Below, one piece after another: positions 1 to 64,000 of a stretch of DNA of 64,000 bases. The stretch is taken from the NCBI GenBank assembly GCA_028753945.1, contig JAPNXP010000010.1, positions 3,661,042 to 3,725,041 of the forward strand, in the 5' to 3' direction. Made by a program: the position numbers and the translations under genes. Positions within the stretch are counted from its first letter, which is position 1. Every line of letters starts with the position of its first letter. The stretch comes from Hexactinellida sp. DTS-2022. Lineage: Eukaryota; Porifera; Hexactinellida. The notes under the pieces were generated by a model. That model did no database searches and was not told the origin of the DNA. It saw only the letters and a list, made by a program, of their open reading frames with translations.

Positions 1-470
1 CTATCAAGTTACGATAGATGTTGTACGTCCATGGTGGATATCAATTTACGATGGGTATCTAGTTACGATGAAACTGGTCTAAATCCATATTTTGTGAAGA
101 ATATGAATGAATTTGAGGTCTACACAGTGTGGCAAAATGGCGATTATGGGGTAATAGGTATTTACGTTAATAGCACGCATAAAAGTTGCATTAGTACAGG
201 TAGGAAATCGACTCCGTAGAATCCAAAAATGTATTATTATTTTTCTAACTCAACTAGAAATATGTGAAAATGACATCATTCATTTATTTTTAATATGGGT
301 CAATAATAATCAAATATTTACCACTATATTTAATGCTAATTAGTAAAATTGATCATGTATCATGTGCGTAGGCTTCGGTAGGTTTGGTAGAGCCATGGTT
401 CTATCAATCATTTACCCAGAATCAGTATTTTTTATTAAACAGATCAAAATTGTCCCAAAGGGCTGTTGCA
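1..470. other. no gene recognised
   Basis: AT-rich sequence with short imprecise repeats around an 'ACGATGG/ACGATAG' core in the first 70 bases. The open frame at 31-219 has no recognisable similarity and looks like chance. It may belong to an upstream intron of the AK7-like gene. Confidence 0.4.
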
Positions 471-640
471 TAGGATTCTGACCCGAAATACAAAATTGTA
501 ATAGCAAATCCATGGTGCGAGTCAAAATCCTACGGTAGTCAAGAGCGTAGGACTCTGACCCGCAATACAAAATTATAATAGCGAATCCCTGTGCTGGTCA
601 AAATCCTACGATAGTCATCCGTAGGATTTTGACCCGCATT
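471..640. repeat. ~75-bp tandem repeat, 2.3 units
   Basis: The block TAGGAYTYTGACCCG recurs at 471, 548 and 622, giving units of 77 and 74 bp. Each unit also carries the reverse complement (GTCAAAATCCTA), so every unit contains a small inverted repeat. It could be the debris of a palindromic MITE; no coding potential was seen. Confidence 0.7.
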
Positions 641-1117
641 GATTATATTATACTAATTATGATTGTATTATCGAGCCTTGCTCGGTTTTCACAATAACAT
701 TATTGAATTGCCATACGTACATAGACAAAACTTATTTTACGAAATTTTTGCTTGTCTAACTTGGATAATTAGTAAACTAGTGAAGTCGATGATTATCCAA
801 CGTGGTTATGTGAACCACGGCTACCAAGATATTTCTAATTTCGGATCCATCCACTCTATTTGTACGGGATATTATTTAACTGTGTCGAATAGGATGTAAA
901 AGTAGAAGCTTGTCCCTTAGGTTTCTGTAACCACCATCTATATTCATACGTACATCCAACTCTATAATTGAGCAATTGATGAATTTGTGAAGCTAAATTT
1001 TCTACACTATTACCAATATCTCCATGTGAAAGACAATCTAGAAAGAAAACAAGTAATGTGTGCCCTCCTCCACCCCTACAGCCACAATTCAATCCTCTCC
1101 ATTTTTAATTTTATATA
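641..1117. other. no gene recognised
   Basis: AT-rich, with only short open frames on both strands that overlap each other and show no codon-like conservation or recognised motif. It ends at the TA dinucleotide flanking the MITE at 1118. Confidence 0.4.
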
Positions 1118-1303
1118 CAGTAGAACTCGGTTAGTTCATTCCTGGTTTAGTACTTACTTCGGCTTAATATGTACTATCTTGTATTAACAAAGTTTGTCTA
1201 TTTATATGTATCTCTATGTAGTGTCAAATCTGTTAGTAAGTTCACTCCGATAATACGTACTAAATTCTCTTCTCCGAGGGTACGTACTAACCTAGTTCTA
1301 CTG
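1118..1303. mobile_element. TA-flanked MITE (pogo/Tigger or Tc1-mariner type)
   Basis: Starts CAGTAGAACTCGGTTAG and ends with the inverted form ACTAACCTAGTTCTACTG. TA lies on each side (1116-1117, 1304-1305), as expected for a TA target duplication. About 186 bp, no coding capacity. Relatives lie at 54956-55477 and 56868-57032, sharing the internal text around 'TTATATGTATCTC'. Class assignment rests on the TA flank and CAGT-like ends only. Confidence 0.75.
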
Positions 1304-1308
1304 TATTA

Positions 1309-1615
1309 TAAGAAAGTACTGCTATATTATCAGACCGTACTAGTACATTAACATACCGCACTGCTATGTTATCAGACCGTACTAGTATATTTTAACAGAC
1401 CACACTGCTATGTTAACAGACAGCACTAGTATACTAACAGACCGCACTCGTTTATTAACATACCGCACTAGTATATTAACAGACCGCACTAGTACATTAA
1501 CAGACCGCACTAGTATATTAACAGACCGCCTAGTGTAAACAGATCGTACTAGTATATTAACAGACCGCACTAGTATATTAACAGACCGCAGTGCTATTTT
1601 AACAGACCGTACTGA
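1309..1615. repeat. 21-bp minisatellite
   Basis: About 14 degenerate copies of AACAGACCGCACTAGTATATT in direct tandem order, beginning immediately after the MITE at 1118-1303. Units vary at several positions (CTAGTA/CTGCTA). The 62-residue minus-strand frame made of 'SVNILVR' repeats is only this repeat being translated. Confidence 0.85.
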
Positions 1616-1785
1616 TCATTAGAACCTGTTAAGAACGGCTACCCTAGGGACTGTTCAAAAATGGCCATTATGACAATGACAGCTATATACAGGATTATAA
1701 TGATATGGGAAGTCATGTGGGACCTATTCTAAGTGGCCTTTATACTAGACAGTTCTAGAATATACTTTAATGTTATAGTCAATAA

Positions 1786-1869
1786 CAGTGGTGGCGCTAG
1801 CCAGCCGCCACTGGTGGGGCACAATTACGTCACAGGTGGGGCATAGGCCCCACCCTCGCGCCGCCTCTG
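1786..1869. mobile_element. very short hAT-type MITE (84 bp)
   Basis: GC-rich 84-bp unit with ends CAGTGGTGGCGC and GCGCCGCCTCTG (inverted). Flanks are GTCAATAA (1778-1785) and GTTAATAA (1870-1877), an 8-bp target duplication with one mismatch. The size of the duplication and the CAGTGG start point to the hAT superfamily. It is entirely non-coding. Confidence 0.75.
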
Positions 1870-1877
1870 GTTAATAA

Positions 1878-2133
1878 ATAAGTCTAGAAACTCACTTAAT
1901 TCTGGTTCCAATTTTGTGTTTCGTCCCGGCCCGGACTCGTCAGTTGCGTTGCGGCCCGTTGCCTTTCACGTTTGAGCGCTTTCGACTTTGAGCGCTTTCG
2001 ACTTTATAAGAAGAAGAATTAGTCAGAATAGTACAAGAGGTAGAATACAGTATTGAGTGATCCGATGAAGTGGTTACAGTCCCATAGTTCGAGAGTAGGG
2101 TTTCTCATGCCGTCATATTTATAAGATTGTCCA
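1878..2133. other. no gene recognised
   Basis: Contains a short direct repeat of TTTGAGCGCTTTCGACT (about 1971-2005) and otherwise nothing I can assign. It is the stretch downstream of the minus-strand frame at 2134-2625. Confidence 0.3.
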
Positions 2134-2625
2134 TTATTTAGTTGGAATTAGTTTTCGGTTTATAGAAGACTCCAGATCAGTGAATACGCTGCCAATATTT
2201 CCTATCATATTAATGGTGTTAAAGATGTTGGCGCAGTGGTGGCATTTGAAGTTGGTAATGTATCTGTCGTTGCATAGGTCTTCTGCTCTTAGAAATTGAA
2301 TGATGCTGCCTTCTGATCCAAAGAAATTGTATGATTGCATCAAACCAGTTGAATCATATTGAATTTCCAGCCCGAGTTGTTTGGCAATATAATCTCGCAG
2401 TTCTTCGAATTTATTACTAGCAGCCAGTTTGAACAGATGGTAGAATTTGGTGTCAGTTGGTGAGGTACCGATTAAGTTCAGTGCTTCGAGGATGTTTGCT
2501 TTCTTAGAACTTAGGATGGCTAGGATGTTGTCCACTGAGCAGATATTGGATTGCTTGATTTCGGATTTAGTAAAGGTTAACCGAATCCAGCCTTGCGAAT
2601 TTGGAATTGTTTTAATTAAGGCTAT
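2134..2625 (-). CDS. unrecognised exon-like open frame, 163 codons
   Basis: An uninterrupted minus-strand frame from a stop just above 2625 down to a TAA at 2134. It has no ATG until well inside (first Met in 'TGLMQSYNFFG'), so if it is coding it is an internal or terminal exon, or a fragment of a larger gene. The protein is moderately charged, without membrane segments. It has a CxxC pair ('KCHHC') near its end and a stretch 'LFKLAASNKFEELRDYIAKQ' that looks helical. Amino-acid composition is more protein-like than the surrounding frames. I do not recognise a family. It lies antisense, just upstream of the AK7-like exon at 3181, so it would sit within an AK7 intron or be a separate gene. It could equally be a transposon fragment. 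Confidence 0.4.
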   Translation of the reverse strand: MALIKTIPNSQGWIRLTFTKSEIKQSNICSVDNILAILSSKKANILEALNLIGTSPTDTKFYHLFKLAASNKFEELRDYIAKQLGLEIQYDSTGLMQSYNFFGSEGSIIQFLRAEDLCNDRYITNFKCHHCANIFNTINMIGNIGSVFTDLESSINRKLIPTK

Positions 2626-2639
2626 TTACTTAAATCATA

Positions 2640-3180
2640 GCTAATACATTTGCTTAATAACGCTTATGATTGAAACAATTAAATGTTTGGTTGCCGATAT
2701 ACCTAACCATAAATGTTAACTTTACTTTGAAGCGAGCTATCGAGCAATCAAAGTATACTCCAAACCTGTTTGTGAGGGTTTACTGAATGCATGCGCCCCC
2801 TTAGATTTTACTCGATCATGGTTACTCTGATTAGCCCTAAACGCTACCTTTTATGTATTTTAATTTCATAATCACGATTTCTATATTATTTTTCATCAAC
2901 ACTGCTCTTGAATAGAGGTATACCTTATTACTGTATAAACTCGCTTATCCTAACAGCTCTGTACCACTGGCTAAAATTGTTTAGTTGAATAACGTGTTAT
3001 TATTCAGTATTTTTGGATTATAGTAAGCATTATGTTTATTTGATTGTTCTCATCCTTTAATGCGAAAGTTTTGCATTTCTTAATCCTAACACGTAGCTCG
3101 GTAGCTGGATCTGGATTCAAAGATTTCGTAAAATAGGTGTTTTTATATTTTTTGACTTCTTTATATATTTATTTATATAG
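2640..3180. other. intron of the AK7-like gene
   Basis: No gene seen. The last 40 bases are pyrimidine-rich (TTTTTGACTTCTTTATAT) and end in TATATAG at 3180, a plausible 3' splice site for the following exon. Confidence 0.45.
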
Positions 3181-3551
3181 TAATAATGATATAGTCGAAG
3201 ATAATGAAGCTCGTGCAGAACAAGCAAATGATCTACTTGATTCATTAAGGGAGAATGCTACCAATAATACTGGTCGATATGATGATTCGTTTATTGTCGA
3301 TTTCTTTAAATCGAAGCTTAATTCAAAACCTTGTCAAAACCAGGGATTTGTTTTGGATGGATTCCCGAAAACATTTAAACAAGCACTCGAATTATTTGGT
3401 GCCGAAACAAATGTTCAAGCAAATGAATTGCAAAATGAATTTTCAGTAGCCTATAATAGGAAAATTACTCCCTCGTTCGTTATTCATCTTGATTCAAGTG
3501 AGGAATTTTTGAGAGAGAGGCTTATACTTCTTCCCCAGAATATTATTGAAG
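3181..3551 (+). CDS. AK7: adenylate kinase 7-like, internal exon
   Basis: Encodes part of the adenylate kinase domain of an AK7-type protein, the long adenylate kinase of cilia and flagella that interconverts ATP, AMP and ADP. The decisive stretch is 'NQGFVLDGFPKTFKQALELF', which fits the adenylate kinase signature (G[FY]xLDGFP). It is followed by 'FVIHLDSSEEFLRERLILLP', as in the AK7 family. The exon is read from the acceptor TATATAG at 3179-3180 to a donor at 3552 (GAAG|GTATTT), ending one base into a Gly codon. The next exon at 23436 begins GT-ACA-CAT and completes that codon to give 'EGTH', exactly the continuation expected in AK7. The P-loop and the N-terminal half must lie upstream of this window. 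The 3' boundary is firm and the 5' boundary less so. The frame runs on to 3682 into the intron; that part is not coding. Confidence 0.88.
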
Positions 3552-4054
3552 GTATTTTTTGTTCGATATTTTTAACTATTAATCGTTGTCAGGGTTTCAT
3601 ACAGGGGGAGATTGGGGTGCCCTTGCCCCCGCTGCTTCTTCAAGTGCCCCCATGGAAAAACTACTTACACAACGATTTTTAAATTTATGCCTTTCTTTAA
3701 CGAATTACCTATACTTGATTGGCCCCCTTGCATGCAAATCCTGTATGAAACACTGATTGTTGTATTCATTGGTTCTCATAAATATAATTATTCACAAAAC
3801 GATACGTGCCCCCTTTTTCGCTTCAATACAAATTTCATTATCCGAAATAGTAATGCGAATTTATAGAAAAATTTGGATTAATGAGTTTGAGTTTGCCTTA
3901 TGGTATATGCGTAGACCTATAGTTGAGCCTTCGATAATTAGAGTTGATTATTGATATTTTTTATTTAAATTTTTCCAAAATTTACTAGATTTTTATGTCG
4001 GAACTTCGCAATGCAGGACTTGCAACTCATTTTGACCATGGATATCGTCTAAAT

Positions 4055-4643
4055 CAGTGGTTCTCAAACTTTTCACAACGCGTACCACTTCATCAAATAT
4101 TAGGGTATCCGCGTACCACCATAGTGATCGATATTTAAATACACCCCTGATAACGACGTACAGCATATCGAACTGAAGTACATTTCCATTGTATTTAATA
4201 ACATTTCAATTTTGATGTATTTTTGAAGTATAATGATGTACCCCTTCTCAAGTGCGTAGCTAGGAGAAAGTCTGCACGGTCAAAGGTACCAGCAGCGAGC
4301 GTAGCGAGCGACCTAAAGGGGATTTTGGGAGTATACCCCCAGGACTTTTTGTAGAGCTATTGTTAACTACTAATCTACCTGCAGGAAGCATAATTTGCTA
4401 ACTAAAACAAAATATAATTGATTTAGAATGTGTACTCTAGAAATATTTGAGAACTGAAGGTATTGACGGTGTTGAATAATATCAACATTAAACTGCCAAC
4501 AATCCAAATGGCTGAATTAGGCGAGGAGCAAGTGCTCCCCCCCCTTCCACTGACTCCTCCTTCCTCCGCCTATAGCTCCGCGTACCACTAGAAGTAGCTC
4601 GCGAACCACCAGTGGTACGCGTACCACAGTTTGAGAACTACTA
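4055..4643. mobile_element. hAT-type non-autonomous element (589 bp)
   Basis: Begins CAGTGGTTCTCAAACTTTTC and ends with the inverted TTTGAGAACTACTA. Flanks GTCTAAAT (4047-4054) and GTCTAGAT (4644-4651) form an 8-bp target duplication with one mismatch, close to the nTCTAGAn preference of many hAT elements. Its interior (GAGCGAGCGTAGCGAGCGACC and the 'GGGAGTATACCCCCAGG' block) is shared with the copy at 44091-46054. No open frame of note. Confidence 0.85.
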
Positions 4644-4651
4644 GTCTAGAT

Positions 4652-5316
4652 TGTACTATTACATTAATAAATACTTTTTTGAAAATTTATATTAATTCTG
4701 TTAGTTCTCCCAAATAGTATTTTACTACTAGTGATAGCAGTTACCAATTTTTCACTGAAATTATTTGGTGACCGTGAATTTCATTATTAGGTGTTCTTTT
4801 AGAAGATTTGAGAATCTGTCTGGTTTACTTGCGTATTTTAACTTCCAAATATAAATTGCAACACTATTAAGTAAGTTCTTTACACTATTTCCCATCTGAA
4901 CTTTTGGCAGTTATCACACTTTCTTATAAAAATTATCTCATAGACAATAATTTCGGGTAGAGAGCGAAAAATTGAATTACTGTCGGATTTATATAGCCAA
5001 TTTATTGAAGTGGTCTTTCGAAACAATTTGCTCGAAATTTCCACTACCTGAATGCTTCGTTCGATCTGAACCTGAATAAGTCGATGAATGTTATATTTAT
5101 TTACAGCTGGATAAATTATGTTGTTTACAGTTGCAAAGACAATTGCCTCATTAACCTCTAGTTTAGTTTAGTTTGTGTGTACACGTAGGGTCTATATTTG
5201 AATTAATTTTTTACTGGAACATTATATTATGTCTAACTTTACAATTTCCTAGCTTAAGATTTGGGATATCTATTCGATAAATCTCCCCCTTTAAGTTGTA
5301 TCTAGGCTACGTATTG
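4652..5316. other. intronic sequence, no gene
   Basis: Plain AT-rich intron between the hAT element and the P element. I see no repeats or coding frames here. Confidence 0.4.
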
Positions 5317-5323
5317 CATGATC

Positions 5324-8300
5324 CATAGCAATCTATATACTAAGGCAATGATAGTCCATTGAAAATATGGACCATGGACAGCGATGTATAGCTAATTTTC
5401 GAAATACTAAATGTATAACGCATACACTCCAGTTATAAATACTTTCTATTCTAGTTCAACTAAAGATTTACTACACCTTAAGCAAATTTGAGCTGTGTTC
5501 TAGATATATATTAGTAGATAATTGATATTTTAATGAGCATTAGCAACTGTAGTACATTCATAATTTAGGAAAACGTTAATACATAACAAAGAAATACAAT
5601 TATGAATACTCCTGGACTGGACTTGTAGATTAATCACTTTCCATTAGACTTGTAAACAAACTACTGGACTGAAGAAACAACTAGAATATTAGAGACTCCG
5701 GGACTTGTATACTAACTAAGTATCTCGCCGTTATCTAAACTCTTGGACTGAACTTTCGAGGTTGAATTATATAAAAGGAATGGTTTAAAAGTTAATTGTA
5801 TTTTTTAAGTTTCGTATTATCTCTCTTCAGAACTACAGTATTATAATTCTGGACTCGCTTTGATAGGATGCAGTTTGACCATGTTACGCATAACTTCTTT
5901 AGGATATCGCAGTTCCAAACATTACACCGACACCAATCATTCCACATATCACTAAATTTATCTGTAATCATTTTTATAGAAAGTTGTACCAACTTGGTTC
6001 GGCATTGTCCCAAATAAAATTCTTTGTTCAAAGTAGCACAGTTATCAATCTTGATAAAAATTTCATACAGGATACAGACACAATCTACTACACGACGAGA
6101 CGGATATTTGAGAGAGCCTCTATCCACTAAATCTATCAACGTATTTTGAGAACCTACATCATTGTTTACTTCAAGTGATTTGTCTGTCGTTAAGAAATCT
6201 TGACAATATGGACAACCATTAGATTTTTTAAGATAAGAGAATACTGCATAGCCTGCTATATATACGAGACAATCAATTTGGCCAACATCAATTTCTGGAC
6301 GAGAAATTTCATTCAATTTATCTATATAGAGTTCTATTTCAAAATCAAGTTGTTCTTCAACATAATAGTTGTCACTAAATTGGCTAATATATTCTTTTAG
6401 AGAGACTGGCTTTTCGTCTGAAGTAACTTTGCATTTAATAGCAAACACCTTTAAAATGTTAGAAAGCTGAAGTCTACGTTCACTTTCTAAAATTTGAGTA
6501 AATGATATCTGATAATGAGACCCAGACATTTGCCTATACAGACCAAAGTGGTGTTCTAACGCATCATTTTGGATTCTTGAAGTTAGAAGATACTGGTATC
6601 CACAGTGCTCAGTAAGTCGTTTAACAAGCATTGGTAATGCTTCACAGGTATGTCGAAAACTTGTAAAAGTTTGTGGTGTTAACTTCCCATATGCAAATGG
6701 CAGATGTATCCAGCTATCCAACCAAGAGACAACATTTCTTAAAAATTGCAAACGGAAATCACCTGGATAAATAGGAGCTAAATAATCATCATTGAACCGA
6801 ATATCTTTTCCTACCCAATTGACATTGAATGTTTTCCAAACCTGATTTATTAGATTAAGAAATTCGACCGTTTGATTAATGTTTACTATGTTATTCTCCA
6901 TTTTCCAAGATAAAAGCCCAGCGGATGTTGTTTCATGAAAGATTTTTAACGCAAAGCTAACATTTTGTCTTTCTAATGTGGATGGCCAGCACGCTTTAGC
7001 TGTTAATCTTGGCGCTCTTTTCAAGATATTACACTTATCAGATGTGAATAAATTTCGAATATCTTGGAAAGGTGCGTAACACAGTTCTGGATAAAGTGTC
7101 TTGGAAGTGAAATGGCTAGTTGAAATGTTGGCTGTGGAGACTGAGATCAAAAGAGTTTTGTTAGATTTAATAGAATTGATACACTTTTCTCCTTCCAATA
7201 GACACTCTTCGAATTTCGGAAAAATAAATGTCCTTTCATAATCCTTGAGATTTAACCAGTTATTACGGATGCATTTAATGATATGAACGATATCAAAAAA
7301 CAAAATTAGACTTCTTTCTGGGTTGCATGGGTGCGTTACTTTAGGCACAAGTGTATTATCAGCGGAGAACAATTTGTATAGACGAACGTTTAGAGGGTAA
7401 TTATCTGTACAGAGAGCTTCAACAAACAGATCGCAAGCTTCGATATCATAAATAGTTGACTTGATAATTGGATATAATTTTTCTGCTGAAGAAGAGCCCA
7501 AAGGGATTAACCGTACAATTGTGGAAAACCTAGCGGCTAAACTTGAAATCATTATTGAAAAAACTGTCGTGGGTGGATCTTCAGGGTTATCAATTGACCC
7601 GATTACTCTTCCTCCCTTATATGCTGCATCGCTACGAATATGTACTTCATCCATTTGAAGGATGACATGTCGCTCTAGGTGTTTAAAAGTGGTTGCAATT
7701 TCTTTGATAATTTTTGTATACTCACTCTGTTAGCCGATACTGTTCCTAATTCTTAATAAGTTACGCTCATGTGGAAGAATTAAACAATTAGAGGACTGAA
7801 TAAGACGATAGGAGGCTGGAGAAATTCCTTGAAGTTTTAAACAAAAAACCTGAGTAAGAATGCTAAAACGACGAGAATATTTATCAAGGATTAAGTATTT
7901 GAGCTGATCTAACAAAAAATTTAGACGAAATCGCATAGAATCGGTATTCCCGGTTTCGTACTCAGTAAGGGAATTATTACTGGGCTCTAATTTATTGATA
8001 GCACTAGAAATTTCCATTATTGCATTCTCAACATGTGTATTAACAGGGTTGACTGAAGAAGTGATGCTTTTTATATGGGCCATTTCAAATATCTCAACTT
8101 CTTGAATGATTTTCTCCAATAACCTCATATCATTCAGTACATTATAAGATAGTTGTATTTTATGTGTCTCTTTATATAAAGCCTTACAAATTAAGTTTTG
8201 ATCTATATTTATGGAGCGATCTATTGTAGTTATTTCACCATAAAAATGAATTTTTAGGAAAAGGATTGTAGATGGATTAGGTCTGTGGCAAAGCCAACCG

Positions 8301-9745
8301 TTAGGGAGTTCAATTTGGCTCAATTTACTAATTATACAATCAAGAGTAGCAACAAAAAACTTAGCATCATTTTCTTTGTTGTCAATAAGACTTTCTTTAT
8401 ACGCCGATTGCATCATCTTCTCTTCCTTATCAGCACGAGAAAGTCTTTGGGGTTTTACAGTTATATCTGTCAGGTATTCTGGACAATTTGGGAAAATACT
8501 TGGGACAGCATATTTGTTCAAACTGATCTTTTTCCTGGGTACTTCCACCATTTTAGTACCATCAAAAAATTCATAGTTTCTCTCTATGTCCTCATTCTTG
8601 AAATGGATAATACAAACCTTTAGATAAAGAATAAATTATAAACTATAGATATTTCGATTGTATTGTTTGGTAATCGTAGTACGTAATATACTATATTATA
8701 TTATTATAATTTATAAATATAATTCATTAAGTTCTAAAAATAAACGAGTATCAAAGTTGTAGTTCGAAACAAAGAAAGTGTTGAAGCAAAGAATTCGGAA
8801 GTCATAGGAAACTACAGCAGTGTCAATGAATTCTTATATTGATAATCCTATGACAGTGCAACTTCGATTATCCATACTCTTTCTAAAGTGTAAAATATTC
8901 ATTGTTTTGGTGGGAAGAACAAATATTTAGTTTGACATAAAGATGGGATTTATAAATTTCACCTTATAAAAATATACCGTAGTAGTAAATTTAAAAGTCA
9001 ATCTTACCTTTAACTGTTTGTGCGTCTCGTAATCTTCTCTCGGCCTAGGTATAGCCCGGAACCATTTCTCACGAATATCCTCATCAGTAGGGAAAGAGAA
9101 AACAGAAGTAAATCCACTCTCAGAATGATAATTAGATTTACAACCTGGCACCACACATGTCATGTTGAAAATAAAATCGTATAACTATGATAAAAGTGAG
9201 ACAATGACTAAAAGTCGATGAAACGATGATTATAAGTAATAGAGAAAAAAAGTATTATCGATATTGTTGAAGTTGTAGTAGATTCATAATTTATTTATAA
9301 ATTCGTTATCTTATAATCAATTTTGTAAACAATAATTATGGGTGGTTATAATGTGACACCTATTAAACGTTTCTTTGATAATAAGTGTGTGTGTAATCAG
9401 ATAATAGCACGCTAACCAGGACTATTTACATCAGCAAATATAATAGTGGTACCTGAAGATGATATAAGCTTATTAGAACATTAATTCGTTATATTTATAG
9501 GTGATACACGATCAGTTTTAGATTTAAAATCCAGCTACTCAATAATGCAAAATTTAATGTTCGTCAAAAATGTTCCTAAGTAATGTTATGAGGTAGGAGG
9601 GTGTGAATTGAGTATAAATATATAAATAAAATCAGTAGCAAAGTTAAAATAGCCACGAAAATATATTTTGAAATTAGCTATACATCGCTGTCCATGGTCC
9701 ATATTTTCAATGGACTATCATTGCCTTAGTATATAGATTGCTATG
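5324..9745 (-). mobile_element. near-complete P element (4.4 kb)
   Basis: A complete P-superfamily transposon. Its 75-bp terminal inverted repeats (5324-5398 and 9671-9745, starting CATAGCAATCTATATACTAA) are identical base for base, as far as I can compare by eye. It is flanked by CATGATC on both sides (5317-5323, 9746-9752), a 7-bp target duplication. The preceding G also matches on the left, but on the right it is the last base of the terminal repeat. Inside, on the minus strand, is a two-exon THAP-domain transposase. Identical ends imply recent insertion. It lies antisense to AK7 within the large intron. Confidence 0.93.
5792..9163 (-). pseudogene. P-element transposase with THAP domain, one nonsense codon
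   Basis: THAP9/P-type transposase: the THAP zinc finger binds the element ends and an RNase H-like DDE core cuts and joins DNA. Exon 1 is 9163-9008 (52 codons), starting 'MTCVVPGCKSNYHSESG' with the first two THAP cysteines. The donor is AAAG|GTAAGA, the intron is 9007-8618, and exon 2 is 8617-5792, starting 'VCIIHF' with the third Cys and the His of the C2CH finger. 'YAVPSIFPNC' is the AVPTIF-like end of the THAP module. Core motifs: 'LQMDEVHIRSD', 'LFFDIVHIIKCIRNNWL' and 'DALEHHFGLYRQMSGSHY', carrying the likely catalytic acidic residues. A single TAA at 7730-7732 interrupts exon 2, in the same frame on both sides. Otherwise about 993 codons are open. It may be a recently dead gene, or the stop may be read through or a sequencing error. 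Confidence 0.9.
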
Positions 9746-9752
9746 CATGATC

Positions 9753-10269
9753 ATTTTAATTCCTCAATAATAGTTTGATATCTACCTTAAATTATTATCA
9801 ATGTAGAAATTAATGCATTATCTATCGATTTCACTTAAAGTTATATTCGGACTATAAATGTGTTGAAAATAACAAAATGTTATCAGCCTTTTCTTATTGA
9901 AACATTGAACACCACATGGGTCACCTCACCATTTTTGTATAACACTATCCTGAAATTTTGTAAAATCCAGAAAATATTTTTTGTTGTTGGTGCTGGTTCT
10001 CAGGTTCTCAGGTACTCATCTCTGGTTCTCTCTCGTGGTTCTCAGCTATATTATACATGCTTAATTGCCAAAATTAAAGTAATGACCCTCAAGTTATTAA
10101 CTAAGGTGTTTTAATTTACTATCCAATGCCATTTTATTGACCCGGCTCTTATTCCTAACAATACGGTATTCATTTGTTTTTGTCAAACTTATCAGACTTT
10201 TATTTTGAATTTAAGAGGGTTGTCATGGGATTAGAAAGTGGTTTCAATCCAATGTGAATCTTGTGGGAA
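9753..10269. repeat. dispersed repeat shared with 39.5 kb, plus intron
   Basis: The block at about 9955-10170 resembles the interior of the element at 39215-39868, sharing 'AAATCCAGAAAATA' and 'CCATTTTATTGACCCGGC' in the same order. Here it carries a short run of 'GGTTCTCAGGTTCTCAGG' repeats instead of that element's terminal minisatellite. It is probably a related, decayed non-autonomous element without clear ends. Confidence 0.5.
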
Positions 10270-10277
10270 CCTGAGAT

Positions 10278-11622
10278 TAGAGGTGCACCGGATCCGGTTC
10301 CGGATCCGAGATGAGGTTACCGGATCCGGATCTGTATGCGTATCAACTATTTAATTGATTTTATTAATCAATAAGTAACCTCTAATTACTTACAAAAACT
10401 ATTCAATAGTGACATACTCTACGCCAATTCAAATTTTTGTTAATCTTATGAAGTAATAGGAGACATTAACTATGTAAATATCTTTGATTGACAGGTTGAG
10501 GAAAATATGGATAAGAAAGTTCGAACTCAAGTTTGATCTGGATTGCTTAAAAAATGTATTATTTTGAATAGACAATTACTTACAGTGGAACTCGCTTAGT
10601 TACTACTCGGCTAAAGACGTACTCTCGGATAATACGCACTATTCTCTAATATCGATTTTTCCCCCCTATCAAATGCATTATAAATAATTCGGTTAATAAC
10701 TAATCGGATAAGAAGTTCCTCGGATAAGACCTACCGATTTTTATTCTCCAGTAAAATATATCTATTATATATCGGTTGGTACGTACTTAAAAACTGTCAG
10801 CTGGACTTAGTTAGTCTTTTGATTAGTTGTGTACGTGACAACTATAATACTTTAATATCGTAAGATATGTTATAGTCTTGTATTCCCTACATCGTGTTCA
10901 TATTATCTAACAAGTCCGTGTTAGACTGAAGAAATATGCAAAAGCGGATCCGGATCCGGTAAATCCGGTTCCGGCCGGATCTGTCAATCCAGGATCCAGC
11001 GAGATCCGGATCCGGCCGGAACCAAAAAAAGCAGGGCTTTTCACGAGTCACTTGATTGACTCGATGACTCGCGAGTCACCACGAGTCATTGAGTCAATTG
11101 ACTCGGTGACTCGAGTCATCGAATTTTGTCACGACTCAACTGACTCGGTGACTCGAGTCATCGAATTTTATCACGAGTCAATTGACTCGGTGACTCGAGT
11201 CAGGACTCGCGAGTTATCCAGTTAGGATTCGCGAGCCATCGAGTTTAGGAATCGCGAATTATTGATGTCTACATATGTTAAGATTAATAAATTGGAAATT
11301 GAGTATTATCCGAATAATCTTTACTAATCTGATTATATTCAGAATTTGACAAACCCATGAATCTCAAAAGATATTATTTGATTGACTTGATGACTCGCGA
11401 GTCAGCACGAGTCATCGAGTCAGACTCGGTGACTCGAGTCACTGAATGTGGCACGAGTCAATTGAATCGGTGACTCGAGTCACTGAATTATGTCACAAGT
11501 CAATTGACTCGGTGACTCGAGTCACTGAATTTTATCACGAGTCAAATGACTCGGAGACTCGAGTCACATGACTCGGTGACTCATGAAAAGCCCTGAAAAA
11601 AAGTGGATCCGGTGCATCTCTA
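10278..11622. mobile_element. hAT-type element with GGATCC-rich ends
   Basis: Begins TAGAGGTGCACCGGATCCGG and ends with inverted GGATCCGGTGCATCTCTA. Perfect 8-bp target duplication CCTGAGAT at 10270-10277 and 11623-11630. The TAGAGRTGCACCGG start is typical of a common hAT group. Subterminal GGATCCGG clusters occur at both ends (10288-10335, 10945-11020). It contains no transposase. Two other elements sit inside: a possible TA-type MITE starting CAGTGGAACTCGCTTAG near 10583 (right end uncertain) and the minisatellite-bearing MITE at 11032-11595. Confidence 0.88.
11032..11595. mobile_element. nested hAT MITE built of GACTCGGTGACTCGAGTCA repeats
   Basis: Ends CAGGGCTTTTCACGAGTCAC and GACTCATGAAAAGCCCTG. 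Perfect 8-bp duplication AAAAAAAG at 11024-11031 and 11596-11603. Most of the 564 bp is a minisatellite of palindromic GACTCGAGTC-type units, in two blocks separated by about 150 bp of unique sequence. It inserted into the element at 10278-11622, so it is the younger of the two. Confidence 0.88.
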
Positions 11623-12250
11623 CCTGAGATTCCCACGTAAGATATCCTGTGAGAAATCCTTTGGAATCATATGGAAATGGGAATGAAAGTAGCCTTCCCA
11701 AGGCAACCTTAGAATTTAATAATAAAGGTAATCTTTTGATCAAAAACTCGATTTTTTTCGGATTGTGATGGTAGATTGTTTCAATTATTGTAATGCAACT
11801 TGTCCCTTCACTGGTAATGAGGCTTCAGTTTATTTTCAGGAAGTCTATTACCTGATGCAAGATAGGCATTTGTTGATGGGAATTTGTTCTGATTTGCAGT
11901 TGTTGGCATTAACTTCTGCATTTATACTCCTTTCTTGTTTTTTTGGAACAATTATCTGGGATAATGGACCGTGTGCGTCGAAGATTATTAGATAAATTAA
12001 CTTGTGATCTCTAAATTCTGGCAAAATTAATCGATTATTTTCTCTAGTTTGTAATCAGAATTCATTATAGGTAAACATTTACTTATTGCCAAAACATTGC
12101 AAATTCACAATATTCGTACCGAAGAATATTTTCCACGTTCATTTCGTACATTCGCCAACAAATCAAAAGTATCCACATTACATTGAGATTCAATAAAATG
12201 AGACTCATAAATTGGTATATTAGTGTTAACCATTTTCCAAAATTAGTCTA

Positions 12251-12620
12251 AGGCCACATAAAATAAATTACTTGTTTATCATCCATATTTTTCGAGAAAA
12301 TTGGGACGGCGGACGGGATTTTATTTTTATTTTTTAATCCCATTAATATGCAAATAACATTATCCTATGCCAAAAAATAAATATACATATTGAATTTATT
12401 ATAGATCAGAAAATAACATGACAATGCCCAAATAATTAAAGTAATGCTCTAAAATATAGGACTTATTAAAAATTCACGCATAGTAGGTACTTTACACAAG
12501 TTTATAGCTTATATTTTGTACGATTATGTTCATAAGATAATAATAAAATAGATCCGGACGGATAGTAAAAATTGGGGCGGGGGGGGGATGATAAACAAGT
12601 TTTTTATTTTATACGGCCTA
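12251..12620. mobile_element. TIR element, 370 bp, unclassified
   Basis: Outer ends AGGCCACATAAAATAAA and inverted TTTATTTTATACGGCCT, and both then read CTTGTTTATCATCC, giving about 33-bp inverted repeats with several mismatches. No clear target duplication. Non-coding and AT-rich, apart from a G-run near 12576. The flanks (11631-12250, 12621-13016) contain no recognisable gene. Confidence 0.65.
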
Positions 12621-13024
12621 ATTTGAAGTTGTCTTTTTGAGATGTTAACCGAACTATCTAGATCATGAGCTCATTAAATATTTGTTTCTGTTTACTAAAA
12701 AATTGTTTAGAATTAAGAAGTCTTGCTGATTATTTTCTAAACATTCCTACAATTAGTTATTAACTTCACACAGTGGGCTATTATGGTGCATTAGCCAAAG
12801 ATTACTGCCTTAAATCTAGTGCAATTTGAATACATATTTATTAACATTATATTTAATTTATGTTATATGTATTTTCAATTTGAACTTGATCATCCTGCTA
12901 ATTATAACTTACGCCATGTTTTGAAAAGGCATTTTTTGGGTCAATAACGATTCTTTGAATGTTGTTTTTGTGATACATTTTTATTACAAAAAATACGTAT
13001 TAGTAACTATGATACCTTTAGTGC

Positions 13025-13204
13025 CAGGCTTTCACCTAAACAAAATTTTCTGCGCGCCTAGATTAAGTTCGAGCTCGCTCACACGCGTCTACTCAATTTG
13101 TATTACGTCTATGGGAGCTTCCCTCGATTTTCGTACGCCTAGAAAAATTTCCTACCAAAATTACGCGGCTAGAGGCGCGTCGCGTAGGCCTAAATTAAAC
13201 CCTG
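13025..13204. mobile_element. hAT-type MITE, ~180 bp (copy 1)
   Basis: Same family as 38210-38394: CAGGCTTTCA start, internal GCGCGCCTAGATTAAG and 'TTGTATTACGTCTATGGGAG', AAACCCTG end. Flanks share TTAGTG (13018-13023, 13205-13210), a blurred target duplication. Non-coding. Confidence 0.75.
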
Positions 13205-13212
13205 TTAGTGTT

Positions 13213-14930
13213 TATCTTAAATTAATTTTGGGTAAGTAAACCCAGCCACCGTTTCTTCCACAGTATAGCTATAAAGCTTAAATGAGGGATTAGGCAAAAA
13301 TAAGCATCATGTCGATATGAAATGTATTGTACATATGTAGGAATTCGACACATTAGATTTCAGTGGACGAATCTGATTTTTGACAATTTCACTCTAATTA
13401 GATAAGATTGACAAAAAAATTGTAATATTAATTCATTAAGGCAGATTCAAATAGTTTGTCCTGTTGAGATTCTTCCTTTACCATTTCTTCCGTTTGTCTA
13501 GTCTTTCTTCCCGATTTGAAACGGTTGACTACTATTACTGGGTCGCTAAAGCATAAAGGCCTAGCTAGAATGTGGCGAAAATTATTTGAAATTGCGATTT
13601 TCGTCTAGGGTTTATCTGTATTTCCTGACATTATTATTTCGTGCCTCTAAACACTATTCGCTATCAATACTTAAACTTCGTATAGTAGAAACTCTAGATC
13701 TTGTGTATCTACAAATACGGGGCTCCCCATTCCTACCCAGTCAAACATCAGCTACTGACAAATTGGAATATGTATTGAAAATATTAAAAAATTGATCTAT
13801 CTTTTCGGAATTAATTAATTGTCTTGCTTAGTTTAAAAGAGTAGGAATTCATATAACAAGCAAAGCATGAAATTTTATTAAGTCTGAAATTGGCATTGAC
13901 GTGAATAGAGTGTTAAAGTTTAAAATAGCATATTTTGTTACAAAAATTGTTTGGGAATCCTTATAAATAACTGTGGATATAGTATTGAATATTCTACACT
14001 GATCATTTGCTAGATTATTTCGAAAACATGGATACTAGTTTTTTAAATGATTTAGTTTAATATTAGCAACATTTTGTGACTATTGAAAACTTGTCTAATC
14101 TTCCTGACACTGTTTCCTACGCCTCCAATATAATACTAGAGCCCAATACACAGTAGTCTAAATTATTAGAAAATTTGTGAAAATTATGGTTGTTAAAATT
14201 ATATTGTTTTACTTCTTTTGGATTCAGCATTGTCGAAAACTTAGAAAACTTTCAATAGTGGATAATCATTAAAGATAATTTCCGATTTCACCTAACTGAA
14301 GTCATAGATATGATGTCCGCTGCTGGTTTAAATTTTGTTGGAAAAAATACGATTTTCTCTTTCAATTTCTAGGATGCCATATTTAAATAGTAGCATCAAT
14401 GTTAGACATTTTTCGAAATTATTTTATCTCCTCTTTCTGATGATTGAACATTGTACAGATTCATCAATTAATTAGGTATACCGTTTTATCTTCTCCATCT
14501 TTCTTTCGTTTGAATTAATTTGCTTGTAGTGTTAGATCATCAAAGTAAAAAATATACAATTGAGGTCAATTGAGAAATGCAGTATCGACATGAATCATTA
14601 GTCTTTCATCTACCCTATTAATTAAAAGCATATTTAGACCAGCAGACACCCGCATACATTATAATTTTACAGTCAAGTTTCGCATCATGCTCTACTTAGT
14701 AATATTATCATTATTATATTATGGTATGTTTCTAATACTATGATTATATATTTCATGACTCAACTGACTCTGGACAATATAAACTATAGTATAGTTTGGT
14801 TTACTAGTAAAATTACTACATACACCGTTTTAGATCAGCTATAACATGTGTTTGGTGTTATATAATCTCGTTGTTATTTTGGTAGTTTACTAAAAAATGC
14901 GCATGCGATTTTGTGATATTGAACACGAAT
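13213..14930. other. intronic sequence, no gene
   Basis: Long AT-rich stretch. The frames here (for example 13586-13795 +, 14858-15100 -) have no recognisable motif. Nothing structural stands out. Confidence 0.4.
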
Positions 14931-14933
14931 GGC

Positions 14934-14997
14934 GGACACTTCGTCGACGGACATTTCGTCGAACGGACATTTCGTCGAACGGACTTTGGGTATAAAG
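14934..14997. repeat. short repeat block, possible MULE end
   Basis: Three copies of GGACATTTCGTCGAAC-like units just upstream of the MULE gene at 15281. The other MULE in this window (30144-32046) has ends built of similar short GAGCGAAACGGG-like units, so this may be the 5' terminal repeat of the older MULE. I could not find the matching inverted block downstream. Confidence 0.4.
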
Positions 14998-15987
14998 GAC
15001 ATTTTTGTCTGTTATATATTAGTACCTTTAATTGTTTTGGTTTATTCAATTGTGTGTTATACTTCCACAAGTAATCGGACACTTCATTGATTGACTTCAC
15101 AGCTTAATATACAATGACACTCATAATTGGTATGGTTTATGTTATCAATTGCGTGTTATATTTTTATGGTTGCATAAAACGAAGATCTGTATAAATGTAC
15201 ATTTGCTAATGAATATGAAAATTTACGAATAGCCGAATCACTTAGCATAGAAATTGTCAAAACTACGAAAGCGAAAAATAAGGCGTACCTACAAGGTTTT
15301 TTATACACTCTTAATAGAGTTAGCGCGGCAGGTACCCAATACTGGGTATGTGAAAAGCGTGGACTATGTAATGCTCGAATTAATACAACCCAAGGGGTAT
15401 AGTTATTAAACCAACTGAATTTAGTGAAATAGTTTCCAGTCAGTCATTCACATGGACCTGATCCAGGACGTTCCCAAATGTTGAAAGCTTATCAGTCAAT
15501 GAAAGAGTGTGTATCAAACTCGGGAGAGAAACCTCGATTGATTTTATCAAAAGGCATTACCAAACTCGATGAAACTAGTATAATAGCGCTACCTAGACTC
15601 GATTCAGTAAAACGAACGCTACGCAGACATAAGTGTTTAGATGAAGACACTAGTATTAACCAAGCATCAGCTGCAGAGATGATTATACCTGACAAATACC
15701 GGATTACTCTAAAGGGTGAATTATTCTTAGTCTACGATTCTGGAATTGGAGATTCAAACCGTATGTTAATTTTTAGTGCACCTAAAATGCTTTCGTTACT
15801 GCAAGAGTCTCAAAGTTGGTATGCAGATGGCACCTTCAAAGTTGTACCTGAGCAATTCTTCCAACTTTACACTATTCATGCCGAAAAGGTAGTACTATAA
15901 TTCCATGCATATATGCACTATTGACTAACAAAACTCAAGCCACCTATAAGAAACTATTCACAAAAATTCTTGAAATAAATCCTGACT

Positions 15988-18900
15988 CATAGCCTACTAT
16001 ACATAAGGCCTAACATCAAAATGTGGATTTCGGACCAGGGATGGGTTAGCCGATATGAATTGATTTAGAAGGGAATATCATTTATTGGCTATTTCTGATA
16101 CTAAATAGTCTATAATATGCCAAACCAACCATAAAATTGGTCAATTTGCAACCAGGGTTGATTTTGAAGATGAAATTATTAATAACCCATAATGTATATA
16201 ATCACTAATGTGCATATATAAACATTTATCTAAAAATTTGTATTTCCACTAATATCTCGTTATTTCTCACTATTTCTCTTTATTAATCCACCTTTCTGAT
16301 ACTTTCCAATCTGTTTCCGTTAACCTAGCTATTATCATGCCCAACAACTGTTCTGCACCAGGTTGTAAAAGCAATTATGACCCAACCGACAGAATACCTG
16401 TGTTCATGATGCCACAGAAGCCGGATGAACTGAGACATGCTTGGTTACGAGCGCTACACAGAGATGATATAGATGAACTGAAAGTCGTGTACGTGTGCTC
16501 AAAACATTTTAGAGAAGATGAAGTCGAAACAACACACAAAGTTTCCAATGGAGACGGAAGTTATCGAGAAATACCAAGAAACCGTCCTAAGCTGAAAGAT
16601 GGAGCTGTGCCAACTATTATACCAGGATGTCCACGGTACTATTCATCTCATACTGCTACCAAACGCACAAGAATATCTCTAGAGGACAAGGATGACGAAC
16701 TTCTCTATCAAGCAGTTAAACTAAGTCTAGAGTCAGATGTCGAAGAGAATGAAAAGTTCAAGATCCACAGTTGCCATGATTTACAAGCTAAGTTACCCTT
16801 GCTCTCAATTGCTAGTATATGGTCTACGTGGTATCCCGACGAATATACATTAATTTTTCTGCGTCCTCGTATAGATAGTTGTAAGATTGAAGTTAATACG
16901 TACTTATTGGTAAATTTTGACTTGTCCGTCAAAGTTTTTCATAATGGTGTAAATCTTCCAATTTCTATCGTAATGCTATGTGATGTTCGACAAATTGATT
17001 CGCTTCTAATTGAAATTTCTATTCCGCCATCTGCACCCAAAATCTCTGAGAATATTTCCACTAATTTTGATAACACATCTCATATCGCATCTGCGGAAAG
17101 TCATATCCAACAAGTTTTTGATAACATGTACGACGGTAAATCTGATGATGACTTGGTTCCTTGTCCTGAAGTTTCAAGGTTCCAGTTTGTTCTTTGTCAG
17201 CTTCGAAATAGTCTTGTTCCAAAAAAGAGGCGGAGGTATAACGTATTGACGAAGATCTTAGCTCTTAAAACACATCTCATTTCTCCTGCTTCTTATCACT
17301 ATCTACAGAGCATGTCTTGCATTTCTCTTCCTCATTCCAATACCTTACAAAAATCTTTATGTTTCTTACGGAATCCACACATTCCTTTTCTCAGGAACAG
17401 AGGCATGTCATTATTCAAATGGATGAAATTCACGTGAAATCTGATATTTCTTATAAAGGAGGGAGATTGTTTGCTTCAAACCTCGATCCAGATAATCCTA
17501 CCAAGACAATTTTCGCTATCATGGTGTCGAGGCTGTATAAGAAATGGTCTTGTATTGTTCGTCTACTCCCATGTGCTTCTGTAACAGCTGAAAAGTTATT
17601 CGACACTATCAAATCTTGTATTCATGATGTTGAAGATTGTGGTTTGTTCGTTGAAATCATCTCCACTGACAACTATCCCCTTAATGTGAAACTTTTCAAA
17701 TTGTTTTCCCCTAATAGAAAGCTGGAGACTCGAGTACCACACCCTTGTGATATACGCAGAGGTCTTTTCCTTACATTTGACTTCGTACATATTCTGAAGA
17801 CTATTGGCAATAATTGGTTGAATCAACAAACTGATAATAAGCTCTTTTCTTATCCTGATTTTAAACTGTTTTTCTATTGACCGATGCGCTTATCCATTGA
17901 AAATCTGTCATGCTTCTTTCCGTGATATCCGTATACTATATAATTCTGAGAGAGATAGCCTTGCTAAACTTGCCCCTCGTTTGACTTCTAAGGCTTGTTA
18001 TCCATCCAATTTAGAACGTCAAAATGTTAAGTTGGTCCTAAAAATAGTACACGAATCTACAATTGCTGCTCTAGCTATCCAGGATGAGCAGCGTTCTCCT
18101 GCATTCAAATGCAACACCTCTGATTTCGTTGAGATTCTCCTATCTCTCTGGAAAATTTTCAATATCAATATGCCATATAAACATATCAGGTTGAACGACC
18201 CATTGTCTAATCCAATAAGATTTAACGATGAGCGGTTTCTCTTACATACTAGGATTGTCTATTGGCTATAAGCTTGGGAGTCACTGTCTGGGAAAGGTGG
18301 CAAATTAGCAAGCAGACGTTTACCAGCTTCAAACATGCATGCCTCGTGTTGCCACAGATATCAAATTTTCTAACTCAGGACTGTGGGTTTTCATACCTCT
18401 TGACATCTTTCTTGCAGACTGATCCATTGGAACATCATTTTGGACAATATCGTATGATGTCAGGAGCTAATTATCATGTTTCCTATCTTCAGATCTTAGA
18501 ATCAGAACGTCGTCTTAAAGTATCCAATATACTACGTCTATTTCTAATCAGAATGATTCTAGTACTTCTTTGGAAGAGTTCATTCAATCATTTTCACCAT
18601 CGGATAGCGCAGATTCTACCAGTGAAGTTGACCTTGATCCTTTCTTGAGCGCTATATCAGACCGCTCAGCCAATGACTGTAAATTTCAGGTACTTCAGTC
18701 ATTAGCCTTTATTGCTGGCTATTCAGTTCATCAATACTTGAAACGTAGTCAACCATGTCGTATCTGCCGGGATTCTTTGACTATTGAAAGAGATTTACTC
18801 ATCGATGAATCTGATACTATATCTAAGTTCAAACTATTAGAACTCTCTGATCGAGGAGGTTTGAAATATCCATCGGAGGTAGTCCTAGAATCTATTGTCA

Positions 18901-19691
18901 CTGTTTGGAAGATCTTTATTTGCATAGAAAATGATAGCGAACTAATGGAGATATTTGTGAAAGGTCATTGTAGAAAAATTCTTGTTGACTTATCTATGAA
19001 TGTATTATTAGATGTTGACGGTTGTAAATTATGGAGAGAGGTGTTCATCTTGTAGTGTGAATTGTTCCCATGTACTTCAGAAGCTTGTATTCGTAGCTGG
19101 TAATTGTTTCTTAGCGAATAAGGTTAAGAATTACAATTCTATGGTGATTTTCAAGTATACTGAGAAGCGAAAGTTAAAAAAATTCCATTAAAGCATACGT
19201 ATTCATGTGTGTATTCTTAGTTGATTTGATTTTGTGTATTGTTAATTGGAACCACAAATATATTTTATCATTTTACACTAGGTAACAGAAAGATTTAGTG
19301 ATGTTCCCGTCAGAATAATAAATAGTAATGAGAAGTTCGATGCTGTTGCGAGATGTTTGATGAAACTAATGAGTGATGAATGTACCGTGTTGCCTCTTAT
19401 AATGTATTAGTGACCTGTAATTGTAAAATTATGTCTATAACTATTAAAGATATGTTGAATTATATATTAATATTAAAACAATCAGCTGTATTCAATTTTA
19501 GTATGCTTATGGGGTGGAAACCGCATTATCAGTGATATGATGGTTCTAAAGCTTTTACAAAGGTTAAACTGACTAAAAATATCATCTTCTCTAAATTTGC
19601 TATTGCCTGTATTTTATCGTTTATATCGGCTAACACATCCCTGGTCCAAAATCCACATTTTGATGTTAGGCCTTATGTATAGTAGGCTATG
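15988..19691 (+). mobile_element. decayed P element (3.7 kb) inside a MULE gene
   Basis: Terminal inverted repeats of 69 bp (15988-16056 and 19623-19691, starting CATAGCCTACTATACATAAG) differ at two positions. Flanks CCTGACT (15981-15987) and CCTGAAT (19692-19698) form a 7-bp target duplication with one change. Removing the element and one flank restores the MULE reading frame ('EINPELNPF'), which fixes the ends independently. Same family-level start (CATAGC) as the element at 5324-9745, but clearly a different lineage. Confidence 0.93.
16337..19191 (+). pseudogene. P-element transposase, THAP type, multiply frameshifted
   Basis: Starts 'MPNNCSAPGCKSNYDPTD', a complete THAP finger in one exon: two Cys, then 'VYVCSKHF' with Cys and His, ending 'GAVPTIIPGC'. 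Unlike the copy at 5792-9163 there is no intron at this site. The frame is open to about 17400, then shifts. The core continues 'IIQMDEIHVKSDISYKGG', 'TFDFVHILKTIGNNWL' (17317-17880), 'LAKLAPRLTSKACYPSNLER' (17897-18271), 'DPLEHHFGQYRMMSGANY' (18262-18600), and a C-terminal part with 'LAFIAGYSVHQYLKRSQPC' (18570-19055). It ends near 19191 as '..EKRKLKKFH'. At least four frameshifts and a roughly 40-residue deletion near 17880 make it dead. It is paralogous over its whole length to the other copy. Confidence 0.9.
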
Positions 19692-19991
19692 CCTGAATTA
19701 AACCCTTTTCTAATTATGGTGGATTTTGAGAAGGCCTCCATTAATGCATTTGAAGAGAAATTTCTTAGCGTAGTGTCAGGCTGTTTTTTCCACCTGTCAC
19801 AAAATATTTATCACAAGTTACAATCAGCTGGGCTTACTAACCAATATATTGAAGATCCAATTTTCGCTCTCCAAATAAAAATGTTACCCAGTTTAGCATT
19901 TGTTCCCGAAGACAAAGTTATTCAATCTTTTACAGCACTGATGGTAGAACCTACACTCCCCTACTTAAAGTATTCATAAACCCAAAAATTC

Positions 19992-21916
19992 CCATTAATA
20001 TTGTGTGCTGATGCATTCAAATTTTATTAAATGTGGTCATTTTCATTGCAGAATCGTATTCAACGAATCCGAATTGACTTTTGTTGAAGCTTTCAACTCA
20101 TAAATTTTTCATTAGTTTGAAAATTATCATCCGCTAGAAATATTATTCCAATTTCCAACGTGGTACCAGGTGTGAACCAGTTGCACTTGGTGTAAATGGA
20201 TGGTATTTTCCAACCTGATCAGTAGCTAACTGAGGTTAAGGCTTCTGCAATGGATATTTATAATGTTAGAATAAGAATCTGGCATAAAAATTTAATATCC
20301 CCAGGGGCAGCGCGGCCATTCAACAGATTGGGTGTAACCGAATTCAGGGTGGCACCCTTAAATCCGCCCCCATAAGCCTAATATGCGCTTCAAACTCAGG
20401 AGCGCCGAGCCGCCCTTAGGCTCTAAATCTCCCATATATTGCGAACACAATATACATTTTTCTAGACATGGGCGGAAAAGTTGTACAGGGCAATGGTGCC
20501 CTGTACAATGTTTGGGGTGGGGTAAAAATACTTTTTTTCTCTGAATAAGTTCCTTAGGTGTTGTTAAGTTTTATCTATTTAGTCCAACATTAACCACTTG
20601 CACAACCCGATCAAAGTTCTTATCAATAATTTATGCGCAGTTTTGTCCTGACTTTCGGAAATTTTCACTCTAAATCAATTTTAGAGCTTTTATTGAAATC
20701 TAAAGAGTTCTTAGTTAATACAGTAAATGTGGGAAATTATATAGCAAGTTTCTATATTACAATACTCTTAGAAATATATAAATTTTACATGAAAAGTTTA
20801 ATATTATGATTAAATATAATCTTTTTTGCATTGCTATTGAAGGCATGTATTTCCTCGATCGAAATGTGTAGGCAATGACTCCTTGTCGATTATCATCCAC
20901 TGAAGAAAAAGATTGCTCGATAGTGTGACGAAATAGAAGAGGATGTGAGGTCTGTCAGTACACAGTTGGTGACTTTTCCACTAAACCACATTGGAGCATA
21001 GACATTCAGTACTATTAGGTGACTATTTGGAGTAAATTTGCGGCTGGCTTTTCTTCAGACATGTATAGTCTTAAAGTACGATTAGCACGGGTTAGGCAAC
21101 GAGAATGGTTAGTGGCCCAATTTTATCTGATGCAAATTTCATATCAGATTGCTACGTCCGTGTTGAATATCAAGAGAAGCTTTAAGCAGGTATTGTTGAT
21201 CAGAACTAAGATCGGCCAATAGGTGTGGATTGATTGGCTCAACCTTTCCTGGAATTTGATTGAATTTTGCGATAAAGTATTGTGAACATCTCCTTGAATA
21301 TTGTATCACGTATATACTAAATAATCGTCGTAAACTATACCTTTTAATCAAAACAGTTTCCTTTTCATTGGATATCAAATTTATTCTAAATAACTTTGTT
21401 CTACAGTATATATTTTCCTGGTGGAAATTAGTTCTAGGGTCACGGAATAATATTTGATGTCACCAAATTTTGCAGATAAAAGCAATTTTCTTAAAAATGT
21501 ATTTCTTCTTCTTTTTATGTTTGGATCTAGTTTAAGAATTGTTGTTCATATCATCTCTCAAATTTGACAATCCACCGATCACCATGAAGAGTTTTCACCA
21601 ATTTTTTCTCTTTATGATACTTATCGATTTCTCCTCATAAAATAATGCGATTAGTTCAGTTCATTTATCGTTATTTCATATATTGTCTTATGATGAAATC
21701 TTGCGAATAGTTAATCACGCTAGGTTGTGTTTGTAATATTGTTCTAGAATTGTTTAATGCATTAATATATTATAAATTATTCTAAAGTTGGTTGATTAAT
21801 TTTCGTGAGTTGATATCTTAGTATTGTATTTTTCACAATTTCCTAGTTCTACACATGATTCTTATAGTAAGCTCTATTTTATTCCATAGTCTTGTAGATG
21901 TGTGTAATCATTTTTA
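19992..21916. other. intronic sequence with a GC-rich MITE-like patch
   Basis: Mostly featureless AT-rich intron. At 20302-20420 there is a GC-rich patch beginning CAGGGGCAGCGCGGCC and holding 'GAGCGCCGAGCCGCCCTTA', probably a decayed hAT-type MITE. At about 20490-20516 TGTACAGGGC is followed closely by GCCCTGTACA, a near-perfect hairpin. No gene recognised; the frames at 21019-21378 look like chance. Confidence 0.4.
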
Positions 21917-22252
21917 AAGCTGAAACAAATATTCCAAATTAACGAACGAGTATTCGAATATTAGTTCGTTATGATTATTAAACACATTAGATGAAAATAA
22001 GGTATAAATTTGCTAATTTTGCAATAGTTTAAACTTACTTACAAAGTGTATTATACACAAGTTAGTTATTACTCAGCTAGTTAAGGTAGGAATTTATATT
22101 TACGGTCTCTCCAATCTAATCAAAAGTCTTGTTAATGCTTAAAAGTAGTAAACGAATATCCGTTTCAATCTATGATTCGTTTGGAAATGCAACACTTTTC
22201 GTTTAATAATTTCGAACGAATATTTGAATTTTCGGTATATTCTTTCAGCCCA
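21917..22252. mobile_element. old hAT-type MITE, relative of 63449-63741
   Basis: Ends AAGCTGAAACAAATATTCC and inverted GGTATATTCTTTCAGCCC, with CGAATATTCG-like palindromes near both ends. The interior shares 'ACAAAGTGTATTA' and 'AGGTAGGAATTTATATTTA' (inverted) with the cleaner copy at 63449-63741. No target duplication can be made out. Confidence 0.6.
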
Positions 22253-23435
22253 AATAATTTATTTAAGGTGTGTGTTCATCTGGAACTATCTCACAAGTTT
22301 AGGGAACGATCAATATTAATTATTGTACTCTGAGTTAATTTGATTGCGATAATTCCATCAATGGTCAACATAGGTGATTAGTTGATTTCCGAGTTATTTT
22401 AGCTTTTGTACGCTATCAAAGCATGATTTTTAGCACACTCTAGCGAGTATAATAGTTTTTAGCATAAACTCCTCGTTATCACCTAATTCTTCTTTTTCTT
22501 TGTGCAAATTTACTTATTTGCTCATCCTTTGCACTCTCTAAGAAATAAAACTTGAAAGTCTTATTCAAAACAGACATTAATGATGCAGAATTGAGGTTAC
22601 ACTATATAAACATCGCGCTAACTTAATAATAAATGAAGATGTATCGTTATTAATTACATTTTATGCCTATTTAGAAATAATTAATTATTAAAATATTAAA
22701 ATATAACATCAGCCTCGAAGCGGTAGTTTTTTGTGTTTCTCGAAGCAATCTTGGAAACGGAGCGAATTTCTAGCTATATAACATCAATTTTAATACATTC
22801 TATATTAGATCATCATAGATACAATATATTACCTCTGGGACTGGGTTGATATCTCTAAAGTCGATAATTTGGTATTTTAGGAAATATTGTGGGCTTATAT
22901 CTATACAATACTGTTCCTTACTTAAATATGATCAACCTTGGTAAAGTTACAATAATCTTACTACACTTCAGGTAATTATCCAGGAGCGACACGCTCCTTT
23001 TGGAGTATGATTTTATGAAAAAAATTAGCAGCGCGAAAAATTGGAATCTTCTCTACTCGAAATATTAATTTTTGATTTAGGCTTATGAAAATGGGATCAG
23101 AGCAGGATTAGGAGCGTATTTACAAATGGTTGTATAATACATTCCTACCGTTTATAATACACTTTATGTATTCCTTAGAGAGATTTTCCAAGCCAACTAA
23201 ATGAATAGAGATAAAACGTCTTTATCGATATATAGTCGACTCTTATTTGTACTAAGACCTGAAAACCATGGGAATAGTTCGAATTACCATGAATTTCTTT
23301 TTACTCTTTAACCAATTTACTTTACGAGAGTCTACTATTATGAAGACACCGAAATTATGTCGTGTAAATTCCACGATCCAATTTATGATCGTGTTATTCT
23401 TTTGTGTGCTTGTTCTAAGTAATTGTTAAATATAG
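22253..23435. other. 3' part of the AK7 intron, no gene
   Basis: AT-rich sequence without recognised repeats. It ends in AAATATAG at 23435, the acceptor for the final AK7 exon. Confidence 0.45.
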
Positions 23436-23974
23436 GTACACATAATAACGAAGACAACTTTATCCGAAGATTGAGTGAGTACCAAATGACTAATTCAATT
23501 GAGCCAACAATTCTAAACTTTTTTGATGAACATGAAATTGATATCTATAGACTGGATTTGAATTCTGAAATTAGACTAACTTTACAACAGATTATTCGAA
23601 ATATCTGCGATAATCTTGGTCCACCAAAAAATTATGGACCAACTGATGAAGAAAGGGGAGAAATAATTCGGAGTCAAGCAGAATTAAAGGAATTTAAAAT
23701 TAATGAGTTGCGTGAGCAAAGAATTTTATGGGAGATTGAAGAAGCAGCTAAAAGATCATCATTAGAGGCTATTTGGGCAGCACAAATGAGAGAGATCAAA
23801 TTTCAACAACTTGAATTTCTAGAATGCCAAGCTATGCCATTGAGAAATTATCTGATTAAATATGTGATGCCAACTCTTATCAAAGGGCTTGTAAGCATTT
23901 CCAAGTCAAGACCAGATGATCCAATAGACTACCTTGCAGAATATCTCTTCAAGAGCAATCCATGTATAGACTGA
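23436..23974 (+). CDS. AK7: adenylate kinase 7-like, terminal exon
   Basis: Final exon of the AK7-like gene; acceptor AG at 23434-23435, stop TGA at 23972-23974, about 178 residues. It starts by completing the split Gly codon ('G-THNNEDNFIRRLSEY'). 'ILNFFDEHEIDIYRLDL' and 'GPPKNYGPTDEE' follow, then a long charged helix (about residues 75-135, EELKEFKINELREQ-type) predicted as coiled coil. It ends with a DPY-30-like dimerisation motif, 'MPLRNYLIKYVMPTLIKGL' and 'PDDPIDYLAEYLFKSNP'. This order is the known C-terminal layout of AK7, where the DPY-30-type motif mediates docking in axonemes. No stop or shift interrupts it, so this is a living host gene. An AATAAA lies 64 bp after the stop. Confidence 0.92.
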
Positions 23975-24037
23975 TTTGATATCACTGTAACCTTTATTAC
24001 AAATTTATTATTATTCGTCCACTTTAATTAATAATCT

Positions 24038-24043
24038 AATAAA
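24038..24043 (+). terminator. AATAAA polyadenylation signal of AK7
   Basis: AATAAA (in CTAATAAATAAC) 64 bp downstream of the AK7 stop codon; the first good signal in the 3' region. Confidence 0.6.
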
Positions 24044-24049
24044 TAACAT

Positions 24050-25081
24050 TTGGTCTTTTAACATTTATAGTTATGTATGTATTATTCCCTTTAAATGACA
24101 GTATAATTTTGGGATAATAGATCTTCTAATTGCTTAATTACCCATGGAAAAACTAGAACTCATTGTTACATCGTGAACTACTAATATAAGGACTAGGATC
24201 GATAAATTATAACTGATCCATTGATAGATTAGAAGGCTAAACAAATTTACATTTCAATTCGTTGGAAAAAGTTGATATAGGACAAGAAGTTCTTATGTTG
24301 TTTATTTCGCGAATTATGAGCTTCAGAATCTGTAATCCCTTATTTTAACTAACCAATAAAGTTCCTCCGCAGTAGAAAAATTTGATATAAAGTCTCAAAC
24401 TAGACACGATCAGATCAAAAACTTTTTAAATAAATGACAATATATAAAGCTTATGCATAAATAGTCAGATTGTATTCTATTTACATATGTATGCTCACAC
24501 AACCTTGATTTGAGATATCTGATGCAAGATATATTTCCTCCTTGTTGAGTATAAGATGCCGTTCCCTATCTAAAACTCCTTTGTTATGTTTTTAAAGTAA
24601 AATACTTGTATTCATTTTACAATCCAATACTCGACGAAGAGTCTTAGTTGTCGGAAGAAAGTTTCTATCAAATGATTGTAGAAATTTATAGCATGCTGAT
24701 GAGATTAAGTGAGCAATTAATGCAATTGTCTCAGTGGTGGATCCAGGGGGGTGGGGTTGAGGGTGTTGCAACCCCCCCTTTGATTTTAAATGACCTTTGA
24801 TTATTGACCTTTGATTTCCACTATACTCTGTGTGCAGTTGTGCATTCGAAATCCCAACATCTAATATTATGTAATTAATTTCAAATCACTGATATTTTCA
24901 TTAAAATATTACCTATACTACATAAATTGCTCAGCTACTAATTATGTTAGAAACTAAAGTTGCATCCAAAAGAGTTTAAAGTGCAACAGATTGTATACAA
25001 ATCGATTCCATATTCAAAAGGTATAGTTTCAACCTATAATCAAATAAATGTTAATTGCCTATTCATTATGTTATTGTATTT
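24050..25081. other. intergenic; lone hAT-like end at 24736
   Basis: AT-rich without genes. At about 24735-24780 a GC-rich patch CAGTGGTGGATCCAGGGGGG followed by CAACCCCCCC looks like one end of a hAT-type MITE. I could not find its partner or a target duplication. Confidence 0.4.
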
Positions 25082-25916
25082 AGATTAGAAACGGATGACT
25101 CTGTGAAGAATGCTACCACTTCCCCAGCCACGGACGCTTCTTTGGCAATCAAAACCTCTTTTGCACCAAACCCTTTATTGAATTTTATGATTTCATCCGC
25201 TTCCTCGTTGGTACCACTTACCCCTACTCCAGAAGCAATTACATTCACTTATACTCCCAATAGACCTACTGAAACTGCCTTTCCTTTGGCAAATGTCACT
25301 CAATCCATTTTATCAGATGTGTCTGACACTCCACCTATATCACTCACTTTCCCTACATTCCATGGACCAATTGATTTGGGCCCACTAATACAAGTTGCTG
25401 GTGGTTCCTGGAGTAAGCTGAAGCAACTGGTAAAGAAAATTCCGAATCCACAGAAAATGATGCACCTCACTCTCCACTCAAAACCTGCTCCTACAGACAC
25501 TCTACTCCCATTTGGTGACTAAACTTGGGAAAACCTGGAATGTCTATTTTCAGCACAAATGGCTAGAGCAGTTTCCTTGGTTATCCTACAGTACTACATC
25601 ATCTGGAGGTTTTTGTCGATCTTGCATTCTTTTCCCCGAACAGTTACAGAAAGGAGGTAGGTTAGGAGATGAGCCAGGTGTTTTGGTACTCTATTTATTC
25701 CAAAAACAGTATTCGAAGGATCTTGGTAAGGATTTTATTCTTGTCTTTCATCAGCAGTCTGCAATGCATCATAATGCTGCAGTACGGGCAGATATCTTTC
25801 AACAAAATTTCAGGGATCCTGAATCACGAATAGATACCCGGTTGATGATACGGAATGATCAACAAAGAGAGGAGAATAAACATCTCCTTCAACAGATTGT
25901 TCTGGCTGTACTTTAA
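25082..25916 (+). pseudogene. hAT-type transposase remnant with TTF zinc finger
   Basis: N-terminal part of a hAT-family protein of the ZMYM1/P52rIPK-like group. The first frame (25082-25522) gives a low-complexity Ser/Thr/Pro leader, then 'GPIDLGPLIQVAGGSWSKLK', the usual lead-in to the TTF finger. After a frameshift near 25515 the second frame reads 'TWNVYFQHKWLEQFPWLSYS' and 'GGFCRSCILFPE' (TTF-type finger, CxxC), then 'SAMHHNAAVRADIF'. It stops at 25914-25916 where a minisatellite begins. The catalytic RNase H part is absent. Frameshifted and truncated, so dead. The continuation may have been replaced by the repeat element that follows. Confidence 0.72.
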
Positions 25917-25926
25917 CGTTACAAAT

Positions 25927-27043
25927 ATTTTGAACGAGCCATTGATCATGCATAAGTCAATGGACATGAACGGGATGAATGGACCAGAACGGGACGAATT
26001 GACCTGAACAGGACAATGGACATGAACGGGACTAATGGAACTGAACTGGACGAATGGACTTGAATTGGGCGAATTGATCTGTACGGAACAATGGACATGA
26101 ATAGGACGAATGGGATGTCGGGAAGTTTGCACATGATTGGGACGAATGGATTTAACGTTTCAAATGACTTGAACGGGACGAATGAACCTGATCGGACGAA
26201 GGGACCTCAACGTGACGAATTGACATGAGCGTTACAAATGTCTTGAAAGAGACAAATGGACATGAACTGGATGAATGGACCAGAACGGGAGGATTGGAAC
26301 TGAAGGAGACGAATGGTACGAATGGGCAGTCGACAAGTATGCACATGAACGGGACGAATGGAATGAACTTTGGAAATGGCTTAAACGGGACAAATGGACT
26401 TGAACGTTACAAATATTTTGAACGAGACAAAAGATCATGAATAGGAAAAATGGACATGAACGAGAAGCATGTACATGATAGGGACTAATGGACTTGAACG
26501 TTCCTAATTTCTTGAACGAGACAAATGATTATGAATAAGACAAATGGACATGAATGGGTTGAATGGACAATAACGGTACGAATGGGCTGTCGGGACAAAT
26601 GGACCTGAAAGGGAAGAATGGAGTTGAACCGGACGAATGGACTTGAACGGACGATTATGACTGGAACGCCACGAATGAACATGAGCATTACAAATGTCTG
26701 GAAAGAGACAAATGATCATGCAGAAGACAAATGGACATGAAGGGGATGAATGGACCAGAACCTGACAGTACAGGTTGATTCATCCCGTTCAAGGCCTTTG
26801 GACCCGTTGAGGTCCATTCGTCGTTCAGTTCCATTCGTCCCTTTCAGTTCATTTGTCCCGTTATATCGATACGCCCTTTTCAAATCTATTCGTCCCTTTC
26901 AGCTAAATTCAGATTCATTTGCCCTTTTCAAATCTATTCGTCCCTTTCAGCTAAATTCAGATTCATTTTCGTCCGATCAGGTTAATTCGTCCCGATTTGC
27001 TGCATTCGTCCGGTTCTTGTCCATTTGACCCGACAGCCCATTC
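25927..27043. repeat. inverted minisatellite arms (GGACGAATGGACATGAAC units)
   Basis: From 25935 to about 26765 the sequence is made of degenerate 16-20 bp units around GAACGGGACGAATGGAC. From about 26775 to 27035 the same units appear in inverted orientation (GTCCATTCGTCCCGTTC), including 'GGCTGTCGGGACAAATGGAC' (about 26589) and its inverse near 27027. This gives a foldback shape without coding sequence. The many overlapping open frames here ('SSRSCPFVPF' and similar) are translated repeat. It ends exactly where the RAG-like element begins. Confidence 0.85.
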
Positions 27044-29720
27044 CACAGTGGTCTGGGGCACGGAATAGTTAAAAATTTCGAGGTGTAGAAATTGCTTAAT
27101 TATGAAATAAATAGATTTATAATTGTGTAATTGCAACTGTTAAAGATGAAATAATATATTTATCAAAATTCCTTAGATTGCATTTTCAAAATAATAAGAA
27201 TTTCAATTTGCTAGGATTTCGTTTGTATCTGCAATATACATTACTCTTCTTATACATCCTAAACTTAACACATTCAATCTATTCAAATTGTCAAATTGAT
27301 CCAAATATGTTATTAACTTCTCAAATTTTTCTTTGAAGCTGAGAGACAAAAAATTATCAATATCCGCTAAAACACATATAGCATTCTATACCTTAGAAAT
27401 TTCCTGTGGCCATTCTATGATGGAACATATACAACATATTAAAATATTTAGATGCGCTTCGATGCGCAATATAGAATTTATATTCAAATTCCATTCTCTA
27501 TTTTTCGTTGCTAGGCAACTCTCAATACATTTGCTATGTTGCATTCTGTTACAGACCACTATGTATTAATGCTATGCCACTATCTACCCTTTATATAATA
27601 TGTAAATGGTAACACATATTTAGCTAACATTTATTCTTTCAGTATTCTAACTCTGTAACATATAATTAAACAATTTACCAATGGCTAAAGTGTCTTTTCC
27701 ACGGAACCGTCGTGATTTTGCGTACATTTTGAAGAAGAATGAATTCAACATTCCAGAAGCAGTCAATGAAGTAATAACTCTTTTAAATATTGAAGAAGAA
27801 TTGACAGATTCTGTTACTTCATATATGAGAATAATTCACTCTAATTTAAAGAAAACTAAGAAATCCTTGGAACTATTAAATATTGAGTGGAGGACCCCGA
27901 AATTCCTTGGGAATCAAAACCTAGCAAGCTATCCTTTAAATCTTCAGGGCCAGCCGAAATTTCGAAAACGTCTCAGACAAGAAAGTCTCTATTGATTTTT
28001 TCTTTGCATTCACAAAGATCCAGACTGTCCTTCATTAGGGAGCAAATAAGGGAGGTTGCTGCCATTGAAGATTCTAGTCCTGTAGTAATTGCAGCTTTAT
28101 CATTGCAACTTTAGCCAATGAAGAAGACAACCGTCAGGTTTCCAATGTTGCTAAAGAAATAGTGGCTAATGGTGGATTCAGTAACTTAAAAGATAAAGTT
28201 GTTTCACTAGATAAAGCTTTATTCGTGCTCGATTTAGTTGGAGTGGGTAGAAGAATATACACACAACTTCGCCAAACATTGATCCCAGAAAATATTATCT
28301 TTCCTTCATACAACAAGATAGCAGATCTAAGAAATATTTTGATCTCGCGGCCTTCTATACACTTGTATCTAGACCCAATCCAGCCAATTGGTGTATACAC
28401 TTCGTATTTTCTTCAAGTTCAACAAACCTTGGAGAGAATATTATCTACTTTAAATCTTCCAGCTAGCGAAGAATTCCCGTTAACATTTAGAATTGCTGAT
28501 GGCCTAATGGCTGTGGTTGCCATAATATCTATAACCAGCACACACCAAGACAAGAACAAATAATTTCATTTTATTTTGCTTTAAGCCAATATCCATCCAT
28601 ACAAAATCGGACACGGTTGTTTGGAGAAACAATTCTCCATTCTCACAGAGACTCATTTTTCTTTGTGCTGCCTGCGAAGGAATGTAAAGATAATATCCGG
28701 AAATTTATGAAAGATAAGATCAATCCTGAAACAGCAAAGCTCGGAACTGGTGTATCTCTCGATAGAGGTCTAGTAGTTGACGATATTATTCGATCCATGT
28801 TCGACGGAAAGATGGCGACAATCCTATCTGGTTCAGGAGGTGCTAGTTGTCAAATGTGCACTGCCACACATAAAGATTTGAAAGATAAAGTCTTGGTACT
28901 TGATGGATTCCCCATCAACAGAACCATTACTGACGCTAGACAGTTTTTCTCAGATATTGAAGGTACAGATTCCTTCTTTGCACTTCCAAGTAGTGAGCGT
29001 TTCGGCTTGACAGACACACCTATTTCTACCATATACATACATTCAGCATCTCATCTACACTCGTATACTTGCATCTTTCGGTGGTTTAATCTGTTGGTTT
29101 CTGTTGGTTTTAGCTGGTCTCCAACTTCCCCCGCGATCAAACAGTCGATGAAATTCCTTCAAACACTAATTCAAGAAAATACTGGTTTGAAAGTTGACCA
29201 ACCAGACTCAAGTGGTGGAACAACCTCTACAGTAAACGTAGCTCTAAGAGCATTCTCTAACGAAACAAGTTTTTTAGAATGTGTACTATCGGCTATTGCA
29301 AATCCCCATTGACCAGCATTAGCAAAGATACATACTCAAGCGTATAATTCCAGTAGAAAAGTGAAGACAGTGGAGTTGGGAAAAGTGTGCAAAGACACTT
29401 ATCTATTGATTTTAGATTCATTTCTCTGGGCGAGTATCACACCAACTTTAGACAAATTATTAGCCCACTCTGAGGAATTGATTCGTGAATCTAACTCTGG
29501 ATTTGGATTAAAGAAATTTTGAAAGAAATTTTATTGAAACTTTGGCTCGAAAAGATAGTTTCGAAACTAATATTATGGATATATTTGTTAGATTAGCCTC
29601 CCAAAGTGATCCAGTTTCAGTGAGCTATCGGAGATGTTTATCTGTAAACGATGTGGTCAGTCTGGACATTCATAAGATCAAAATGTTGTAGGGCAGATAG
29701 TATTGCACAAACTTCTGAAA
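27044..29720 (+). mobile_element. RAG1/Transib-like element, copy 1 (right end missing)
   Basis: Left end CACAGTG at 27044-27050, an 11-bp spacer, then GGAATAG at 27062, the same layout as the left ends at 36265, 50241 and 60237. The transposase remnant starts 637 bp inside (713 bp in the copy at 36265), and the leaders share text around 'ATTCCATTCTC'. No right-hand CACTGTG is visible before the next element at 29877, so the right end and target duplication are lost. Confidence 0.75.
27681..29693 (+). pseudogene. RAG1/Transib-like DDE transposase, frameshifted
   Basis: Decayed transposase of the RAG1/Transib clade, the cut-and-paste enzymes ancestral to V(D)J recombinase. The N-terminal part (27681-27995, then other frames) is helical and charged; 28162-28506 gives 'NLKDKVVSLDKALFVLDLVG' and 'PLTFRIADGL', the segment before the first catalytic Asp (intact as 'ADGLDGSGSH' in the copy at 36978). 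A shift at 28507 leads into a frame open to 29309 with 'FFFVLPAKECKDNIRKFM', 'FDGKMATILSGSGGASCQMC' and 'TATHKDLK'. This resembles the RAG1 core around its CxxC zinc site ('DEKL..GS..CTLCDAT'). After a TGA at 29310 the same frame continues 'SITPTLDKLLAHSEELIRES', like the RAG1 'HKTLAH' zinc-ligand helix, then 'RNFIETLARKDSF'. The acidic motif expected before that last block is deleted. A CxxCGxxGH knuckle-like tail sits near 29650. At least three frameshifts and two stops: inactive. Confidence 0.75.
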
Positions 29721-30143
29721 TTGACACTATTATTGATTCTATAACAATTATTTAGACGTATTATTGGTTATATTTAGTGTATAGGCGTATTTCTAGATAG
29801 CGTTAGTTGGGTGCATGCATTAGTTCTAATTCTGAAGGTTGTCACTAGTTCGACTCGGTTTTACTAGGGTTGTCATCAGTGGCGTATCCAGGGGCGGGCC
29901 TGAGGGACCTAGGCCCGCCCTAGTGGACCCTAGGCCCGCCCTGAGGGACCTGAAAATTAGCAATAATTAATATGTTGTTATTGATGCTTTTTGAAACATT
30001 ATTTTATTATTTTAATTGTTGAACTAATTAGGTACTTATTATTTGTTAACTATGTATAAGCAATTCCCAGGGGGAAGCTGCAATTGTTAGAATTTTGATG
30101 TTGTCAATTGTTCGAATTTGTCATGTTGTCAATTGTTCGATTC

Positions 30144-32046
30144 GTCCCCACTTGAGCGAAACTCGTTTGAGCGAAGTCGTAGATGAGCGACGAACTCTTT
30201 TAGCGAACCCCCAAAACAGCGAATTAAGAAATGCAATGTATAAGGAATATAAATTGATTTAATGGGTTAGTGGAAGATCAATATATTAATAAAGGATATA
30301 CTTGAAGAAATATGAAATAATTAAAACAAAAGATGAGTACCGGTAATTATTATTTTTATAGAAGTGTGTTAAGTTCACTAAAATATGTCTGTTAAAGTGA
30401 AATATTTGTGGGTTGAGACAAATTGTGTGCTATTCCAAGTAGAAATTCTTCCACGTTCTTATTCCCTTGTGATAATGTCAATTCTTTCATTGATTTGCTT
30501 ATACTTAGTGCTATTTGAGTGTCGTTTGATATTGCCAGCTTCAATTTGGAATAATATAGTTTCTGTTGCTCCTTGCTCTCTGATCAATTTTGAGATGAAT
30601 TCGTAAATATTAGCATGCGTTTTCCCAATGGCGCGATTTAGACGCAAGTGCCAACCTTCAAGATTGTTATTTGTCCTCCGTTGAATTCCATGCATATTCC
30701 AAAGATTGTGATCAACAGTGTTAATCCAGTAGTTCTCAAAGTATTCAAAAAGACTTTCCACCTCAAGAGGACAATGCTGTTTTAAGTCGTCAAAGGTTTG
30801 ATGGATTAGATCTACCTGAATAAATGCAATCGCAAGAAGTTTTCGAATATACATTCTATGACCTTCGTGATGTATATAGATAGGTGATAAACCTAATAGT
30901 TGTACACGCCTATATATTGCTTGACAAAAATGAAAGTAACACCCGCGAATACGAGTGGTGGGGAACTCTGTCTTGATACTTGATATTAAACCACTTTCAA
31001 AATCACAAGTAAATAAAGTAGGCATCAAAAGTACATCTAGGCTGTCAGCTTTATCCTTAAGGGACCGAAAGACTTGAGAATATATTGCTCGTGTTTTAGA
31101 GGATAGTAGACAATAAACCAATGGAATGAGTTTGTCACCCTCAAAGCCATGAATAGTGAAAATCTGGGTATATATTTTAGGTACACTCTTAAATGTTCCA
31201 TCAGCACACCAATGAGACTTGGTAGAAAGCCTACGAATATTTTCTTCTGTACTAAAAATTACTATATCATTATTGGCCGAATAAAACATGTGAAAATTAC
31301 AACCTGCAATTGTTTTTCTTAGTTGACTTCGTATATTCAGTTCAGCTCGCGACATTGGAAGTGTAGGGAAATGGCTAAGCCTTTCACGATATAATGAAGA
31401 GTCAATTTGAATGAACAAAGGAAATCGTGATGCAGCAGTATGATTTTGTGAAAGCAGGGCAGAAGATTCATTATATAAGACAGTGATAGGAGTTATTGTG
31501 TTCGCACTTTTATCTTAAGATCACAAATAACTTCTTCAACCAATCTCCTGTCTGGATCCGGATAGCAATGGTCTTTATGAGTAGTAAAAAGCTCGATGTC
31601 TGTATTACCTTGGTCGTTATTTGTATATAAACTTCCATTGCAATCCCGGGTACGACATCGCCATCGCTTTTTCGTATTACTCGCATTAAATTTGTCAAAT
31701 CTATATGAATAGCCTTCAAAACTTAAGGCTGGATAATTTTTCGTGGTTGTATAACGTGATGCCATAAATTTGGTGTAAGAAAATGTACTCTATGATTGAT
31801 TAATTAACTTGTATCCTCTATTTATATATGCAAATAGTAGTGCATTTGCTTAGTTTACACACTTCCATTGTTGAACATTATCACGTTAATAACTTAATAT
31901 TCCTTATACATTGCATTTCTTAATTCGCTGTTTTGGGGGTTCGCTAAAAGAGTTCGTCGCTCATCTACGACTTCGCTCAAATGGGTTCGCTCAAACGGGT
32001 TCGCTCAAACGGGTTTCGCTCAAATCCATTTCGCTCAAGTGGGGAC
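30144..32046 (-). mobile_element. MULE with FLYWCH transposase (1.9 kb)
   Basis: Ends GTCCCCACTTGAGCGAAA (30144) and its inverse to 32046. The inverted repeats (30144-30250 and 31897-32046) are essentially identical, except that the right one has about three extra GTTTGAGCGAACCC units, an unequal minisatellite expansion. Both flanks carry GTCAATTGTTCGA, but that is the local array unit, so the 9-10 bp duplication expected of a MULE cannot be separated from it. The near-identical ends suggest a recent insertion. Confidence 0.85.
30459..31765 (-). pseudogene. FLYWCH-MULE transposase, single frameshift
   Basis: The minus-strand gene starts at 31765 ('MASRYTTTKNYPALSFEGYS') with a FLYWCH finger: 'YSYRFDKFNASNTKKRWRCR' and 'RDCNGSLYT', then 'THKDHCYPD' supplying the His ligands (residues about 15-75). 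A one-base shift near 31505 separates it from the MULE core at 31418-30459. Core motifs: 'SHWCADGTFKSVPKIYTQIF' (first Asp), 'PTLFTCDFESGLISSIKTEF' (second Asp), 'GCYFHFCQAIYRRVQ' (CxxH), and 'RTNNNLEGWHLRLNRAIGK' with the final Glu (NNxxEGWH motif). About 410 codons in all, normal for this group. With only one visible lesion it is close to intact; an intron at the shift is an alternative but I see no good splice pair. Confidence 0.85.
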
Positions 32047-32694
32047 AGGTCAATTGTTCGACTCAATTTTAGATTTGTCAATTGTTCGACTCTATTTGAG
32101 AGGAATTATCAATTAATCGACTCTATTTGAGAAGAATTGTCAATTGCTTTTCAACTCTATTTTGGTACAGATATCTTAAATTGTATGTATTTGTAACACT
32201 ATCGACTGAAATATTTAGTTTAATAGTAATGCAACAACTCTCCTAACAATAATACTGAAACTAGACTTCAGAGATTTAAAATACTGATACTCTACTCCTA
32301 ATGACTAATTAGTAAATATTTGAAAACTTGTTTCGATCTGAGTACTACAGATTGGACAGGGATCTCTTAATTCCTCAATTCTTTTAGCACACTCAGCCAA
32401 CAATTTGCGTGCCTGCAAGATAAAATATCCAGGTAGTTGTTCGGATAGTGAGGCAAACTACACAACTATTCTGATTGTCAGTAACTATATTTTCTTCATC
32501 AGATTCGTTAGACTCTTCAGAATAATCGGTATGGTTAACAGTGGTAACCCTTCCAATAGTATGACTGATATTTGTGATCATCTGTTGTTGTATATATTTT
32601 GCCTCTAATATGCTTGTAAGTATCTAACTCGTTTTCCATTTAAGAGATCACCAGATGAAATAAATGAAAGTTAGCAAACAGAATCATATACAGG

Positions 32695-32861
32695 CAGTGG
32701 CGGTCCCAGGGGAGGGGGCATCCGGGGCAAATGCCCCGGGTCAAAATATTTTGCCCCGGGTTCCAACCAAATTGGTAGAATAATTACATGGAGCATGCCC
32801 CGGATTTATATTAAAAGCTGCTCTTTTGCCTCGGGCTGGCCAGATCCTGCGACCGCCCCTG
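32695..32861. mobile_element. hAT-type MITE, 167 bp, GC-rich
   Basis: Ends CAGTGGCGGTCCCAGGGG and GCGACCGCCCCTG (inverted); perfect 8-bp duplication TATACAGG at 32687-32694 and 32862-32869. The interior has GGGGCAAATGCCCCGGG palindromes. It landed on the very tip of the TA-type MITE that starts at 32866. Confidence 0.9.
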
Positions 32862-32865
32862 TATA

Positions 32866-33770
32866 CAGGTATCCCTATTTTTGCGCGGTAGATGCGTTCC
32901 TTGAAAAGCCCGCGTAAACGAAATCGCGTATAAAAAACGGTCTATTCTCATAGTAACACATATTAAACCAATAGATGCGTTTCCAAATATGATCAACATC
33001 GAATAAAATTTTAAATACCTAGTATTTAAACACTAAAACCTCCAACATCCGGACCTCAGATAGCCAAGGTTTCCGTTTGTATGTTAATCCCATGGGAATT
33101 CCCATGGGATATCCAATATGGATTGGAATGGAAATTATTTTAATCCTGATGGAGACCAACTTGTGAGAATACATGGGAATTCCCACAGAAAGGGAATTGT
33201 GGTGTGAAGGGAATTAAAATTCCCTTCACACCGCAACCCAACACCTACGGGTACGTCCCACAACCGGGTATCTTTAGTTTGTATAGTGAAGCAAATATGT
33301 ATTCATTTGACCAATGATATATTTTGATTAACTTACTATATGACAAATACATATCTCAAACTATCTACTACAGTAGGGCCTCTGAACAACGGACACCTTG
33401 GGACCGGAACCGTTGTCCGTTATTTAGAGGTTGTCCGCTATTTAGAGGTTGCTTTTCTATTAGACATATGCTAAATAAATAAATCCGTGCCACGAGGGTT
33501 GTCCGTTATGTAGAGGTTGTCCGCTATTTGGAGTGCCCGTTATGGGAGGCTCCACTGTATTCCTAAATTATCATTTTGTGTTTTTTGGAAATGTAGAACC
33601 GCTTTGTTGCCACTAAAACTTAAAAATTATCTAAAATCTCGATAAAAAAGAGAATTAATTGTATGAAAATCATAGATAAACCGCGTAAAACGAGTTGAGG
33701 ATCGCGTAAAAAAGTTTTTGCTATAAAAATTATTCCGCGTTAAAATACCGCGTAAAACGAGGTATCACTG
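32866..33770. mobile_element. TA-flanked Tigger-like MITE, ~0.9 kb with inserts
   Basis: Ends CAGGTATCCCTATTTTTGCG and inverted ACGAGGTATCACTG, both with GCGTAAA-type subterminal text; TA on both sides (32864-32865, 33771-33772). It contains the MITE at 33371-33557 and an internal palindrome near 33199-33231 (GGTGTGAAGGGAATT and its inverse). No open frame. Confidence 0.75.
33371..33557. mobile_element. TA-flanked MITE, 187 bp
   Basis: Ends CAGTAGGGCCTCTGAACAAC and GGGAGGCTCCACTG (inverted), TA at 33369-33370 and 33558-33559. Internal repeats of TTGTCCGYTATTTAGAGG. Nested in the larger TA element around it. Confidence 0.82.
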
Positions 33771-33845
33771 TACACTATTTATAGTAATTGATAAATTTAT
33801 GCTGTTGTTTTGCTTCATTCATGTACATGCGAATCCTAACGATCA

Positions 33846-34335
33846 TTTTTGCCTATTTTAAACAGTATTAGATTTAAAACCAAACAATTAGGTGAAATAA
33901 TACAGAATTACGATGGAATCGTAACAAACATTTTTGCCTATTTTAAACAGTATTAGATTCAAATCAAACAAATTAGGTGAAATAATACAGAATTACGATG
34001 CGAATACTAACAAACATTTTTGCCTATTTTAAACAGTATTATATTCAAAACCAAACAAATTAAGTGAAATAATATAGAATTACATTCATAAAATAACAAC
34101 TAAATCTGTTCCAAATAGAGTCGAACAATTGACAATTCCTCTAAAATAGAGTCGAACAATTGACAATTCCTCTAAAATAGAGTCGAACAATTGACAACTC
34201 CTCTAAAATAGAGTCGAACGATTGACAACTCCTCTAAAATAGAGTCGAACAATTGACAACTCCTCTAAAATAGAGTCGAACAATTGACAACATCAAGAGT
34301 CGAACAATTGACAACATCAAAATTCGAACAATTGC
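33846..34335. repeat. two tandem arrays: 85 bp x3 and 31 bp x~7
   Basis: Units starting TTTTTGCCTATTTTAAACAG recur at 33846, 33931 and 34017 (85-86 bp). From about 34100 a 31-bp unit (CTAAAATAGAGTCGAACAAT...) repeats about seven times, shortening to 24-bp variants near the end. The 31-bp unit is the inverse of the GTCAATTGTTCGA repeats at 30078-30143 and 32049-32160, so it is an arm of the surrounding foldback element. Confidence 0.85.
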
Positions 34336-34566
34336 ATGCGCCCCCTGGTAATTCCCATCAGCTATATTTTATACCTAACCCCTTATTCGATCAATATTCA
34401 TTGTCAAAAAAACAGGACAAATTGAATATATAGTAAATGTGTGCCATCATAACTTATTCCTTTTGTATAAATATAACGTGCCCGACCTAGGCCCGCACCA
34501 TAGAAAATCCTGGTTACGCTACTGCTTTTTAATACCTCTCTATATGGTGTGTTTACCAACTACGTG

Positions 34567-35290
34567 ATATTTTCAATATTTTATCGAGCTCTTCCAGACA
34601 AAACTATGCATGCTCGAGCAAATGACCGTACTGGTGGGAAACGCTCAAAAGATCGAGAAACTTGTTTGCTATGTGTAAATGCATTAGGAGAATTTGAGCG
34701 ACCATTTATTATTGGCCACTCTTTAAATCCAAGATGCTTCAAGAATATTCCAACATACCATTTACCTGTGACCTATCGTGCAAACAAGAAAGCTTGGATG
34801 ACTAGTCAGTTATATCACGAGTGGATAAACGTATTTGACACAAGAGTGCGTAACAGGATCGGCATATCTTATTGTTCTTGGACAATGCTCCCTGCCATCC
34901 TCCAGTTGATTTCCTAACCGACAAAATAAATTGGTATTTTTAGCCGCAAATACTACGTCCGTTCTACAGCCACTTGATCAGGGTATTATCCAGAACCTGA
35001 AGCTACACTATCGGAAACTGCTTCTCCGACGTGTGCTTAGTCACATTAACGACAACAATTCCGCAGAAACAATTGCTCGAAGCAATAACAACCTGGATGC
35101 TTGTCGATGAATATCAACTGCTCTCAAAGAAGTACGTCTCATTACTGTACAAATGTTTTTCAAGATGTGGGCTAAGATTCGACAAGAATAACGCAGTACA
35201 TAATGATGAGGAAGATAAAGACATTGAAACAGTTGGTGAATTGCTCAAAATAGCCACGTACCGAATATCTTCGATAATATCTTTATAGAT
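34567..35290 (+). pseudogene. Tigger/pogo-type DDE transposase remnant
   Basis: Middle and C-terminal part of a pogo/Tigger transposase (CENP-B/jerky-like family). 'FYRALPDKTMHARANDRTGG' and 'FIIGHSLNPRCFKN' with 'YRANKKAWMTSQLYHEWINV' (34567-34857) belong to the DDE_1 endonuclease fold. A shift leads to 'FLDNAPCHPPVDFLTDK' (about 34870-34925, second Asp), another to 'AANTTSVLQPLDQGIIQNLK' and 'LHYRKLLLRRVL' (about 34945-35040, third Asp). A last block 'KKYVSLLYKCFSRCGLRFDK' follows (about 35129-35190). The CENP-B DNA-binding half is absent, apparently cut off at the boundary near 34526. At least two frameshifts and several stops; inactive. Confidence 0.82.
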
Positions 35291-36977
35291 CCCCAGGTAT
35301 ATGCTTGAATTGATGAAGAAATTCCAATTACGGATAATTTAGAAGGAGATTGGGAATCACGCATTCTGGAGAATTTGACACGAAAAGAAAATGATGAGAA
35401 TTTAGCTCTGATGAAGAAGAAACAATCCAACCGCCAGAAATTGAGAAAGCTTCATTGGAGATGCTTTGTCTTGAGTCCCAAATATCCAATATTTCTTAAA
35501 AGAGCAATCTATGACAGGGGAATATAATGTAATCGCTTATCTTGTAGACAAGATAAATCAAAAGGCTATTCAAGTATTCACAGGAAATTGTAAACAATCT
35601 AAGTTGGATTCCATTATGAAATAATTAAATTAAGCAATTACGTGATTGAATAAAAATATTTCTCGAGTGACTAATCAGAATTTTCAGGAATGTTTCATCA
35701 TTCTGAAAATTCCGACTGATCACCCACGTAGTGTGAAAAGTAAACACTAAATCAAAAAATCCCTCTGACGCTCCCGTGATATTACTTAGTACTAACTATA
35801 TTGACATTAACATCGCATTGATAATAACCCTAATTTGAGAAATTGTTTTGACTATAGAAAAATTTAAATTAATGTTATGGTAAATCATTTTTCATTTAGT
35901 TCCATATTCACATACCTTGCTGTAACTCGGAAAGTATATAAGCTAGAGAGTCAAACTTTGTCATAAACAATAGATAATTGGAAGGGGTATTATGGGACAA
36001 ACTAACGTGCCCAAATACACTTTAGATTTCCAGGGGATACTTAACCTTAAGGCTAAGTTCCTTCTGGAATTGAAAAAGCTAATTATCTTCCTTAGTTTGT
36101 ATTCTATTTACTCTCTTTATTAGCTATCATTTATAACAAAGTTTGACTCTCTAGCTCATATACATTCCGAGTTACAGTCAGGTATGTGAATATGGAATTA
36201 AATGACATATCATTTAGTTTAACATTAATTGAAATTTTACTATAAACAAAGTTACTTGAGAAATCACAGTGGCTTAACACCAGGAAATAGAGAAAAATGT
36301 GATGGTCATATTTTGACTTGTTTTTGATTGCTAATTATTCTAAACTATTTAAATTTCACACAGTTTAAATTTGAAGTCAATTGAGTACCTATAAGTCTCA
36401 TAAATCGAAAACCAAACATTTCTAAAATTCAATTACATTTTGTGGTTACGAATATTTCTTAAATAAGCACTATGTAAAATAGCTCATCAAAGTTTAGCCA
36501 AGCATGTTATTCTTATGAAAACTTGTACAGTAGATAATTCAAGCTTTCTGAATCAGAATATTTGATTATCTCGACTGAAAATTGAATAATTTTTCTGAAA
36601 TAACATTTTTGAACTTAACTGGTCTAAAGAACAGTTTATTTTTCAAAAAAATATTCCGAGTGTTCTGGAAAAAAATAGTCAGAGAAAGACAAGCCAATAT
36701 TAATACATGTTCATGACCAATGTCATCACTAGTTAAATACAAAAAATCTGGCCCCGAAACAGTGCGCAAGACAATAATTATAGCCACATTCCATTCTCGT
36801 ATTTCGCTTGCTATGTAAATACCATATACTAAGTATTGCGGTCATGTAATTAAATACACCATACATTTATAACCAATCAACCACTGATGTGGCTCGTCTT
36901 GTATTTATATAGTTCTAACTACATTTTAACACAAATACTTAATCATTCAATCAAGCATTTATTTGTTGTTCCACTCA

Positions 36978-37960
36978 TGGCTAAATTCTAACTGTTCTCC
37001 AAAACCCGGCTTGATTTGGCAAAAATCTTGAAGAGCAATGATAATAATATCGACGAAACAATTTCAGATCTAGGACATCTTGATTTAGAATTTTAGATGA
37101 AGGTAAGAAAGATTGTTTGCATGCTACTCTCCGCAGAATACGTGATAATGTCAGAAAAGCTAAAAAAACTTTAAATAGTTTGGATGGTGATTGGTCGAAT
37201 TCAGAAATTTCTCTGGAGCCTCAACCGACAAAATTATAAATTTTTCTTCCTGATATTACTAATACAGTTGAAAAATCTCTACACCATAGGAAGAATATAG
37301 ATGAGCTTTCCCTGAAACAACAACGATCACGCCTCTCAAGTGTACTAGAAGCAATAAAGTTACTTTCAAAAATTGAAAACACCTCAAAAGTAAAGATAGC
37401 TGCCCGCATTGCAAATATTATCTAACGAAGAAAACAACAAAAAGGTTTCTCAAATATCCAAATCAATTGTCTCTGACAATTTCAGCGGCCGCTTTGGGAA
37501 TCTTGTAAAGAAAGAGCTTGAAGTCGACAAGGCATTATTCCTTATAGATTTATTGGAAATCGGGAAGAGGAAATATACACAATTGCGCGCCAGCATTTGT
37601 TAACTAGCGATATTCATTTTCCAGCATATCAAAGAGTAGCTGAGCATAGAAATGCGATAATAATACGTCCTGTAATTCAACTCTACCCAAATCCTACATC
37701 TATCGGCGTAAGTGTACCATACGCTCAGTATGTCCAACATACCTTTTCAAGGATATTACAAACCATTGCTTCTTCTCCCAAATAAGATTTTCCATTGACT
37801 TTCAGAATCGCAGACGGCTTAGATGGTTCTGGGAGCCATACTGTATATAACCAACTGAGCACAAACACAGAAAAAATGTTTCATACTTTATTGTTTCAAA
37901 CCTATTCAAATCACGTCTTGCTCCGGAAAATTATTGTGGAAAGACAACTCCCCTAATTCT
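36978..37960 (+). pseudogene. RAG1/Transib-like transposase, N-terminal half only
   Basis: Collinear with the N-terminal half of the gene at 27681. Traces: 'LDLAKILKSNDNNIDETIS' (about 37010), 'RRIRDNVRKAKKTLNSLDGD' (about 37130), 'LSLKQQRSRLSSVLEAIKLL' (about 37305), 'FGNLVKKELEVDKALFLIDL' (37409-37603), 'HFPAYQRVAEHRNAIIIRP' and 'PTSIGVSVPYAQYVQHTF' (37597-37785). Then 'LTFRIADGLDGSGSHTVYNQ' just after 37795, the best preserved first catalytic Asp motif in the family here. It continues 'LLWKDNSPNSPFYQRL' and stops near 37950. Everything from the CxxC core to the C-terminus is deleted, so this copy could only be moved by an enzyme made elsewhere. Many stops and frameshifts. Confidence 0.75.
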
Positions 37961-38209
37961 CCATTTTACCAAAGACTTTAGATTTCTCAAGTATCATATA
38001 GCACAAATAGATTACATATATGTAATTGTGATAACGCTAAAGATTTTGTAAAAAGTAAAAATTTATGTAAATAATAAAATAACACAAATCTTAGGATGAC
38101 GTCATGACTGGAAAATTACAACCCATACGAAAATTTAGAAATTGTCAAAAGTTTCTAATCACCGAAAACCTATATGTAAATAATACACAGTATTAAGCTA
38201 ACTCCAAAG

Positions 38210-38394
38210 CAGGCTTTCATACTGGCAAAATTTCCCGCGCGCCTAGATTAAGATTGAGCTCGCTCACACGCGCCTAAAATGCTCAATTTGTATTACGTCT
38301 ATGGGAGCATCTCTCGATTTTCGCGCGCCTAGAAAAGTTTTCTTTTGAAATTACGCGCCTGGAGGCGCGTCGAATACGCCGGGATGAAACCCTG
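38210..38394. mobile_element. hAT-type MITE, 185 bp (copy 2)
   Basis: Begins CAGGCTTTCATACTGG, ends GGGATGAAACCCTG; perfect 8-bp duplication CTCCAAAG at 38202-38209 and 38395-38402. Interior GCGCGCCTAGATTAAG and 'GTATTACGTCTATGGGAG' shared with 13025-13204. The flanks here define the true ends of the family. Confidence 0.92.
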
Positions 38395-39214
38395 CTCCAA
38401 AGAATTAGCAGATTTAAGAATTCTAAAAATTTTGTGAAATCATCATGACGTCATAATAGACAAAGTATGAGCTGTATCTAAATTTCGATATGTTCAATCA
38501 GTTTCTAAACATCGATAACCCATATGCAAATAATACATTATATTATGCTAAAGTGCACACATATATCTATTCCCTACCAACTGCGATTTTTAGCCACTGT
38601 GGAAATTTGGGTAGTTATCAATGCGATGTTAATGCCTATATAGTTAGTACTAACTAGTAGCACGGGGGCGACAGAGAGCTTTAAGCAATTACGTGATTGA
38701 TTAAAAATATTTCTTGAATGACTAATCGGAATTTTCTATAAATATCCCGAATTCTCAAAAATTCTGATTAGCCATCGAGAAATATTTTTAATCAATCACG
38801 TAATTGCTTAAAGCTCTCTGTTGAAATTTGTTGCACAAACTAAGGTCAATTTGAAAATTAATTTGCTGTGAAAAGGTGTAGAATTAAATTCTCTATCGAA
38901 TGCATAGAAATTGAATATTCGCGCACTGTTTATTGGTCTTTTCTAACATTAAACATGTGTAAAAATGTATCCAACAAAATATAATCATAAATCGTGACCC
39001 AGGTGCACATCTGTAACCCAGGACGATGAGACACATTTCCAAAAAATTTGGGTTCTTAGTTAATTAAACTCTGTTCTGTGGATGAGCCACGGTAGAATAA
39101 TAAAAATCCAAAATTGCATCCTGTGCGACGCATTTACCTTTGGAGGCTGCAATTTTGGATTTTTTTCGAAATGTCATGATCGCCTCAAGGGGTTTACACT
39201 CATTTATCAAGTTG

Positions 39215-39868
39215 TCACGGGGATACAGACAATTCGTGACAAGACAATTCGTGACAAGACAATTCGTGACAAGACAATTCGTGACAGACAATTCGTGACA
39301 GGACAATTCGTGACAGAGACAATTCGTGACAGAGACAATTCGTGACAGGACAATTCGTGACAATTATTTTGGACAATTATTTATTTTTTCGAATTTTTGA
39401 ATTTAATTTATTAATTTATATTTTTTAGAATTAGCGCCCCAACGCTTATTGTTTTCGTGGGCCAAATTTATCATATTTTTTTTTTGAAAAATCCAGAAAA
39501 TAATATTTTGGAGGTTTTCAATGGTTTTCAGCGACAGAATACATACCGTAGTTGCCAATGTAATTACTGTCCAGCTATTTATTAATGTGTTATAATTTTA
39601 CCATACCAATGCCATTTTTATTGACCCGGCACTTATTCAATCTTCGGCGCTCTATGATGCTAAAAGATAGCTAATACATTAAAAGCTAAACTTCTAAGCT
39701 GCACTAGAAGCAATCGTAAGTAATAAAATTCGAAAAAATAAAATAATTGTCACGAATTGTCCAGTCACGAATTGTCTCTGTCTCGAATTGTCCTGTCACG
39801 AATTGTCTGTCACGAATTGTCTTGTCACGAATTGTCTTGTCACGAATTGTCTGTATCCCGTTGTCACG
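39215..39868. mobile_element. foldback element with GACAATTCGTGACAA arms
   Basis: Left arm: about nine tandem copies of a 13-16 bp unit GACAATTCGTGACAA (39228-39365). Right arm: the inverse units TTGTCACGAATTGTC (39750-39855). Both outer ends read CGGGGATACAGACAATTC-like text. The centre (about 39480-39650) resembles 9955-10170. It sits within a satellite unit. Possibly a MULE relative, by analogy with the minisatellite ends of 30144-32046. Confidence 0.8.
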
Positions 39869-40233
39869 GGACAAACGAACGATTGATAAATTTCAAGCTT
39901 CTTTCTATCTTGTACCATCTTGACTCTTAAGTTTAATGCCATTCATTCATTATGTATTGATAATAGATTATTTAAATAGTTAATTATTTAGCAATGTTAT
40001 CATCCACGGTGAGTTGAGTAATTCAACAAAATCCTTATATTATTTTATTATATTTAATCCATTGTATAGTAATACAGTACTATAATTAAATAGAAGCCAG
40101 CTCGAATTCACAAGTTAAATCAATATAATTATCACAAGTTGAAACAATAGAGTCAGATTTAACAAGTTTTAATCAATATATTTATTACAAGTTGAAACAA
40201 TAGAATTAGATTCAAAATAATTATTATTACAAG

Positions 40234-40596
40234 CAGGGTTGTTTGATTTAAATCATTGATTTAAATCATGATTTAAATCAAAAATCTGATTTTAATCAAA
40301 GAAGTCTGATTTAAATCAAAAAGTCGGACTTTTTTGATTTAAATCAAGACTTTTTTGATTTAAATCAGATTTTTTATGACTATTGTTTTTTGCGAAAAGA
40401 AAAGAAATACATTGATAATGAGTCACTAACAATGTAATTAATCTATTAGCCAAAGAATATACGCCAGTGTGATATAGATTGCAAAAAAAAAACAATTAAA
40501 ATCAAAATCCTGATTTAAATCAAAAAATCTAATTTAAATCAAAAAAATCGGATTTTTTTGATTTTTTTTAAAAAATCATGATTTTTATCAACCCTG
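40234..40596. mobile_element. hAT-type MITE of GATTTAAATCA repeats, 363 bp
   Basis: Ends CAGGGTTGTTTGATTTAAAT and TTTTTATCAACCCTG. Perfect 8-bp duplication ATTACAAG at 40226-40233 and 40597-40604. It is built from TTTGATTTAAATC repeats. A relative lies at 54424-54759. Confidence 0.9.
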
Positions 40597-41715
40597 ATTA
40601 CAAGCTGAAACAATGGAAATTGAATTAACAGTTTTAATCAATCTGAAGTGCGAGGAAACACAGAAGATTGGCACCCAAAATATGGCACAAACCTAGGCCA
40701 AATTGAACATTTGTGATTTGCCAAAAGGTGTAGAATTAAATTATCTATCCGTACACGTAGATTTTATCAAGCTCAATATTAATTATTTCATGTTATGAGC
40801 ACTAATTAGTTTAAATAGGTGTCAAAAGAATTTGATCAAAAATCCTAACACCAGGTCGAAATTAGATGGTCATACCGCTCCTACTTGCCAAATTTCAGAC
40901 CTCAATGTATAAAGGGGTGACCAGTGCACCGTCTACGGAGAAAAACAATCCAAAATTGCAGCTGTGCCGAAGCATTTCCCTTTGGTGGTGGTGGCTACTG
41001 GTTGGGTAATTTATAGTGCCTCCAAGGAAAATGCTGTCTGCACAGCTGCAATTTTTGATTTTTTTTGCTATGTCACCATCAAGTGAGGGTGCTATGACAC
41101 ATTTGTCTCATGGTCACGAGCTACAAGGAACGATTGGTAAATCGGAAGTTTTTTTTTCATCTTAAACCATCTTGAGTTTAACGCCATTCATTTATAATGT
41201 ATAGCGTGACCTTCGTTATATATGGCCTTACTACTACTCCGAACCATGGAATACTTAAAGGCCATTGATTATTAGCTGACATATCTCAGGGGCGGCACGT
41301 CCTTTCGAAAAGTGGCACGGCGGAGACTTTTAGTGTATTTTAATGTGGTCCGGTGAATCCGCACAAGGTATTTGAATGCGGTTGGCGGTTCAATACCAGG
41401 TATTTGAGCGTGGTCCACCGATCATAAAAGCATTATTTGGATAAATTATCAATGAATTGTATAATTTCGAACAGATGGAGGTGGTACTACCAGGGTTGGG
41501 GCCGATTACGATTACAATCGTAATCGATTGTAATCGATTACACATTTCGCTGAATCGTAATCGTAATCATAATTAGATGATTCTATTAGAGCAGGGGATC
41601 CCAACCTTTTCCCTCTCGCGTACCCCTTCGAAACATTTACCCTATCCGCGTACCCCCGGTAAATTTTTGGTAATATGTATATATATAATGTAACGTAATA
41701 TGTATAATAAATGTA

Positions 41716-41973
41716 CCGTATTTACTCGAATAGTAGCCTAGGCGATTATTTTTTTACTCCATTTTTGGACCAATAATTTTGAGCAATTTTCTAGAATATC
41801 ACATTTTATTACAATTTATTTATGATAATCGGTTGATAATCTTATTGTGAGTTATATTAGATATAAATGTTTACTCCGGGTAGCAGTAATATATTTTTAT
41901 TTGCTACTTTAGGGAGGCGATTATTGGAGGTAGGCGATTATTCGAATAGAGGCTACTATTCGAATAAATACGG
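41716..41973. mobile_element. TA-flanked MITE, 258 bp
   Basis: Ends CCGTATTTACTCGAATAG and inverse CTATTCGAATAAATACGG, TA at 41714-41715 and 41974-41975. The inverted repeat continues inward through AGGCGATTATT. Tc1-mariner/pogo type by TA target. Confidence 0.82.
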
Positions 41974-42034
41974 TAATTAATATGATACTTAATTCAATAA
42001 TGAAAAAATGTTACGTAATATTTTTCCACATTAA

Positions 42035-43820
42035 TCAATGAGAAGGTTGAACTTGTTTCAACATAGTAAGTTTTTTTATATCAGGTTCAGTTTTAGAAAT
42101 TGCACATCGCATGTCGTCTTCTACAGACAATCGGTTTCTGTGTTTTGTTTTGATCAATACAAGTGTAGAAAAACCAGATTCACATAAGTATGTAGAAGGG
42201 AAAGGGAGTAGGATCCTGATGGCCATTTTAGACACATTGGGGTATAACTTGACCATCCTGCACCAGAAACGAATGAGAGATTTCAGCGAACATATCTTTA
42301 GCATTGCTATCATTAATTAATTCAATGAACTCTTCCTGTTCAGCGGGTGGGATGGAATCAACATTTACTTTGAAAGGATTTCTGGTAAACTTGAAGTTTT
42401 TATCACTCAAATCCTCAAAATAGGAAATAAATTCTTGTTTTAGTACTCTCAAGTGCTCCAGAATGGCTCCTTTTGTGTCTGAATCTAGAGTATTTTTCTT
42501 TTCTAAAATGTGCGCATCCAAAGTCTGAAATTGATTATATATTCCTTTCCTAATTTGATTAGTCCACAACTCCAATTTCATTAAGAATGCTTTGACCTTA
42601 TCCACAAAATCAATCACTGTGCTTTATTTTCCTTGCATCGATAAGTTTTATAAATTCAGTCTAGAAAAGATGTCGACGAGGTAGGCAAGTTCAAAGCTCC
42701 GATCTTCAATATTAAATTGAAATAGCATGTGTGGATTTTTCTGTTGGTGAACAAACTCTTGAATATCTGCGCGTAATTCAAATACTCTTTTAAAGACATT
42801 GCCTCTGGAAAGCCAACGTACCTCTGTGTGAAATAGAAGGTTTTCTGAACTGGCATCAAATTCTTTGCATAACTCTCGGAAGAGACGCGTATTCAATGCA
42901 CTTCGATTGATGTAGTTGACCAATTTAATAACTCCAGACATTACATCAGAAAGTAGAGGAGGGAGGGTTTTTGAAGCAAGAGCATGTCTATGTATCATAC
43001 AATGTAATGACATGACATCTGAAACTTGTGCCTTAACTCGGGTTTGGAATCCTGAACGACATCCCAACATTGCTGGAGCTCCATCAGTACAGATTGCACA
43101 AAGATTTTTCCAGTCCAAACCGTTATCAATAAAAAATTCATTCACCTTTTCAAATATATCAATTCCTTTTGTTGTTGTTTGTAGAGGAAGGCAAAACAGA
43201 AAATCTTCTTTGAAATCACCATCATAAATATATCTGACAAAGCATATTAACTGAGCACATGAAGAAACATCAGTAGACTCATCCAGCTGAATACTGAATA
43301 TTCCCAATGGCGCTGCTTTCACCTCGGCTATAACCTGTAACTTGACATCTTCTGACATATCTATGATACGACGATGAACAGTGTTATTTGAAAGTGATAA
43401 CGGCGCTAATTTATTTGCGTTGTCTTCACCTAGCATTAATCTCACAGTTTCTTTGATGCAAGGGAGAATCAAACTTTCCCCAATTGTATGAGGTTTCTTC
43501 TGCTGTGCAATTTTCAAAGAAATAACATACGAAGTTTCAATAGCTGAAATTGTTTGTTGCTTATATGTTCCAGTCGTATCTAACCTGACTTGTTTTACGC
43601 CATTCTCTTTCCTTTGAAAATACAGAACGTCAATATCTTTAAGCTCGGGGTGACATCCATTAAGATGCCTTTTAAGGAGGCTTGGTTTCATACTATCAGC
43701 AGAAAGTGTCTTAAAACAGATAACACACTGAGGGCGTTCAAAACCACCTACATGAATCTGTGTGAATCCAAATTTGATGTATTCATTGGAATAATTTCTC
43801 TTCATTCCTCCTGAAGCCAT
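42035..43820 (-). pseudogene. hAT transposase, ZBED5-like, with BED zinc finger
   Basis: Starts at 43820 ('MASGGMKRNYSNEYIKFGFT'). BED-type finger: 'RPQCVICFKTLSADSMKPS' then 'LLKRHLNGCHPE'. Catalytic core: 'APLGIFSIQLDESTDVSSCA' (first Asp), 'LCAICTDGAPAMLGCRSGF' (second Asp), 'HCMIHRHALASKTLP' (CxxH), 'FHTEVRWLSRG' (RW motif). Two in-frame TAA codons occur near 42648 and 42627, after 'VDIFSRLNL'; the same frame resumes with 'VIDFVDKVKAFLMKLELW'. A frameshift near 42290 leads to the C-terminal dimerisation part 'STYLCESGFSTL' and 'NRLSVEDDMRCAISKTEPDI', with the final Glu. About 590 codons, the usual size of the ZBED5/FAM200-like group. Three lesions, so inactive but fairly young. Confidence 0.9.
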
Positions 43821-44090
43821 TTGCAACAAGGTTAAAAACTTTTTAATTAAGTAGAAATGTAAATAGAGATTATTAAAATGCAATTATAAATTGTATTATG
43901 ATGTACGCGTACTCGGTTAAGGCTAATCAATATCAGCAAAGAATTATGGTCTCAGCTTATCCATTGTTTTACTGTAGAACACTTATACATAGTATATAAT
44001 GAAACAACCATTGAAATTTCCATTTTACAAATACTTTTTTTGAAAATGGATTTTTTAAATTTCGTAATGTTAAATTCCTATACCCTGGAG

Positions 44091-46054
44091 CAGTGGTTCT
44101 CAAACTGTGGTACGCGTACCACTGGTGGTACGCGAGCTCCTTTCTAGTGGTACGCGGAGCTATAGGCGGAGGGAGGAGGAGTCAGGGGAACTGGGAAATA
44201 CTTTTTTCAGCCATTTGAATTTTTGGCAGTTTATTGTTGATATTATTCAACACCGTCAATATCTTCAATTCTCTAATGTTGCTAGACTACACATTCTAAA
44301 TCAATTGTATTTTGTTTTTGTTAGCAAATTATGCTTTCTGCATGTAGATTAGTATTTAACATTAACTCTGCAAAAAATCCTGGGGGTATACTCCCAAACC
44401 CCTTAGGGGTGTCCTTAACATGAAAAAAACCGAAAATTTAGTCCAAAACTCAACATGACCCGATTTTTTTTTTTTTAACCAAGCAACGCCGAAGGATCAT
44501 AAATATCGTTTGTACATGGTTTGGAGTCTCGTCCAAGCGTATTCTCAGAGTTATGACCTATTGTGTAGAGCGGATCCCTGGTTTCACGACTTTAAAAGAT
44601 TATCAGTATTGTTTTCCTCAACAATGGTGAGATTGGTAGTATCAAAACTCTATTCAAGCTATCATTGACGAAAATAAGCAACAATTGATCAAAAAAAATA
44701 CTTAATATGTGAAATTTACAACTTTTATGGCCTATAATCTAATTCGAGGGAACATTTTATCGTCCATTTTCATTCTCAGGCACCCAAGGTGCTAGAATCT
44801 TACTATACGTCTCAAAATGCTCGCAATACCCAACTTCCTATCCCTCAATAATACATTTTATGACCCTAAGACGCACCGTTTACAAAATGATCCCTATATG
44901 GGCATGTAATGTGCCCATTTCTGATTACGCAGCAAATTTACTCTCTCCTAAAGTATAGACGCTAGAGCTTAGCTCTAACCATGTAATCACATAAATATCC
45001 CATTACAAACTCATTGGTAGAATAAATGAGACCATAATCCAAATCGCTACCATTCTATAATTCGCATACCCATATATGGTGGTGTGATTTCAGTGATGTG
45101 ACCACAAACTTGGAAATTAAAAACAACACTAGAGCTTAGTTCTAACTTCCTGGTCACATTATTAATCCATTTCAAGTTGGATGGTAATGTTTTCGAATAT
45201 TACATCATATTTTGAAACGTGTGGGGACCTCTTCATGGCGTTTTTCTAAATATAATGTCAATGCCGGAGACAGGGGGCTACGGAATTGGATTCAGACAAA
45301 ATTATGATAGTTTACGGTTTGAAAAAATTATTATACAATATATGATGCCTACTCTCAAATGTACCAGTATTATTTTCATCAAAAACGAACTATCACCAGA
45401 ATAGTATGCAAAATACCAAATAAATCTGTATATTATCAACAAAATCTGTCCCCGGACGATGTGTGATTAAATCATGTATCATAGAATTGATTAATCACCG
45501 ATCGGGTACGTTAACCTTTTTCAACAAGTATAATAGAAGCTCTGTTGTGAATTAGAACATTCTAGAACAAGTATATTTGCTTATATCATGTTTATAAAAC
45601 GTGTTGTATGGATAGACGCTCTTATTCTATTTTTAAAATAATCACGCTTATACGAAGAATTTACTTTCAGAATGAAATTGCATATGTTTTTACCTTAAAA
45701 GTTAATGCCTGAGAACTGTTAAGAAAAGCGAAATAATAAGAGATTAGCATAGCACCATAGGAAAAAATTATAATCATGTTAAGGACACCGTTAGGTCGCT
45801 CGCTACGCTCGCTCCTTGTTCATTTGACCGCGCAGAGACTTCATCCTAGCTACGCCCTTGAGAGGGGGTAGATCATTATACTTTAAAAATGCATCAAAAT
45901 TTAGATGTTATTAAATACAATGGAAATGTACTTTAGTACAATTTGCTGTACGTCGTTTTCAGGGGTGTATTTAAATATCGATCATTATGGTGGTACGCGG
46001 ACACCCTAATATTTGATGAAGTGGTACGGGCTGTGAAAAGTTTGAGAACTACTG
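44091..46054. mobile_element. hAT-type non-autonomous element (sixth layer)
   Basis: Ends CAGTGGTTCTCAAACTGTGG and AAGTTTGAGAACTACTG; flanks CCCTGGAG (44083-44090) and CCCTAGAG (46055-46062), 8 bp with one mismatch. Same family as 4055-4643 in inverted order (shared GAGCGTAGCGAGCGACC and GGGAGTATACCCCCAGG blocks), but with a 1.4-kb insert at 44408-45790. A minus-strand hAT transposase like the neighbouring one could have moved it; that is inference. Confidence 0.87.
44408..45790. mobile_element. unclassified TIR element (innermost layer)
   Basis: Ends GGTGTCCTTAACATGA and inverse TCATGTTAAGGACACC, flanked by TTAGG on both sides (44403-44407, 45791-45795). The related copy at 4055-4643 has uninterrupted sequence here, which confirms an insertion. 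About 1.4 kb, no recognisable protein. A 5-bp duplication would be compatible with several superfamilies. Confidence 0.72.
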
Positions 46055-46065
46055 CCCTAGAGGGT

Positions 46066-46407
46066 TTGCGCCAACATTCCCACAGAAGTGTATATGCAAG
46101 ATATCAAGTTGAATGTTATTCTATCGTATAGTTCATGAATAGATCTGTGATTTGTCGGGTTGTATAAGCTCTATCAAATTTAGAAGTATTATTTTTTTGA
46201 TGTTAAAAAAAAAAATCGGTCAAAAAACCCCCCTTTTTTGGATTTTCATGGAATTTCGTCACGATTTGGTCGTAAAAGGTGAAGAATGCATCGAAAAGCT
46301 TATACAACCCGACAAATCACAGATCTACTCATAAACTAAACGAGAGAAGAGGATTTAACATGATGTCTGGTATATAAACTTCTGGGCGAATGTTGGCGCA
46401 AACTCAC
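46066..46407. mobile_element. TIR element, ~340 bp
   Basis: GTTTGCGCCAACATTCCCAC at the left and inverse GCGAATGTTGGCGCAAAC at the right. The arms continue with ACAGATCTACTCAT-type inverted text ('GATTTGTCGGGTTGTATAAG' and its inverse) around an A-rich centre. Target duplication unclear. Confidence 0.65.
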
Positions 46408-47610
46408 TTTGTCCGTTTTAGTGATTTTTTGAAAAATTTCGTCATAATAGGGGTTAATATTTTTAAAAATAACAAAAATACCAAAAAATTTAGTTCTAGA
46501 CCGATTTTAGTAATTTCTTTTTCTGGATCTATATACTACATATATGGAAGTAGTGTTTAATGCAATAAACTGTAAAATGAGTGTATTTTAGATCATAAAT
46601 ATTTATTTTGGTTTCTGATATTGATTAGCCTTAATTTATACTAGGAATCAATTTAGTTGTTTATAGGAAACAGCAACAAACTCATAGAAATATTATTACT
46701 TGCTAGGAATTACGTAAGAAAGCAGTAATTGGGCCAATCAAACATTTGCTTGGTTTCCTATTGTTAAAATTTGTTTTCGTAACAACACTTGACATATCGT
46801 AATTGTTCATGTGTAGATATATGATTATCAATCATTGTGGTAAATTAATTTCGCAAGAGAAAACTCAACGAATACATTTTCCACAATTCCTTGGTAAATT
46901 ATGTGAAATAATTGTTCGTTCGTACTTGGTACCTGGAATTGGTGCTCATGGACGCGTACCCTTTAAGAATTGCTTCGCGTACCCCTTAGGGGTACGCGTA
47001 CCCTGGGTTGGGAATCCCTGTATTAGAGTGTAATCATATCGTAATCGTAATCATGCTATTTTATTAGCGTATTATCTTTGAAATTAAGGATATATTATCA
47101 ATTCGTAGGATTGCACCTGCGAAAGTGCTTTTATTCAATAACAGTCACATTAATTTGAATTCCATCATAATATATACTGTAACAGTGAAATTGACACTTT
47201 TAATTATTGTTAGTACTTTTAGATTCGAATTTATCAGACTTGGCCAGACCGCATTTAGTATACATTTTGGGTTATTTTCATAATTGTAATCATAACAAGT
47301 TTATAGTAATTGTAATCGTAATCGTAATCACAAATAAATTATAGAACGTAATCGAAATCGTAATCATAATCGTTTAAAAAATATAAATCGTAATCGTAAT
47401 CGTAATCGTAATCATCTGAAAGTAATCGGCCCCAACCCTGGGTACTACACAGCTGGCCATCCTGAAGTGATGCGGCGACGCGGGAACACTCTGAAAAGTG
47501 GTACGGCGCTCGCCGCACCAGCCGTACCGGGTGTGCCGCCCCTGTTAAATAATCTATCTCAATAGCTAGTATTGACAGACCAGAGAAATTCATTATAATT
47601 GTATAGGAAG

Positions 47611-48403
47611 TTAGAAACATGATATCAAGGCATACATAACACCCCTTAGAATTGTGATATATCACCATTTGATTACGTAATCGCTATTTTTCGTGGGAAT
47701 TATCGTGTTTTTAAAACCTGCTTTTAACATAGTCAAACGCGTTATAAATGTTCAAAATTGGAACATGAGGAAGTCCATAACTAGTTGAATAAAATATATC
47801 GAATTTATAAATGGAATGTTGACACATTCCTCGGTTGCCAGGGAAATGCATAATTCCTAAATGAGCCATAACTCAAAAATTATCGATTCTATGTAAACTA
47901 TGCAAGTACTGATCTATCCGCAATTGGTAACTTCCTATTCATTGATAATACATTTTCTAGGCCTAATTTCAATAATATTTGAGATAATGAGATTATTAGC
48001 ACTTAATTATTCATATGGTAATACACTCATTATCTCAAATATGATTGAAGTTAGGCCTAGATGTACTATCAATGAATAGGAAATTACCAATTGCGGATAG
48101 ATCTGTACTAGCATAGTTTACATAAAATAAATAGTTTTTTGAGTTATGGCTCATTTTGAGAAATATGCATTTCCCTAGCAACTGAGGAATGTGTCAACAT
48201 TCAATATATAATTTTGATATATTTCATTCAACTAGCTATGGACTTCCTCATGTTCCAATTTTGAACATTTATAAGGCGTTTAACTATGCTAAAAGCAGGC
48301 TATAAAAACACGATAATTCCCACGAAAAATAGAGATTACGTAATCAAATGGTGATATATCACAATTCTAAAGGCTGTTATGTATGCCTTGATATCATGTT
48401 CCT
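47611..48403. repeat. ~800-bp palindrome, copy 1
   Basis: Two arms of about 390 bp in inverted orientation meet near 48000: CATGATATCAAGGCATACAT, 'CAAAATTGGAACATGAGGAA' and 'TATTCATTGATAATACATTT' all recur inverted. Arm-to-arm differences are scattered (roughly one in ten). The whole unit is homologous to 53339-54148. A transcript would fold into a long hairpin. Confidence 0.88.
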
Positions 48404-49535
48404 AATAATCAATAGCCTCTAAGTAATACAGGGTCCAGCAAAATATACTCAGTAGTAAAGCATTATATAACGAAGGTCACGTGTATAAATAATATATTCT
48501 ATAATTAGTTAATTATACTAGCAATGTTGTCCATGGTGAGTTGAGTAAATTCAACAAATTCCTTATTTAATTAATTCAATTTGTTTCAATTCATTGTATA
48601 GTATTCCTGCGATTGAATAGAAGCCATCTCGAATTCACAAGTTAAATCAATATAATTATCGTAAGTTGAAACAATTAGGTAAGATTTAACAAGTTGAATC
48701 AATAAAATTATCACAAGTTGAAACAATATAATTAGAATTAACACTTTCAATTGAACTGAAGTGTTAGTAAACAAATGAAATTTGCAACTCAATTGTGACA
48801 CAAACTAAGCTCAATTTAAAAATTCGTGCTCTGAGAAAAGGTGTAGAATTTAATTATCTATTCAAATATGTAAATTATATCAAGCTCACTATTAATTATT
48901 TCATGTTATGAGCATAATTAGTTTAAATAGGTGCTAAAATAATTTGATCAAAATCGCAACCCCAGGTGCAAATTCGACGGTTACTCCGAATCTACATGCC
49001 AAGTTTCAGCCCTCAATGTATAAAGCTGTGGCCAGGGCACCGTCTACGGATAAATAAATAAATTCAAAATTGCAGCCTGTGCCGACGCATGTTCCTTTGG
49101 TGGCACTATATTTTGTTGGTGGTTTATTGATAGTGCCTCCAATGGAACATGCTGTCGACACAGGCTGCAATTTGGATTTTTTTCGCCCTTAAATGAACGC
49201 GTCAAGGTGTTTCGTTAGACTCATCTATCAAGTTGTTACCGTACAAAGGAGGAATTATAAATTTGATGTTTTTGTTTCTATCTTAAACCATCTTGAATTT
49301 ATTGCCTTTCATTAATGATGTAAAGAATAAATTATATAAATGTAGTTAATTATTTTAGCAATGTTATCCACGGTGAGTTGAGTTGAGTCAACAAATTCCT
49401 TATATTATTTAATTTAATTCAATCCATTGTATATACTACAATTAAATAAAAGCCAGGTGGAATTTATAAGTTAAATCAATATATTTATCGCAAGTTGAAA
49501 CAATAGAGTAAGATTTAACAAGTTAAATCAATATA

Positions 49536-49687
49536 CAGGTAAACCTCCCAAAGCGGCACCCATCGGGAGAATGATGTTGTGCCGCTTCTCGGAGGTTGCT
49601 CGTAAAGGTAAACCTCCCAAAGCGGCACCCATCGGGAGAATGATTTTGTTCCGCTTCTCGGAGGTGCCGCTTTGGGAGGTTTACCTG
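49536..49687. mobile_element. 152-bp MITE in a satellite unit
   Basis: Ends CAGGTAAACCTCCCAAAGCG and inverse CGCTTTGGGAGGTTTACCTG; an internal 65-bp direct repeat. TA at the left and TG at the right, probably a TA duplication with one change, because other satellite units have TATATT there. Tigger-like by appearance. Confidence 0.8.
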
Positions 49688-50061
49688 TGTTACTACAAGT
49701 TGAAACAATAGAATTAGATTCACCAGTTTTACTGAAACTGGAGTGTGAGTAAACAAAGAAATTTCACCTTATTTATGGCAGAAATTAAACCCATTATTAA
49801 AAATATTCTTCTCCCAACAGACGCAAAATTTTAAAATGAATTCAATGGTGAAATAAAAATTGGAGGTTTACTAAAACAATTATTGAGTTATGGACCAGAC
49901 AATTTTGATAGGTGTCAAAAATGTCTCCAAAATGTGTTAATAAAAAATCGTAACCCCGGGTGCAAATTAGACGATCCATCCGCACCTACATGCCATGTTT
50001 CAGGCCATAAACTATAAAGCTCTGGCCAGGGCACCGTATACGGAGAAAAAATATATATAAA

Positions 50062-50240
50062 AAGGCAGTGAGATTAGAACTGGGCCACTATACTATAGTA
50101 TAGTCGGCACAGTAATAATAATATAAATAAAGGCAGTAAGATTAGAACTGGGCCACTATACTATAGTATAGTCGGCACAGTAATAAATAAAATACAGGCA
50201 GTGATTTCAATACTGGGCCACTATACTAAAGTATAGTCGG
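50062..50240. repeat. ~62-bp tandem repeat, three units
   Basis: Units contain GGCAGTRAGATTAGAACTGG and the palindrome CTATACTATAGTATAG, ending GTCGGCACAGTAATAA. The last unit is cut by the RAG-like element at 50241 and resumes at 51405 (GTCGGCACAGTAATAAAGGC), then by the hAT element at 51433. Confidence 0.85.
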
Positions 50241-51404
50241 CACAGTGGGCAAACCAGGGGAAATAGAGTTATTTGTCAACACCCTTGGATTACGAACTTT
50301 TATATTTTTTCAGATTCACCATTGTTTCAAACCTAGAAATACTAATTTTCGAAGTCATATACTAGCGGGGTAACGAATAATATGAATTGGAATGACTGAT
50401 CTAAATATATTTTCTATCAATAATTCTGTTGTGATATTACGATCGTAATCAAACTTGTACGATTTCTACCCATATGATGATTCATACTATCAATATGTAA
50501 TTTATATCAAGACTCAAGATTGTAACTTATTGATGTCATTGCTATAAATACAATTTCATTGTGGAATTGAAGCTAAATTTACAATATCTTATGGAAGTAT
50601 TTATGGATTTCGGACGGAAATTTATATGCCATTTTGGTTCAAAAACATTAGGTGCTCGGTCGTGGTCACATATTCTAATGCTTTTAAATGTTACATAGAC
50701 ATATTAGCAAAATATTTATATTAGTTTTGCATCCGCCCAAACCCGCCCCGGAATGATTTTTTCAATTTACCATTGTCCCCTCAGAAAATTCATATAATGT
50801 AAATTGAATTTCTCCACTAATTATCCAATTAATTTAGTTTTTTTCTTCCATTAACTGATAGTGATAATGAATAACAAAGCAGTTTATGATATATTAAAGT
50901 CAAATCTCTCAATCAGCATACCAAGTTAGAAATTCATCCATGCTTTTGAATTTCAGTAAAATAATTTTATGAGATCCGGAAGAAATTTAGGCGCTAGCAA
51001 TGTTCCATATTATACAACTATGCTACCTAAAACTATCTAGGGTTTCCTAAGAGTAATTGCACCTGCGATAGTTACACTCAGCATCCATCTACCCTTCTAT
51101 AAAATCAATGTGATATAGAATACCTAGGGATAAGACTAACATTTCAATTATTTTACCCAAGTTTAAGATGTATTATCAATAATCATGGGCGATTAATATA
51201 TGATTGTTACAGAACCAAAAATTTAATAAATCATGAATTTACCATTGATCGTCCAAAACTACTGTTAGGAGACTATATATATCATTTTTAATATTGCCAT
51301 TCGGTTTGCAGCTACCGATAACCTATATGTCAATAATACTTCATTAGAGTCTATCTAGCATAGTTTTCCTACTTCCCCTTACACCCTTGAAAATGCCCAC
51401 TGTG
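50241..51404 (+). mobile_element. RAG/Transib-like non-autonomous element (1.16 kb)
   Basis: Starts CACAGTGGGCAAACCAGGGG and ends inverted TGAAAATGCCCACTGTG; perfect 5-bp, GC-rich duplication GTCGG (50236-50240, 51405-51409). Left end: heptamer, 11-bp spacer, GGAAATAG (50259-50266). Right end read inward: heptamer, 21-bp spacer, GGAAGTAG. Its right subterminal 'GATAACCTATATGTCAATAA' block matches those of 36265-38601 and 60237-61305. No open frame of note, so it depends on a transposase made elsewhere. Confidence 0.88.
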
Positions 51405-51432
51405 GTCGGCACAGTAATAAAGGCATTGAGAT

Positions 51433-52465
51433 CAGGGGCGTCAGGTTGACCAAAAAATCGGGGGGGGGCTGTCATAGGCGTCGACCATGCCGGGGCGGTC
51501 GGGGCGTGCCCCGGCATGAGAAAATCATGCCGGGGCGGCCACTGTTCCGCCCCGGCATAAATTCGATTGGATTCGATTGGAACCCAAAAATTTTGGTTTC
51601 GGCTGAACTAAAAATTCTAAATCGATCCATATCATCTCTGCTCTGTTCGAAAGGTAATTAATTAACATAAATTATTGACAGTTGAAATTCATCCTCGGCA
51701 AAAGTTTTTTTTATCATAGTTCAGCACGAACCTATTTGATTCGGATGAACCTATTTAGTTCGCTGAGAACTAAACTAATTAGGTTTGTCCGAACTTAATT
51801 CGAACCATTAAAGCCGCCATGTTTATAGCAATGATGCAATGTATTTGTTGTGTCAGAAAGATCAAAGAAAGCGATTTATCGGGAAATTTTCATCAAGATA
51901 AACCCAACCTTTGGAAAAGGTTATACAATATGTAAAACAACTTTTCTGAGACACGTTTTATAATAGGTGATATTTTTTAAAATTTCATAGCTCGCCCCGT
52001 CATTATTTTCCGAAAAATGGAAAAGTTCGACGCCACTGGGGGCCGTTGTACTAGTTCATTCAATATGTCAAATACACAAATTAAAATGAATAGAAATATC
52101 AATTATCTTTTGAATCCTTCATGTCTGCGTTCAATGTCTGCATTTCCTCAAGCTAAGTGAAGATAGCTTGAGGAATTCTTAAAATAAGATAATGACATTA
52201 ATTTGTTTATGATAATGTTAATTGGCTTATATTACACGTATACATTTCAAATACATAACTAAATAATATATAATCAGTAGTATCTAGTATTGCATTAACG
52301 CACTGCATATTTATTCACAGCACATTGAGTAAACTACGATCAAAATACCTTTTAAGTGAGCATAATTTTTGAAAAGAAACTGGGGGGGCGGCCCCCCCGG
52401 TTTTTGGCTCATTTCAAAACAGGGGGGGGCGAGCCCCCCCGCCCCCCCGGAACCTGACGCCACTG
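51433..52465. mobile_element. hAT-type element with G-run ends
   Basis: Ends CAGGGGCGTCAGGTTGACC and inverse GGAACCTGACGCCACTG; perfect 8-bp duplication ATTGAGAT at 51425-51432 and 52466-52473. GGGGGGGG/CCCCCCC runs lie just inside both ends. Hosts the element at 51473-52038. Confidence 0.9.
51473..52038. mobile_element. GC-tipped hAT-type MITE (566 bp), nested
   Basis: Left CATAGGCGTCGACCATGCC, right inverse AAAGTTCGACGCCACTG; flanks GGGGCTGT (51465-51472) and GGGGCCGT (52039-52046), one mismatch. Subterminal GCCGGGGCG repeats. Same family as 52731-53090 in opposite orientation. Confidence 0.82.
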
Positions 52466-52730
52466 ATTGAGATTAGAACTGAAACACAATACAAGTGACC
52501 ATAACTTTAGTGACCATTAGTGACCATAATTTTGTACGTATCTGTATGCTAATAACTTGAGGTTGATGAAATAATGCTATACTGTTAGTGAAATATCTCG
52601 TCAATCTCTTGTAAGTGAGTGAACAGTTATTAGAGGCGATGCCAGGATTTTCGGCAGGGGGAACCTGTAGGAAGATCTAACGCTCAGAGGGTGCGCAAAC
52701 CAAAAAAGAGGAGGGGCTCAAGCTCCCAGC

Positions 52731-53090
52731 CAGTGGCGTCGAACTATTACATTTTTCGGAAAATCATGCCGGGGCGAGTTAGGAATTTTTTTAATTTCAC
52801 CTAGTATAAAACGTGTTTTCCGAAAAGTTTTTTCACGAAATAGATTCGTGTCGTTCTAACCGTAAGAATACTTTCCCAGCGATGTTCGCGGTGGGTCCAA
52901 ACATGCAGGAAATTTGCTCAAAATAGTTCAGAATTAATAGAAAATAGTAATCCATGATTAATACATCCAAATTATCACGAAACAACACCAAAATCACCGG
53001 ATTTCGTCAGATTCATGCCGGGGCGGAACAGTGGCCGCCCCGGATTGATTTTATCATGAAGGGGCACGCCCCGGATGGTCGACGCCTATT
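52731..53090. mobile_element. GC-tipped hAT-type MITE (360 bp)
   Basis: Begins CAGTGGCGTCGAACTATTAC, ends ATGGTCGACGCCTATT; perfect 8-bp duplication CTCCCAGC at 52723-52730 and 53091-53098. Contains CATGCCGGGGCG and GCCCCGGATGG blocks as in 51473-52038. The AATAGG/CAGTGG tip difference recurs in other members, so it is a real feature of the family. Confidence 0.88.
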
Positions 53091-53338
53091 CTCCCAGCCC
53101 TGGCTCCGCCTCTCACTTTAATATTATACAATTTTTTATAAATAAAAACCCCTACAATTACCTCAAAAAGAAAAATTATAATGAGTAATAAAATTTATGT
53201 AGCCGTGACCTACGTTATATAAGGCCTATGCACCAACTTTGTTAAACTGGACCATGGATTAAAGGAACGCTATTGATAAATAGGTTATTTATCGTTATCT
53301 AAATAACTAGTAGTGATAGACCTCATAAATGTTCTATA

Positions 53339-54148
53339 GCTATGTAGGAACATGGTATCAAGGTATACATAGCACCCTAAGAATTGAGCTATGCCATCAT
53401 TTGATTACGTACTCGCTATTTTTGGAGGGTATTATCGTGATTTTATAGCCTGCTTTTAACATAGTTAGACGCGTTATAAATGTTCAAAATTGGAACATGA
53501 TGATGCCCATAGCTAGTTAGATGAAATATATCGAAATTATAAATGGAATGTTGACACTTTCCTCGGTTGCCTGGGAAATGCAATTTTATTAAAATGAGCC
53601 ATAACTCAAAAACTATCAATTTTATGTAAACTATGCTAGTACTGATCTATCCGCAATAGGTAACTTCATATTCATTGATTATACATTTTCTAGAACTAAC
53701 TTCAATATTTTGTGAGATAATGAGTGTATTACCTCATAAGGAATTAAGTGATAATTATCTTATTATCTCAAAAATTATTGTAGTTAGGCATATATAATGT
53801 ACTATCAATGAATAGGAAGTTACTTATTGTGGGTAGATCAAGTACTAGCATAGTTTACATAAAATTGATAGTTTTTGAGTTATGTCTGAATTTTAATAAA
53901 ATTTCATTTGCTTGGCAACCGAGGAATGTGTCTACATCCCATTTATATTTTCGATATATTTCATCTAACTAGCTATGGGCATCATCATGTTCCAATTTTG
54001 AACATTTATAACGCGTCTAACTATGTTAAAAGCGGGCTATAAAACACGATAATACACACCAAAATAGCGATTACGTAATCAAATGATCACATAGCTCAAT
54101 TCTGAAGGGTGCTATGTATACCTTGATACCATGTTCCTATATAGTTAT
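53339..54148. repeat. ~800-bp palindrome, copy 2
   Basis: Inverted arms of about 400 bp (GGAACATGGTATCAAGGTAT and inverse GATACCATGTTCC near the right end). Homologous throughout to 47611-48403. It is present only in the left arm of element A, so it inserted or was gained after the arms formed. Confidence 0.88.
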
Positions 54149-54423
54149 ATAGTGGGGCAGCATAGCAAAAAAATTGTTCAATTTTTGATACAAGCATGAA
54201 AATTGGCACAGACATAGATAAATATATTATAAAAAGTTATGGATATGGAGGCATCTCGAAATTTTAACATTTTCAAGATGGCGGCCTAATAAATGGTTCG
54301 GAGTGTCGGACAAAAGCCAGCTCTCGCGATTACTTGTAAAATGACCTCGTAGAGTGTTTATATGCACATAGTTATTCTCAAATGACTGTGCGATGAAGAA
54401 AGAGGGGTCACTCGATAGGAATT

Positions 54424-54759
54424 CAGGGTTGATAAAAATCAAGATTTTTTTATTAAAATCAGAATTTTGATTTTAATTGTTTTTTTTGCAATCTATATCA
54501 CACTGGCGTATATTATTTGGCTAATAGATTAATTACATTGTTAATGACTCATTATCAATGTAATTTGACTCATTATCAATGTATTTCTTTTTTTTTTCGC
54601 AAAAAACAATAGACATAAAAAATCTGATTTAAATCAAAAAAGTCCGACTTTTTTGATTTAAATCAGACTTCTTCGATTAAAATTCGATTTTTGATTTAAA
54701 TCATGATTTTATTAATAAAAATCATTGATTTAAATCATGATTTAAATCAAACAACCCTG
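54424..54759. mobile_element. hAT-type MITE of GATTTAAATCA repeats, copy 2
   Basis: Ends CAGGGTTGATAAAAATC and inverse AAATCAAACAACCCTG. GATAGGA occurs on both sides (54414-54420, 54760-54766). The opposite arm of element A (near 57225) keeps the empty site CTCGATAGGATATA. Relative of 40234-40596. Confidence 0.85.
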
Positions 54760-54955
54760 GATAGGATATAAACAATATTTGAGAATGGTATGTGTTACAT
54801 TCCAGCGTTGTCAAGGAATGTCCTCCCTCCCAAACATGGTAATGTGACCCCTATAATGACTGGAAATCTTATGCTGATTACGAATATCAGCATTAAACAT
54901 TGATTTAAACTTCAATTGACAAAGTTAATTTGCTTTTGTATACATATATGTACTC

Positions 54956-55477
54956 CAGTATAACTCGGTTAGTACGTACTTCGGCTTAGTAAGTACTAAT
55001 TTATTTAACCAATTAGTAATTTATATGTATCTCAATATAATGTAAAGCAGTGTTTGCCAGAAAAGACCACCCCGGAAAAAACCGGAAAAAACCGGTTTTT
55101 TCCACCCCGGAAAAGGGCAGTAAATTTGGAAAAAACCACTTATGACCATATATGGCAACACTATAGGCCCATTTATGGTCAGCTTCTATATGCAAGAGAC
55201 AGATATTATAAAGAGATTCTACACTTCTAGTGCCAACGATTGTTAAATTTAGGACTTTTGAGAGTGGATCCCTAATGTTATACAAAGGTTAGTGGATTAA
55301 CCACTAAATACACCGAAATACGTATATTAATTACGCGTAGGCCAGTCAATAGAAAAAGGCAGAAAAGTCCAGAAAAGGGCGGTTTTTCCGGAAAAAACCG
55401 GTTTTTTCCACCTGCCCCGGTCTTTTCTAGAAAAGGGCGGTTTTTTCCGAACACTGATGTAAAGTCAGTTAGTACTG
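54956..55477. mobile_element. TA-type MITE, left-arm copy, interrupted
   Basis: Starts CAGTATAACTCGGTTAGTAC and ends TCAGTTAGTACTG with TA after it. The hAT MITE at 55048-55456 splits it. The same MITE occurs at the mirrored place in the right arm (56868-57032), so it predates the inverted duplication. Confidence 0.75.
55048..55456. mobile_element. hAT-type MITE of GGAAAAAACCGG repeats (409 bp)
   Basis: Ends CAGTGTTTGCCAGAAAAG and inverse TTTTTTCCGAACACTG. Perfect 8-bp duplication ATGTAAAG at 55040-55047 and 55457-55464. Arms are built of GGAAAAAACCGGTTTTTTCC palindromes. Absent from the right arm of element A. Confidence 0.92.
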
Positions 55478-55479
55478 TA

Positions 55480-56527
55480 TAAATCAAATAATTACTTTTA
55501 GTGTCTTCTATTTTCGGCTATTTTACAAATTGGTATCCACCGGTGTTATTTGAATTCAAGATTCTTTGAAGCGTCCAAAAATTGTGTTCAATAGTAACCG
55601 GAAATTCGCATTATCCGTGTTCGTACTAATGAGGTTATATTGTATATTTCAATTTTTGAATTTAATTAGGATTTATTTAGTTTACGCTCAAAATATTTTA
55701 GGCGAGAACATTCAGGGGCTAAGGATCTTAAGAAACTATTGATGAATCTATATTATTAAAACTCGACTGTTGTTTGTTTGTCCAGGTTGCATTAAAGTGA
55801 TGGGGGAATAGAAACTGCATTTATATACGAGATAAAAACTAACTAACTAATTTTAGATTAGTTAAACATGTACGTTGCTGATTTCAAATTTCGCGTTTTT
55901 TTAATTTTAATATGAATATTATTGTTGTTTACAAAAAAGGTAACAGATTAATGAAAATTCAAAATCACCCTAGAAGTTTGCATTCACGGGTATTATAGCT
56001 AAACAAGTTAAAAGTTGGAAATGGTAGGAAGGTATCTTTTTACTAACTCTATCATCAATTGTTTAGTGAGGAGTAAGGCCGCATAGAGGCAGTTAACTTG
56101 AGGTGCGTAGCACCGATCCGTTGCAAATGCGACCGAGACCGAAGGCTCCTATTTAATAAACAACGACTTAGAAGAGTTTATAACTGCAACTATTAATAAT
56201 CGATGATCACTGGGTAACTCGAATGGCAGGGGCGTATCGAACCATTCACCTGGAGGATTTAGTCCTCAATCGGCGCAGACTTTTACATTATTTTTCGTAT
56301 AGTATAAGATTCACTATTTTCAGGAAATAGAATACACTAGGGTTTTTTAAGGCCGATCTTGGTGTAAATTTTGCACCTAAATGTTTTGGAGTTACACCAC
56401 GATGAGGTCGGCCGCAGCCGCTGCGGTGTTGAGTTACATCAAGGTCTCAACTTAAAAAAAAACCTGGTATATACAGTTTTGATTTATATTAAAACATGGA
56501 TAAGATCTTTACATGCATGTCTATATA
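55480..56527. other. unique centre of element A; possible Helitron start
   Basis: No gene. At 55749 the text A|TCTATATTATTAAAACTCG looks like a Helitron 5' tip (TC after A, TATTAAAA), but I found no convincing hairpin plus CTRR end. At about 56092-56155 a GC-richer patch GAGGTGCGTAGCACC with GCGACCGAGACCGAAGG could belong to it. A small hairpin GCCGCAGCCGCTGCGG lies near 56410. Confidence 0.3.
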
Positions 56528-56706
56528 CAGTAGAACCTCGTTAATACGAGCACCAACGGACGATATAATTTTGTTAGCTTTATCCAGAGTTCATATTAAC
56601 CGGAGTAAAACCCATTGTAGCTTGTAGGGACCTGATTATGTGGAACTGTTTGTCGTCTTATCCGCGAAATGGTATTAACCGTATTCGTACTAACGAGATT
56701 CTACTG
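56528..56706. mobile_element. Tigger/pogo-like MITE, 179 bp
   Basis: Ends CAGTAGAACCTCGTTAATAC and inverse GTACTAACGAGATTCTACTG; TA at 56526-56527 and 56707-56708. The tip is of the classic pogo/Tigger kind. Confidence 0.85.
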
Positions 56707-56867
56707 TAATATGGAAATATCCGTTGAATATAAGATAGGTATTGGTGTCGAATCTGTCGATTAAACGTAGTCGACTCGCTTTATAGAGCCACCAGTTAAT
56801 AGATTTCTCCGCTTAATCGAGGAAAAGTTTCACAAGATATTTAAGACGGAATGACATTTTGACTCAA

Positions 56868-57032
56868 ATAGAACTCGGTTAGTATGTAACCCCTCGGGAG
56901 ATAAAATTTGGGCATATTATCCAAGTGTACGAACTAACTGACTTTACATTATATTGAGATACATAAAAATTACTAATTGGTTAAATAATTAGAACTTACT
57001 AAGCCGAAGTACGTAATAACCGAGTTATACTG
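56868..57032. mobile_element. TA-type MITE, right-arm copy
   Basis: TAGAACTCGGTTAGTATG to GTAATAACCGAGTTATACTG; inverse copy of 54956-55477 without its insert. Same family as 1118-1303. Confidence 0.75.
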
Positions 57033-57730
57033 TAGTACATATATGTATACAAAAGCAAATTAAACTTTGTCAATTGAAGTTTAATCAATGTTTAATGCTG
57101 ATATTCGTAATCAGCATAAGATTTCCAGTCATTATAGGGGTCACATTACCATGTTTGGGAGGGAGGACATTCCTTGACAACGCTGGAATGTAACACATTC
57201 CATTCTCAAATATTGTTTATATCCTATCGAGTGACCCCTCTTTCTTCATCGCACAGTCATTTGAGAATAACTATGTGCATATAAACACTCTACGAGGTCA
57301 TTTAACAAGTAATCGCGAGAGCGGGCTTTTGTCCGACACTCCGAACCATTTATTAGGCCGCCATCTTGAAAATGTTAAAATTTCGAGATGCCTCCATATC
57401 CATAACTTTTTATAATATATTTATCTATGTCTGTGCCAATTTTCATGCTTGTATCAAAAATCAGAACAACTCACTCCAATATGGCTGTTATGCTGCCCCA
57501 CTAATAGAACATTTATGAGGTCTATCACTACTAGTTATTTAGATAACGATAAATCACCATTTATCAATAGCCTTCCTTTAATCCATGGTCCAGTTTCACA
57601 AAGTTGGTGCATAGGCCTTATATAACGTAGGTCACGATGTAGCCCATATAATAATTTTCAATACCTTATAATGGCTTAACATACATATAGAGTAATACTT
57701 GAGAGTGAAATTTAATTTACCATTAGATAA

Positions 57731-58070
57731 TAGTCAACTCCGCTTAATAGAGCCACCGGCATAGGCGTCGGAATTGGGCCCGCCGGCCCTTCGTACCGCC
57801 CGGCCCGAAGGCTCCGAGGTCGGCCCAATCGATTCCGGGACCGCTACATTCACCGGGCAGCCCCTTCGGGCTGTCCGGCCCATGCCGGGTGGGTCTAACG
57901 CCTATTGCCACCGGTTAATCGGTTTCTCTACTTAATCGTGTCAAAATTTCACAAGATTAATAGGACAGAATTACAGTTTGGCATACAATATTTTCGGTTG
58001 ATCGGTTTCTCCGCTTTATCGGGTCAAAACAACCTGGTCCCGAGGTGGCTCTATTAAGCGGAGTCGACTG
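57731..58070. mobile_element. TA-type MITE with GC-rich insert
   Basis: GTCAACTCCGCTTAATAGAG at the left (first bases decayed) and inverse CTATTAAGCGGAGTCGACTG at the right, then TA. Same family as 61986-62169. Interrupted by 57760-57906. Confidence 0.82.
57760..57906. mobile_element. GC-rich hAT-type MITE, 147 bp
   Basis: Starts CATAGGCGTCGGAATTGGG, ends GGGTCTAACGCCTATT; perfect 8-bp duplication GCCACCGG at 57752-57759 and 57907-57914. Tips match the 51473/52731 family. Strikingly GC-rich (GCCCGCCGGCCC) in AT-rich surroundings. Confidence 0.88.
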
Positions 58071-58072
58071 TA

Positions 58073-58340
58073 TATTAAAATTTGAAAAACTCAGGTCAAT
58101 TTTCTCTTTGAAACTCGTAGTGGTTAATAATATCACTTCAGTTAACTTTCTTAATTAAAATATGGTCATAAAAATTAATTACATTTAATCTATTAGATTA
58201 AGAGAACATCATCAAATTAGAATTGTATTCAAGATCTATATAAACCATTGTAGAATCCATCTCTTGAGTACTTGCTTAAAGGTACATCTATATTGCTGCA
58301 ACAAAACACTTTGCAAAAAATATATTGATGAAATGATAAG
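58073..58340. other. 3' flank of the ENTR1-like gene
   Basis: AT-rich, no repeats recognised. On the minus strand the sequence after the stop has AATATA/AATATATTT but no perfect AATAAA close by. Confidence 0.35.
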
Positions 58341-59231
58341 TTAATCGTTACTTTCGGATTCATATAGCTTATGCATTGATTCAATGAAGTCAGCAGTTTG
58401 CTTTAAATTTCCAACACCAAGAACCAACTGATTTAAGAAGTACTCAGCTTCTGTAGTAACTAATCGAAGTTTAGTACATGCACGCTCTGTTTGTTTTTCA
58501 AAGTATTCATGGAACTTCACGTTAGATGAAGTTTTTATATTGGTATAATCTCTTAATACTTTTTCATGCTCATTTTCTGCACTCAATGCACGCATATTAG
58601 CCTTATCAAGATTTGCCTCAACATCTTTTATAACTTTCTCTAAAGCCTTAGCTTCTTTTGAGTCCTTTTCATGCAACTTGTACAATTTTTGGGATAATGA
58701 AGCATTCTTCTTCTGTAATAATTCTACTTCCTTCAGTAATTCAAAATTAGATTTTCTTAAATTTGAGTTTTCTCTTTGGAGAGTAAATAAATCATTATCT
58801 TTTGAAGTATGGCAAGTCAAGTAATCTTCATTATCATTTATATTTCCAGTATTAAGAGATACTAAATGGGAATTATTATCACTGAAACCTAAATGAAATT
58901 TCTCAAATCTTCTAAAAGAAAATGGGTTATCACGTGAATTCGAAAGAATTCCCAGGTTTAAATCATCATTTGAGAGTTGATTTTCATCTGAAAAATGAAT
59001 GTCTTGATGGGAAATACTCTCAAAAGGTTCTTTCAAGCATTGCTCTATGCAAAAAGAATCTTGTTGTCCAGCATTTAGGCCAGTAGCTTCAGTAAATGAC
59101 TTTTCTACTTTCTTGTTATCAATAAACGACTGAAAGGAATAAGGATTTGTTGAGGGAGTCAAGCTTTCAACTATCTTTTCATTTAGAATATTGGCTTCAA
59201 ATAAATCTTGAGAGAAGAATTTATCAGACAT
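58341..59231 (-). CDS. ENTR1/SDCCAG3-like coiled-coil protein, 296 aa
   Basis: One uninterrupted frame with ATG at 59231 and TAA at 58341. Residues 1-140 are polar and probably disordered, with Phe-rich short motifs ('NPYSFQSF', 'NPFSFRRFEKF'). Residues about 145-230 form a heptad-like coiled coil ('LQRENSNLRKSNFELLKEVE', 'LEKVIKDVEANLDKANMRAL'). The C-terminus ('TTEAEYFLNQLVLGVGNLKQ', 'ADFIESMHKLYE') resembles the conserved end of endosome-associated-trafficking regulator 1, an adaptor in endosomal sorting, cytokinesis and cilium-linked traffic. The resemblance is in pattern and order, not in a diagnostic catalytic motif, so another coiled-coil protein remains possible. The lack of introns is notable in this genome: either a naturally single-exon gene or a retrocopy. 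No poly(A) tract is obvious downstream. Confidence 0.6.
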   Translation of the reverse strand: MSDKFFSQDLFEANILNEKIVESLTPSTNPYSFQSFIDNKKVEKSFTEATGLNAGQQDSFCIEQCLKEPFESISHQDIHFSDENQLSNDDLNLGILSNSRDNPFSFRRFEKFHLGFSDNNSHLVSLNTGNINDNEDYLTCHTSKDNDLFTLQRENSNLRKSNFELLKEVELLQKKNASLSQKLYKLHEKDSKEAKALEKVIKDVEANLDKANMRALSAENEHEKVLRDYTNIKTSSNVKFHEYFEKQTERACTKLRLVTTEAEYFLNQLVLGVGNLKQTADFIESMHKLYESESND

Positions 59232-60169
59232 GAATATTATTAGAATAAAGTGAATAAATGAAAATTTAATTATCCTAGAAAATTTGCAATAATAATGATT
59301 TGTAGAATGATTGGTTTACCTAACAATATAAGCATGCAATCAATAGAATATAATTATTTTTCAATTAGTAAGGGTTTATCTAAAATTCTAAATGCCTCCC
59401 AGACTTTTAGGTGCCTGCCGGACATTTGTTATGGTGCAAAGGTGCTTGCAATGCGATTCGATTTATGTGCCGGGTTAGCACTTAATTTGGTGCCTGATTT
59501 CTTTCCCTGAAATCCTGCATAACCCTGTTTGGATCCGTACAAATTTCTAATCGTTCAAATAATGCCACATCATTGAATTTTGCCGATAATGTATTATGGC
59601 TGACACCTTTAGGGACCAGTAAAATTTTTACCTCCATTATAAACTGCCGGCAAAGAAATCCTAGATAAACTCCTGGTTGTTGGCCAGTTTCTTGACAATC
59701 AAAATTATATAAGAGTTACTTAACGCCTGACACAGCCACAGAAAAAAAAACAGCTTCGAGGTTGCTGTCTAGTTCAATGGTTCAATTATGACAGAAAATT
59801 AGTTCGGCGCCTCTCTATTATCTTTTCGACAAAGGCTTCACAATAATGAAAAAATTATGTTTGCGTTTCAATACTAGTATAAATTATGTTTGCGTTTCAA
59901 TACTAGTCTTCCATGAAAGTTTGAAGTCAATTACTCTTTCGTATTGTGTAGCAGGAAAATCAAATTCAATTCGATTATTCGCCGCCAATATATTTAACCA
60001 CAAATCTGAGATTCTCAAAAGTGGTTCTAATGGCTCGCAATGGTTGATTACCCCATATACAACCCAAATAACAACAATAGGAGGCATAGTTTATCCTAGA
60101 ATGAAAATTAGAATCTGGCCTCTTTTTTTTATGGCCTTCTCGGCGACATATACTATAGCCGTATATTAA
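59232..60169. other. no gene recognised; partial HARBI1 debris possible
   Basis: Contains a 30-bp direct duplication at 59851-59880 and 59881-59909 (TTATGTTTGCGTTTCAATAC). Minus-strand frames at 59884-60220 may be the decayed C-terminal part of the Harbinger gene, but I cannot place the final catalytic Glu. Confidence 0.35.
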
Positions 60170-61899
60170 GTAGGCCATGGTCCAGATTCCATTTGGAGAT
60201 GTATTCCAGATTGCCTCCATATGAAGGCATCGTGAGCACAGTGTTTTATTGACAGGGAGTTGGACAATTTTTTACCAATTCTGATCTCTTCAAAAACGTT
60301 TTTATCGTGTTCAGCATAATCGAGAACCTAGGTAACTGTTTTTACAGTTAAAAATTCCAAGTAGAATTAGAAATATGATGCAGTGTCTATAGTTTCAATG
60401 GCTAAATATAATTGAAGAAATTTTGTGGCTAACTATTATGCATCATTTCATGCTCGTGTATCTCATTAGGTTTCGATCACAATCAGCTAATATTTTCACA
60501 GTGTTTAATTATAGTTTAAATCATCCTAAAACTGTTGAATACTCTTCATATAATTATTTGTCCTTTAGTATAATTATCATTGCAAAGTATGATTAGCTGG
60601 AAGTGTCCGAACTGCTAAATTCCATGTATTGGTATTGCGTAAACTGTCGTGTCGTCTCGTGTCGTTTTACTAGCCCTATTTTTATATAAAGTTTAACTAT
60701 ATAGCTTTGGATCTTAACCACTTTCCAGTCCCGCGCAACCGCGCGCAAACCAAAATCTACGTGTCTATCTATATACGGGGGCTTTGAAGATTTATATACG
60801 AAGATTTTACTTATTTTTTTCAAAATTTCATCAATTAGTAAACTAAATGAATAATTTAGAAGCGAGGGATTACCTTTCAACCAAGGAAACTATACGGGTT
60901 GCTGTAAATGTAATAGAAAATGCAAGGGTGATCAAATGTCAAAATTGGATCAAGAAAAACTGGTCGAATCATTGATGTTAAAAAAGCTGGTTATTTAACT
61001 GGCCTATGCTCTCGAATTACATTATCAACTTAAATAGGTCTACACCATGCATTTATTTAGAGATGCATATAAATGAATTAGCTCTAGTTTATTTGAAAAT
61101 ACTAATTTAGCAAATATTTGTGGAATTATGGGAATAAAAAAATATACTATGACGTCATAACTTAAAAATTTGAAGCCGTACTAATTTTCTGAGTCCATAA
61201 ATGGATTCACAGGTATAGATAACCCATGGGTATATAATACATTTGATAGGTCTATCTGCTCTGGAAATATCTACTTCCTGTGAATGGTCCAAATAAACCA
61301 CTGTGGTGAGTGCTACCAGGCCACTTGGCGACGATGTCGATGAATTTCAAATTACTATCGCATATGCCTGAATATTTATAGAATAGAAATTCTTCCTATT
61401 CACATTTACATCCTCATTCTGTGGTGGTGCCAAAATAGGTACATGCGTACCATCAATACACCCAATAACCTTAGGAAAGCCGTATTTTTCGTAAAGCCTT
61501 TGTTGGTGTATCAATTGGCCAGTTTGATTTGGAAATAGACGAATTCTCTAGCACAGGAGCAAAGTGCATAAGATACAGTCCGAATACATTGGGAGACTGA
61601 AGGCTGATATATCCCATGTGATGACGCTATCACTTTTTGGAATGATCCAGTAGCTAAGAATTGAAGTGCGACAGCTAATTGAGTGGAGTAAGCAATTGGA
61701 TGTGGCCGAATAGTTGATCTATGTAAGAAGATTGAAATTTTCTCTTCAAGATCGACAAAAATATGCTTTGTAACTCTGTAACCTGACAAAATTCAACATC
61801 GTTATATACATCCAACGGATTCAACCTATCCCGAAATACTCTCTGGCGTAATAGACTTTGGGAAGAATAAACCTCGAGGAGAAAAACAGAAAGTGCCAT
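60170..61899 (-). pseudogene. HARBI1/PIF-Harbinger-like transposase, split by a RAG-like element
   Basis: The minus-strand gene starts near 61899. Pieces: 'FRDRLNPLDVYNDVEF' (61899-61780), then after a shift 'STQLAVALQFLATGSFQKVI' and 'HGIYQPSVSQCIRTVS' (61730-61560), the helical lead-in of HARBI1-like proteins. 'KVIGCIDGTHVPILAPP' (about 61470-61420) carries the first catalytic Asp. After another shift 'LKFIDIVAKWPGSTH' (about 61350-61308) carries the second. The 1069-bp element 60237-61305 interrupts here; beyond it the frame continues 'DAFIWRQSGIHLQMESG' (60231-60180), so 'GSTHDAFIW' is restored when the element and one GTGAG are removed. The final Glu region is not recognisable. Several frameshifts: inactive. 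Confidence 0.85.
60237..61305 (+). mobile_element. RAG/Transib-like non-autonomous element (1.07 kb)
   Basis: Left CACAGTGTTTTATTGACAGG, right inverse AAATAAACCACTGTG; perfect 5-bp duplication GTGAG (60232-60236, 61306-61310), validated by the restored HARBI1 frame. Left motif GGGAGTTG starts at element position 19 (11-bp spacer). Right motif GGAAGTAG lies 20 bp behind the heptamer. A TGACGTCAT (about 61150) and 'GATAACCCATGGGTATATAA' block near the right end match 36265-38601. The minus frame 60593-60880 has no recognised similarity. Confidence 0.88.
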
Positions 61900-61985
61900 T
61901 TACCAGGAAATAATTTATCAAAGAAGTGTTTAATATGAACAACAAAGTACATTTTGTTTAATATGTTCTTATTGATGCATACATA

Positions 61986-62169
61986 CAGTCAACTCCGCTT
62001 AATAGAGCCACCGGTTAATCGGTTTCTCCGCTTAATCGGGTCAAATTTCACAAGATCTATAGGACAGAATTACAGTTTAGCTTACAATATTTTCGGTTAA
62101 TCGGTTTCTCCGCTTAATCGGATCATAACAACCTGGTCCCGAGGTGGTTCTATTAAGCGGAGTCGACTG
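61986..62169. mobile_element. TA-flanked MITE, 184 bp
   Basis: Ends CAGTCAACTCCGCTTAATAG and inverse CTATTAAGCGGAGTCGACTG, TA at 61984-61985 and 62170-62171. Internal GGTTAATCGGTTTCTCCGC repeated. Same family as 57731-58070; Tigger-like. Confidence 0.9.
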
Positions 62170-62171
62170 TA

Positions 62172-62400
62172 TATAAAAAATAATCACAAACTGGATTTAA
62201 CTTAAACTAAGTCTTGACTTAATTTAAATTTAATTTTAAGTTTGAGCAAAAGTTAAGTCTGAGAAAACTTAGCCAAAACTAAGTCAAGACTTAGTTTGGG
62301 CTAAGTTTAAGTTTAGTGAATAACCCCCAAGGTCGGGATTAATTCAGTTTGAAAACAAACAGGAAGTTGGAGTTATAGTGGACAATTTTGAATACCATGT
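62172..62400. other. no gene recognised
   Basis: Contains a run of ACTTAGTTT/AACTAAGTC-type short inverted repeats (about 62200-62320), otherwise nothing. Confidence 0.35.
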
Positions 62401-63087
62401 TAAGGTTGCAGTATACTTTTAAGCACTTTTTCTAAAGTTTTTTGCAGATTTGAAAGATCTTTTTTGTTTTAGATTCCCTGCTGCGAGATCTATCCAAAGA
62501 TGCAATAATATTCGACCTTGGTAACATGGAGAAAATTTAAATTTTTTATAAACACACTTTCTTGGGATACACAAGTTTTTTCCTCTTAATGATTAAGACT
62601 TGTTTCCTGTTTTATTACATAGAGAAGCTTCTAATATATCATGTGAATGTACAACTTCTTTTTGATTACTTATGAGTCCAATTTTTCATCAATAACAGTC
62701 GACATCACTTTTTTTATCATTAGGAAATATAATATAATTAGAAAGAAAAGTCACAAATGAAATTCGCTACATAGACAAGATAGAACTAATTGAGAGCTGT
62801 CCAAAACCGTTGAGATTTTGTTTCTAGGTTGTATATGAAGGCAAAATGTGTTTCCCAAATTGACAAAAGTTGCGGCTGGAGATGGCGGTGTCAGAAAAAA
62901 ATGAGCCCCTACAGGAGTGGCTTAGGTGGAGGTCACAAAAAAGTCGGTATTATTAAAAGTTTTCTATATTTTTCTACAAAGTTTGGAATAGAGATGCGGC
63001 ATAGGCTGTTCTATCCAGAAATGAAATAAAACCTATAAGTGGCAAAATACCCGAAATTGGTAAATTTAAAGGTATACTGCAACCTTA
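62401..63087 (+). mobile_element. short TIR element, possibly Merlin/IS1595-like
   Basis: 22-bp inverted ends TAAGGTTGCAGTATACTTTT and inverse (63066-63087) with one mismatch. Inside, 62835-62960 reads 'VSQIDKSCGWRWRCQKKMSP', reminiscent of the WRC zinc-ribbon-like N-terminus of ISXO2/IS1595 (Merlin) transposases ('DGxxWRC..KC...S.R.GS'). The core with catalytic residues is absent. No clear target duplication. Classification is tentative. Confidence 0.45.
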
Positions 63088-63447
63088 ATCCCCTACTTGC
63101 TCCGGAACAAATTTCGTCTATGAAAGCCCTACTAAAGAGATGGAAGACTGTTTGGATAAATCCCAAGAGCCCTCGGGTAATTAAAACCGCAGAGCATTGT
63201 ATAATATTGATCGATGAACGCTCAACACGGCATAGAGCCATAGACCTATCCGTATAGCACCATTCCTCGACAAATTGACGAAATGTTAGAAAATTATCTC
63301 TATCTGTATTTTGCTAATTCTGAGTTAAATTAATCCATAAAAGTGTGTAAGTGTAATTAAATTGTTCATTTTGAGTTAGCTACGTAGCATTACTGTTGTA
63401 GTTTTTGACAAGGAAAATGCATTAGGAAAAAACGGCTAAGTTATATT
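63088..63447. other. no gene recognised
   Basis: The open frames on both strands at 63011-63257 overlap antisense and show no recognisable motif, although the text 'LLKRWKTVWINPKSPRVIK' is protein-like. It could be a fragment of an unknown gene; I make no call. Confidence 0.3.
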
Positions 63448-63448
63448 T

Positions 63449-63741
63449 AGGGCTGAAACGAATGTACCGAATATTCGTTCATATTAGATTGAAATGGTTA
63501 TTCGTAGACTACTTATGGAAAACAACATGACTTTGTTTAGCTTGGAGTAATCATAAATATAAATTCCTACCTAAACTAGCTGATTATTAGCTAATTTGTG
63601 TCTAATACACTTTGTAACTATTCATATTAAACCATTGTAACATTAACAAGAACCTATTTATTTAATGTATTTGTGTCTTGAAAATGATTTAATGCTTAGT
63701 CATCCAAACGATCGAATATTCGAATATTCGTTTCAGCCCTA
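63449..63741. mobile_element. hAT-type MITE, 293 bp
   Basis: Ends AGGGCTGAAACGAATGTACC and inverse CGAATATTCGTTTCAGCCCT with palindromic CGAATATTCG tips. Flanks GTTATATT / GTTCTAAT agree at six of eight positions. Older copy at 21917-22252. Confidence 0.7.
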
Positions 63742-63794
63742 GTTCTAATCTCAAATTATCAAAAAAAATTGACATTATTTATTTGAAATTACTT

Positions 63795-63953
63795 ATATAG
63801 AGCTCAGCTCTAGTAGAGTTCAGTTTTTCACTATGTGTATTCAGGCACTGAGAAAGGTAAGCTTCTCCAAGCTTTGAAATTGACCTTTAGAAAGTAAGCC
63901 AGGGCTTTTAGTATGGGAAAAAATCTGAACTCTACAAAACTCAGCTCTATATA
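63795..63953. mobile_element. small TIR element, ~160 bp
   Basis: TATATAGAGCTCAGCTCTAG then AGAGTTCAG, and inverse CTGAACTCTACAAAACTCAG then CTCTATATA. Roughly 30-bp inverted repeats, no clear target duplication. Confidence 0.65.
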
Positions 63954-64000
63954 AGGATTCTCTATTTATTTAACGTCAATGCCATAGGAGTATTTATATT

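Follow-up and report, generated by a model that had tools for sequence, protein, structure and literature searches.

A Transib-type transposon family with unequal, 12/23-like ends in a hexactinellid sponge genome

The origin of the 12/23 rule, and of joining through hairpins, before there were antibodies is an open question, and the locus considered here brings us back to it: a transposon kin to the enzyme that assembles antibody genes is present in this genome in hundreds of copies. Are its two ends unequal as a rule, and how would its transposase handle them? The window, by which we mean the whole stretch of 64,000 nucleotides analysed (GC 34.5%), contains the heptamer CACAGTG twelve times against 3.37 expected, a count reached in none of 100 shuffles. 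A sequence-only reading had placed seven element ends there, four left ends with an 11-bp spacer and three right ends with a spacer of 20-21 bp, together with perfect 5-bp duplications around three complete copies; all of these were found again at their positions, as follows.

27044..27068, plus strand: left end of the short-spacer type, degenerate, with GGAATAG 11 bp after CACAGTG
27681..29672, plus strand: frame-shifted RAG1/Transib-like transposase remnant, split over three frames, belonging to the copy with left end 27044
36260..36264, unstranded: target-site duplication GAAAT, left, exact
36265..36290, plus strand: short-spacer end, heptamer 36265-36271, 11-bp spacer, GGAAATAG at 36283-36290
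37001..37975, plus strand: decayed N-terminal transposase part of the 36265-38601 copy, by tblastn
38567..38601, minus strand: long-spacer end, heptamer 38595-38601, 20-bp spacer, GGGAATAG
38602..38606, unstranded: target-site duplication GAAAT, right, exact
50236..50240, unstranded: target-site duplication GTCGG, left, exact
50241..50266, plus strand: short-spacer end (11 bp) of a non-autonomous copy 1164 bp long, GGAAATAG
51369..51404, minus strand: long-spacer end (21 bp) of that 1164-bp copy, GGAAGTAG
51405..51409, unstranded: target-site duplication GTCGG, right, exact
60232..60236, unstranded: target-site duplication GTGAG, left, exact
60237..60262, plus strand: short-spacer end (11 bp) of a non-autonomous copy 1069 bp long, with the degenerate motif GGGAGTTG (6/8 match to GGAARTAG)
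61271..61305, minus strand: long-spacer end (20 bp) of that 1069-bp copy, GGAAGTAG
61306..61310, unstranded: target-site duplication GTGAG, right, exact

The three complete copies thus have spacers of 11/20 (36265), 11/21 (50241) and 11/20 (60237). No right end was recognised for the copy that begins at 27044, the remnant of which is matched in tblastn by the L032 protein at E 3.9e-176 over four pieces. The transposase part at 37001..37975 is matched at E 1.1e-46 (L039) and 7.5e-39 (L034), a similarity that stops just past the region of the first catalytic Asp.

The same architecture is met throughout the 112.4 Mb of genome that were scanned. The pattern CACAGTG-N11-GGAAATAG has 217 matches and its reversed control none; CACAGTGG-N5..30-GGAAGTAG has 224, its control again none; and with the spacer left free, CACAGTG-N0..30-GGAAATAG has 537, the reversed pattern none. 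Among the 100 listed of these 537, for a search range of 0-30, the spacer is 10-11 or 19-22 bp in 99. The ends carry CACAGTG, as the CAC termini of Transibs would have it, this heptamer being a condition of all the end searches. In 55 of 56 adjacent convergent pairs one end is short and the other long, where permutation gave a mean of 27.7 and, in 20,000 trials, a maximum of 41; one of the 56 pairs has a disturbed long end, read at 27 bp. The two spacers differ by 9-10 bp in 54 of the 56 pairs, about one turn of DNA, as had been proposed from the window. The unequal paired ends are therefore real and genome-wide, and the spacing difference is fixed. What had to be amended is the figure of 11/21 bp: the asymmetry stands, while the long spacer, mostly 20 or 21 bp and rarely 19 or 22, is not strictly 21, so that the ends are 11/20-21. 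At spacer positions 2-4 the two ends of one element agree at 0.86-0.97, against 0.26-0.31 between elements with different spacers (36 copies).

Insertion has left its own record. Among 57 complete copies, 38 are flanked by an exact 5-bp target duplication (L005, whose partner end is doubtful, is counted with them), nine have one or two extra bases between duplication and heptamer, and ten belong to neither class. Before counting, 13 of 51 candidate rows, all without a 5-bp match, were removed by hand (L006 twice, L007, L018, L027, L059, L079 twice, L081, L086, L090 and two of the window); ten paired an already matched end a second time, and L018, L059 and WIN:123 had no other counted partner. 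A (TGCA)4 tract at L068/L069 is at most suggestive, the other end being disturbed and TTTTA and TGTTA differing by one base.

All nine sets of extra bases can be read, in one reading, as the reverse complement of the adjoining bases, and at C2:2127753 the arrangement is CGAAG/CT-AGCT-AGCT. RAG recombination is known to add palindromic bases, and when a closed hairpin is nicked off-centre the product is a palindrome without a loop. We lean towards the view that element ends were cut in the germline and that their flanks were hairpinned, opened away from the centre and joined again to the end they had come from, leaving P nucleotides, sometimes over repeated rounds, and hence a genomic record of RAG-style hairpin chemistry. 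Fold-back gap-fill synthesis, repeat slippage or bases carried over from the donor may be proposed instead, and deserve to be kept in mind as a tentative explanation: three of the nine consist of CG or GC, for which palindromic addition and dinucleotide repeat cannot be told apart; CTAGCT beside the heptamer is common to L091 and L139, of one subfamily, and could be partly inherited, L137 having a similar GCTAGC; and the extra A at one L099/L100 end fails the palindromic reading. Yet GG/CC, TT/AA and CA/TG have no repeat structure, bases brought from the donor would mismatch the new flank, and of the copies collected after the hypothesis had been set, the three with one or two extra bases at one end all match it. 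As palindromic scars, these bases are possibly new.

One may also ask whether the asymmetry needs a pairing rule at all. An ancestor with unequal ends, the copies of which keep them through descent, could by itself give a fixed spacing, and non-autonomous families are indeed copied from a few parents, four copies that include 60237-61305 being 0.976-0.987 identical to one another. To this may be added two short/short candidates that lie outside the 56-pair set, owing to which equal ends are perhaps not wholly barred. At C4:1909199-1910401 the spacers are 11/11 and the flanks have GCTTG in common, with one extra base per side, a C that is palindromic and an A that is not; at C4:2344603-2348301 they are 11/10, with the ends 3699 bp apart. 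Both come from an earlier pair listing, set aside because it was mixed with a short-only list; its third short/short pair, C1:6027513, was dismissed, as it spans a long end at C1:6029998. The subfamilies, however, are widely diverged, with differing spacer letters and, for ten of eleven other transposases, 45-70% identity to that of L053 (the eleventh has 98%), and despite this divergence both the spacing of the ends and their one-to-one pairing are kept, which suggests selection on spacing. Descent without a rule therefore seems to us unlikely. Among 30 transposase loci, 18 have a recognisable end, in every case with a 20/21-bp spacer and 3' of the gene, and 12 are without one.

The enzyme itself had been credited with motifs resembling the RAG1 core, and profile comparison with RAG1 and Transib bears this out. 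A profile of 12 transposases found HzTransib best in the PDB (E 1.6e-40), then amphioxus RAG1L (BbRAG1L, 3.1e-16) and vertebrate RAG1 (from 4.5e-13); at E 1 or better, 17 of 18 matches are Transib, RAG1L or RAG1, and the eighteenth is the isolated nonamer-binding domain of RAG1. Pfam RAG1 (PF12940) exceeds its curated cut-off in four of five proteins. The N-terminal segment alone (nine sequences) has RAG1 as the top 16 of its 19 matches, the best being the isolated nonamer-binding domain 3gna (E 3.2e-4). The triad D270/D374/E627 aligns with D126/D225/E436 of HzTransib, as numbered in PMC6941560, and C389/C392/H599/H604 are the zinc-binding residues by alignment to the same protein. The predicted structure, with a mean pLDDT of 71.3 but low confidence (block means 40-64) across residues 71-160, a stretch that takes in the putative DNA-binding domain, has HzTransib (5.8e-19) and RAG1 bound to 12/23RSS (1.7e-18) as its best fold matches. 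In L053 and some others C-x2-C-x4-H-x5-C occurs from residue 674; the zf-CCHC match is below cut-off, and the motif is a candidate for the zinc knuckle that marks the type 1 tail of Subgroup I Transibs. Short pieces of the window remnant reach no Pfam family above cut-off and HzTransib only weakly (E 1), behind unrelated channel proteins; it is because full-length relatives, unlike these pieces, matched Transib/RAG1 that identity is settled. On sequence grounds, then, we assign the transposase, of about 710-725 residues, to the Transib/RAG1 superfamily. Diverged members are under purifying selection (pN 0.18-0.43, pS 0.76-0.84), and at least 13 matches, among those listed, lie in stop-free reading frames that reach or exceed 700 codons. 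Scans of bacterial and viral contigs with two short peptide patterns confirmed no relatives there; bacterial Transibs are reported by Tao et al. 2022 (PMC9435367), and these scans neither confirm nor deny them.

Could the element be of the RAG1-RAG2 type (RAGL), its RAG2-like gene lost or missed? From C392, the second zinc-binding Cys, to H599, the first His, there are 207 residues, as in the RAG1 chain 9lqv and against 165 in HzTransib, and in RAG1 this zinc-binding stretch holds the region that binds RAG2 (PMC9435367). The same work, however, finds the RAG1-like alpha11-alpha12 region in Subgroup I Transibs too, and HzTransib scores best. Moreover, a linked RAG2-like gene, the mark of RAGL transposons, would have little room, since elements of about 3.0 kb hold a 2.1-kb open frame, the only gene seen. 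The RAG2 Pfam family PF03089 has no match in the genome, the control genomes being equally empty. We consider this origin very improbable: the element is of Transib type with one gene seen, rather than a RAG1-RAG2 transposon. As for a superfamily of other descent, be it CMC/Chapaev, hAT or P, that happens to carry a similar CACAGTG tip, the terminal CAC is common to several superfamilies and the fold is distantly matched by P-element transposase (5.2e-05), but leading Pfam, profile and fold matches are to Transib/RAG1 and the duplications are of 5 bp, whereas CMC/Chapaev elements have a CMC-type transposase and shorter ones, so that the idea has virtually no chance.

We can therefore propose, with considerable confidence, a RAG2-free DDE transposase that binds each end twice, pairs a short with a long end and hairpins the flanks. 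The proposal is built on what the sequences show: a homologous protein with its domains and its catalytic and zinc-binding residues, two types of end that pair one to one, the 5-bp duplications and, at some ends, the palindromic extra bases. A single protein would act without RAG2, its catalytic core presumably reading the heptamer and about the first four bases after it, and its RAG1-like nonamer-binding domain reading GGAARTAG. These sites would be 11 bp apart at one end and 20-21 bp at the end 3' of the gene, a difference such that a productive pair would need one of each, as in the 12/23 rule, and equal ends would not work. Cleavage would probably leave the flanking DNA hairpinned, and insertion would duplicate 5 bp of target; the extra bases may be P nucleotides left where one end was cleaved, opened and then sealed again without moving. 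If this is true, with a strict short/long rule, we would have a natural system without RAG2 that parallels 12/23-restricted, hairpin-forming recombination, and the cutting of single ends would be common in it. Specific predictions follow from the co-variation of spacer positions and from the palindromic scars, and natural ends together with long open transposase frames make it testable whether a lone RAG1-like transposase pairs unequal ends via its nonamer-binding domain.

It remains to place this family among known systems. Vertebrate RAG1/2 and its 12/23 signals have in common with it the CACAGTG heptamer, two classes of spacer that differ by about a turn of the helix, pairing of one of each, nonamer-binding-domain homology and palindromic added bases. 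They differ in the spacers (here 11 and 20-21 bp), in an A-rich nonamer where GGAARTAG is found here, in RAG2, not found here, and in assembling genes rather than moving an element. AanRAGL of Aureococcus anophagefferens (spacers 4/13 bp, difference 9; PMC9435367) and amphioxus ProtoRAG (27/31; PMC8289069) likewise have 5-bp duplications and asymmetric bipartite ends, but carry a RAG2-like gene and differ in motifs and spacer lengths. HzTransib (PDB 6pqn and related entries), best in profile and fold and aligned in its DDE and zinc residues, has ends described as symmetric (PMC8289069) and a zinc-binding span 42 residues shorter; we infer that it belongs to Subgroup II. Heptamers with spacers of about 12/23 are known for Transib5 and some Anopheles families (Kapitonov and Jurka 2005, via PMC8355894), where a few such families are described; here natural ends by the hundred, spread over many subfamilies, follow the 11/20-21 rule, apparently without RAG2. 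Asymmetric ends are known for all Subgroup I Transibs and some others (PMC9435367; PMC8355894), so that asymmetry alone is not new. The reading of a 12/23-like, RAG1-type element is thus upheld with two refinements: the element is Transib-type, and its asymmetry was already known. The main text of PMC9435367 mentions neither the GGAARTAG octamer nor the 11/20-21 spacing, nor a high copy number or palindromic scars. By comparison of features the element fits the Subgroup I Transibs described there: besides the Transib/RAG1-core homology with its DDE triad and the 5-bp duplication of Transibs at large, it has their asymmetric bipartite ends, their nonamer-binding-domain equivalent, a RAG1-like alpha11-alpha12 zinc-binding segment, the likeness being one of length, and, judged by motif in some members, a candidate for their C-terminal zinc-knuckle-like tail.

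The best account of the RAG1-like elements is a transposon of the Subgroup I Transib type in which a short end is paired with a long one. The seven ends in the window (left at 27044, 36265, 50241 and 60237, right at 38601, 51404 and 61305), with their spacers and three 5-bp duplications, are all present where the sequence-only reading had put them, and the CACAGTG heptamer occurs 12 times there against 3.37 expected, a count reached by none of 100 shuffles. The copies, and the other elements and genes of the window, are as follows (strand where assigned).

27681-29672, frame-shifted transposase of the 27044 copy
37001-37975, N-terminal part of a transposase, in the copy 36265-38601
50241-51404, short non-autonomous copy, 96% identical to locus L012
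60237-61305, short non-autonomous copy, 98% identical to locus L081
5792-8551, minus strand, P-element-like transposon, with below-cut-off matches only
15478-19979, plus strand, P-element-like transposon with a THAP domain (PF05485, 1.7e-15)
30459-31765, minus strand, MULE (1.8e-13) and FLYWCH (1.2e-07) transposase pieces
30160-30259 and 31888-31987, 100-bp inverted repeats flanking these pieces
34549-34917, plus strand, DDE_1 transposase fragment (5e-15), which we take to be of pogo/Tigger type
42035-43883, minus strand, transposase-like ORFs, presumably akin to a hAT/ZBED-type transposase, with a weak DUF4371 match, below the cut-off, in one of the ORFs tested
3137-3682, plus strand, adenylate-kinase-like gene fragment (PF00406, 1.2e-06)

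Searches for ends covered the whole genome (112,398,167 bases in 18 contigs). The pattern CACAGTG-N11-GGAAATAG matched 217 times, CACAGTGG-N5..30-GGAAGTAG 224 times and CACAGTG-N0..30-GGAAATAG 537 times, each reversed control giving 0; individual places are known for about the first 100 matches listed for each pattern. Among the 100 listed for the last one, spacers measured 10 bp (4 matches), 11 (41), 15 (1), 19 (2), 20 (25), 21 (26) and 22 (1). On contigs C2-C8 the ends among the matches listed concentrate in the inner part, mostly at 1-4.5 Mb of contigs of about 5-6 Mb, a placement that might resemble pericentromeric regions. A long-type end at C1:3456103-3456144 (L068), possibly a rearranged or doubled terminus, has additional bases following CACAGTG and reads as 27 bp.

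Pairing was followed in 251 distinct ends pooled from four lists of first-listed matches, including those of the two variable-spacer patterns. Three lists entered whole; the fourth gave five additional convergent pairs (10 places) beyond shared places, and its places outside the 251 held, by inspection, no further convergent pair and none inside a counted pair. When a pair is taken as neighbouring ends facing each other at most 4.5 kb apart, 55 of the 56 convergent pairs join a short to a long end and one involves the disturbed 27-bp reading, with no short/short and no long/long pair, while 20,000 label shufflings gave a mean of 27.7 short/long pairs and a maximum of 41. The spacer difference first proposed for the window's copies recurs genome-wide: of these 56 pairs, 37 show 9 bp and 17 show 10 bp, with a single pair at 8 bp and the disturbed pair at 16 bp. 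An earlier count on C1-C6, which included the short-only CACAGTG-N11-GGAAATAG list, had given 23 pairs (19 short/long, 3 short/short, 1 disturbed); one of the three short/short pairs encloses a long end found in a later search, and a second candidate is C4:2344603-2348301. The 11/11 candidate C4:1909199-1910401 (L099/L100) is flanked by GCTTG with an extra C, which is palindromic, and by GCTTG preceded by an extra A, which is not. It carries end letters from two subfamilies, and a hybrid or a rule-breaking insertion is possible.

The two ends of one element also have letters in common. In 36 complete copies, the doubtful L005 among them, spacer positions 2-4 agree between both ends at 0.86, 0.94 and 0.97, against 0.26, 0.31 and 0.30 between elements differing in their short-end spacer; reduced to 12 copies, each representing a different 5-mer, the set gives 0.83, 0.92 and 1.0 against 0.24, 0.36 and 0.29. 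In RAG, the protein is described in the consulted part of one report as contacting the first spacer positions (PMC8289069).

Insertion sites were compiled for 57 complete copies, a non-random sample of first-listed places and spacer- or subfamily-restricted lists, of which 28 came from sequence obtained before the palindrome idea was formulated and 29 required sequence obtained afterwards. An exact 5-bp duplication flanks 38 (20 before, 18 after), and in nine more (6 and 3) the duplication is accompanied, on one side, by an additional base or two. For each of these nine scars (GC, CA, CG, CG, C, G, GG, C, TT) there is a reading in which the added bases are the reverse complement of the flank next to them, a match having a chance probability of 1/4 in a one-base scar and 1/16 in a two-base scar; the L063/L064 scar has an equally short alternative reading that fails to match the flank, and that of L141/L142 one with an extra base per side. 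With shuffled flanks, 2.0% of cases produced a match at some offset from 0 to 2, so that 1.1 would be expected among 57. Ten copies fall in neither class, the 11/11 candidate L099/L100 among them. Repeated palindromic addition accounts for 10 of 10 bases at L091 (CGAAG followed by CTAGCTAGCT; chance about 0.0003 at 34% GC) and for 6 of 7 in the longer tract of L107 (about 0.006), and L139 has six extra bases of the same kind with an imperfect duplication. L068/L069 carries a (TGCA)4 tract, its other end being disturbed; duplication copies differ by one base at L065 and at C2:2147183, where a computed 12-base offset match is read as chance; C2:2729135 lacks one base, and L137 and C1:8767244 are without duplication. 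In total there are nine clear scars; the tracts of L091, L107 and L139 are three more cases, probable or possible, and that of L068/L069 is suggestive; by inspection, the 12 clear or probable ones lie eight at the short and four at the long end. Among 37 exact duplications, with orientation normalised in part, the target shows a weak palindromic preference C-A-N-T-G (C 17, A 20, T 19 and G 14 at positions 1, 2, 4 and 5).

These scars agree with a hairpinned flank being opened off-centre and then rejoined to the element; the transposase would form hairpins on the flank. As they are mostly one-ended, they suggest that one end alone was cut, or that the opposite end was rejoined precisely. P nucleotide and open-and-shut joint are terms of V(D)J joining. 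Palindromic scars at unexcised Transib ends were not found described in the literature searched, judged by titles and the starts of abstracts; 'open-and-shut' occurs in PMC5520896 and PMC7555691, and flank hairpin formation is reported for HzTransib and RAG in the part consulted of PMC6941560.

A fragment of the 27044-copy transposase has at least 151 matches in the genome at E 1e-5 or better, a lower bound with 150 of 464 candidates scored, and among the matches listed 13 fall within open frames 700 codons long or longer and are themselves free of stops. Twelve transposases were aligned, five N-terminally incomplete and one of all (L057) also without its C-terminal part. The RAG1/Transib kinship suspected from core-like motifs was borne out by a profile search (HzTransib 1.6e-40, BbRAG1L 3.1e-16, RAG1 from 4.5e-13), and four of five proteins tested exceed the Pfam RAG1 (PF12940) cut-off, the fifth lying below (20.1 against 25). 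In the numbering of transposase L053, alignment places the catalytic residues at D270, D374 and E627 and the zinc ligands at C389, C392, H599 and H604; C392 to H599 spans 207 residues, as in RAG1 chain 9lqv, against 165 in HzTransib. The N-terminal segment alone (nine sequences) matched the RAG1 nonamer-binding domain (3gna, 3.2e-4), RAG1 making up the top 16 of 19 matches. An AlphaFold model (mean pLDDT 71.3, pTM 0.58, weak at residues 71-160) found HzTransib best in Foldseek (5.8e-19), with RAG1 at 1.7e-18; among the best 50 of 51 matches at E<=0.001, all but the last, a P-element transposase at rank 50, are Transib, RAG1 or RAG1L. Diverged transposase pairs show pN 0.18-0.43 and pS 0.76-0.84, while one close pair (pS 0.011, pN 0.007) has too few changes to judge. 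Of 30 transposase loci, 18 have a recognisable end and 12 none; each of the 18 ends is situated 3' of the gene and has a 20- or 21-bp spacer, the short end being mostly outside the examined loci because these extend 1.5 kb to each side.

Asymmetric ends are found in all Subgroup I Transibs, nonamer-domain equivalents occur in both subgroups, and AanRAGL has 4/13 spacers (PMC9435367, main text). Ends resembling the 12/23 type are known from a few Transib families, according to the part seen of PMC8355894. Autonomous Transibs are given, in the part seen of PMC4411706, as typically present in one or few copies per genome, unlike the copy number in the present one.
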